Positions 1 through 33,275 of a stretch of 33,275 nt of DNA are shown in pieces. A model generated the notes under the pieces. It did not search any database. It was not told the DNA's origin and worked only from the letters and a program-made list of their open reading frames with translations. Position numbers and translations under genes: made by a program. Where the stretch lies: IMG/VR virus record IMGVR_UViG_3300009130_000087, positions 1-33,275 of that record; one strand, written 5' to 3'. The stretch is from a virus. Position 1 is the first letter of the stretch. The number at the start of each line of letters is the position of its first letter.

Positions 1-747
1 CCTACTGCTAAACTTGTTGGTGAAGACATTGTATTAGAAAATGCTCCAGAGTCAATGCAAGAGTATTGGAACAATTTTAAGAAAAAAGCATTTAAACCTT
101 TACTGCAATTAGATGCACTTAAAAACATTGGTATTGATCCAAAAGGAATTAACATTAAAGCATACACAGAAGTTGGTAAAAAAATTGCACATCATCATTA
201 CCATAAACTTTGGATTGATAGTAAAGAGTATAGTAGAGATCAGGTAATAGCAGGTTTAGTAGAATTAGATTGTTTTCCAATTATAATGCCTGTGTCTGGA
301 GAGATTAGTTCAATAGCTGAAATAGACGAATGGTGGAATTGGTTAAAATGTTTTGAACGCCATGGTATTGACTGGAAACAATTATCGTTTGGTTTTGACG
401 TTAAAGAACCAAAAAGAGAAGGTGGAGGAGATTTTGATTATCATTATCTTGGAAAATTAGACGATAACAATTTTAATAAATTGTGGGAAATACACCAATT
501 AAGCAAACAATTTAAATATGTTGACAACACAACTAAAATTATTTTTGTTAGAAACAGAATACCAAGAACACTTATAAAATCAAAAATAAACCCTGGGGCT
601 TCGTTAGTTTCATTAGGTGGTGGTTATTTCTCGTCAGGTACAGATAATTTAAAAAGATTACTTGAAAATTTACCTAAAAAGTTGTATTATAGTGATAGTC
701 AGCCAAGCAGTTATGATTGGAATGATCACATTATAATAAAACTATGA
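1..747 (+). CDS. C-terminal part of an unknown phage protein (5' truncated)
   Basis: The reading frame is open from base 1, through an internal ATG at 55, to a stop at 745-747, so the window holds only the C-terminal 248 residues of a longer protein. I do not recognise the family. The visible part is soluble, rich in Lys and aromatic residues, has no signal peptide or membrane segment, and has a Gly-rich stretch (SLGGGYFSSG) near the C-terminus. Its stop overlaps the uvsW start as ATGA, so the two are probably translationally coupled, which suggests a DNA-metabolism role by position only. The ATG at 55 could be a true start, but uninterrupted coding before it argues against that. Confidence 0.6.
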   Translation, partial: PTAKLVGEDIVLENAPESMQEYWNNFKKKAFKPLLQLDALKNIGIDPKGINIKAYTEVGKKIAHHHYHKLWIDSKEYSRDQVIAGLVELDCFPIIMPVSGEISSIAEIDEWWNWLKCFERHGIDWKQLSFGFDVKEPKREGGGDFDYHYLGKLDDNNFNKLWEIHQLSKQFKYVDNTTKIIFVRNRIPRTLIKSKINPGASLVSLGGGYFSSGTDNLKRLLENLPKKLYYSDSQPSSYDWNDHIIIKL

Positions 748-2198
748 GTTCATGTAAATTAGTAATAAAAGACGAAGTAAATGTTAAATTTGAGAATTTA
801 GATCTTAAGTGGCGCCAGAAACTAGCAAACAAATTTAAGTATCAAGTTCCTTATGCTTATCACTTACCAGCAGTAAAATTAGGTAGATGGGATGGCAAAA
901 TTAGTTTTTTTGGACTTGGTGGCACAACATATCTTAACCTAGTAGACCAAATACTTCCTATACTTGAAGCAGGTGGAGTCTATGTTGAGCTTGAAGATAG
1001 AAGAATTAAACACAATTTTGAATTTAGATTAATTGATAAAAATTATCTATCAAATCTTACGTGGCCTGCAAATCATCCTTGTGCTGGACAACAAATTATA
1101 CTACGTGACTACCAAGTAGAAACAATTAATAAATTTTTAGAAGCACCACAAAGCCTACAAGAAATCGCCACAGGAGCAGGTAAAACAATTATTACTGCGG
1201 CACTGTGTCGATTAGTTGAACCTTATGGACGTACACTAACAATCGTACCTAATAAAAGTTTAGTAACACAAACTGAAGAAGATTTTCTTGCTTGTAACCT
1301 AGACACAGGAGTTTATTTTGGCGATAGAAAAGATGTCGGCAGATACAACACAATAGCAACTTGGCAATCAATTAATGTTCTTGAGAAAAAAGATAAGGTA
1401 GAATTTAAAGAAGTAATGGGCGGAATACAAACAATAATTGTTGACGAAGTACATATGGCAAAAGCTGATGTATTGAAAAGATTATTAACAGGAGCATTTG
1501 CAAACGCAGGAATACGTTGGGGATTAACAGGAACAGTACCTAAAGAGGATTATGAATTTTATGGAATTAAATGTTCCCTTGGAGATGTTACACATAGAAT
1601 ACCTGCTAAAGAATTGCAAGATAAAGGTGTACTAGCACAATGTCATGTAAATGTTTTACAAACACAAGACCATCCTATGTTTAAAAGCTATCCAGAAGAA
1701 CTGAAATGGCTAACTACGGATAACACCAGAATGACCTGGATTGCACAAACAATACAAGATATTTCGTTGTCGGGTAACACACTAATTTTAGTAGATAGAA
1801 TATCTGCAGGCGAAATACTAAAAAAGAAACTAAAAGATTCTGTGTTTATTTCGGGATCTGTTAAAACTAAAGAAAGGAAAGAACACTACGATGAGGTGTC
1901 TACTACACAAAGTAAAATTATTATTGCCACATATGGAGTGGCTTCTGTGGGGATTAATATTCCTAGGATATTCAATCTTGTTCTTATTGAACCAGGTAAA
2001 TCCTTTGTTCGTGTAATACAAAGCATAGGAAGAGGCATTCGTAAAGCAGAAGACAAAGACCATGTACAAATTTGGGATATAACTAGTAGTTGTAAGTTTG
2101 CAAAGAGGCATTTAACTACTAGAAAGAAATTTTATAAAGAAGCAAATTATCCATTTACAATAGAAAAATTAGATTATGAGAATCCTTACACTAGATAA
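744..2198 (+). CDS. uvsW: UvsW-type superfamily 2 DNA helicase
   Basis: This is a 484-residue SF2 helicase resembling T4 UvsW, which unwinds branched DNA and R-loops and acts in recombination-dependent replication and fork regression. Visible motifs are Walker A with ATGAGKT near residue 143, a DEVH box near 233, motif III GLTGT near 261 and motif VI QSIGRGIRKA near 425. The first 110 residues, containing GRWDGKISFF, match the small N-terminal domain placed before the helicase core in UvsW. The length is close to T4 UvsW. The ATG overlaps the previous stop (ATGA). The 3' end overlaps the next gene by 23 nt, so it lies in a tightly coupled plus-strand replication operon. Confidence 0.9.
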   Translation: MSSCKLVIKDEVNVKFENLDLKWRQKLANKFKYQVPYAYHLPAVKLGRWDGKISFFGLGGTTYLNLVDQILPILEAGGVYVELEDRRIKHNFEFRLIDKNYLSNLTWPANHPCAGQQIILRDYQVETINKFLEAPQSLQEIATGAGKTIITAALCRLVEPYGRTLTIVPNKSLVTQTEEDFLACNLDTGVYFGDRKDVGRYNTIATWQSINVLEKKDKVEFKEVMGGIQTIIVDEVHMAKADVLKRLLTGAFANAGIRWGLTGTVPKEDYEFYGIKCSLGDVTHRIPAKELQDKGVLAQCHVNVLQTQDHPMFKSYPEELKWLTTDNTRMTWIAQTIQDISLSGNTLILVDRISAGEILKKKLKDSVFISGSVKTKERKEHYDEVSTTQSKIIIATYGVASVGINIPRIFNLVLIEPGKSFVRVIQSIGRGIRKAEDKDHVQIWDITSSCKFAKRHLTTRKKFYKEANYPFTIEKLDYENPYTR

Positions 2199-2679
2199 TC
2201 GTACATACACATTAGAAAAAATACCTGAATGGGTAGATGAAAAATTAAGATTTGCAGTACTAGATAATGCAAACCCGGAGGAACCAGATTTCTTTTACAT
2301 ACCTTTAATATTTTTAGAAAGTTTTAATGCACCTGCGGCAGTATTACAAATAGGCAAATACAAAATTAAAATGCCACTTGATTGGAAAATGTTAATTGGT
2401 GAGGCTGGACAACAAGAAATGCACGTACTACCTATAACAAGTTTAAATGATAGAGGGTTTGATGCATTTACTTTTAATCCACTCTCTAGCAGTAAACCTG
2501 ACTTTTATCCTATTGATGTTGTAGATATCTACACAGAAGTAAAATGGTATTTTCCAAAAATAAAATCTGGGCAACTACTTGCGGTGCCGTTAACAAAAGG
2601 ACCTAAACCTGTATGTGCTTATTTTGTAAAAGACATTTCAAGACAATGTGAACAAATAGATTATGGCAGTGTATGGTAA
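2176..2679 (+). CDS. Conserved hypothetical protein of the replication operon
   Basis: A 167-residue acidic soluble protein with no catalytic motif that I can name. It has recognisable blocks such as EKIPEWVDEKLRFAVLDN near the N-terminus, SLNDRGFDAFTFNPLSS in the middle and a C-terminal CAYFVKDISRQCEQ. From memory, proteins with these blocks occur beside replication genes of marine T4-like phages; I have not searched. It starts inside the 3' end of uvsW and ends overlapping the next ATG, so translation is probably coupled. A replication or late-transcription accessory role is possible from position, but nothing in the sequence proves it. Confidence 0.75.
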   Translation: MRILTLDNRTYTLEKIPEWVDEKLRFAVLDNANPEEPDFFYIPLIFLESFNAPAAVLQIGKYKIKMPLDWKMLIGEAGQQEMHVLPITSLNDRGFDAFTFNPLSSSKPDFYPIDVVDIYTEVKWYFPKIKSGQLLAVPLTKGPKPVCAYFVKDISRQCEQIDYGSVW

Positions 2680-2942
2680 AAAATAAAGGTACTAAAGTAA
2701 AAATAAAAGCACCGTTTATGGATATGCCTGTAGGAGAAAACGGTAAAGAACTTCCTATATTAATGGATAGACATTTTATGAACGACCTTATGGATTACAT
2801 ACAAAAGGAAAAATTAAAAATGATCCATTGCGAAGTTATTAAACATCATGTAGTATTAGAGTTTATAGATAAACTTGAAGCAACAAAATTTGCATTAGGA
2901 TACACAGAAATATATGCCAAAGCAGAACCGAAAATTTTTTGA
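2673..2942 (+). CDS. Small hypothetical protein
   Basis: An 89-residue soluble, Lys-rich protein of unknown function, with no membrane segment or cysteine cluster. It starts in the last codons of the preceding gene and its 3' end overlaps the next by 29 nt, so it belongs to the same translationally coupled operon. It lies directly before the probable clamp-loader subunit. In T4 the translational repressor RegA is a neighbour of that gene, but I see no convincing RegA similarity, so I leave it unassigned. Confidence 0.7.
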   Translation: MVKNKGTKVKIKAPFMDMPVGENGKELPILMDRHFMNDLMDYIQKEKLKMIHCEVIKHHVVLEFIDKLEATKFALGYTEIYAKAEPKIF

Positions 2943-3369
2943 ACTAAGAAACGGATTAAAAGCCGTAGACTTTCGTAATAAAGATTATTATGATAGAATT
3001 GATGATCACGAACGATCATTATATTCTCCATATATGATTATGCGATACGCCGCAAGTGTATCGTCTAAAGATCCATTTTATGTTGAACACTATATCGAAA
3101 TGGTTAATGAGTGTGTTAATAAAAATTTATTTGTTTTATCAAGCAAACATAAAAAATTATGTTGGATATTAACATCAATGTGTGGTGCACTTAAACAACA
3201 ATTTCATCCATGGATTAAACCTATGAAACGTGTGCCAAATAAATCTTTAAAACAACTATTAACATTATTTCCTAATGCTAAAGAAGATGATTTGGAAACA
3301 TTAGACAATGTTATAACAGATAGAGAACTAGAAGAATTACTAGAGGCACATGGCATCGACTCTAAATAA
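2914..3369 (+). CDS. 62: Probable sliding-clamp loader small subunit (gp62-like)
   Basis: A 151-residue helical protein with the pattern I associate with the small clamp-loader subunit of T4-like phages: a SPYMIMRYAAS block near residue 40, a conserved NECVNKN near 67, then a KxxCWxL helix and a basic HPWIKPMKR segment. With gp44, gp62 forms the ATPase that loads the gp45 clamp for the replicative polymerase. No gp44 or gp45 lies in this window, so they would have to be elsewhere. The start overlaps the preceding gene and the stop overlaps the next. Assignment rests on pattern and context, not on a catalytic motif, and similarity is weak. Confidence 0.55.
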   Translation: MPKQNRKFFELRNGLKAVDFRNKDYYDRIDDHERSLYSPYMIMRYAASVSSKDPFYVEHYIEMVNECVNKNLFVLSSKHKKLCWILTSMCGALKQQFHPWIKPMKRVPNKSLKQLLTLFPNAKEDDLETLDNVITDRELEELLEAHGIDSK

Positions 3370-4036
3370 ATGTACCTATTGCAGTAAAGAATTTGCAAGA
3401 GAAAGAACTTTACAAGTCCACTTATGCGAACCTAAACGTAGACATTTACAAAAAAGTGAGAAGTGGGTGCAAAATGCTTTTATGGTATTTCAAAGATTTT
3501 ATGAGATACATCAACACAATAGTAAACAAAAAACTTATGAAGATTTTTGTAAATCAGCATATTATAATGCGTTTGTAAAATTTGGCAGATACATTATGAA
3601 TATCAATCCACTGTATCCTGAAAAATATATTGACTATGTAATATTATCAAAAGTTAGGTTAGATCATTGGTCTCGTGATGATTTATATGAAGCATACTTA
3701 ATACACACATTAAAATCAGAACCTGTTGAAGCGGCCTTGCAAAGAAGTATTGCAACAATGATGGACTGGGCAGAAACACAAAACGTACAATGGGCAGATT
3801 ATTTTAGATTAGTAAACACTAGTAGAGCAGTACAACATATACAACAAGGAAAAGTATCTCCGTGGATCTTACTAGGTTGCAACGCAGGTAAAAAGATGTT
3901 AAAATTATTTACAGACGAACAATTACAAATGATACAAAGATTTATTAACCCAGAATTTTGGTCAAACAAGTTTAAAAGTTATCCAGCAGATCATTTGTTT
4001 GTACAAGAAACTGCCAAGGAGGCTAAAGTTGAGTAA
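3350..4036 (+). CDS. Zinc-finger protein with C2H2-like N-terminus
   Basis: A 228-residue protein opening with CTYCSKEFARERTLQVH, a Cys-x2-Cys-x12-His arrangement followed by a further Cys and His, which is close to a C2H2 zinc finger. The rest is helical, with Trp-rich blocks (FGRYIMNINPLYPEKYIDYV; MMDWAETQNVQWADYF) and no known enzymatic motif. It probably binds DNA or RNA, with zinc held by the N-terminal finger; that is inferred from the motif alone. It overlaps the gp62-like gene by 20 nt and the following gene by 8 nt, so it is part of the replication operon. Confidence 0.75.
   Translation: MASTLNKCTYCSKEFARERTLQVHLCEPKRRHLQKSEKWVQNAFMVFQRFYEIHQHNSKQKTYEDFCKSAYYNAFVKFGRYIMNINPLYPEKYIDYVILSKVRLDHWSRDDLYEAYLIHTLKSEPVEAALQRSIATMMDWAETQNVQWADYFRLVNTSRAVQHIQQGKVSPWILLGCNAGKKMLKLFTDEQLQMIQRFINPEFWSNKFKSYPADHLFVQETAKEAKVE
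4016..4022 (+). promoter_or_regulatory. Strong Shine-Dalgarno deciding a TTG start
   Basis: AAGGAGG lies 6 nt before TTG at 4029-4031, inside the end of the zinc-finger gene. It makes the TTG the likely start of the following gene rather than the upstream ATG at 3999, which has no ribosome binding site. Confidence 0.75.
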
Positions 4037-4271
4037 AATAAACATTGAAATAGCAGACGAACTTGACTTTGATTTTGAGGAAGGCGACAGTTGTATTCAC
4101 ATTAAAAGTGATGGAACAATAGGAAAAGTTTTTATGCCAGAGATGAATAGTAAAGTAGTTAACAGTACCGGATATAGAAAATTATTAGATGTAATTGATA
4201 TTTTAAAACCGGGTGCTAAAAACGAATTTATAAAGTATAACCAAGGAAGAGTTAAAGGAAGATTACACTGA
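4029..4271 (+). CDS. Small acidic hypothetical protein
   Basis: An 80-residue protein starting at TTG 4029, chosen because AAGGAGG lies 6 nt upstream. The N-terminus (NIEIADELDFDFEEGD) is very acidic and the C-terminus (NQGRVKGRLH) basic. It has no known motif. The stop overlaps the next ATG by one base (TGATG). An acidic, soluble protein inside a replication operon could be a partner or regulator of a DNA-binding protein, but that is only a guess. Confidence 0.7.
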   Translation: MSKINIEIADELDFDFEEGDSCIHIKSDGTIGKVFMPEMNSKVVNSTGYRKLLDVIDILKPGAKNEFIKYNQGRVKGRLH

Positions 4272-4537
4272 TGAGCAAAACTGCATGGATTATTGCCATT
4301 GCTTTTTTTACTTTTATATTTGGGTTACCAATGCTGGCATTAATGAATACTGAAAAAATATCATTAGGTAACTGTAAGAATTGTAATATAGAAAATGTTA
4401 AAATAGAAATGGAACAGAAAAAAGCAAAACTAAAAGCAGAACACAATTTAAGGGTAAAAGAAAATATGAAAAAATTACATGACGGTACATACGAGCCTAA
4501 ACCTTGGGCAGGGTTTCCGTGGAATAGGAATGACTAA
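4271..4537 (+). CDS. Small single-pass membrane protein
   Basis: An 88-residue protein with one N-terminal hydrophobic segment (about residues 5-25, TAWIIAIAFFTFIFGLPMLA), then a CKNC pair, a charged Lys/Glu helix likely to form a coiled coil, and a WAGFPWNRND tail. Topology is probably N-in with a short periplasmic or cytoplasmic helix. One-base overlaps with both neighbours (TGATG, TAATG) show tight coupling, odd for a membrane protein among replication genes. Function unknown. Confidence 0.7.
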   Translation: MSKTAWIIAIAFFTFIFGLPMLALMNTEKISLGNCKNCNIENVKIEMEQKKAKLKAEHNLRVKENMKKLHDGTYEPKPWAGFPWNRND

Positions 4538-5127
4538 TGCCTGATGTAGATATTGACTTTTTTGACAGAGACGGAGTATTAAAATTATTTAAACACACTC
4601 CAGCATCTATTATTAAGGACAACAAAATTGAAAAACACAAAACTGGAGTATATTTTCATGCTATACCATCTGATCCAATTAACGGATATGCAACACTAGA
4701 TTATAAAAAAGCCGAGGATCGAGGATATTTTAAAATTGATTGTTTAAATGTAAACATCTATAAAAATGTTAAATCAGAACAAGAGTTAGTTGAACTTATG
4801 ATCGAGGAGCCAGATTGGGATATGTTAAAAGATACTAAAGTAGTTGAAAACCTTTTTCACCTAAATGGTCATTATAACATTGTTTCCAAACTAGAACCTA
4901 AAAACATTGAACAACTTGCGGCAGTATTAGCAATTATACGTCCAGCTAAAAGAGGATTAATGTATAAGGATTGGACAGAAATATTAAAAGAAGTTTGGGT
5001 TAAACCAACTGATGGTAGTTACTTTTTCAAAAAATCACACGCAGTTGCTTATGCTCAAGCAATCGTAGTTCAAATGAATTTAATAAAGCGTGATAAATAT
5101 AGCTTTAGTGCAAAGCAGGAAACGTAG
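4537..5127 (+). CDS. Short DNA polymerase III alpha-like protein
   Basis: A 196-residue protein with two signatures of bacterial DnaE/PolC family alpha subunits. It opens with PDVDIDF, equal to the PD.DIDF block that carries catalytic aspartates of PolIIIalpha, and later has LAAVLAIIRPA followed by FKKSHAVAYA, equal to the ALxRPG and F.KSHA.AY blocks. DnaE is over 1,100 residues, so most of the polymerase is missing and activity alone is unlikely. I recall similar short proteins in marine T4-like phages (not searched). It may be a reduced, repurposed domain that binds DNA or a clamp. TAATG overlap with the preceding gene. Confidence 0.7.
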   Translation: MPDVDIDFFDRDGVLKLFKHTPASIIKDNKIEKHKTGVYFHAIPSDPINGYATLDYKKAEDRGYFKIDCLNVNIYKNVKSEQELVELMIEEPDWDMLKDTKVVENLFHLNGHYNIVSKLEPKNIEQLAAVLAIIRPAKRGLMYKDWTEILKEVWVKPTDGSYFFKKSHAVAYAQAIVVQMNLIKRDKYSFSAKQET

Positions 5128-5254
5128 ACACACTAAAAAATCAAAAAAGAAAAACTCCAACCTTCGCTCAAAAAAAGAACCTTTTGGTTATCAACCAAAT
5201 AATCCAATTACGATATATTATAAAAAGTATATTGAAGCGGATAAAATTAAATAG
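5090..5254 (+). CDS. Small very basic protein, out of frame with the DnaE-like gene
   Basis: An open frame from GTG 5090 to TAG 5252-5254 encodes 54 residues with a Lys/Arg-rich first half (SRKRRHTKKSKKKN) and a second half EPFGYQPNNPITIYYKKYIE that looks like a real folded tail. It overlaps the end of the DnaE-like gene and fills the otherwise empty gap up to the convergent gene, whose stop it overlaps by 8 nt. The start is uncertain: GTG at 5108 is also possible and neither has a clear Shine-Dalgarno. Probable nucleic-acid-binding peptide; function unknown. Confidence 0.5.
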   Translation: MINIALVQSRKRRHTKKSKKKNSNLRSKKEPFGYQPNNPITIYYKKYIEADKIK

Positions 5255-5621
5255 GTTTTCTGACTAGTTGGATAGTTCTTCGCTTCACCCGTTTCTTTGA
5301 AATTTCAGAAAGTTTTACAGTTGGTCCTTCGACTATTTCAACATCTTTATTATTCAAAGTTACTAACGTTGTACGGAAATATTTAAATTCACCTTTAAGA
5401 AATATATTAATTGGCAGTTTACGATTGGATTCGTACCACCAAATTTCACCACATTTTAAATATCTCATTTTATCCTGTGGATTCATTAATCTACCGTAGT
5501 CATAGAAGCTAATAACACTACTGTCTTGGTTTTGTACTATTCCTACGAATTCCATGTCGCCCTTTCTTATAAGGCTTAAAAATGGGAATTTATCTCTTAA
5601 TGTCTTAAAAATTTCGTTCAT
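5247..5621 (-). CDS. Conserved hypothetical protein (minus strand)
   Basis: A 124-residue soluble protein with FVGIVQNQDSSVISFYDYG, then CGEIWWYESNRKLPINIFLK and a basic RVKRRTIQLVRK tail. I recall this block pattern from unannotated proteins conserved in marine T4-like phages; not searched. It is the only minus-strand gene in the first 14 kb, convergent with the small basic gene (8 nt overlap) and divergent from the following structural gene. No catalytic motif is visible. A small beta-rich nucleic-acid-binding fold would fit the composition but is speculative. Confidence 0.7.
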   Translation of the reverse strand: MNEIFKTLRDKFPFLSLIRKGDMEFVGIVQNQDSSVISFYDYGRLMNPQDKMRYLKCGEIWWYESNRKLPINIFLKGEFKYFRTTLVTLNNKDVEIVEGPTVKLSEISKKRVKRRTIQLVRKPI

Positions 5622-5629
5622 CCTATGTC

Positions 5630-5647
5630 CATAAATATTGTTAAATA
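5630..5647 (+). promoter_or_regulatory. Tandem TAAATA boxes, late-promoter-like
   Basis: CATAAATA at 5630-5637 and GTTAAATA at 5640-5647 precede ATG 5654. The second box is 6 nt from the start codon, and no Shine-Dalgarno is present between them. Both resemble the T4 late promoter TATAAATA. If the second is used with T4 geometry the transcript starts one base before the ATG. Confidence 0.45.
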
Positions 5648-5653
5648 TGTACT

Positions 5654-6457
5654 ATGCAAACAATACAAAGGTATTTACTCACAAACTCGGTAATCGTTTA
5701 CCAAAATGGTTATCATGGAAGGAACTCAAAAGTGTACGATAGACGTCTACAGGTGTATAGAGGTGTATATAACCCGCTTACTTTTACGTTTAAAAACGAA
5801 GATCAAAAGAAGCAGGATATAACAGGCAAAACTTATACTTTTAGTATTGTAGATACTGATAGCAAAAAAGCAGTAATTACAAGAAATCTTAAAATATTAG
5901 ACGATGGTTCTACTATTAGTACTAAAGGAACTGCTAGTGTAGATATTACAGATGGCGACCTACAACCTTTAGATGCAAAATTTTATGAGTATTCTATACG
6001 AGAAGTACTAACTGATGGTAGTACTGTGGCAACGTATGCAGATACAAGTTATGTAAGTGCTGGTACTATTGAAGTACTTGATGGTGCTTATCCACAATTT
6101 AATGCAAGTACATCAATATCTAGTTTTACCGAAACTAGTGGTCCACTAGAATATACATCAGGAGCCATTGATGCTAAACCAAGTTTGAATAACAACAAAG
6201 CATTACACACAATCGCAGTATATACTAAAAACTTTACCGGGGACTTTAAAGTACAAGGTACCATGACGTCTTCTCCTGCAAGTGCAGATTACTTTGATAT
6301 TACCTTAGATGGACAAGGTTCTAGTACAGTTACATTAACAGACTCTACTACGGTAAATTATTATAACTTCTACGGTGTTTACCATTCGGTAAGATTCAGT
6401 TGGGATAATGCAACTGATAATACTGGAACTATTGACAAAATCCTTTATAGACAGTAA
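5654..6457 (+). CDS. Probable virion structural protein, beta-rich
   Basis: A 267-residue Ser/Thr/Asp-rich protein with repeated short beta-strand patterns and few charged helices. The first 100 residues (FTFKNEDQKKQDITGKTYTF, then a D.DLQPLDAKFYEYSI strand pair) resemble the domain found in baseplate or fibre proteins that carry applied-field strings such as BppU-N, but I cannot confirm it. The C-terminus (about residues 180-267) looks like a separate beta-sandwich ending in ILYRQ. It is preceded by two late-promoter-like boxes, consistent with late virion expression, and sits oddly between two replication blocks. Tail fibre, baseplate or capsid decoration are all possible. Confidence 0.6.
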   Translation: MQTIQRYLLTNSVIVYQNGYHGRNSKVYDRRLQVYRGVYNPLTFTFKNEDQKKQDITGKTYTFSIVDTDSKKAVITRNLKILDDGSTISTKGTASVDITDGDLQPLDAKFYEYSIREVLTDGSTVATYADTSYVSAGTIEVLDGAYPQFNASTSISSFTETSGPLEYTSGAIDAKPSLNNNKALHTIAVYTKNFTGDFKVQGTMTSSPASADYFDITLDGQGSSTVTLTDSTTVNYYNFYGVYHSVRFSWDNATDNTGTIDKILYRQ

Positions 6458-6468
6458 AATAGTAAAGT

Positions 6469-7482
6469 ATGAACCTGATCCAGACTACGATTCTGAATTC
6501 ATTACCTGCGGCTAAAAAGAAAACACCGTCGGGATGGCTATCATTTAACGCACCTTGTTGTATACACAACGGTGAATCAATGGATAGAAAAAAGCGTGGA
6601 GGCATTATGACTAGTGCTGACGGAACTTTATCTTATCATTGTTTTAACTGTGGGTATAAAGCATCATACGTAATTGGCAGAAAATTAACACAACGTATGA
6701 GACAATTTATGGTTTGGCTTGGGGTTCCAGACGAAACAATTAAAAGACTTGCCATAGAAGCCATGCGTCATGAAGAAACTGATACTACAAAACCAAAAAA
6801 GAAATTTGTTACATTTAAAAAGAAAGAACTTCCTAAAAATGCACATCCATTAGATTTTTGGCTAGAAAAATATGTTGCCAAAGATTTAACACAACCACAA
6901 TGGCAAAAAATAGATTCTATATTAAACTATTTAAAAGACAGGGGCATTGGACCAGATTGGTATGATTTTATGTACTCGCCTGTTAATATTTGGGACATGG
7001 ATAAAAGATTAATAATTCCATTTTATTGGCATGGAGACATAGTAGGATACACAGGAAGACTATTTGAACCATCGGATAAAATAAAATATTATACAGATGT
7101 ACAACCTGGGTATGTATTCAATATGGACTTACAAGATTGGTCAAGAAAATTTGTAATTGTAACTGAAGGACCTTTTGATGCAGTTGCCGTTTCTGGTGTA
7201 AGCATACTAGGATCTGAGATAAATGATATACAACGAGAGTTGATAGATGGGTTAAACAGGCAAGTTATTGTAGTGCCTGATAGAGATGCACCAGGAGAGA
7301 AATTGGTAAATCAAGCAATAGAATATGAATGGAGCGTTGCATTTCCAGAGTGGGATAAAACGGTTGGCGATGTAGCCGAGGCTGTGTTAAAATATGGTAG
7401 ATTGTTTACAATACAATCAATATTAAAATCTACAGAGTCTAGTAAACTTAAAATAGATTTAAAGAGAAAGATGTATGGCTAA
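6469..7482 (+). CDS. 61: DNA primase, zinc finger plus Toprim
   Basis: A 337-residue primase that makes RNA primers for lagging-strand synthesis. The N-terminus carries a zinc ribbon, Cys31/His33 and Cys58-x2-Cys61 (HCFNCGYKAS). The C-terminal half is a Toprim domain, with the Glu of VIVTEGPFDAVAV near residue 228 and the acidic pair of VVPDRDAPGE near residue 268. It overlaps the helicase gene by 8 nt, so primase and helicase are made together, like T4 gp61 and gp41, which form the primosome. The Toprim layout is closer to DnaG/T7 gp4 primases, so the T4 gene number is by role and position. Confidence 0.85.
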   Translation: MNLIQTTILNSLPAAKKKTPSGWLSFNAPCCIHNGESMDRKKRGGIMTSADGTLSYHCFNCGYKASYVIGRKLTQRMRQFMVWLGVPDETIKRLAIEAMRHEETDTTKPKKKFVTFKKKELPKNAHPLDFWLEKYVAKDLTQPQWQKIDSILNYLKDRGIGPDWYDFMYSPVNIWDMDKRLIIPFYWHGDIVGYTGRLFEPSDKIKYYTDVQPGYVFNMDLQDWSRKFVIVTEGPFDAVAVSGVSILGSEINDIQRELIDGLNRQVIVVPDRDAPGEKLVNQAIEYEWSVAFPEWDKTVGDVAEAVLKYGRLFTIQSILKSTESSKLKIDLKRKMYG

Positions 7483-8908
7483 TTATACTTTTGATGTACA
7501 AAAACTTTATTTAGAAATGATGCTGGCAGATGCAGAATCATTTGCTAGAGCACAAAATATTTTTACTCCAAAAAGTTTTGACAGAAAACTACAACCTATT
7601 GCAAAATTTATTAAAGATTATGTTGACGAATATAAAGTTATGCCAGAGGTTGATCAGGTTAATGCAAAATTTGATATTAAATTAAAAACAGCAAAAGATT
7701 TAGATCCATCACATTTTAATTGGTTGTTGGACGAATTTGAAACGTTTTCCAGACACAAGGCACTTGAAGGTGCAATATTACAATCTGCAGACTTGCTTGA
7801 AAAGGGAGACTATGGTCCAGTAGAGGACATGGTTAAAGAAGCAGTAAACGTTGGGTTGACTCGTGATCTAGGTACAGACTACTTTGACGATCCAAAAGGT
7901 AGACTAGAGTTCTTAAAGAGCTCACACGGACAAGTCAGTACAGGTTGGCCATCGATAGATAAAAAACTGTTTGGTGGTTTTAATAAGGGAGAACTAAACA
8001 TTTTTGCAGGCGGATCAGGTGCAGGTAAAAGTTTGTTTTTGCAAAACCTAGCAGTAAATTGGTCACTGGCTGGCTTGAACGTAGCATACATATCTTTTGA
8101 ATTATCAGAGGCATTAGCGGCAATGAGAATAGATGCAATGACAACTAACATACCAACAAGACAAGTTATGAAACAAATGGCAGATGTTGAAATGAAAGTA
8201 AAAATGCTTAAGAAAAAAGCAGGTAATTTACAACTAAAATATCTTCCTGCAAGTTCAACTATAACCGATGTTAAATCTTATATCAAAGAACTAGAACTTA
8301 AAAACAAAAAGAAAATTGATGCAGTACTAATTGACTATTTAGATTTAATGATGCCAAAAAGTAAAAAAGTATCTCCAAGTGATTTGTTTGTTAAAGACAA
8401 ATACGTATCAGAAGAACTAAGAAACTTTGCAGTAGAGAAACAATGTATATTAGCAACAGCATCACAATTAAACAGAGCAAGTGTTGAGGAAATAGAATTT
8501 GATCATTCTCATATAGCAGGTGGTTTATCTAAAGTACAAACAGCAGATAACGTAATAGGTATCTTTACAAGTAGGGCCATGAGAGAGCGTGGAAGATATC
8601 AAATACAATTCATGAAAACTAGGTCAAGTTCTGGTGTTGGACACAAGGTTGATTTAGAATTTGACGTTGATACATTAAGGATTAAAAACTTAGAAGATGA
8701 CGAGGGTAAAGAACAGTTTAGCTATAAAACATCAGCAGTATACGATACACTCAAACAAAAATCAAAGATAAGCACCGATAAAACAGATGCACAATCAAGA
8801 GTACCAGATCCTACAAAAGGTGTAACTGTGGGCAAGGTTAAAGCAGAAGTTGAAGGTACAAAACTAAGAAAACTGCTTAACGAACTACATTCAGACGAAG
8901 AACAATAA
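7475..8908 (+). CDS. 41: Replicative DNA helicase, DnaB/gp41 family
   Basis: A 477-residue RecA-fold hexameric helicase that unwinds the fork 5' to 3' and partners the primase encoded just upstream. Visible motifs are Walker A GGSGAGKS near residue 180, the helicase motif YISFELSEALAAMRID near 205, Walker B AVLIDYLDLM near 284 and TASQLNR (sensor) near 327, followed by a RIKNL strand. The 150 N-terminal residues form the helical domain used for primase contact. The last 60 residues are low-complexity Lys/Asp/Ser, possibly a flexible tail that docks other replisome proteins. The start lies in the 3' end of the primase gene. Confidence 0.88.
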   Translation: MANYTFDVQKLYLEMMLADAESFARAQNIFTPKSFDRKLQPIAKFIKDYVDEYKVMPEVDQVNAKFDIKLKTAKDLDPSHFNWLLDEFETFSRHKALEGAILQSADLLEKGDYGPVEDMVKEAVNVGLTRDLGTDYFDDPKGRLEFLKSSHGQVSTGWPSIDKKLFGGFNKGELNIFAGGSGAGKSLFLQNLAVNWSLAGLNVAYISFELSEALAAMRIDAMTTNIPTRQVMKQMADVEMKVKMLKKKAGNLQLKYLPASSTITDVKSYIKELELKNKKKIDAVLIDYLDLMMPKSKKVSPSDLFVKDKYVSEELRNFAVEKQCILATASQLNRASVEEIEFDHSHIAGGLSKVQTADNVIGIFTSRAMRERGRYQIQFMKTRSSSGVGHKVDLEFDVDTLRIKNLEDDEGKEQFSYKTSAVYDTLKQKSKISTDKTDAQSRVPDPTKGVTVGKVKAEVEGTKLRKLLNELHSDEEQ

Positions 8909-8941
8909 GCTATTATACACGTATATAATAGGTTATATTTG

Positions 8942-8979
8942 ACTAAATATTCACTAGTACCATACACGATTGGTAAATA
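8942..8979 (+). promoter_or_regulatory. Promoter region of the DctP-like gene
   Basis: Two late-promoter-like boxes, ACTAAATA at 8942-8949 and GGTAAATA at 8972-8979, lie in the 100-nt gap before ATG 9011. A Shine-Dalgarno TAGGAG at 8995-9000 follows. A sigma70-like TATAAT at 8924-8929 is also present without a good -35. The gap marks a new transcription unit after the replication genes. Confidence 0.45.
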
Positions 8980-9010
8980 CATACAAATTGCAATTAGGAG
9001 TAAATGTAAA

Positions 9011-9931
9011 ATGAAAAAATTAACATGGTTGATTATTAAATCAAACAAACAAGGTTACGGTCCTTGCCCTTTAAAGCAAGTTATTAGACCGGCTCAAGCA
9101 TTCAAAAAATTAATAGAAAAAGAAACAAACGGAAGTGTTGAAGTTGAACTTTTAACTTCTTCTCAGTATGAAGCCAAACACGGAACATACCTTAAAAAAG
9201 TAGGTGATGTTCTAAAAGCATTACAAAACGACGAAATACAAATGACTCAAGTAGAAGTATATGAATTGGGTGAAATGGATAATAATTTCTATGTATTTGA
9301 TATGCCGTGGATGTTCAAATCACACAATCACGCTTCAAAAGTTTTAGATGGAAAAATTGGTTATGCAATGAACCAAAGATTGAAAAAACACTACAACATT
9401 AAAGGTCTAGCTTACACATACTCCGGTGGATATAGATCAATTGGTGGATTTAAAACAATTCCAACATTAGAAGATTTAGCAGGAAAAAATATTCTTATTA
9501 ACGGTAACCCTGTTACTAAAGATTATATGGAATCGTTAGGTGTAAAAACTACTAGAGCTAAAAACGACGATGGCATTGATGGTAGAGATACAACTTACAT
9601 ACGTTTCCCTGAAGCAACTAACTTCTTAAAAACTAATCACTCTTTATTCTTAACTGACGTTTTGGTAAATTCAAAATTTTGGGATTCACTAACAGAAAAA
9701 GAACAAGATGCATTTAACAAGGTTGCAAAAGAAGTAGCAGTACTTGAAAGAGGTTGGACAACTGAAGATGCTAAAAAATTCGAAGAAACAGCAGAAGAAA
9801 ACGGCTGTGAAATAGTTGAGATGTCAAAAGATGATCAACTAGCTATGCAAGAAAAAGCTAAAGAATTATATAAAAAATGGGAATCAAAATGGTTTCCTGG
9901 TTTAACTTCAGGTATAGAAAAATTACAATAA
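9011..9931 (+). CDS. DctP-type solute-binding protein without signal peptide
   Basis: A 306-residue member of the TRAP-transporter DctP substrate-binding family, normally a periplasmic receptor for carboxylates. Family features are the first strand followed by a helix (AFKKLIEKETNGSVEVEL), the MFKSHNHASKVLDG block, and the central hinge SGGYRSIGGFKTIPTLEDLAGKN. Start at ATG 9011 chosen for TAGGAG at 8995-9000; the longer frame to 8939 is shared with promoter sequence. The N-terminus (KKLTWLIIKSNKQGYG) enters the first beta strand directly, so there is no signal peptide and the product should remain in the cytoplasm unless released by lysis. No TRAP membrane subunits are nearby. Own promoter and terminator. 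Confidence 0.8.
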   Translation: MKKLTWLIIKSNKQGYGPCPLKQVIRPAQAFKKLIEKETNGSVEVELLTSSQYEAKHGTYLKKVGDVLKALQNDEIQMTQVEVYELGEMDNNFYVFDMPWMFKSHNHASKVLDGKIGYAMNQRLKKHYNIKGLAYTYSGGYRSIGGFKTIPTLEDLAGKNILINGNPVTKDYMESLGVKTTRAKNDDGIDGRDTTYIRFPEATNFLKTNHSLFLTDVLVNSKFWDSLTEKEQDAFNKVAKEVAVLERGWTTEDAKKFEETAEENGCEIVEMSKDDQLAMQEKAKELYKKWESKWFPGLTSGIEKLQ

Positions 9932-9948
9932 TTTTAAATTAACAATCT

Positions 9949-9974
9949 AAGGCGGCTTTATGTCGCCTTTTTTT
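9949..9974 (+). terminator. Rho-independent terminator after the DctP-like gene
   Basis: AAGGCG (9949-9954) pairs with CGCCTT (9964-9969) across a 9-nt loop and the second arm runs into seven T residues to 9974. It follows the stop of the DctP-like gene by 17 nt and isolates that gene from the accessory island. Confidence 0.85.
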
Positions 9975-9993
9975 GTGGCGGTGGTAAACTTAC

Positions 9994-10001
9994 TTTAAAT
10001 A
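9994..10001 (+). promoter_or_regulatory. Late-promoter-like box 5 nt before a start codon
   Basis: TTTAAATA ends 5 nt before ATG 10007, just after the terminator, with no Shine-Dalgarno in the gap. With T4 late-promoter geometry (box at -13 to -6) transcription would begin on the A of the ATG. Confidence 0.45.
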
Positions 10002-10006
10002 TCCAT

Positions 10007-10645
10007 ATGCAATTACAAAAATTATGGTCAGGGTTTACCAACGAACAGTATAATTATATTACCAATATTATTAAAAATAGTGATGCCAAAAGTATTTGCG
10101 AACTTGGCACGTTTGTTGGAACCACAGCAAAACATATTTGGGAACATATAAAAAATTCTAATAAAAAACTATACCTTGTAGATAATTATTTGTTTTTACC
10201 TGAGAATAAAAGACAAAAATTTTTTGATGCTGTCAAACATTCTATCGATTCCGACACAACAAATATTATTACTGTATTAGAAAACAGTCACACATATCGT
10301 TGGACTCAACACAATTTTATTATATTTGGTCACCACGATGCTGACCATATGGTGCCGGACCTAAACACACTAATGAATAGTGATGTAGACTATGCAATAA
10401 TAGGTGACGGGACTCCTAAATGTTTCCAAAGAACAAAAGCTGTGTATGAACTAATAGCAAATTTATCTGGTAAGGGATTGTGTCCACAATATTATCTCAA
10501 CGGATTAATTGTGTTAGGAAGAAAACAATTAGAATGCACACTACCTACTAAAGAAGATTTTTTATTTGGACACAAAATAAAATATATGCCTAAACCTAAA
10601 GGCAATTATCTAAAGGCAATTGATGAACTTAAAAGAATATATTAA
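10007..10645 (+). CDS. Class I SAM-dependent methyltransferase-like protein
   Basis: A 212-residue protein whose N-terminal half resembles a Rossmann SAM methyltransferase: motif I ICELGTFVGTTAKHIWEHI at residues 30-48, then KLYLVDNY where the acidic residue normally binds the SAM ribose, and FIIFGHHDADHM later. This matches the Methyltransf_24-like type often found in sugar or antibiotic gene clusters. The substrate is unknown; its place at the head of the accessory island suggests O- or N-methylation of the island's product. Next gene overlaps by 23 nt. No Shine-Dalgarno; see the box immediately upstream. Confidence 0.65.
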   Translation: MQLQKLWSGFTNEQYNYITNIIKNSDAKSICELGTFVGTTAKHIWEHIKNSNKKLYLVDNYLFLPENKRQKFFDAVKHSIDSDTTNIITVLENSHTYRWTQHNFIIFGHHDADHMVPDLNTLMNSDVDYAIIGDGTPKCFQRTKAVYELIANLSGKGLCPQYYLNGLIVLGRKQLECTLPTKEDFLFGHKIKYMPKPKGNYLKAIDELKRIY

Positions 10646-11177
10646 TTGGACAAAAACTATAAACGATTATAAAACTGCACCAAATGTTGCAGATACTAAT
10701 GCTTGGGGTTTTGAACGACATGGAAGAGTAATAGTTCCAGAAATACAAATAAAAAATGCTAAAGAAGGCGATGAAGGCTATTGGCATTTTAGAAACGATA
10801 CGTTGAATGAATGGGCTAGGAAAATTTGGTCTAACTTACAATGTGTAGAAGCAAAAATACAAATACAAAAACCAAATCAAATATGTCATCCGCATTTAGA
10901 TTTCCTAGGAGAATATTTAGAAAAAATATCTAAATTACATCCTAATATATTAGAACTAGAACATTCATTAGACAAGCCAGCAATAGATGTATGGCGTATG
11001 TTTGTTGCTATAGATGATCATATTCCCGGACAAATATTTTCTATTAATAACAAAGAGTGGATATGGAGGGCAGGTGACTGTATTAGATTAAACAACTGGC
11101 GGGCTCTGCACTGGACAAAAAATACAAGTAAAGTTGATCGAGCAATAATTAAAATCACAGGAATTAATTTAAATTAA
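10623..11177 (+). CDS. Putative 2-oxoglutarate/Fe(II) oxygenase
   Basis: A 184-residue protein with the facial-triad pattern of non-haem iron oxygenases: His-x-Asp in CHPHLDFLGE near residue 95, distal His in ALHWTKN near residue 162 and the 2OG-binding Arg in DRAIIKITG 9 residues on. The MFVAIDDHIPGQIF and IWRAGDCIRLNNW strands match the double-stranded beta helix. Such enzymes hydroxylate amino-acid side chains, nucleosides or sugars. ATG 10623 chosen because AAAGG at 10612-10616 lies 6 nt upstream; TTG 10620 is the alternative. It overlaps the methyltransferase gene and is followed 3 nt later by asnB. Confidence 0.7.
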   Translation: MNLKEYINWTKTINDYKTAPNVADTNAWGFERHGRVIVPEIQIKNAKEGDEGYWHFRNDTLNEWARKIWSNLQCVEAKIQIQKPNQICHPHLDFLGEYLEKISKLHPNILELEHSLDKPAIDVWRMFVAIDDHIPGQIFSINNKEWIWRAGDCIRLNNWRALHWTKNTSKVDRAIIKITGINLN

Positions 11178-11180
11178 AAT

Positions 11181-12818
11181 ATGTGTGGAATATACGGTAT
11201 AACTGCTAAAGATTCTAAATTTATAAATCAATGCATTGATAAATGTAGCTATCGCGGACCTGACGGGCGAGGTGTTTGGGGTGATGACACTATTACGTTA
11301 GGACATAATCTTTTAAGTATGATGGCTGACCCGAGTGTGTCTAAACAACCATGGATAACTCCTAAAGGAAACATACTTGTATACAACGGAGAAATTTTTA
11401 ATTACTATAAACTTAAAACAAAATACAAACAATTTATAGACACCACAGGCTGTGATACTGAGCTTCTTGCTTGGGGGTTAGATAACTTTGGATTAGAGTT
11501 TCTTAAAGAAATAGACAGCCAACACGCATTTGCTTATTATAATGTTAACAATAATATTTTAACTTTAAGTAGAGATCATGTTGGTATTAAACCTTTGTAT
11601 TATTGCGAAACTGCAGAAGGATTAATTTTTGGTTCTGAAGTTAAAATTTTTGAAGACAAAGTTTTGTTTGACGTGGATTGGACTGCATTATCTTGCTATG
11701 CGTATACTGGTGTAAATGCATTATCTCAAACTTATTATAAAAGAATTAAACGCCTTCTTCCTGGTGAAGTGATTGAGTATCATTGTAAAAATAAAACTTT
11801 TACAAAAATTAAAAATTTTTTTAAACCAACTCATACTAAAGAATTTGACGTAAATGAATATAGAAGTATGGTAAAAGAAGTTGTATTGGATAGCACTGTG
11901 GGTATAAGAAAAATAGGAGTCCCATTAAGTGGTGGGTTAGACTCAACTATAATTGCTTATGAACTTAAACAGATTAATAAATCTGTTGATACATTTTCTT
12001 GTAAGATGGCTTTAACATCTGATAAACTTGATGAGGATTATCGACTAGCACAAATTTTAAATGAAAAATGTAATTTTAATTTTACTGATGTAGATATAAA
12101 TCCAAAAACAATTATTACAGATTGGAATACATCAGTTAAAATAAATGAGGATCCTTATATGAGTGAAGACTTGCCTATGGCTTATCGATTAAATCAAATC
12201 ATGGGCCAAAAAGAAATTGTTGCAGTAGTGTTTGGTGGGTTGGGTGACGAAACAATGGCAGGATATAATTTTTACAAACGTGTTAAATTCGCTTTAGATA
12301 AAGTTACAAATAAAAAAGATATGTTTAATATTTGGTTGAATAGGGTTCCTCAAATATTTAAACATTCAAAGCTATTGCCAAAAAGCAACATAATAGATAT
12401 TCTAAACGCCGAGTATGATAATATATTTTTTGACAAAAATGATATTTTAAATTCGTTTATGCTTTTTGAATGTTTAGCTTTAGCTCCTGGTCGATTTTTT
12501 GAAAGAAATGATAAATTTGCAATGAATTTTTCTATGGAAGGACGCTATCCGTTTGCTTCAAAAAAATATATGGAATATGCTTTTAGTATTCCTTCTAAAA
12601 CAAAAAATATCGGACAAACAAAGTCTTTAGTGCGATTAGCATATAAAAATATTCTACCCGAGGAAATTATTAACTCTCCAAAAAGAGGCTGGGATATTCC
12701 AAAAATGGAGTGGATAGAATACAATAAGGCTTATAAAAGTTTTAATAATCGTTTTAAACAACACCCAAATATAGAAAGTTGGTTTAACGTTAACAATCTA
12801 CAAGGAGTTGAATTTTGA
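11181..12818 (+). CDS. asnB: Glutamine-hydrolysing asparagine synthetase
   Basis: A complete 545-residue class II asparagine synthetase: glutamine + aspartate + ATP give asparagine, glutamate and AMP. The N-terminal glutaminase has Cys2 as nucleophile (MCGIYGI), YRGPDGRG at 24-31, YNGEIFNY at 68-75 and CDTELL at 91-96. The synthetase domain has the PP-loop LSGGLDST at 249-256 and GGLGDETMAGY later. All catalytic elements look intact, so it should be active. Homologues in clusters often amidate a sugar acid, peptide or other carboxylate rather than free aspartate. It is paired with a degenerate copy directly downstream, overlapping by 4 nt. Confidence 0.9.
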   Translation: MCGIYGITAKDSKFINQCIDKCSYRGPDGRGVWGDDTITLGHNLLSMMADPSVSKQPWITPKGNILVYNGEIFNYYKLKTKYKQFIDTTGCDTELLAWGLDNFGLEFLKEIDSQHAFAYYNVNNNILTLSRDHVGIKPLYYCETAEGLIFGSEVKIFEDKVLFDVDWTALSCYAYTGVNALSQTYYKRIKRLLPGEVIEYHCKNKTFTKIKNFFKPTHTKEFDVNEYRSMVKEVVLDSTVGIRKIGVPLSGGLDSTIIAYELKQINKSVDTFSCKMALTSDKLDEDYRLAQILNEKCNFNFTDVDINPKTIITDWNTSVKINEDPYMSEDLPMAYRLNQIMGQKEIVAVVFGGLGDETMAGYNFYKRVKFALDKVTNKKDMFNIWLNRVPQIFKHSKLLPKSNIIDILNAEYDNIFFDKNDILNSFMLFECLALAPGRFFERNDKFAMNFSMEGRYPFASKKYMEYAFSIPSKTKNIGQTKSLVRLAYKNILPEEIINSPKRGWDIPKMEWIEYNKAYKSFNNRFKQHPNIESWFNVNNLQGVEF

Positions 12819-14353
12819 AGTTTTTTATATCTAAAACAAAAAAATTAAAAAACAAATTTGGTGATTGGTATTTTTGGCATGATGAAAAAGTCAAAATACA
12901 AAAAAATTCTGACTATGTAATACTATATCATGGATACACAATCAATGACTCTATTGAGAACTGTCTAAATAATTTTGATCACTTGCAACAACAAGATGGC
13001 AATTTTTTTGCAGTAAAAATTACACAAAGTAATTTAGAAGCAATAACAGATACATTTTGTCAAAATAAAATCTTTTATAGACCAAATGAGGTTACTAACT
13101 CGATTTATTTGTTTCCTTTTACTCCCTCAGATATAGATAAAAAAGAATTGTTAATGAGGGCCGACCATCCAACTATAGAAGAGTGGGGAGAAGATGCAGG
13201 ACCAACTAGTTATCGTGCATATATTTGGCAAAAGTATCCTGAACATAAAAGAATACAAAACAGACTTCATAATCCTGAAACTTGTACTACTATCTTTAAA
13301 GACACATTTCTATTACAACCAGATCATAAACTTATTCATAATGGCAAATTTCAAGTAGTGCGAGTATATAACACACCAAAACAAATACAAACTAGTCTAC
13401 GAAATACTAAAGTTCCTAGCGATAATATTGAAGAAAAAATATACGAAAGAATGAAAAAACACGCAAACGTTATAAGCAAGAACTACACAAACGTTTATAG
13501 TAGTGTAAGTGAAGGAATTGATTCTGTGTTGCAAGATAGTTTCTTTCCATCTGCTACTAGTGTATATTACGATTTTATTCCTAATAATGTTCCAGAACAA
13601 TATAAAAAAATTATTCAATCACAATCTCAAAAAAAATTTAAACACGACTCAATGCCTTTACAACCTTTAAATGAATTTGAAAACGTTGTTTCAACGTCAA
13701 TGAACGATCCAACTTGTTGCTTTTTAGATACTCTTCCTAGTCAATGGCAAATGAAAAAGTACAATGATGCTGATATATTACTATTTGGCCAATGTGCTGA
13801 TCAGATGTTTATGCACACTCCGTGGTTTTACTATGAATTAACTTATTGTAATATTAGACATTTTACTAACGACCCTACAGAAATAGAACAAAAATTTAAC
13901 GAAACATTAGAAAAAGAACAAAACTGTTATGCTGTAAAGGAAAATTTTAGACGTAAAGTAAAATTAACTTATCAAGAAGTTTTTAAAGAACCTGTTGAGA
14001 ACAGTTTATCTGAGACTCATACAAGTTATTCAAACGACAATGCAATACCACGTAAGGCATTGCCTGGACTGTATAATAGAGATATAGCACACGCAATTGA
14101 TAAACCTGTAACTAGCTTATATGCTGATAAAGATCTTTATTTTTTAATCCACTCTTTACCGTTTGATCAAATGCTAGATAATGTAAAAAATATTACTATA
14201 CAAAAAAATATTTTAAAAAATAAATTTAACAAAAACTTTCAAACACCTTACAAAGATGCCGCAAGTTTTTTAACTATACCAATAATAAATTTGTATTATA
14301 AGCACACTGTAAGCTATTGTTTAGCAGATCATTTAAGCGAATTAGAAGCGTAA
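12815..14353 (+). CDS. Degenerate asparagine-synthetase-like protein
   Basis: A 512-residue protein that I read as a divergent AsnB homologue. The N-terminus lacks the catalytic Cys2, so it has no glutaminase, but DGNFFAVKI near 61 and a QPDHKLIHNGKF block near 168 follow the AsnB scaffold. The PP-loop is altered to VSEGIDSV at 231-238 (SGGxDS in active enzymes), and ILLFGQCADQMF near 320 stands where VLFxGxGxDExF is expected. Asp of the loop is kept. Related folds include beta-lactam synthetase and lasso cyclase, which dropped glutaminase activity. Start is TTG 12815, supported by AAGGAG at 12802-12807. Could be a regulator, a partner of AsnB or an ATP-dependent ligase. Confidence 0.65.
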   Translation: MKFFISKTKKLKNKFGDWYFWHDEKVKIQKNSDYVILYHGYTINDSIENCLNNFDHLQQQDGNFFAVKITQSNLEAITDTFCQNKIFYRPNEVTNSIYLFPFTPSDIDKKELLMRADHPTIEEWGEDAGPTSYRAYIWQKYPEHKRIQNRLHNPETCTTIFKDTFLLQPDHKLIHNGKFQVVRVYNTPKQIQTSLRNTKVPSDNIEEKIYERMKKHANVISKNYTNVYSSVSEGIDSVLQDSFFPSATSVYYDFIPNNVPEQYKKIIQSQSQKKFKHDSMPLQPLNEFENVVSTSMNDPTCCFLDTLPSQWQMKKYNDADILLFGQCADQMFMHTPWFYYELTYCNIRHFTNDPTEIEQKFNETLEKEQNCYAVKENFRRKVKLTYQEVFKEPVENSLSETHTSYSNDNAIPRKALPGLYNRDIAHAIDKPVTSLYADKDLYFLIHSLPFDQMLDNVKNITIQKNILKNKFNKNFQTPYKDAASFLTIPIINLYYKHTVSYCLADHLSELEA

Positions 14354-14408
14354 AATTTTTATTATGCGTTTTTTATTTTTTTATGCGTAAGCATAAGTTT
14401 GCGTAAAA
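14348..14408. repeat. Short repeat cluster in a convergent gap
   Basis: GCGTAAAA occurs at 14348-14355 and 14401-14408, and TTATGCGT at 14362-14369 and 14381-14388. The second TTATGC is followed by GTAA and GCATAA, giving a 6-bp hairpin at 14381-14396. Two T-runs lie between. It sits between the degenerate AsnB-like gene and a convergent gene. Possibly a bidirectional terminator of unusual form or a protein-binding site; neither strand gives a classic hairpin followed by T-run. Confidence 0.5.
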
Positions 14409-14450
14409 CGGATGCCTTGACCTTTTATAATCAAAGCACCCTGTTATAAG

Positions 14451-14786
14451 TTAAAATTTAAATTTTAAGCCGACGGTTGATTCTTGATGTTTTAAATTAA
14501 CATCAAAATCATTATTAATGTATAAATTAACTCCGCTATCCTCAAATAGTGGCTTTTTCAAATCAAATTCGAAACCATTAAATGTTGAATTTAAATCGTC
14601 GTCAACTTTATAATTAATGCCGGTTGTAGATTTAAACCCTAACATATTAAACGTAGTATCTAAATACATAGCATTTGTTTCTGCCTGTGCTTTACGTTCT
14701 ACGCCAAACACAAAGTCTACGTTATCGTCCGCTAGTGCAGGTATTGTAAACATAACCACACCTAGAGCAATTAATATTCTCTTCAT
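14451..14786 (-). CDS. Small secreted or outer-membrane beta-strand protein
   Basis: A 111-residue protein with a signal peptide (MKRILIALGVVMFTIPALA, probable cleavage before DD). The mature part has alternating polar/hydrophobic strands (FEFDLKKPL, VNLYINNDFDVNL) and ends STVGLKFKF with a C-terminal Phe, a feature of outer-membrane beta-barrel proteins. At about 92 mature residues it could form only part of a barrel or assemble as oligomer. Shine-Dalgarno AAGGAAGG lies 9 nt before the ATG. It may alter the host envelope during infection, for example to block superinfection; that is inferred. Confidence 0.7.
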   Translation of the reverse strand: MKRILIALGVVMFTIPALADDNVDFVFGVERKAQAETNAMYLDTTFNMLGFKSTTGINYKVDDDLNSTFNGFEFDLKKPLFEDSGVNLYINNDFDVNLKHQESTVGLKFKF

Positions 14787-14928
14787 ATTATTTTGCCTTC
14801 CTTATCCCAATTTATTGATTATGTCTTAAATTGCTCGAACATCTTTAAGACACTCATATTTAGGTTTAAAAAAAATTTAATTATTCGTTTCTGAGTCATA
14901 ATTACGAGTAGATTATGAGGATACCAAT

Positions 14929-15126
14929 ATGGGAATACATCACACATATAAAGCCCAAAGAGGCGAACGAGCGGCTAAAAAACAAGCCAAACAAATGGAA
15001 CGACAAGCCCGTTCTCGTAATCGAAAAATCCTAAGACAGCAACAAGAAAAAGAAGGCACATTTTCCGTACCAGTAAATACTTGCATAACAATGGATATGC
15101 TTACTGATCCTAAGTTGCGAAAATGA
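14929..15126 (+). CDS. Small basic protein coupled to a radical SAM gene
   Basis: A 65-residue protein, strongly basic in residues 8-42 (Lys/Arg/Gln helix such as RAAKKQAKQMERQARSRNRK), with a less charged tail containing VPVNTCITMDML. GAGG at 14917-14920 precedes the ATG by 8 nt, and the stop overlaps the start of the radical SAM gene (ATGA). By composition it should bind nucleic acid. By position it could be a peptide substrate of the following radical SAM enzyme, but it lacks a recognised leader and its tail has only one Cys. Confidence 0.65.
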   Translation: MGIHHTYKAQRGERAAKKQAKQMERQARSRNRKILRQQQEKEGTFSVPVNTCITMDMLTDPKLRK

Positions 15127-16148
15127 TAAACGAAAGACTTTTTAAACACTACAACATAGATACTAATAAAAATTTAAAAATTAAAACCCATTGCCCGCGG
15201 CCATTTGATACTGTTCTTATAGATAAGAACGGTTCTTGTTTTGCTTGTGAATGTACGTCGTGGTTGCCACAAAGTATAGGCAACTTACAAGTTCAATCCT
15301 TAGAAGAAATTATTGATTCTAAAATGCATAAGCATTTACAAAGTTCTATGACTGACGGTACGTATCGTTACTGCAACGAGAATCAATGTCCTTATGTAAT
15401 ATCTAACACTGTGGAACATATAACAGGCGGAACTAATATTAAACATTTACGTTTAGCTATTGATGATTCTTGTAACTTACGTTGTCCAAGTTGTAGGAAA
15501 GGATTAATATTCCACAAAGATGGTTCAACATTTAGGCTAGGTATAAGACTTGCAGACAAAATTAATGATTGGCTATACACATATGACAAGCCTATACAAG
15601 TACACATAGGATCAGATGGTGATCCATTTGCTTCACACGTCTACAGACATTTCATGGAACACACACCTGAACGAGATAACATCAAATATTCTATTTTAAC
15701 TAATGGACTTATGTTTGAGGACTTCTATGCTAAAGTCCCATACGTAATAAACAATTTACAAGAGTTGGGCGTTAGTATAGATGGTGCTAGTAAAGAAACG
15801 TATGAGAAACTGCGACTAGGAGGCAGTTGGGAAAAGATTAATCAAAACTTAAAATGTATTTCTGCCTTAAGAAAGAAACATAACTTTAAATTTATACTGC
15901 ACTTTGTTGTACAAAAAGGCAATTACCACGAGATGGAAAAAATTGTTGACCTAGGAGAGCAATATGGTGCTGATAGAGTTTGGCTTAACAAAATTGAGGA
16001 CTGGGGTACTATGGATGATTTTAAAGATCATAACATCTTTAATCCAGCACATAACGAACATACACAGTATCAAACGTTGCTAGATAACCTAAAACAACGT
16101 GCTGAAGGAAATAATTTAATCGAGGCTCCTACCCTTTTTAAATATTAA
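15123..16148 (+). CDS. Radical SAM protein with N-terminal auxiliary Cys module
   Basis: A 341-residue radical SAM enzyme. The [4Fe-4S]-SAM motif is CNLRCPSC with Cys117, Cys121 and Cys124. Before it, residues 24-89 carry extra cysteines (CPRPFDTVLIDKNGSCFACEC, later CNENQC) and IGNLQVQSLEEI, the pattern of SPASM/twitch modules that bind a second cluster and usually lie at the C-terminus. The customary GGEP becomes GSDGDPF. Then come LTNGLMF and VSIDGASKETYEKLR, matching SPASM-type enzymes. Product unknown; peptide modification or amino-sugar chemistry are usual for the type. Coupled to the small basic gene upstream and 2 nt from the next radical SAM gene. Confidence 0.8.
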   Translation: MINERLFKHYNIDTNKNLKIKTHCPRPFDTVLIDKNGSCFACECTSWLPQSIGNLQVQSLEEIIDSKMHKHLQSSMTDGTYRYCNENQCPYVISNTVEHITGGTNIKHLRLAIDDSCNLRCPSCRKGLIFHKDGSTFRLGIRLADKINDWLYTYDKPIQVHIGSDGDPFASHVYRHFMEHTPERDNIKYSILTNGLMFEDFYAKVPYVINNLQELGVSIDGASKETYEKLRLGGSWEKINQNLKCISALRKKHNFKFILHFVVQKGNYHEMEKIVDLGEQYGADRVWLNKIEDWGTMDDFKDHNIFNPAHNEHTQYQTLLDNLKQRAEGNNLIEAPTLFKY

Positions 16149-16150
16149 TA

Positions 16151-16972
16151 ATGAAACATAGAATAAAACGTTTAGACTTTAACGTCGCCTATGCTTGTAA
16201 TTTGTCTTGCAAAGGCTGTATTAGTTTAAGCGACTTTGATAGACGTGGCGTTGAATCTTTAAAAGATATTAAAGAACAATGTAAGACGTGGAGCAAAATA
16301 TTAGACCCATCTATTATATCAATTTTTGGTGGTGAGCCTTTATTGCATCCAAGAATAAAACAAGTGCTAGACATAATAAGAGAGTCGTGGCCTAACGCAG
16401 TAATTAGATTTATAACTAACGGATACTTACTACGTAGGTACGATCCTGAAATGTGGTATACATTTGGATCACTTGAAATGCAAGTTAGTATACACAGGCA
16501 AGACCACGAACCACTAATAACAAAAGAGATTAAACGTATTGTTAAATGCAGAGAAGGATGGACAACTACAAGAAGTAAAGTTGATGGACACAGACAATTA
16601 GAATTACATAACGAAGACTTAACAATTTATAAAAGTAAATTTAAAAGATTTGTGATGCCTTATCGTTTAGAAAACGGAGAAATAAAACCATTCAAAAGTA
16701 ATCCTAAAAAAGCACACAGCATTTGTGGATCACCTAACGTACCAATTTTATATCGTAACAAGTTATATAAGTGTGCACCTTTGCCAAATATATTAGAACT
16801 TGATAAGGGAGGCTATTACAAATACAAAGGAATAGAACCCACTGGTGACGTAGAAGGATTAGTTAAAAAAATTAATAAACCTGAAGCTGTATGTTCTATG
16901 TGTCCTGAAAGTACTAGCCATTCAATAGATCATTTTAAAAAGGAAAACGTTCATGTCAAAGATATTGACTAG
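16151..16972 (+). CDS. Radical SAM protein, SPASM-like C-terminus
   Basis: A 273-residue radical SAM enzyme with CNLSCKGC (Cys16, Cys20, Cys23) and FGGEPLLHP near residue 58. After TNGYLLRRY the core shortens, and C-terminal cysteines (HSICGSP; LYKCAPLP; VCSMCPES) probably bind an auxiliary Fe-S cluster in the normal C-terminal place, unlike the neighbouring paralogues. Role unknown; it lies between another radical SAM gene and an SGNH-like gene and probably acts on the same substrate. The 3' end overlaps the next gene by 20 nt. Confidence 0.8.
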   Translation: MKHRIKRLDFNVAYACNLSCKGCISLSDFDRRGVESLKDIKEQCKTWSKILDPSIISIFGGEPLLHPRIKQVLDIIRESWPNAVIRFITNGYLLRRYDPEMWYTFGSLEMQVSIHRQDHEPLITKEIKRIVKCREGWTTTRSKVDGHRQLELHNEDLTIYKSKFKRFVMPYRLENGEIKPFKSNPKKAHSICGSPNVPILYRNKLYKCAPLPNILELDKGGYYKYKGIEPTGDVEGLVKKINKPEAVCSMCPESTSHSIDHFKKENVHVKDID

Positions 16973-17627
16973 TGGTTGTGGACTATCATGGTCTAAACAA
17001 GAAAGACCCACGTGGGTTAATGTTCTTAAACTGTGTGGCGTTGACATTGACGACCAGGCAGGACCGGCTATAAGCAATCAATTAATACTGAATAATATGA
17101 TTGAAAGTGTTATGGAAAACGATTACGACCAAGCAATATGCCAACTAACTGGTACTAAAAAACTTGATATAGAACTAACAAACGAAGAGAGAAAAAAAGT
17201 TGCAGAACAAGATACTATTAGAAATTTTACTTACAAAAATTATTGGCCAAGCAGTGCAAGTGCTGAACACGATAGCAAAAAATTATATTACAAATACTTG
17301 CATAGTCCAACAATTGAACAAAGCGATATAATTTATAAATGGTTATTATTAAAGAAACTTTGCAATGAAAAAAATATAAAATTACACACAGTACTAGGAT
17401 ATACAATAGAATGGACTAATCAAAAATATAAACTAATAGATACTAATCACGATTATTGTATATGGAATGATTATATACTGGGCGAATATTATGCACTACA
17501 CGATCATTCTCTTGGTGAAAAAAATACTGTGCCTAACAAATATTTTCACGTATACTTGGCAAGGAAGTTTAATAATGACTTTCTCAATTTGCCAATAGAG
17601 GAAAAATTAGAAAAGTTTCATGACTAA
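16953..17627 (+). CDS. SGNH/GDSL-like hydrolase-type protein
   Basis: A 224-residue protein starting KILTSGCGLSWSKQERPTW. Gly-Cys-Gly-x-Ser near residue 8-12 resembles block I of SGNH hydrolases, with Ser12 as the possible nucleophile. Toward the C-terminus NKYFHVYLARKFNNDFL may be the His-containing block V, but a clear D-x-x-H is not obvious, so activity is uncertain. SGNH enzymes remove or transfer acyl groups on sugars and lipids. AAGGA at 16940-16944 lies 8 nt upstream. Overlaps the following gene by 8 nt. Confidence 0.55.
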   Translation: MSKILTSGCGLSWSKQERPTWVNVLKLCGVDIDDQAGPAISNQLILNNMIESVMENDYDQAICQLTGTKKLDIELTNEERKKVAEQDTIRNFTYKNYWPSSASAEHDSKKLYYKYLHSPTIEQSDIIYKWLLLKKLCNEKNIKLHTVLGYTIEWTNQKYKLIDTNHDYCIWNDYILGEYYALHDHSLGEKNTVPNKYFHVYLARKFNNDFLNLPIEEKLEKFHD

Positions 17628-18267
17628 AACATTATTTGTTTGCTATTGGCACGGTTGCAAAGGAGAAGGATTAGCTTATAGAATTTCTCAACATAGTTTT
17701 TTTAAAACTCTAGACGCTAACATAATCAACAACAGAACTATAATAAAAAATGAATATTTTAACAAAGTATTTTTAAATAATTGGGCACCGGATTGGTCTT
17801 CTATAAAACTCCCAACAAATATTAATATTGTAGTGCCTAGTCACTTTTGGTATGACGAATTAAAAAAACATTTTCCAGAAGCATACTTTGTTAGTATAGG
17901 TATTCCTAAAGACATAGAAACATTTAAACAAAAACTATATGATCGCTTTTACTCATACAAAACTAAAAATATATTAGAATTAGCAGGCGAATGTGAAAAT
18001 CGAATCCGTGAATATAATCCTAAAGCTAGTGTAAAAGATGTAATGAAATTTACAGCTAAAATTTTTAAAATGGAAAATATATCATTTGGTGATATACGTT
18101 GCTATGCAAAAAATTTAGAACCCACAGCTAAAAACAAAAAAATGTTACTAAACAAATATACCATGGACCCGTTATCAACTGAAACTAAACAAAATAGTTT
18201 TGTTGTTGCATACGAAGATGTAGATAAAGTTAATGTTGAAGATATAATTGACTACTGTAATAAGTGA
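17620..18267 (+). CDS. Hypothetical protein, possibly P-loop transferase-like
   Basis: A 215-residue protein I cannot place. The N-terminus FVCYWHGCKGEGLAYRIS has a strand followed by a Gly-rich turn and helix, which could be a sulfotransferase- or kinase-like phosphate-binding loop, and IVVPSHFWYDELKKHFPEA and YFVSIGIPKD could continue that fold. None of this is decisive. It overlaps the SGNH-like gene at the start and the convergent oxygenase gene by 16 nt at the end. Confidence 0.6.
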   Translation: MTKTLFVCYWHGCKGEGLAYRISQHSFFKTLDANIINNRTIIKNEYFNKVFLNNWAPDWSSIKLPTNINIVVPSHFWYDELKKHFPEAYFVSIGIPKDIETFKQKLYDRFYSYKTKNILELAGECENRIREYNPKASVKDVMKFTAKIFKMENISFGDIRCYAKNLEPTAKNKKMLLNKYTMDPLSTETKQNSFVVAYEDVDKVNVEDIIDYCNK

Positions 18268-18734
18268 AGTGGTTCTTTATAAAAACAAAAACTAAATTGA
18301 ATTCTAGGGTGCTTGGCTTCCTTACCCATTTCTACTGTGTGTAAAATGTCAGAACGTAATACAATTGGTTTTGTACATTCAACTCTGTCTATTTCATTTT
18401 TATCGTCATCATACCAAACGTTATACGTGTCTTTGGTGTTTAACACTGGAAAGTTTATTTTAGCAACAACAGGACCTTCATCTTTATGAATCTCTGTTCC
18501 ACAGTTGTTGGCAGTAGTAGTAAAACTTATATCTCTACAAACCAAACCTAAACTTTTAAACCATTTCATTAATTCCAGTCCGTCTATAGAAAGATAATCT
18601 TTTATTTGCTCTCGTGTTAAATGTGTCCAAAATTTTGTAGGAGGTTTGTTTGCTGTTATTCCAACATAATATCCATATAAACTATCTGCAATTTTTTGTT
18701 GTTTCTCACAATCCAAAATAAAATATGACTTCAT
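18252..18734 (-). CDS. Putative 2OG-Fe(II) oxygenase (minus strand)
   Basis: A 160-residue protein with the triad pattern of 2OG oxygenases: His-x-Asp in EIHKDEGPVVAKINFPV near residue 90, a distal His in SDILHTVEMG near residue 134 and Arg in PRIQFSFCF 10 residues later. NTKDTYNVWYDDD lies between, as in prolyl/aspartyl hydroxylase-like enzymes. The protein is short but covers the core beta helix. It is transcribed toward the plus-strand island and divergently from the SDR gene across a 25-nt gap containing a palindromic late-promoter-like site. Substrate unknown. Confidence 0.7.
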   Translation of the reverse strand: MKSYFILDCEKQQKIADSLYGYYVGITANKPPTKFWTHLTREQIKDYLSIDGLELMKWFKSLGLVCRDISFTTTANNCGTEIHKDEGPVVAKINFPVLNTKDTYNVWYDDDKNEIDRVECTKPIVLRSDILHTVEMGKEAKHPRIQFSFCFYKEPLHLLQ

Positions 18735-18739
18735 CTAAC

Positions 18740-18751
18740 GTATTTAAATAC
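18740..18751. promoter_or_regulatory. Palindromic divergent late-promoter-like site
   Basis: GTATTTAAATAC is a perfect 12-bp palindrome in the 25-nt gap between two divergent start codons. It gives TTTAAATA on each strand: 6 nt before ATG 18734 on the minus strand and 9 nt before ATG 18760 on the plus strand. No Shine-Dalgarno is seen on either side. A single box may fire both ways. Confidence 0.5.
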
Positions 18752-18759
18752 TGATATAC

Positions 18760-19359
18760 ATGAAAATTGCAATTACTGGACATACACACGGAATTGGTAA
18801 AGCATTCGCTGAACAATTAGCAGAACGAGGACACGAAATTATTGGAATATCTAGACGTGATGGTGAAAATATTAGAAGAATAGAACATACTGCAAACCTA
18901 ATTGATCCATGTAACTTGTTTATTAACAATGCACAATCTTATTACGCACAAACAGAATTATTGTATGCTGTTTGGAAACGTTGGCACACTTTGGCTAGTC
19001 AACATTGGATATGGAATATTAGCACAATGATGACCGAAGAACCAATTAATAGTACAGTAGAAGGGTTAGATGACATTGATTTAAGCGAATATCGTACACA
19101 AAAACTTGCACTTGAAGAAGCAACAAAACAACTACAACATAAAAGTAGTTGGCCAAAAATTTCAATTATACGCCCTGGCGCAGTTGAAACATCTGACATT
19201 AAAAAAGAAGAAGAGTTTATAAAATCCTGTGGAGAGGTTATGGAAAAATCTGATGTTAATGTTTGGGTTAAAAGTGTAATTGATACGTTTGCACAACACC
19301 AAAACATTCACGTAAGTGAATTATCAATTGGCCATACTACACAAAGGATTCCTATTTAA
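18760..19359 (+). CDS. Short-chain dehydrogenase/reductase
   Basis: A 199-residue SDR-family NAD(P)-dependent oxidoreductase. The cofactor loop TGHTHGIG is at residues 6-13, FINNAQ is in the NNAG position, NIS supplies the catalytic Ser region and YRTQK the catalytic Tyr-x3-Lys, followed by IIRPGAVET. At 199 residues it is shorter than the usual 240-280, mainly by loss of loops. Substrate unknown, likely a sugar, polyol or island intermediate. The stop TAA is directly followed by the ATG of the next gene. Confidence 0.85.
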   Translation: MKIAITGHTHGIGKAFAEQLAERGHEIIGISRRDGENIRRIEHTANLIDPCNLFINNAQSYYAQTELLYAVWKRWHTLASQHWIWNISTMMTEEPINSTVEGLDDIDLSEYRTQKLALEEATKQLQHKSSWPKISIIRPGAVETSDIKKEEEFIKSCGEVMEKSDVNVWVKSVIDTFAQHQNIHVSELSIGHTTQRIPI

Positions 19360-20523
19360 ATGGATGTTAAAAAGTTTTTTACTAATAAAAGTTTTTGTGT
19401 GTTACCATGGACAGGTTTTGAGCTTGAGCCAAATGGTGATGTAAAAAATTGTATAATTTCTAAAGAAGTACTTGGCAATATAAACGATACAGACATTCAA
19501 GATATAATGTCTAATGCTCAAAATTTAAAACTTAAAAAAGATATGAATGCTGATAGTAAACCATATAATTGTTCTGGTTGCCATTTACAAGAATTACATA
19601 GAAAAGATCCTTCTAGTATTAGTAGTAGACGTTATTACAATAGAGAATTAGGAAAAGATTATCTTAATATATCAAAAGAATTTTCATTACACCATGTTGA
19701 CTTACGTTGGACAAATCATTGTAATCAGGCCTGTGTTTATTGTAGTCCGTTATATAGTAGCAAATGGGCAACTGAATTAAATGAAAAAGTTAGATCAAAA
19801 AAAAGTGCAAGAGATAAACTTAAAGAATATGTATTTGATAACGTTAAACAATTAAGAAATGTTTATCTAGCTGGTGGGGAACCTATGCTAATGAACGAAA
19901 ATAAAGAATTTTTAAAGCTATTATTAAAACAAAATCCAGACGTTACTATAAGAGTTAATACGAATTTAAGTTCTACTAATACAGGTGTGTTTGAATTATT
20001 GTGCCAATTTAAAAATGTTCATTGGACTGTTAGTGTTGAAAGCATAGAAAAAGAATATGAATATATTAGACATCACGGTTCGTGGAAAGACTTTTTACAA
20101 AACTTAAAATGCATACAAAAATTAAATCACAAAATTAGTTTTAATATGCTATATTTTATATTAAACTACAAAAGTATTTTTAATACTGTTGATTACTTTA
20201 AAGATTTAGGATTTGTTGACAATAGTTTTATTATTGGTCCATTATATAAACCAAGTCATCTTAATATTCTTAACTTGCCAGAAAATATGCTAGACGAAAT
20301 AAAAGAAAGGCTAGAAGCTGAAATACCAAAAAGTATGGGCTATCTTAAAAACAGTTATGAAAATATCTTAACTTATATAAAAGAAACAACGTTTGAAAAC
20401 AATATTACAAAATTTCTTTTACAAACATATGAAAGAGATATGCGTAGAGGAGTCAACGCAACAAAAATCTTTCCAAAACTATTTGAGGAGTTAGATGCTT
20501 ACCCATTGGACAAATTTAATTAA
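19360..20523 (+). CDS. Radical SAM protein with N-terminal twitch/SPASM-like module
   Basis: A 387-residue radical SAM enzyme with CNQACVYC (Cys121, 125, 128) and LAGGEPMLM near residue 171. The N-terminal part has FCVLPWTGFELEPNGDVKNC, LGNINDTDIQDIMS and CSGCHLQE, the Cys pattern of a twitch or SPASM auxiliary-cluster domain placed before the core instead of after it. I recall phage proteins annotated as twitch-domain radical SAM with this layout (not searched). Substrate unknown. AAAGGA at 19343-19348 is 11 nt before the ATG. The next gene starts 29 nt before its end. Confidence 0.8.
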   Translation: MDVKKFFTNKSFCVLPWTGFELEPNGDVKNCIISKEVLGNINDTDIQDIMSNAQNLKLKKDMNADSKPYNCSGCHLQELHRKDPSSISSRRYYNRELGKDYLNISKEFSLHHVDLRWTNHCNQACVYCSPLYSSKWATELNEKVRSKKSARDKLKEYVFDNVKQLRNVYLAGGEPMLMNENKEFLKLLLKQNPDVTIRVNTNLSSTNTGVFELLCQFKNVHWTVSVESIEKEYEYIRHHGSWKDFLQNLKCIQKLNHKISFNMLYFILNYKSIFNTVDYFKDLGFVDNSFIIGPLYKPSHLNILNLPENMLDEIKERLEAEIPKSMGYLKNSYENILTYIKETTFENNITKFLLQTYERDMRRGVNATKIFPKLFEELDAYPLDKFN

Positions 20524-21115
20524 AACTGATTGCAAAGTAGTAAGGATTGGAAATGACTATGTATATCCAATTTTTAAATGTGGTTGTACAACATTATTTG
20601 TTAATGCTGATCAAATACTTGTTAACGAAGAACTACAAAACTTACCAATTATTAAAGTTATTTTGCGAGATCCTGAAGAAAGATTTATAGCAGGTGTTAA
20701 CAAATACTGTGATGATAACAATGTTGCAATAGAGGATGTAGTTAAGCAAATAAAAAAAGAACGTGTAGCTGACGAACATTTTGTTCCACAATGGGTATGG
20801 CTATTTCATTTATATAGATTTTATAAAGGTAATGTATCTATACTACCTATGTCACAACTTGACAAATTTGTAAAACAAAGTTGGCAAATGGACGTTAACT
20901 TTAAGTTTCCTCGTTTGAGGAAAAACTTTCCGGAGGAATGGGAAGAAGCATTAGGAAAACGTCATGGCAAAGCTCGTAATATAATGGAGACAAAAAAGCC
21001 AGTACCAATTATAAAAGATTTTGTTTCTAATGATAAAGAAATAATAAAAAATTTTATGAACAAAGAGATTGATTTAAAAACTATTGTAAAGGATTATCGT
21101 CATGTATTGTCCTAG
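20495..21115 (+). CDS. Sulfotransferase-family protein
   Basis: A 206-residue protein of the sulfotransferase type, which moves sulfate from PAPS to a sugar, peptide or lipid. YPIFKCGCTTLF at residues 23-34 corresponds to the 5'-phosphosulfate loop (usually K-x-G-x-T/S), and VILRDPEERFIAGVNKY at 54-70 to the 3'-phosphate-binding motif, followed by LPMSQLDKF, equal to the region after the dimer helix. GAGGAG at 20485-20490 precedes the ATG by 4 nt. It overlaps radical SAM genes on both sides, so it probably acts in their pathway. Confidence 0.75.
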   Translation: MLTHWTNLIKTDCKVVRIGNDYVYPIFKCGCTTLFVNADQILVNEELQNLPIIKVILRDPEERFIAGVNKYCDDNNVAIEDVVKQIKKERVADEHFVPQWVWLFHLYRFYKGNVSILPMSQLDKFVKQSWQMDVNFKFPRLRKNFPEEWEEALGKRHGKARNIMETKKPVPIIKDFVSNDKEIIKNFMNKEIDLKTIVKDYRHVLS

Positions 21116-22160
21116 GCTTAAACACTTTACAAGACTAAATGTTGATGGCACTATCGGCAAGTGCGGACATATGACTACTATCAAAGGCTTTACATCGTTT
21201 GCAGAATTAGAAAACAGCAAATGGTTAGAAAAAGTTAAAACTGATATGAAATTTGATATATGGCCGGAAGAGTGTATAAGATGTAAACAAACAGAAGAAA
21301 TAAATGGAGAAAGTATTAGAACCAAAAGTATTGAGCGACACAAATTGTTACATCCATTTAAAGATGATTATCTAGTAGTTGGTGGAGTATTAGACAATAT
21401 ATGTAACAGTGCTTGTCAAACTTGTAATTCTGGATTGAGTACAAAAATTGGAAGCCTCGAATCAAAAAACTATCCACGTATTAATAACTTTGAAAACTTT
21501 TGGAAACTACCTCAAAATAGAATTTTAGAAGTAGATGTTAATGGAGGGGAACCTACTGCTAGTAAAAATTATAAAAAACTTCTAGCAAACTTACCTGTTA
21601 ATACAAAAATAGTAAGAATGAATACTAACGGTTCAAAAATGATTAAAGAGTTAGAAACAATACTAAGAAACAGAATTATGGTTATTGTAACATTAAGTTT
21701 TGATGGCGTGGGGGACGTTCATGATTATGTACGTTGGCCTATTAAATGGAAAAACTATATTAAAAGTGTACAAGCATATAAAAAATTACAAAAACAATTT
21801 AGATTATTAAAATTAAACTTTTGGACTACTGTAAGCAGTATTAATGTAGAGAATTTGCCAAACATATTAGACTTTGCAACTGAACATGGAATTGACCACG
21901 ACTGGGCATTTTTAAATGATCCTGATGCTTTAAACGTAAAATATAAAAATAAATTTACTTTAAGTGCTAAAGAAAAATTAAAAACATCTTCGTATGCTGT
22001 ATGCAGAGATATTGCAGACAAGATAGCAATTGATAAAGATAACGATGAACAAATTGATCTTTATATCAAAAGACAAGACTATATTAGAAAAATTAATATT
22101 AACGATTATTTTAATTTTAATTTAAACTTACCTAAAAATAATTCAGCAAAAGCTAAATGA
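21102..22160 (+). CDS. Radical SAM protein with N-terminal Cys module
   Basis: A 352-residue radical SAM enzyme with CNSACQTC (Cys101, 105, 108) and VNGGEPTAS near residue 146. The first 65 residues hold MYCPRLKHFTRLNVDGTIGK, CGHMTT and ECIRCKQ, the SPASM/twitch cysteine pattern in front of the core, as in the radical SAM genes at 15123 and 19360. VTLSFDGVGDVHDYVRWP matches SPASM-type enzymes. Its C-terminus overlaps the convergent SGNH gene by 55 nt. Product unknown. Confidence 0.8.
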   Translation: MYCPRLKHFTRLNVDGTIGKCGHMTTIKGFTSFAELENSKWLEKVKTDMKFDIWPEECIRCKQTEEINGESIRTKSIERHKLLHPFKDDYLVVGGVLDNICNSACQTCNSGLSTKIGSLESKNYPRINNFENFWKLPQNRILEVDVNGGEPTASKNYKKLLANLPVNTKIVRMNTNGSKMIKELETILRNRIMVIVTLSFDGVGDVHDYVRWPIKWKNYIKSVQAYKKLQKQFRLLKLNFWTTVSSINVENLPNILDFATEHGIDHDWAFLNDPDALNVKYKNKFTLSAKEKLKTSSYAVCRDIADKIAIDKDNDEQIDLYIKRQDYIRKININDYFNFNLNLPKNNSAKAK

Positions 22161-22816
22161 TGCTTTTCTCCATAGTGTATACCATCTTGTGCAAAGTTAG
22201 GATCAGTAATCCTTTGTTTACGTGCTTCAGGTAAATTATGATTATCCCAAGGTGGCCAGCAACTTTTAAGTGTAGCATATTCTAATGCATTAATATTTTT
22301 TGGAAGTGTTGGTATTTCTTCTGCAAAGCAATGAAATACTTTTGCTTCATTATGTTCAGCAAACTTTTGTATAAAAAATACATTCTTTAAAAAATTCATA
22401 TGATCTGTAGACTCTGTTTCATATTTTAGATACTTGTCTCTGCCAAAGCAGTCTATTGGAATTTTATCTAAACGTTCTCGTCTACTACTATGTGGCCAGC
22501 AACATATTATAATTTTAGGAAATAAAACTTTCTCTGCACCATATAAAATACGTACCATTCTATCTCCTGAACAACCCGGAACAGCTAAATTCCAATACCT
22601 TAAAATAGTTGTATTACATTTTGATAAGTGTGCGACCCAATGTGTGTTTTCTGCATGACCAACTCCGAAGGTATGCGAACATCCAAGTATTACAACATTC
22701 TTTTTTCCTTCGGGCACATTAAATTCAGGACAACGATATCCTAATGAATTTACTTTAATTCCTTCTGCATTATTGTTTACTGGAATTCCTTTATCTGAAA
22801 AGTGGCCAATGTCCAT
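22106..22816 (-). CDS. SGNH/GDSL hydrolase-like protein
   Basis: A 236-residue protein with clear SGNH blocks: VVILGCSHTFGVG near residues 41-53 (GxSxT with Ser nucleophile), an Asn/Gly block in LAVPGCSGDRM, and a C-terminal AQDGIHYGEKHHLAFAE with the Asp-x-x-His pair. NSLGYRCPEF before block I is typical of envelope-associated SGNH proteins. It could hydrolyse acyl or acetyl esters from host or virion polysaccharide. One-base overlap with the upstream small gene shows coupled translation. Confidence 0.8.
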   Translation of the reverse strand: MDIGHFSDKGIPVNNNAEGIKVNSLGYRCPEFNVPEGKKNVVILGCSHTFGVGHAENTHWVAHLSKCNTTILRYWNLAVPGCSGDRMVRILYGAEKVLFPKIIICCWPHSSRRERLDKIPIDCFGRDKYLKYETESTDHMNFLKNVFFIQKFAEHNEAKVFHCFAEEIPTLPKNINALEYATLKSCWPPWDNHNLPEARKQRITDPNFAQDGIHYGEKHHLAFAELFLGKFKLKLK

Positions 22817-23112
22817 TACGTACTTCCTTTAGACAACTCCATTTTACGTTTTAATTGATGTGAAATAAAAAGTTCAATAAAATTCATTCTTCCTGGTAAC
22901 ACTTTACCATATTTTATTCTTGCTAGTGTAAGATATTTTGCTTTAGCATAGCATTCCATAATTGCTTTTCGTTTGACGTGTTTCATTGCTAATGCTTTAT
23001 TGTCATACAAGTATTTGCAGAATGGGGATTCGTCTACTAGAAGTTTTTTTGCAAACCCAATTGGTACATTTTCATTGTAACCTTTTAGCGGCATAGTAAA
23101 AAACTTCTTCAT
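22816..23112 (-). CDS. Small basic hypothetical protein
   Basis: A 98-residue Lys-rich helical protein without signal, membrane segment or known motif. Its stop shares a base with the SGNH gene start (TAATG), so it is likely co-expressed with it. A sigma70-like TATAAT lies about 8 nt upstream of the ATG, too close for a usual leader. Function unknown. Confidence 0.65.
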   Translation of the reverse strand: MKKFFTMPLKGYNENVPIGFAKKLLVDESPFCKYLYDNKALAMKHVKRKAIMECYAKAKYLTLARIKYGKVLPGRMNFIELFISHQLKRKMELSKGST

Positions 23113-23134
23113 AAACTTAATTATAAAGAGAGCA

Positions 23135-23210
23135 TGGCGGTCTGTACGGGAATCGAACCCGTGATCTTCCCCGTGACAGGGGGACGTGTTGACCGCTACA
23201 CTAACAGACC
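23135..23210 (-). tRNA. tRNA-Asp (GTC)
   Basis: A full cloverleaf reads on the minus strand from 23210 to 23135 including an encoded CCA. Acceptor GGTCTGT pairs with ACAGACC, the discriminator is G, the anticodon loop CTGTCAC gives GTC, and the T arm has GGGTTCGATTCCC. GC is higher than flanking sequence. Confidence 0.93.
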
Positions 23211-23218
23211 GTTATGAT

Positions 23219-23635
23219 CTATTGCGATTGAGTGGCTGTGCAAACGTCTAGTAAAGTTTTAGTATCTACTAACTCTTGATTTAATCTAGAAATAGCTTCT
23301 TCACTATCTGCTACTTTGGCTTCTAGGTTTCCTCTTAAAGCATCAGAGTCATTCAATCTAGCATTAACCGCCGCTGAATCTGATTCCATTCCTGCTATTA
23401 CATTATTCAATCCTGCTATTGCATCATCTCGAACAGCAATTTCGCCTGACATGGCTTCTAATGTAGTTGCAGTTGCTGAATCTAGTGCATCATATTCTGC
23501 ACTAATACTATCAATTTCTGCTTGTAAGTTTTTCTTTTCAGTTGAGTTAGTTGATATAATAATCAACAAACAAAGCACAAGAAGAACATACATCCACGGT
23601 GCTGGCTTACTGATTATATCATTTATTATTTTCAT
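23219..23635 (-). CDS. Membrane-anchored coiled-coil protein
   Basis: A 138-residue protein with an N-terminal membrane segment (PWMYVLLVLCLLIIISTN at residues 13-30) and about 100 residues of Ala/Asp/Glu/Leu heptads predicted as a coiled coil, ending in a short Cys-containing tail. Probable topology is N-in with the coil in the periplasm, as in i-spanins that fuse the membranes at lysis; a spanin partner is not identified, so that remains a guess. ATG 23635 chosen over GTG 23653 because the hydrophobic helix then lies near the N-terminus. It sits between tRNA-Asp and tRNA-Ala. Confidence 0.7.
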   Translation of the reverse strand: MKIINDIISKPAPWMYVLLVLCLLIIISTNSTEKKNLQAEIDSISAEYDALDSATATTLEAMSGEIAVRDDAIAGLNNVIAGMESDSAAVNARLNDSDALRGNLEAKVADSEEAISRLNQELVDTKTLLDVCTATQSQ

Positions 23636-23676
23636 ATTAGTATTATAGTACACTACGAATAATATATTGTCAATTG

Positions 23677-23752
23677 TGGTGGACCGACGGGGGATCGAAC
23701 CCCGGACCTCCTGAATGCAAATCAGGCGCTCTCCCGGCTGAGCTATCGGCCC
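23677..23752 (-). tRNA. tRNA-Ala (TGC)
   Basis: Reads on the minus strand from 23752 to 23677 with encoded CCA. Acceptor GGGCCGA pairs with TCGGTCC (one G-U), D arm has AGCTCAGCCGGGAGAGC, anticodon stem CTGAT/ATCAG holds loop with TGC, and the T arm has GGGGTTCGATCCCC. Confidence 0.95.
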
Positions 23753-23823
23753 AAACTATGTATTACCAAAATCACCAAATACACCAAATATACCAAAAAA
23801 TTCACAACAGCGTTTGTTTGGCA

Positions 23824-23899
23824 TGGTGCCCGAAAAGAGACTCGAACTCCTAACCTACTGATTACAAATCAGTTGCTCTACCAATTGAGCTATTCGGGC
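23824..23899 (-). tRNA. tRNA-Thr (TGT)
   Basis: Reads on the minus strand from 23899 to 23824 with encoded CCA. Acceptor GCCCGAA pairs with TTCGGGC, the anticodon loop TTTGTAA gives TGT, and the T arm has GGAGTTCGAGTCTC. A 12-bp palindrome ATAGTATACTAT at 23908-23919, just upstream on the minus strand, may belong to the promoter of the tRNA genes. Confidence 0.95.
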
Positions 23900-23936
23900 C
23901 AACTATAATAGTATACTATAAACCCCTTAATTGTCT

Positions 23937-24078
23937 ACCGTTTAAACGTGCATAGAGCGGCGTACACGCATGGTAAAGGCAGGCCTGGAGTAACTATACA
24001 CCTACTAAAATTACCTTTGTTTTTTGTTATGTTCTAGACGCATATCTGAGTTGCAAAAAGGTAATAAGTACTCTTACC
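23937..24078. other. GC-rich non-coding patch with inverted repeats
   Basis: No gene is evident between tRNA-Thr and ATG 24079. Bases 23939-23992 are about 55% GC by hand count in a genome near one third GC, which suggests a structured RNA or a regulatory site. ATTACCTTT (24010-24018) can pair with AAAGGTAAT (24057-24065), and part of the second arm (GGTAA, 24060-24064) can instead pair with TTACC (24074-24078) directly before the ATG, so two folds exclude each other. Direction is unknown. No known RNA family recognised. Confidence 0.4.
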
Positions 24079-24264
24079 ATGAGAGATAAAAGACATTTAG
24101 TTAAACATTCAGAATCACTAGCTGAAAAGCGGTATGAATCTATGTTATTTAGATCTCAACGTCAGCCTGTAGAAGCTGGTGCTAATGGTACTCTTTCTTA
24201 CACAATCAAATCTGGCAAAAATAAAAATCGCATCGCTGACGCCAACATCATTAAAAGCAAATAA
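24079..24264 (+). CDS. Small basic hypothetical protein
   Basis: A 61-residue Lys/Arg/Ser-rich protein, mostly polar, with no motif recognised. The start follows the inverted-repeat region and has no well-placed Shine-Dalgarno (AAGG at 24058-24061 is 17 nt away), so expression may depend on that structure. Support is moderate because the ORF is short and isolated. Confidence 0.45.
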   Translation: MRDKRHLVKHSESLAEKRYESMLFRSQRQPVEAGANGTLSYTIKSGKNKNRIADANIIKSK

Positions 24265-24289
24265 AAGTACTACACCTATAGTTGTAAAT

Positions 24290-24460
24290 ATGAGTATGAA
24301 AAATATGTTAAAGAAATTTTGGAATTGGAAAATAAAAATAATCCGTGAATATCCGATTTGGTGTGCCTATGCGGCTTGGCTGGAAGGAATAATTATTGGC
24401 TTAATAATTTACCATTATTTCTTTATGGAAAAATTAAGTTGTTGTGGGGTGTATGGATAA
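24290..24460 (+). CDS. Small membrane protein
   Basis: A 56-residue protein with a basic N-terminus (MKNMLKKFWNWKIKIIREYP) and one hydrophobic segment (WLEGIIIGLIIYHYFF), then LSCCGVYG. ATG 24290 is chosen; ATG 24296 is equally possible. The 3' end overlaps the lipoprotein gene by 8 nt. The longer frame back to 24179 overlaps the previous gene and has an atypical composition, so I do not use it. Confidence 0.6.
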   Translation: MSMKNMLKKFWNWKIKIIREYPIWCAYAAWLEGIIIGLIIYHYFFMEKLSCCGVYG

Positions 24461-24701
24461 AAAATTAGAACGAAATATAATATGGACTCTCGCCATAATA
24501 TTAATTTTAGTTGGCTTAATTGGTTGTGCTAAACCTAAAGTTAACGGTGACTATGCTCCAAAAGAAAAAGTTACAATAACTGATTCAATTGGCAATATGG
24601 GTGCAATCGGAAAAGCACTTGGTTGTATGTTTGGTTCTAGTGATCCTATTTGTGATAAAAAATCTAAAGACCTTGACGAAGACTGGAACGAACAAGAATA
24701 A
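24453..24701 (+). CDS. Small lipoprotein
   Basis: An 82-residue protein with a basic N-terminus, hydrophobic stretch and lipobox LIGC (cleavage before Cys near residue 24), followed by an acidic mature part containing KVNGDYAPKEKVTITDSIGN and two further Cys. It should be lipid-anchored in the envelope after signal peptidase II. ATG 24453 is preferred over GTG 24444. I recall related lipoproteins in marine T4-like phages, not searched. It ends immediately before the stop of the convergent gene. Confidence 0.7.
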   Translation: MDKKLERNIIWTLAIILILVGLIGCAKPKVNGDYAPKEKVTITDSIGNMGAIGKALGCMFGSSDPICDKKSKDLDEDWNEQE

Positions 24702-25016
24702 CTAAACTTCTAATCTTTGATCAGTAAAATCAATCCCTATTAATTCTTTTGGTTTGCCTTTTGGGTATGTAGGTTCTATTGTAAACTCTTCGCCAGTTTT
24801 ATCGTTTTTGCAACCTGCTAACAACCAATCCCATTTAAAGTTTCCGTCATTAACAAATTCCCAAAGCACATCATACGTTCCTCTGTCTGGATCCATAAGA
24901 AGAAGTTCTTTTTTACACTCTTCCATTGTATCAAATGTTTTTTGCATTTGAAACGTTTGCTGTGTATCAATTGGACTTTGTCCTATCATGTAGGCTAGAA
25001 TTAAAATTTTATACAT
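24702..25016 (-). CDS. Hypothetical protein with N-terminal hydrophobic segment
   Basis: A 104-residue protein. The first 13 residues (MYKILILAYMIGQ) are hydrophobic, perhaps a short signal, and the rest holds TFDTMEECKKELLLMD and a Trp-rich WEFVNDGNFKWDWLLAGC, with two Cys that could form a disulfide. It is the last gene of a minus-strand chain of TAATG-coupled small envelope genes. Function unknown. Confidence 0.65.
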   Translation of the reverse strand: MYKILILAYMIGQSPIDTQQTFQMQKTFDTMEECKKELLLMDPDRGTYDVLWEFVNDGNFKWDWLLAGCKNDKTGEEFTIEPTYPKGKPKELIGIDFTDQRLEV

Positions 25017-25111
25017 TACAATAAAAACAATCTAATTAAAAGAAATGTTCCTCCACCAACAATAACTGACACCGCCACAATACCTGCAACAGTGTATATC
25101 TTGTTCATCAT
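25016..25111 (-). CDS. Tiny 31-residue membrane peptide
   Basis: The minus strand holds a 31-codon frame from 25111 to the stop at 25016-25018, encoding MMNKIYTVAGIVAVSVIVGG followed by a second hydrophobic run ending IRLFLL. Both ends overlap neighbours as TAATG, and it exactly fills the gap between them, which strongly supports reality. A single-pass membrane micropeptide; possible holin- or inhibitor-like role is speculative. Confidence 0.65.
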   Translation of the reverse strand: MMNKIYTVAGIVAVSVIVGGGTFLLIRLFLL

Positions 25112-25503
25112 TAATTATAATTGTAAAATAAAAATTGTTGAGATCTTTTAGATAGATAAGGCCATTTCTTCAATGACGCCATCGTAGGTGCTATTATTTC
25201 TTGGTTTGGAAACTCGTAAGCTATGGCCATTTTGAAATCTTTCATTTTCAAATCTTCATTTGGAAAGTGTTTTTTAAGTTTCTTTTCTGTCCATTTGTTT
25301 TCTACAGCGGCGTACAAATGTTGACTTGGTGTTTTGCCTGTTGATTTGTGTACTGCTAAATCAATTCCGCCACTTACTAAACTTCTTTGATAGTTTCCTG
25401 TTGCCACACCTGTAACTGTGCTTGATGTAAGACTGCCTACTAACGGAAGTGAGCAACCATTTAAAAACGTAACTAATAAGACTGCACTAATAAAACGTTT
25501 CAT
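25111..25503 (-). CDS. Lipoprotein of unknown function
   Basis: A 130-residue lipoprotein: basic N-terminus, hydrophobic stretch and lipobox LNGC near residue 17. The mature part has a Gly/Ser/Thr-rich region (VGSLTSSTVTGVATG) typical of amphipathic glycine-zipper segments, then a Lys-rich C-terminal domain. ATG 25503 is chosen over TTG 25509 because a CCTAAATA box ends 7 nt before it. First of three coupled genes. Confidence 0.7.
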   Translation of the reverse strand: MKRFISAVLLVTFLNGCSLPLVGSLTSSTVTGVATGNYQRSLVSGGIDLAVHKSTGKTPSQHLYAAVENKWTEKKLKKHFPNEDLKMKDFKMAIAYEFPNQEIIAPTMASLKKWPYLSKRSQQFLFYNYN

Positions 25504-25510
25504 AGTCAAT

Positions 25511-25518
25511 TATTTAGG
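25511..25518 (-). promoter_or_regulatory. Late-promoter-like box before the lipoprotein
   Basis: CCTAAATA on the minus strand ends 7 nt before ATG 25503, with no Shine-Dalgarno between. Confidence 0.4.
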
Positions 25519-25523
25519 CTTAA

Positions 25524-25712
25524 CTAGTCTGCAATAAGTGTGCAGTTATCTACGTTGGCCTGTAATCCTTCGTTTTTATTATATATCCAAACGTACGAAT
25601 ACACTACTTCACCGCCAGTTACTGTACATTTTTTGCCTAAAGATATCTTAGGACTCTTGACTGAACAAGCTGTCAGCAATAATGCGGTTAAAATTATTCC
25701 AATATATTTCAT
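25524..25712 (-). CDS. Small lipoprotein
   Basis: A 62-residue lipoprotein with lipobox LTAC near residue 16 and a mature part of about 46 residues containing two further Cys (KKCTVTG, DNCTLIA) that may form a disulfide. A GGTAAATA box ends 6 nt before its ATG with no Shine-Dalgarno. Separate from the following three-gene chain, which has its own box. Confidence 0.7.
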   Translation of the reverse strand: MKYIGIILTALLLTACSVKSPKISLGKKCTVTGGEVVYSYVWIYNKNEGLQANVDNCTLIAD

Positions 25713-25718
25713 TTTTGT

Positions 25719-25726
25719 TATTTACC
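25719..25726 (-). promoter_or_regulatory. Late-promoter-like box before the small lipoprotein
   Basis: GGTAAATA on the minus strand ends 6 nt before ATG 25712; no Shine-Dalgarno is visible in the interval. Confidence 0.4.
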
Positions 25727-25796
25727 TTTATATGCTACTATAATAACATATATCACATTATAGTCAACCTTTTTACCACTATCTTAAGTAATACTA

Positions 25797-26849
25797 ATGT
25801 TGCAAAATACACCTTATTGGCGAACTTTACAACCTGTTATAGAGAGTGGCGCTATGCAAAGTGCTATTAATGGGGAGTATCGTTATCCTTATAGAATTAA
25901 TTTATACCCTGGTACTAGTTGTATGTTCTCTTGTTTATTCTGTGGCCGAAATTATGATGCTGTTGTAAAAAATAGTAAGAACATATTCAGTCAAGTAATA
26001 AAACAAGATGATGGTAAAGATCCAGATAGAATACATATTAGTGGTGGGTTGGAACCTTTAACTAGTCCTTATATTAATCAAATTACTAAAGATTTATTTG
26101 ATGGTGGTTACCAAGCAAGAATGATTACCAACGGTTTTCTATTAAACGAGAAAGTGTTGGGAAAGAATCCATACATAAACTCTTTAGATCATATAAGAGT
26201 ATCATTATATGGATTAGATGAAAGTGAATATCTTGCTACTACTAAACACAAAAAAGGTTGGTCTGTAGTCAAAGATAACCTGACCAAATACACCAAACGT
26301 AGTGAAAGGACCAAGTTGTATTTGAACTATGTACTATTACCAGAGAACTTTGTCAAGCTAGATCGTATTCTAAATTACATAGAAGATATTGGGGGTATTG
26401 ATAATCTTTCTTTACGAGAAGACTTTACTTTTCAATACGAAATAGATACTAGAAACAAAGTTAGAGATGCACTACTATTGTTTGATGAGAAAGTAAAGAA
26501 AATGAATACTACTGTTGATTATGGATATGCATTACAAGATGCCATGGCTGGACGTGATTCACATCTATTAAAAGTGAGATGGAAAGAAATTTTACCAAAA
26601 CAATCACCACAAATAAAAATTTGTATTGATCCTAACGGTAACATTTATTCACACATGGAGGCTGGGTTTGTTGATCGACCAGGAGCATTAAGACACTGTC
26701 TTGGAAACGTTTCTGGAAGTTCTGTAGAGCAAGAACTTAAAAAACAAATCAAAGTAACTCCACAACCGGGCGATACGCAGTATATGGACGCATACAACCA
26801 CCTAATGTCGTGGTGGATCAATAAAAATACCCCGCCTGAAAAACGATAA
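25797..26849 (+). CDS. Radical SAM enzyme, possibly DesII/ammonia-lyase-like
   Basis: A 350-residue radical SAM protein with CMFSCLFC (Cys42, 46, 49) followed by GRN, and ISGGLEPLTS near residue 83 in place of GGEP. MITNGFLLNEKVLG, VSLYGLDESEYLATT and LNYVLLPENF resemble dTDP-4-amino-4,6-dideoxyglucose ammonia-lyase (DesII), which cleaves an amino sugar by radical chemistry; the call is from pattern memory. A C-terminal CIDPNGNIYSH and HCLGNVSGSSVEQE resemble a partial SPASM region. It is alone, flanked by small envelope genes, without sugar nucleotidyl transferase or aminotransferase in this window. Confidence 0.65.
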   Translation: MLQNTPYWRTLQPVIESGAMQSAINGEYRYPYRINLYPGTSCMFSCLFCGRNYDAVVKNSKNIFSQVIKQDDGKDPDRIHISGGLEPLTSPYINQITKDLFDGGYQARMITNGFLLNEKVLGKNPYINSLDHIRVSLYGLDESEYLATTKHKKGWSVVKDNLTKYTKRSERTKLYLNYVLLPENFVKLDRILNYIEDIGGIDNLSLREDFTFQYEIDTRNKVRDALLLFDEKVKKMNTTVDYGYALQDAMAGRDSHLLKVRWKEILPKQSPQIKICIDPNGNIYSHMEAGFVDRPGALRHCLGNVSGSSVEQELKKQIKVTPQPGDTQYMDAYNHLMSWWINKNTPPEKR

Positions 26850-26874
26850 ATATAAGCTGTTATAATTAAGGAGG
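26845..26874 (+). promoter_or_regulatory. Late-promoter-like box and strong Shine-Dalgarno
   Basis: GATAAATA at 26845-26852 is followed by AAGGAGG at 26868-26874, 6 nt before ATG 26881. Predicted transcription start near 26858 leaves a leader that contains the Shine-Dalgarno. This probably drives the chain of small genes from 26881. Confidence 0.5.
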
Positions 26875-26880
26875 ATTATT

Positions 26881-27051
26881 ATGAATCCAATTAACTTTGT
26901 AAAAGAAAGACTAGACGAAAGAACATCATGGGATGGCGCAATTCTAATTGCAGTTGGCGTTATCATATTGATTGCAGGACCATTAGCCAAATTAGCGGCG
27001 TGGGGAGCAATTGGTTATGGTGCCTGGACTCTATACAAAAGAGAGAAATAA
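26881..27051 (+). CDS. Small membrane protein
   Basis: A 56-residue protein (MNPINFVKERLDERTSWDGA start) with one long hydrophobic segment (ILIAVGVIILIAGPLAKLAA) and a WTLYKREK tail. Supported by AAGGAGG 6 nt before the ATG and by exact abutment to the next gene. From memory, marine T4-like phages carry similar proteins. Function unknown. Confidence 0.75.
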   Translation: MNPINFVKERLDERTSWDGAILIAVGVIILIAGPLAKLAAWGAIGYGAWTLYKREK

Positions 27052-27198
27052 ATGATAGAACAACTTAAAAGATGGCTCATAGAAGTATCTAATGAATTGT
27101 GTGGCGAAACAGTTAAGACCGCAGGAACAATTTGCGACGAGACTCGTAAAGGAAATGCACAATTTGTTAAAGAATTTATGGACATCTTCAGGAAATAA
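27052..27198 (+). CDS. Small hypothetical protein
   Basis: A 48-residue amphipathic helical protein with two Cys (ELCGETV, TICDET), starting directly after the preceding stop and ending 3 nt before the next ATG. No signal peptide or known motif. Reality rests on the perfect tiling of the operon. Confidence 0.6.
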   Translation: MIEQLKRWLIEVSNELCGETVKTAGTICDETRKGNAQFVKEFMDIFRK

Positions 27199-27201
27199 TT
27201 A

Positions 27202-27357
27202 ATGTTTAAGTTACCAAAAATTAAAATGCCAAAAGTCAAAATGCCTAACGTTATGGGTAAAGCTAAAGACTTTACAAAAAAAGTAACGTCTGAGGTTAGC
27301 TCAAAAACTAAAGCGGCTGGACAAGGTATTAAAAACTTAAATCCGTTTAAAAAATAA
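27202..27357 (+). CDS. Small basic protein with KxPK repeats
   Basis: A 51-residue, strongly basic protein with a near-repeat at the N-terminus (LPKIKMPKVKMPNV) and NLNPFKK at the end. It probably binds nucleic acid or membranes electrostatically. It tiles between neighbours in a chain of small co-directional genes. Confidence 0.6.
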   Translation: MFKLPKIKMPKVKMPNVMGKAKDFTKKVTSEVSSKTKAAGQGIKNLNPFKK

Positions 27358-27369
27358 AGGAGTAATTTT

Positions 27370-27600
27370 ATGTGGAGATGGCTTGAAAAGGTGATTGGCA
27401 CATACGAGAAACCGTTAATACTGACGAACGAGGTAAAACCTAAACGTGCTAGAACAAGTCGTGGCAGATACAGAGGAGACGATAAGTCTACTGCTGATGT
27501 TAACGAAGCATGGGTAGGTGGTAAAGCACCTAGAAAGAAAAAAGTATATAAAATAAAAGGAAAAAAATATATACTAAAAAAAAGAATTAGAACACAATAA
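27370..27600 (+). CDS. Small basic protein
   Basis: A 76-residue Lys/Arg-rich protein with KPKRARTSRGRYRGDDK in the middle and a KKKVYKIKGKKYILKKR tail; a DNA- or RNA-binding role is likely from charge. AAAGGAG at 27356-27362 precedes the ATG by 7 nt. The stop and the next ATG share a base. Confidence 0.7.
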   Translation: MWRWLEKVIGTYEKPLILTNEVKPKRARTSRGRYRGDDKSTADVNEAWVGGKAPRKKKVYKIKGKKYILKKRIRTQ

Positions 27601-28034
27601 TGAAAATAAGTGACCAAACATCAATATCAATGCCAATGAGAAATTTGCTGTCTATAGTAGCGGCAGTGGCAGTTGGTGTTTGGGCTTACTTCGGTGTTAT
27701 TGAAAGATTAAACAATTTAGAAACTAAAGCACAATTATCAGAAAAAGATTTAACCCAAACAGAAGAAAGACTTTGGGGTGACGTAGAAAAGAACAACGAA
27801 TTTCGTATTAAATGGCCACGTGGTGAATTAGGTTCTCCACCAGCAGACTCAGAACAATTCATGCTTATTGAACACATAGCAGGACAAATTGAAAAAATTA
27901 GTGAACGTATGGAAGACATGATGAACAACGGTGTTAACATTAAACGTTTACAAGAAGATGTAAAAACGTTAAGAGCAGACGTTGAAAAACTAAAAGATTC
28001 ACAAAGAGAAATGAAACATACAAATGGTCAGTAG
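27600..28034 (+). CDS. Membrane protein with periplasmic coiled coil
   Basis: A 144-residue protein with an N-terminal membrane segment (LLSIVAAVAVGVWAYFGVI at about 16-34), then a coiled coil, a Pro-rich linker (WPRGELGSPPADSEQ) and a second coiled coil (KRLQEDVKTLRADVEKLKDS). The DQTSISMPMRNLL start and MLIEHIAGQIEKI block are, from memory, shared by an unannotated protein of marine T4-like phages. Topology N-in, C-out suggests an envelope or lysis role such as an inner-membrane spanin-like scaffold. Overlaps both neighbours. Confidence 0.75.
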   Translation: MKISDQTSISMPMRNLLSIVAAVAVGVWAYFGVIERLNNLETKAQLSEKDLTQTEERLWGDVEKNNEFRIKWPRGELGSPPADSEQFMLIEHIAGQIEKISERMEDMMNNGVNIKRLQEDVKTLRADVEKLKDSQREMKHTNGQ

Positions 28035-28359
28035 ATTTTTATTAACTATATTAATTTCATTTGTATTAATTACAAGTTCATTCGCACTAGAATATAAACC
28101 AGGCAAAAAACATTTAAACAAAGAAGGTGTTGTTGGATTACTATTATATTTAAATGGTAAAATGATTGAACACGTTTTTAAACCAAACTTATCTGCTTGT
28201 ATGAAATCTAAAAGAATAGCACAAAGAGAAATGGATTCAACAAATTCAGCCAAAGGAGCAAGAGTTATATTTGCTTGTAAAATACTTGTAGCAGATTTAG
28301 AAGAGGACTCTCAAACTAAATATGGTATGAGAATTATAAAAGTACACTCAGGAGCGTAA
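28024..28359 (+). CDS. Secreted protein, paralogue of the gene at 28633
   Basis: A 111-residue protein with a signal peptide (LLTILISFVLITSSFA, cleavage before LEY). The mature part has VVGLLLYLNGKMIEHVFKPN, CMKSKRIAQREM and later FACKILVADL. The same pattern, a beta hairpin, Cys, KRIAxR helix, then Cys and an acidic strand, occurs in the gene at 28633, so they look like diverged duplicates. The two Cys could form a disulfide in the periplasm. Function unknown. Overlaps the coiled-coil gene by 11 nt. Confidence 0.7.
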   Translation: MVSRFLLTILISFVLITSSFALEYKPGKKHLNKEGVVGLLLYLNGKMIEHVFKPNLSACMKSKRIAQREMDSTNSAKGARVIFACKILVADLEEDSQTKYGMRIIKVHSGA

Positions 28360-28360
28360 T

Positions 28361-28579
28361 ATGAAAAATAAAAAAATGTGGATAGCCATAGCAATAGCAT
28401 TAGGAGTAGTATTGCTAATTTGGACACAAATACCTAAGCCAGCCGAGGCGGCCTGTACAGGTTGTGGAGAAGGTGGACATGGTGCTTGTATTGAAGTTCC
28501 AGGACATACACACGACGATGAACAAGATCACGCACACGAAGACGGCAAGTGGTTAGATCATAAACACGAAAAAAAGTAG
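28361..28579 (+). CDS. Membrane-anchored histidine-rich protein
   Basis: A 72-residue protein with one N-terminal hydrophobic segment (IAIAIALGVVLLIW), then Cys and Gly (CTGCGEGGHGAC) and a His/Asp-rich tail (HTHDDEQDHAHEDG, DHKHEKK) with seven or more His. Such tails bind Zn, Ni, Co or Cu. PAEAA near residue 30 could be a signal cleavage site, so it may be anchored or released in the periplasm. GGAG at 28351-28354 lies 6 nt before the ATG. A metal-storage or scavenging role is inferred. Confidence 0.7.
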   Translation: MKNKKMWIAIAIALGVVLLIWTQIPKPAEAACTGCGEGGHGACIEVPGHTHDDEQDHAHEDGKWLDHKHEKK

Positions 28580-28632
28580 AAAAGATTCTAATTGAAGAAC
28601 ACGCACAATCAGAGTCTACACCGGAAGAGGGC

Positions 28633-28926
28633 GTGGTGTTTGCAGTATGCATATTCTTAATAGCTGAGGATGGACAAAAAATATTAGTCGATCACAGAGC
28701 TTCAGACAATCTTGTAGATTGTTTAAAGAAAAAAAGAATTGCTGAAAGAGACTTTAGAGATCCTAAAACACGTAAAAAGTTTACATTCAGTACTCAAACA
28801 GTATTCACAATGCAGTGTGACAAAGTAGATGCTCAAATTAGAATCAAAGAAGACGGCTCTTGGGAAATACTTGACATACTAGGTCGACACGAAGAAGCAT
28901 ACAGAGAAAAGAAATCTTGGGAATAA
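28633..28926 (+). CDS. Small protein, paralogue of the gene at 28024
   Basis: A 97-residue protein with FLIAEDGQKILVDHRA, CLKKKRIAERDF and TMQCDKVDAQIRI, closely parallel to the secreted protein at 28024, but without a signal peptide. The start is uncertain: no ATG exists in the frame, GTG 28633 or 28636 follow a purine-rich GGAAGAGGG, and the frame is open back to 28564. It may be cytoplasmic, or its signal may be lost. The gap to the His-rich gene is 53 nt. Confidence 0.6.
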   Translation: MVFAVCIFLIAEDGQKILVDHRASDNLVDCLKKKRIAERDFRDPKTRKKFTFSTQTVFTMQCDKVDAQIRIKEDGSWEILDILGRHEEAYREKKSWE

Positions 28927-28945
28927 TAACGCCTTAAGTAGTTAC

Positions 28946-29131
28946 ATGAAGGAAGAGAATAAAGTACCTTTGTTGGCAATAGCTATATTGGTAATATTTT
29001 TATTACTATGTGTTGCTTGTACAAAAACAAATAAAACTTTTATATTAGATCCATCAATTACGTATCCTGAAGAACGTAATGTATTAGTTGCGGTACCAGT
29101 AATTCCTGTTGAGATCGATACTATCGAATAG
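28946..29131 (+). CDS. Small lipoprotein
   Basis: A 61-residue protein with a charged start, hydrophobic segment (LLAIAILVIFLLLC) and lipobox CVAC near residue 25. The short mature tail (TKTNKTFILDPSITYPEERN) is unlike that of the other lipoproteins here. It overlaps the convergent gene by 48 nt. No clear Shine-Dalgarno. Confidence 0.6.
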   Translation: MKEENKVPLLAIAILVIFLLLCVACTKTNKTFILDPSITYPEERNVLVAVPVIPVEIDTIE

Positions 29132-29335
29132 TTTACGTTGAGATGTATTATAAGAACAATTATTAAACCAGTCTTGTCCTTCAATATCCATTTTACATAA
29201 TTCACATTTACCAATAACCCAAGTAGGATCAAACCATAGTGGTGTTCCGGGACCAGGTGTTAAACATTTTGTATGGTACCACACCGGTTTACGAGTCATG
29301 ATATAAATTAATTTTCTCTTTTCGATTGTATACAC
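29084..29335 (-). CDS. Small zinc-ribbon-like protein, GTG start
   Basis: An 83-residue protein with YHTKCLTPGPGT, then GKCELCKMDIEG and a later FNNC, four Cys in a Cys-x20-Cys-x2-Cys-x12-Cys pattern that could bind zinc. Start is GTG at 29335, supported by AAGGAG at 29341-29346 with a 5-nt spacer. ATG further in would lose part of the N-terminus. Its ribosome binding site lies in a hairpin that also contains a late-promoter-like box. Function unknown. Confidence 0.65.
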   Translation of the reverse strand: MYTIEKRKLIYIMTRKPVWYHTKCLTPGPGTPLWFDPTWVIGKCELCKMDIEGQDWFNNCSYNTSQRKLFDSIDLNRNYWYRN

Positions 29336-29367
29336 ACCGACTCCTTTAAAATATTTAAAGGGGGAGT
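29336..29367 (-). promoter_or_regulatory. Hairpin hiding a Shine-Dalgarno, with late promoter inside
   Basis: On the minus strand CCTTTAAA (29361-29354) pairs with TTTAAAGG (29350-29343) across a 3-nt loop; a further ACT/AGT pairing beyond a 3-C bulge encloses AAGGAG. TTTAAATA (29359-29352) overlaps the 5' arm. With T4 late geometry the transcript starts at 29346, the first A of AAGGAG, so late RNA lacks the 5' arm and has a free site, whereas read-through RNA has it paired. Confidence 0.55.
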
Positions 29368-29389
29368 GTTATAAAATTATATACGCCTA

Positions 29390-29641
29390 TTACTCAGAAT
29401 CTTTTTTATGTAAAAAATTTTCTTCTAAGTCGTGTCTAATGATATGTTTTCTTAATGCTCTAACCAGTCGTTCGATGTTATCTATAATATCTATAAGAGA
29501 CTTATCTGTAATGTATTTTTTTTGCTCTTGTAGTTTATCATATTCCCTTAAAGGAATCGTAACTGTTCTGTTAAGTTGAGTTTCGTTTTCATACGTCAAC
29601 TGATGTGCTTCGTCTTTATGTTCGTGATCTCCGTTGCTCAT
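29390..29641 (-). CDS. Small charged hypothetical protein
   Basis: An 83-residue hydrophilic protein with a His/Asp/Glu N-terminus (SNGDHEHKDEAHQ) and a TVTIPLREYDKLQEQKKYI segment that resembles the strand-helix start of ribbon-helix-helix-type or antitoxin-like proteins, followed by a helix. That is only suggestive. It is preceded on the minus strand by the oxygenase gene, 24 nt away. Confidence 0.6.
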   Translation of the reverse strand: MSNGDHEHKDEAHQLTYENETQLNRTVTIPLREYDKLQEQKKYITDKSLIDIIDNIERLVRALRKHIIRHDLEENFLHKKDSE

Positions 29642-29665
29642 ACTGTAATAATAACAATAACTTGC

Positions 29666-30346
29666 TTATAGGTCAACTGTTAATTTGCCGTATGAGTTTT
29701 TGGTAATAGTTTGCCAACCTAATGTAGACCAGTCCGCGTAAAATGAAAATATGTATCTAACTTCATTACTATCATTAACAACACTATGAATATTATTACC
29801 AGTGTTAACTAAAAAAGGTACTAAAGGTTTAAAGGGTATAATACCTTTTTTATACATCTTAAAATAATTTCCTTGTGGCCAAGTTAAAGGAATATAAACT
29901 TTAAAAGGATTACAATTACTATCAACGTGTGGATTAATAAAATGTTTAGGCATCATTCTTTTAAATGAGATATAAGTTACTTGTCCTATTGCATTCATTT
30001 TTTCTATAAAATCTTTTATAGCCGGACAAGTATCCATTTTAATTTTATATTCAAACTCTGTGTTGTTACTGTTTAAAAGTTCACATCTAGGGTCATCAGT
30101 ACCTACTGGTCCGTATAGATAACACCTATCAGCATCTGTTGATGATTCTGTATAGGGTAATTCTATTGTTTCTTCAAGCATGGCTTTTGCGTCATAAGAC
30201 GTTTCTAAGTCTAATGGCATATAAGATACTTGTTGAAATATCTGTTGGGGTGTTAATTCCTTATTAGGATAATGTTCTTCTCCAACATCATAAAGGAATA
30301 AATCCCTGATGAGCTTTGGATAGTTCTCTGATAACCGAATTGTCAT
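29666..30346 (-). CDS. Aspartyl/asparaginyl hydroxylase-like 2OG oxygenase
   Basis: A 226-residue protein with the 2OG-Fe(II) triad: His-x-Asp in INPHVDSNCNPFKVYIPL near residue 141, distal His in VNTGNNIHSVVND near residue 189 and Arg in EVRYIFSFYADW 10 residues on. YFKMYKKG and PFLVNTG between them match the Asp/Asn beta-hydroxylase family, which hydroxylates protein side chains. It starts inside the upstream gene (59-nt overlap), so the pair is coupled. Target could be a host or phage protein; unknown. Confidence 0.72.
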   Translation of the reverse strand: MTIRLSENYPKLIRDLFLYDVGEEHYPNKELTPQQIFQQVSYMPLDLETSYDAKAMLEETIELPYTESSTDADRCYLYGPVGTDDPRCELLNSNNTEFEYKIKMDTCPAIKDFIEKMNAIGQVTYISFKRMMPKHFINPHVDSNCNPFKVYIPLTWPQGNYFKMYKKGIIPFKPLVPFLVNTGNNIHSVVNDSNEVRYIFSFYADWSTLGWQTITKNSYGKLTVDL

Positions 30347-30653
30347 TTTGTTTCCAATCTAAAAACCAACTCCATATAGGTGTTTTAAAAAAATACTTAA
30401 CACACGTTTTACTTGCGTTTCCTCTTTGTGAATTTTCTATAAAGCCATGATGTATAAAGTACTCTGTATCAATATTATCTAATACTAACTTGTTTACAAC
30501 TACATCACCACAAAATTCTAATGTATTAAGTTTGTGTGTAGGTAATACTTCTATAGGTATTACTTCTGTTCCAGAGCATTCATTGCCGTTTAATAAAACT
30601 TTATATTCGCCTTGACTTTCAACATCAAAAGCAATTTGTATACTGTCTAGCAT
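30288..30653 (-). CDS. Hypothetical protein coupled to an oxygenase
   Basis: A 121-residue protein rich in beta strands (IQIAFDVESQGEYKVLLNG, LNTLEFCGDVVVNKLVLDN) with a C-terminal Trp-rich segment (TPIWSWFLDWKQ). No family recognised; the strand pattern may be a carbohydrate-binding-like sandwich. It precedes and overlaps the oxygenase gene. ATTAAATA ends 5 nt before its ATG with no Shine-Dalgarno. Confidence 0.65.
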   Translation of the reverse strand: MLDSIQIAFDVESQGEYKVLLNGNECSGTEVIPIEVLPTHKLNTLEFCGDVVVNKLVLDNIDTEYFIHHGFIENSQRGNASKTCVKYFFKTPIWSWFLDWKQNDNSVIRELSKAHQGFIPL

Positions 30654-30658
30654 AAAAT

Positions 30659-30666
30659 TATTTAAT
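30659..30666 (-). promoter_or_regulatory. Late-promoter-like box at the end of the L33-like gene
   Basis: ATTAAATA on the minus strand includes the stop codon of the L33-like gene and ends 5 nt before ATG 30653. With T4 geometry the transcript would start on the ATG. Confidence 0.4.
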
Positions 30667-30880
30667 TTTTACTATGTGGGGGTAATTTTTTTTCAACCCA
30701 CCAAATGTGTTTACGTGTAATAGGATCGTACTTACGTTGTCTTAATTTTTGATTTTTCTTTTCACCTTTACCAGGTTTAAATGCATAATAATAAAATGCA
30801 TGATCTTTCATTTTAGAATCTTCAGGAACCATTCTTACTTTAGTATAAGGACGTTTTGTTTTTGGTTTATCTGCTGGCAT
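30662..30880 (-). CDS. rpmG: Ribosomal protein bL33-like
   Basis: A 72-residue basic protein whose residues 28-67 align by eye with bacterial L33: DHAFYYYAF with GHFYTTT, then RKYDPITRKHIWWVEKKL with the KKFDPVVRQHVIYKEAKI block of E. coli L33. It has no zinc cysteines, like the Cys-free L33 form. A 20-residue Pro/Lys-rich N-terminal extension precedes the core. bL33 sits near the E site of the large subunit. A phage copy might replace host L33 or alter translation. TAATG overlap with the aceA stop puts it in the glnII-aceA operon. Confidence 0.7.
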   Translation of the reverse strand: MPADKPKTKRPYTKVRMVPEDSKMKDHAFYYYAFKPGKGEKKNQKLRQRKYDPITRKHIWWVEKKLPPHSKN

Positions 30881-32148
30881 TAAAATTGTTCCTCTTCTGT
30901 TGATCCTTCTAAAGCACTTAACGTACTACTGCCTGTAACTAATTTTGATATTTCATCAAAGTATCCTGCACCAACTTCTCTTTGGTGTTTAACTGCTGTA
31001 AATCCTTTGTCTTGTGCTTTGAATTCTTTTTGTTGTAGTTCTACAAATGCTGTCATACCTGTTTTCTTATACTTACGAGCTAAATCAAACATACTATAAT
31101 TTAATGAATGAAATCCTGCAAGTGTTATAAATTGAAACTTACAACCTAATTCACCTAGCTCATCTTTAAAGTTTCTTATTTGTTTGTCATTTAGTTTAGC
31201 TTTCCAATTAAAAGACGGGGAACAATTATATGCAAACATCTTATTTGGAAATTTTTTACGTACTTCTGTACAAAATTCTCTAGCTTCGCCTATGTCTGGG
31301 TTTCCTGTTTCCATCCATACTAAATCACTGTATGGAGCATATGCAAGTCCGCGAGCAACTGCTTGGTCCATTCCTGCTTTTGTTCTAAAGAATCCTTCAG
31401 CAGTTCGTTCACCTGTTATAAATTTTTGGTCTGCTTCATCGTGATCACTTCTAATTAAAGCACCCGCAAGTGAATCTGTTCTAGCAATTATAACTAATGG
31501 AACGTTCATTATGTCCGCGGCAAGTCTCGCCGCTACAAGTTTTTCAATCATCTCACTAGTTGGTACTAAAACTTTACCACCCATATGTCCACATTTTTTT
31601 GCTGACGATAATTGATCTTCTAAATGTATTCCGGCCGCACCGTTTCTAATCATATGTTTGAATACTTCGTGCGTATTCAATACACCACCAAATCCTGATT
31701 CAGCATCTGCAACAATAGGTAAAAAATAATCTACATCACCTTTGCCTTCCATGTGTTGTATTTGGTCTGCTCTCATAAATGTATTATTAATTTTTTTAAG
31801 AACTCTCGGCACACTTTCAGTATTATATAAAGACTGATCTGGATACATCTCATCTGTTGTATTAGCATCCGCCGCCACTTGCCATCCTGACAAGTAAACA
31901 GCATCAAGGCCTGCTTTGGCTTGTTGTAAGGCTTGGTTACCTGTAAGAGCACCTAAGGCACTTACATAAGGCAATTCTTTAAATTTATACCAAAGTTTTC
32001 TTGCTCCTGACTCAGCGAGAGTATATTGAATGTTAGCAGTACCACGTAACCTTTCTACATCTTCTTTTGTATAAGGTCTAATAATGCCGTCCCATCTGTT
32101 TGAATCCCAATCCATTAAAGGAAGAACGTTTCTCATTATAGAATCCAT
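30880..32148 (-). CDS. aceA: Isocitrate lyase
   Basis: A complete 422-residue isocitrate lyase, which splits isocitrate into succinate and glyoxylate in the glyoxylate bypass. Diagnostic blocks are SGWQVAADAN at 87-96, DAESGFGG at 148-155, HLEDQ at 175-179, the catalytic KKCGHMGG at 184-191 (Cys186), YNCSPSFNW near 305 and a C-terminal STEEEQF. By eye identity with E. coli AceA is high through the whole length, and nothing is missing, so it should be active. Unusual in a phage. It is TAATG-coupled to glnII before it and to the L33-like gene after it. No malate synthase is seen here. Confidence 0.96.
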   Translation of the reverse strand: MDSIMRNVLPLMDWDSNRWDGIIRPYTKEDVERLRGTANIQYTLAESGARKLWYKFKELPYVSALGALTGNQALQQAKAGLDAVYLSGWQVAADANTTDEMYPDQSLYNTESVPRVLKKINNTFMRADQIQHMEGKGDVDYFLPIVADAESGFGGVLNTHEVFKHMIRNGAAGIHLEDQLSSAKKCGHMGGKVLVPTSEMIEKLVAARLAADIMNVPLVIIARTDSLAGALIRSDHDEADQKFITGERTAEGFFRTKAGMDQAVARGLAYAPYSDLVWMETGNPDIGEAREFCTEVRKKFPNKMFAYNCSPSFNWKAKLNDKQIRNFKDELGELGCKFQFITLAGFHSLNYSMFDLARKYKKTGMTAFVELQQKEFKAQDKGFTAVKHQREVGAGYFDEISKLVTGSSTLSALEGSTEEEQF

Positions 32149-33197
32149 TATGATTCCATTGTTTTTAATATACGATTAGTAACTCTATAAGGATCAGCAT
32201 TACCTGAAGGACGTCTGTCTTCTAAATAGCCTTTCCAGTTATTTTGCGTAAGGTTCATTGGAATTCTAATACTTGCTCCTCTATCACTAACACCATAGCT
32301 GAATGTGTCAATGTGTTGTGTTTCGTGTTTACCTGTTAACCGTTCTTCATTTTTACTACCGTACTCTGCAATATGTTCTTGGTGTACAGGTTTAAATTTC
32401 TCACAAATACTCATAATATATTCTTCTCCACCTTCGTTTCTCATTCTATCAGTTGAGAAGTTAGTGTGCATACCGTTACCATTCCAGTCTCCTTTAATAG
32501 GTTTTGGTTCTATGTTAACATCTATTCCAAATTTTTCTGCTGTTCTATAAAGTATATAACGTGCCATCCAAGCATTGTCCGAAGCCTTTTTTGCTCCTCT
32601 GCCAAACACTTGATACTCCCATTGTCCTAACATTACTTCTGCGTTTGTTCCGTGTATTGATATTCCTGCCTTTAAACAATTTGAAATGTGTTCATGCATT
32701 ATATCTCTTCCTGTAAACATTCTTGCTCCTACACGATTAGCATTACCTATTAATTTTCTACCAACGTTAACTGTTCCTATTCCACAATAATAATCGCCTT
32801 GTTCTTTTGGTGTTCCTGTTTCTGGCCAACCTAATGGACGATCATCATCAATAAATGTATACTCTTGTTCAAACCCAAACCAATATTCTTTTTGATTTGA
32901 ACTTGTAATTTTTGCTCTTTCGTTTGATACGTGTGGTGTTCCGTCTGCATTATACACTTCGCATAACACTAATTGATCAGAGTTGAATGGACTATCAAAT
33001 AATCGTATAGGTTTTAATACACAGTCCGAGCTAGAACCTTGTGCTTGTTGTGTACTAGATCCATCAAAGCCCCAGTCTGGAACTTCTGCTAAATTTGTAC
33101 AATACCTGTCTATGATTTTAATTTTTGATCTTAATGTCGGCTCTGGTTTATATCCGTCTAGCCAAACATATTCTAGTTTGTTCTTTTTGATTTCCAT
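32148..33197 (-). CDS. glnII: Type II glutamine synthetase
   Basis: A complete 349-residue glutamine synthetase of the short eukaryote-like GSII class, as in rhizobial GlnII: glutamate + ammonia + ATP give glutamine. Signature blocks are WGFDGSSTQQAQGSSSDC near 44-62, FGFEQEYTF near 107, GDWNGNGMHTNFST near 230, LTGKHETQHIDTFSYGVSDRGASIRIP near 290-315 and LEDRRPSGNADPY near 330. GSII lacks the adenylylated Tyr loop of GSI, so it escapes that host control. The ATG overlaps the end of the upstream gene by 25 nt. It heads the glnII-aceA-bL33 chain. Confidence 0.96.
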   Translation of the reverse strand: MEIKKNKLEYVWLDGYKPEPTLRSKIKIIDRYCTNLAEVPDWGFDGSSTQQAQGSSSDCVLKPIRLFDSPFNSDQLVLCEVYNADGTPHVSNERAKITSSNQKEYWFGFEQEYTFIDDDRPLGWPETGTPKEQGDYYCGIGTVNVGRKLIGNANRVGARMFTGRDIMHEHISNCLKAGISIHGTNAEVMLGQWEYQVFGRGAKKASDNAWMARYILYRTAEKFGIDVNIEPKPIKGDWNGNGMHTNFSTDRMRNEGGEEYIMSICEKFKPVHQEHIAEYGSKNEERLTGKHETQHIDTFSYGVSDRGASIRIPMNLTQNNWKGYLEDRRPSGNADPYRVTNRILKTMES

Positions 33198-33275
33198 TTA
33201 CGATACCCTTTTAACCAATCCTCTTGTGATGTTTCTTTGTTTGGATAATTCAAAATAGGGCCAGCACTACCACCA
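33173..33275 (-). CDS. C-terminal fragment of an unknown upstream gene
   Basis: On the minus strand a frame is open from the window edge to TAG at 33173-33175, giving 33 residues GGSAGPILNYPNKETSQEDW plus a basic tail. It overlaps the start of glnII by 25 nt, so glnII may be translationally coupled to it. No promoter for the operon lies in the window, so transcription starts further upstream. Confidence 0.5.
   Translation of the reverse strand, partial: GGSAGPILNYPNKETSQEDWLKGYRKWKSKRTN

Follow-up and report, generated by a model that had tools for sequence, protein, structure and literature searches.

Gene content of the island

The window, by which the whole analysed stretch of 33,275 nt is meant (IMGVR_UViG_3300009130_000087, positions 1 to 33,275), carries an island of about 13 kb at 10007-23112, in which the genes are packed or overlapping. 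An intrinsic terminator-like hairpin borders it on the left and tRNAs start at 23135 on its right side; an Rfam search returned these tRNAs only and no other RNA family. Borders and packing had already been described in an earlier reading made from the letters alone (the sequence-only reading) and were confirmed here, together with its four radical SAM enzymes, its AsnB and its short-chain dehydrogenase (SDR). The features, with the names used below, are as follows.

9949-9969, plus strand: terminator-like hairpin, left border
10007-10645, plus strand: MT, methyltransferase-like by motif only (ELGTFVGTT), variable cargo
10620-11177, plus strand: 2OG10620, 2OG oxygenase-like by motif only (HLD...H), variable cargo
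11181-12818, plus strand: AsnB-type amidotransferase (PF00733, 1.6e-36), variable cargo
12815-14353, plus strand: AsnB-like ORF, 512 aa, SEGIDS, variable cargo
15123-16148, plus strand: rSAM1, N-terminal SPASM and radical SAM domains (Pfam), clade-level core
16151-16972, plus strand: rSAM2, radical SAM (Pfam), variable cargo
16953-17627, plus strand: SGNH1, SGNH-like by motif only (GCGLS), variable cargo
17620-18267, plus strand: ORF17620, paired with SGNH1 in relatives, variable cargo
18252-18734, minus strand: 2OG-Fe(II) oxygenase-like by motif only (HxD...H), frequent accessory
18760-19359, plus strand: SDR, 199 aa (TGxxxGIG, NNA, YxxxK; Pfam), frequent core
19360-20523, plus strand: rSAM3, N-twitch radical SAM (NF033640, Pfam), frequent core
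20495-21115, plus strand: ST, sulfotransferase-like (P-I-F-K-x-G-x-T-x-L, RDPxxR, HxxPQ), core
21102-22160, plus strand: rSAM4, radical SAM with N-terminal twitch/SPASM-like Cys domain (NF033640, fold), core
22106-22816, minus strand: SGNH2, SGNH hydrolase-like by motif only (GCSHT, DGIH), 3' end overlapping rSAM4, clade-level core
22816-23112, minus strand: small ORF after SGNH2, clade relatives 38-72% identical

All four radical SAM ORFs of the island contain CxxxCxxC; the first three were matched by Pfam, and rSAM4 was identified by PHROG and NCBIfam profiles and by its predicted fold. AsnB starts with MCGIYG (Cys2), carries SGGLDS at 250 and reached 262.5 bits with TIGR01536, just below the cutoff of 267.1. 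The downstream ORF at 12815-14353, proposed earlier as a degenerate partner of AsnB, had to be given up as a paralogue, as neither BLASTP (E 0.49) nor hhalign (probability 0.1%) was significant against AsnB and only SEGIDS aligns with SGGLDS. Its relatives (39-40% identical in L099 and L101) are found without an adjoining AsnB, and single-protein viral scans with either protein returned no matches. For the methyltransferase, the two 2OG oxygenases and the two SGNH proteins of the sequence-only reading the motifs are present, but nothing beyond motifs was found, and a Pfam search with the 2OG oxygenase-like protein at 18252-18734 gave no match. A minus-strand ORF of 111 aa (14451-14786), the start of which resembles a signal peptide, had been overlooked.

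The 13 kb island consists of a conserved core and swappable cargo and is not a single pathway, a division that the earlier reading had not made. The conserved core is ST and rSAM4, usually joined by SDR and rSAM3, and the proposal of a tailoring pathway carried by a phage is supported for this core but not for the whole island. Likewise, the gene set had been expected to co-occur in related phages, which holds for ST, rSAM4, SDR and rSAM3 in fixed adjacency on about 150 contigs, but not for MT, 2OG10620, AsnB, the AsnB-like ORF, rSAM2 and the SGNH1-ORF17620 pair, the presence of which varies independently among close relatives. Some of the cargo moves in groups: MT, 2OG10620 and the AsnB-like ORF travel as a set in L099 and L101-L103, and SGNH1 is paired with ORF17620 in L095, L117 and L120. 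An 80% identical relative of rSAM2 is also present in L095. In the clade of the window rSAM1 lies upstream of the core, and the 2OG oxygenase-like gene at 18252-18734, which is on the opposite strand in the window, is on the same strand in many of the cassettes at the gp32 site.

A four-gene cassette at two replication-region sites

ST, rSAM4, SDR and rSAM3 form a tightly packed cassette that occurs in one of two orders on about 150 uncultured viral contigs. The carriers are uncultured relatives of giant T4-like phages, and the cassette is common in water metagenomes. Most cassettes are positioned exactly between the genes for a gp32-like single-stranded DNA-binding protein and UvsX, and in 76 loci gp32, ST, rSAM4, SDR, rSAM3 and UvsX are all present together. 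ST and rSAM4 overlap by 14 bases in the window and have a median gap of -20 across loci (n=130), and SDR lies directly upstream of rSAM3 in 109 loci with a median gap of -4. In five cultured jumbo phages, including CBB, Phosso and Atu_ph07, gp32 and UvsX abut. The clade of the window leaves the gp32-UvsX site unoccupied and carries the cassette downstream of the gp41 helicase gene instead; the reciprocal empty site is seen in the gp32-site phages G013 and G039, where gp41 is directly followed by an 82-aa gene. The empty sites explain why the cassette did not come to light in cultured relatives among the jumbo phages. A megablast search of the island against phages gave no match, and the core proteins had zero matches in 50,697 phage records. 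In literature searches, radical SAM genes of marine phages turned up in passing remarks only.

Both sites also gather unrelated N-twitch radical SAM genes and metabolic genes, and the greater part of the 13 kb varies, as would be expected if the island were a patchwork of unrelated auxiliary genes collected in two insertion hot spots. This is improbable for the core, as the four genes hold their adjacency, overlaps and order at two sites and diverge in a correlated manner, with distance correlations of 0.39-0.62 among themselves and 0.21-0.37 with UvsX or gp32.

The position beside replication and recombination genes might also point to DNA hypermodification, in which the enzymes would decorate a modified base of the phage DNA. 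Some phage DNA-modification pathways do use 2OG and radical SAM enzymes. However, a gene of the thymidylate synthase or hydroxymethylase type, which a hydroxymethylated-pyrimidine route would involve, was found in 0 of 20 records of up to 118 kb, a weak test on fragments, as absences on such contigs are in general, and we regard this role as very improbable.

Enzymes of the cassette

With NF033640, the model for N-twitch radical SAM proteins (N_Twi_rSAM), rSAM3 reached 251.2 bits and passed the curated cutoff of 170, whereas rSAM4 shares the architecture and scores below the cutoff at 131.6 bits; rSAM1 reached 46.5 bits. What the model names is an architecture; it gives neither a function nor a cassette context. 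In the rSAM3 alignment, C13, C31, C71 and C74 of the twitch and C121, C125 and C128 of the cluster are invariant, and in that of rSAM4 cysteines 3, 21, 58 and 61 as well as 101, 105 and 108. For rSAM4 at least 593 viral relatives (contigs) were found and for rSAM3 92, the bacterial relatives of rSAM3 being 23-26% identical. In SDR, TGxxxGIG lies at residues 6-13 and YxxxK at residues 111-115, and G11, I12, G13, Y111 and K115 are invariant among 25 members.

SDR and rSAM3 resemble, by analogy, the radical SAM diol dehydratase AprD4 and its NADPH-dependent reductase AprD3, which carry out the C3' deoxygenation of aminoglycoside sugars in apramycin biosynthesis (PMC5461906), in that a radical SAM enzyme is paired with an NAD(P)H reductase of its own. 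Unlike AprD4/AprD3, the pair is viral, its radical SAM protein has an N-terminal twitch, and a sulfotransferase-like gene as well as another radical SAM gene are linked to it. Residues 11-86 of the rSAM3 profile matched the auxiliary twitch region of BtrN, a likeness limited to the cluster domain and with reversed domain order. BtrN is a radical SAM enzyme with a twitch domain that acts in the biosynthesis of aminoglycosides.

A fold search with rSAM4 had the peptide maturase SkfB on top (3.5e-7), with CteB-type enzymes, SuiB and EpeE also high and viperin and MoaA among the neighbours. Peptide maturases, BlsE and viperin are equally close, so that this fold does not separate a sugar from a peptide substrate. 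Most radical SAM enzymes of the SPASM type for which a structure has been solved act on peptides, and SkfB was matched by sequence from both rSAM3 and rSAM4, which would fit a cassette that modifies a phage or host protein, for instance in the tail fibre or capsid, or else a peptide encoded in trans; the twitch/SPASM enzymes would alter backbone or side chain and ST would sulfate tyrosine. Such a role is considered unlikely. None of the island's radical SAM proteins passed the cutoff of a RiPP maturase, neither peptidase nor transporter was seen, and the neighbouring genes code for sugar enzymes. In the ST-first cassettes at the gp32 site, gaps between genes and to the flanks have medians of -20 to +6 bases, and a precursor encoded in cis is unlikely because there is no room for it between the cassette genes. 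A RiPP cluster was rejected accordingly, as no precursor gene adjoining the maturase was found.

Viperin and MoaA among the neighbours of rSAM4 might instead indicate a small molecule or modified nucleotide made for early infection, such as a viperin-like chain terminator in counter-defence, and this would explain the placement among replication genes at gp32-UvsX. We find it quite unlikely, since viperin-type NCBIfam matches were far under cutoff, the clade of the window has the cassette at another site and the adjoining cargo is of the sugar type.

The identification of ST as a sulfotransferase is weak. Across 27 family members K28, R58, P60, R63, G67, H95 and Q99 are invariant and S66 nearly so; of these, K28, R58 and S66 belong to PAPS-type motifs, which we take to be the PAPS-binding 5' and 3' motifs. 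The order K-x-G, R-x-P-x-x-R, H-x-x-P-Q is common to ST and the carbohydrate sulfotransferases of Sulfotransfer_2 (PF03567), but matches to that profile were below significance (6 of the 27 members, best E 0.012). The window's own ST had no direct family match and no sequence match in the PDB, and the top Foldseek match of its predicted model (pLDDT 81) was NDST1 at E 0.31, all sulfotransferase matches being non-significant. The sulfotransferase of the sequence-only reading is weaker than given there, with PAPS-type motifs across the family in place of a direct family match. When the ST profile was aligned by hhalign to individual sulfotransferase-like proteins of the cargo, the outcome was not significant either. 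A linked source of PAPS was sought and rejected, as an APS-kinase family match occurred in 1 of 21 records, in a different phage group, and might be another P-loop kinase.

Sugar genes and a possible glycan product

Among the 33 cassette loci whose sequence runs on for at least 4 kb past UvsX, 30 have sugar genes there (CTP_transf_like/MannoseP_isomer, GT8, epimerase or carbamoyltransferase), and none of these genes was found in five cassette-less cultured relatives. Sugar genes in the UvsY-UvsW interval go together with the cassette, and in the clade of the window this interval holds GT61, DegT, GDP_Man_Dehyd, a C-methyltransferase and AsnB. Among the cargo found close to the cassette are NTP_transferase, CTP_transf_3, GT61, GT17, FkbM and Sulfotransfer_2. 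The earlier statement that no glycosyltransferase is seen holds within the fragment only: in the collinear relative G021 an extensive glycan locus directly precedes uvsW, at the place that corresponds to the left edge of the window, and the AsnB of this locus is 46% identical to that of the island. Glycosyltransferases are absent from the window because the fragment starts at uvsW and the glycan locus ends just upstream in relatives. Because lineages with the cassette also have large and flexible genomes, its association with glycan genes may arise from hot spots that are rich in genes.

The favoured explanation, to which an even chance is given, is a cassette, mobile within a jumbo-phage lineage, that alters a sugar of a phage-encoded glycan by radical chemistry and sulfates it. 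In such a pathway, rSAM3 would abstract hydrogen from a hydroxylated sugar carbon, leading to dehydration, dehydrogenation or epimerisation, and SDR would reduce or reset the ketone left behind, as in AprD4/AprD3. A second radical step would be carried out by rSAM4, and ST would transfer sulfate from PAPS to the sugar. Variable groups would be attached or taken off by the 2OG, methyltransferase, amidotransferase and SGNH proteins. Once decorated, the glycan would reach the surface of the virion or infected cell and change receptor recognition or superinfection. It is possible, but on balance doubtful, that ST-rSAM4 with SDR-rSAM3 represents a previously undescribed, virus-specific cassette that moves between two fixed replication-region sites of jumbo phages and makes a radical-modified sulfated sugar without known cellular counterpart.

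Host-recognition clusters of pelagimyophages contain genes for LPS and O-chains and glycosyltransferases, and radical SAM cassettes are mentioned in passing (PMC7029224). With their glycosyltransferases and the radical SAM cassettes mentioned for them, these marine T4-like phages resemble the carriers studied here, but sulfotransferase and gp32 site are absent from the main text of that paper and the ST-rSAM4-SDR-rSAM3 unit does not appear to be described there. Phage glycan genes are already known; a compact, widespread cassette of two radical SAM genes and a sulfotransferase-like gene between gp32 and UvsX, unmatched in sequenced isolates, would point to unexplored viral sugar chemistry at scale. 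It also offers a short gene list for N-twitch radical SAM proteins, a class whose family model names no function.

In another phage group, locus L188 holds five radical SAM genes together with DegT, epimerase, carbamoyltransferase, PIG-L and SGNH-like genes. The window itself carries a fifth radical SAM-type ORF at 25797-26849, outside the island, which the sequence-only reading had overlooked.

Cassette architecture and distribution

The sequence-only reading had described a compact island of tailoring genes at 10007-23112. This finding is real but has to be re-framed as a widespread phage cassette set in a variable tailoring island. The cassette comprises four overlapping or almost touching genes:

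18760-19359 (+), SDR
19360-20523 (+), rSAM3, radical SAM enzyme
20495-21115 (+), ST, sulfotransferase-like protein
21102-22160 (+), rSAM4, radical SAM enzyme

A viral contig scan identified 92 relatives of rSAM3 and at least 593 of the rSAM4 family, and the cassette was evident from the neighbourhoods of rSAM relatives. Gene arrangement was scored with profiles in 154 loci; 76 loci contained all six genes (gp32, ST, rSAM4, SDR, rSAM3 and UvsX). These counts represent co-occurrence given one member and not population frequencies, since loci entered the set by having rSAM3, rSAM4 or rSAM1, a large share of them are fragments, and redundancy among near-identical contigs was reduced only in part.

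Gene arrangements among the 154 scored loci (co-occurrence given one member)
gp32-ST-rSAM4-SDR-rSAM3-UvsX: 46 loci, most frequent
gp32-SDR-rSAM3-ST-rSAM4-UvsX: 12 loci, second
First order with an inserted 2OG-Fe(II) oxygenase-like (2OG) gene: 11 loci
ST-rSAM4 alone: 7 loci

Divergence of cassette members correlated more highly among themselves than with flanking genes. In L003-L007, rSAM3 (59-60% identity) was found without the remaining cassette genes, with epimerase, Vut_1 transporter and other sugar-type genes nearby.

None of the four genes gave a tblastn match among 50,697 phage records. Among 84,980 bacterial and archaeal species, seven rSAM3 relatives (23-26% identity) were found, mostly of the Bdellovibrio group; because this search relied on two conserved rSAM3 peptides, it might have missed more distant homologues. 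In Bdellovibrio-group genomes (L082-L088), several N-twitch radical SAM-like genes occur in clusters, in some cases adjoining glycosyltransferase-like and SGNH hydrolase-like (SGNH) ORFs. The cassette is apparently undescribed so far. Radical SAM genes were mentioned together with glycosyltransferases in marine phages (PMC7029224, PMC7150976); their passages on these genes do not describe the ST-rSAM4-SDR-rSAM3 unit, and a description may exist outside the open-access literature searched.

Insertion sites

In UvsW comparison, the closest cultured relatives of the window are jumbo phages whose hosts are mainly rhizobia and Pseudomonas. Five cultured jumbo phages (Phosso, CBB, XbC2, Atu_ph07 and Vibrio 2.275) have the gp32-like gene next to UvsX, about 50-80 bases apart, and cassette-adjoining UvsX is 65-70% identical to theirs. 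This site is also empty in the window's own clade, where the cassette is found downstream of gp41, with rSAM1 (radical SAM, 15123-16148) ahead of it and SGNH2 (22106-22816, -) after it on the opposite strand. Immediately after gp41, two gp32-site phages (G013 and G039) carry a gene of 81-82 aa, and other gp32-site phages carry unrelated radical SAM genes there. The cassette position thus differs between clades.

Island genes and variable cargo

In this 33,275-base virus record, the island follows genes for UvsW, primase and a gp41-type helicase and a terminator-like hairpin (9949-9969), and is followed by three tRNAs. Its ORFs are present as the sequence-only reading had listed them, with uneven support. 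AsnB (11181-12818) and SDR are firmly supported; of the radical SAM proteins, three match Pfam families and the fourth is backed by profile and fold. Assignment of the methyltransferase, the two 2OG proteins and the SGNH proteins is based on motifs, and support for ST is weak. The proposed AsnB "partner" at 12815-14353 found no support.

The gp41-rSAM1 interval varies among close relatives, in which its cargo includes methyltransferases, sugar nucleotidyltransferases, GT61, GT17, sulfotransferase, TctA, porin, TauD and a RuBisCO-like protein, among others. The window's methyltransferase, 2OG10620 (10620-11177) and AsnB-like ORF recur in L099 and L101-L103, and nucleotide similarity to L167 ends at position 11170, where AsnB sits in the window.

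The RuBisCO large-chain-like ORF (L170:2624-3808; also L104, L176 and L177) was assigned by reading the sequence; one member of the scanned cargo set matched PF00016 (7e-36). Directly upstream of the island lies a DctP-type TRAP solute-binding protein (8939-9931; PF03480, 2.2e-42), also found in relatives, while others have a TctA-type gene in this position. A 111-aa ORF with a signal-peptide-like start (14451-14786, -; 43-50% relatives in L094, L095 and L112) possibly encodes a small outer-membrane protein. Outside the island, a fifth radical SAM-type ORF (25797-26849, CMFSCLFC) has 69% relatives in L099 and L101, and adjacent ORFs at 30880-33197 (-) were read by eye as putative isocitrate lyase and glutamine synthetase on this phage fragment.

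Sugar-gene association and proposed chemistry

The cassette architecture is accompanied by sugar genes: of 33 gp32-site cassette loci that extend far enough, 30 have such genes after UvsX, and the five cultured relatives have none in the equivalent region. Over 4.2 kb at its left edge, the window shares 82.5% nucleotide identity with L185, which, like its relatives, encodes GT61, GT8-like, DegT, GDP_Man_Dehyd/epimerase, C-methyltransferase, FkbM and AsnB proteins upstream of uvsW. The window's AsnB has a 46% identical relative in the glycan locus of G021, and this connects the island with the glycan locus.

Catalytic motifs are conserved in the radical SAM, SDR and ST families. The rSAM4 model (pLDDT 87) confirmed a radical SAM/SPASM-type fold, which does not discriminate substrate class; for the ST model (pLDDT 81), sulfotransferases topped the fold-search ranking without significance, and this identity is tentative. 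By analogy with AprD4/AprD3, and given the BtrN-like twitch domain of rSAM3, radical chemistry might act on a sugar, with SDR reduction, on the same analogy, before or after this step. Sulfation by ST might likewise precede or follow it.

A sugar locus from a different phage group (L188:3226-10472) contains five closely spaced radical SAM genes together with two SGNH-like ORFs and genes for carbamoyltransferase, DegT, epimerase and PIG-L.
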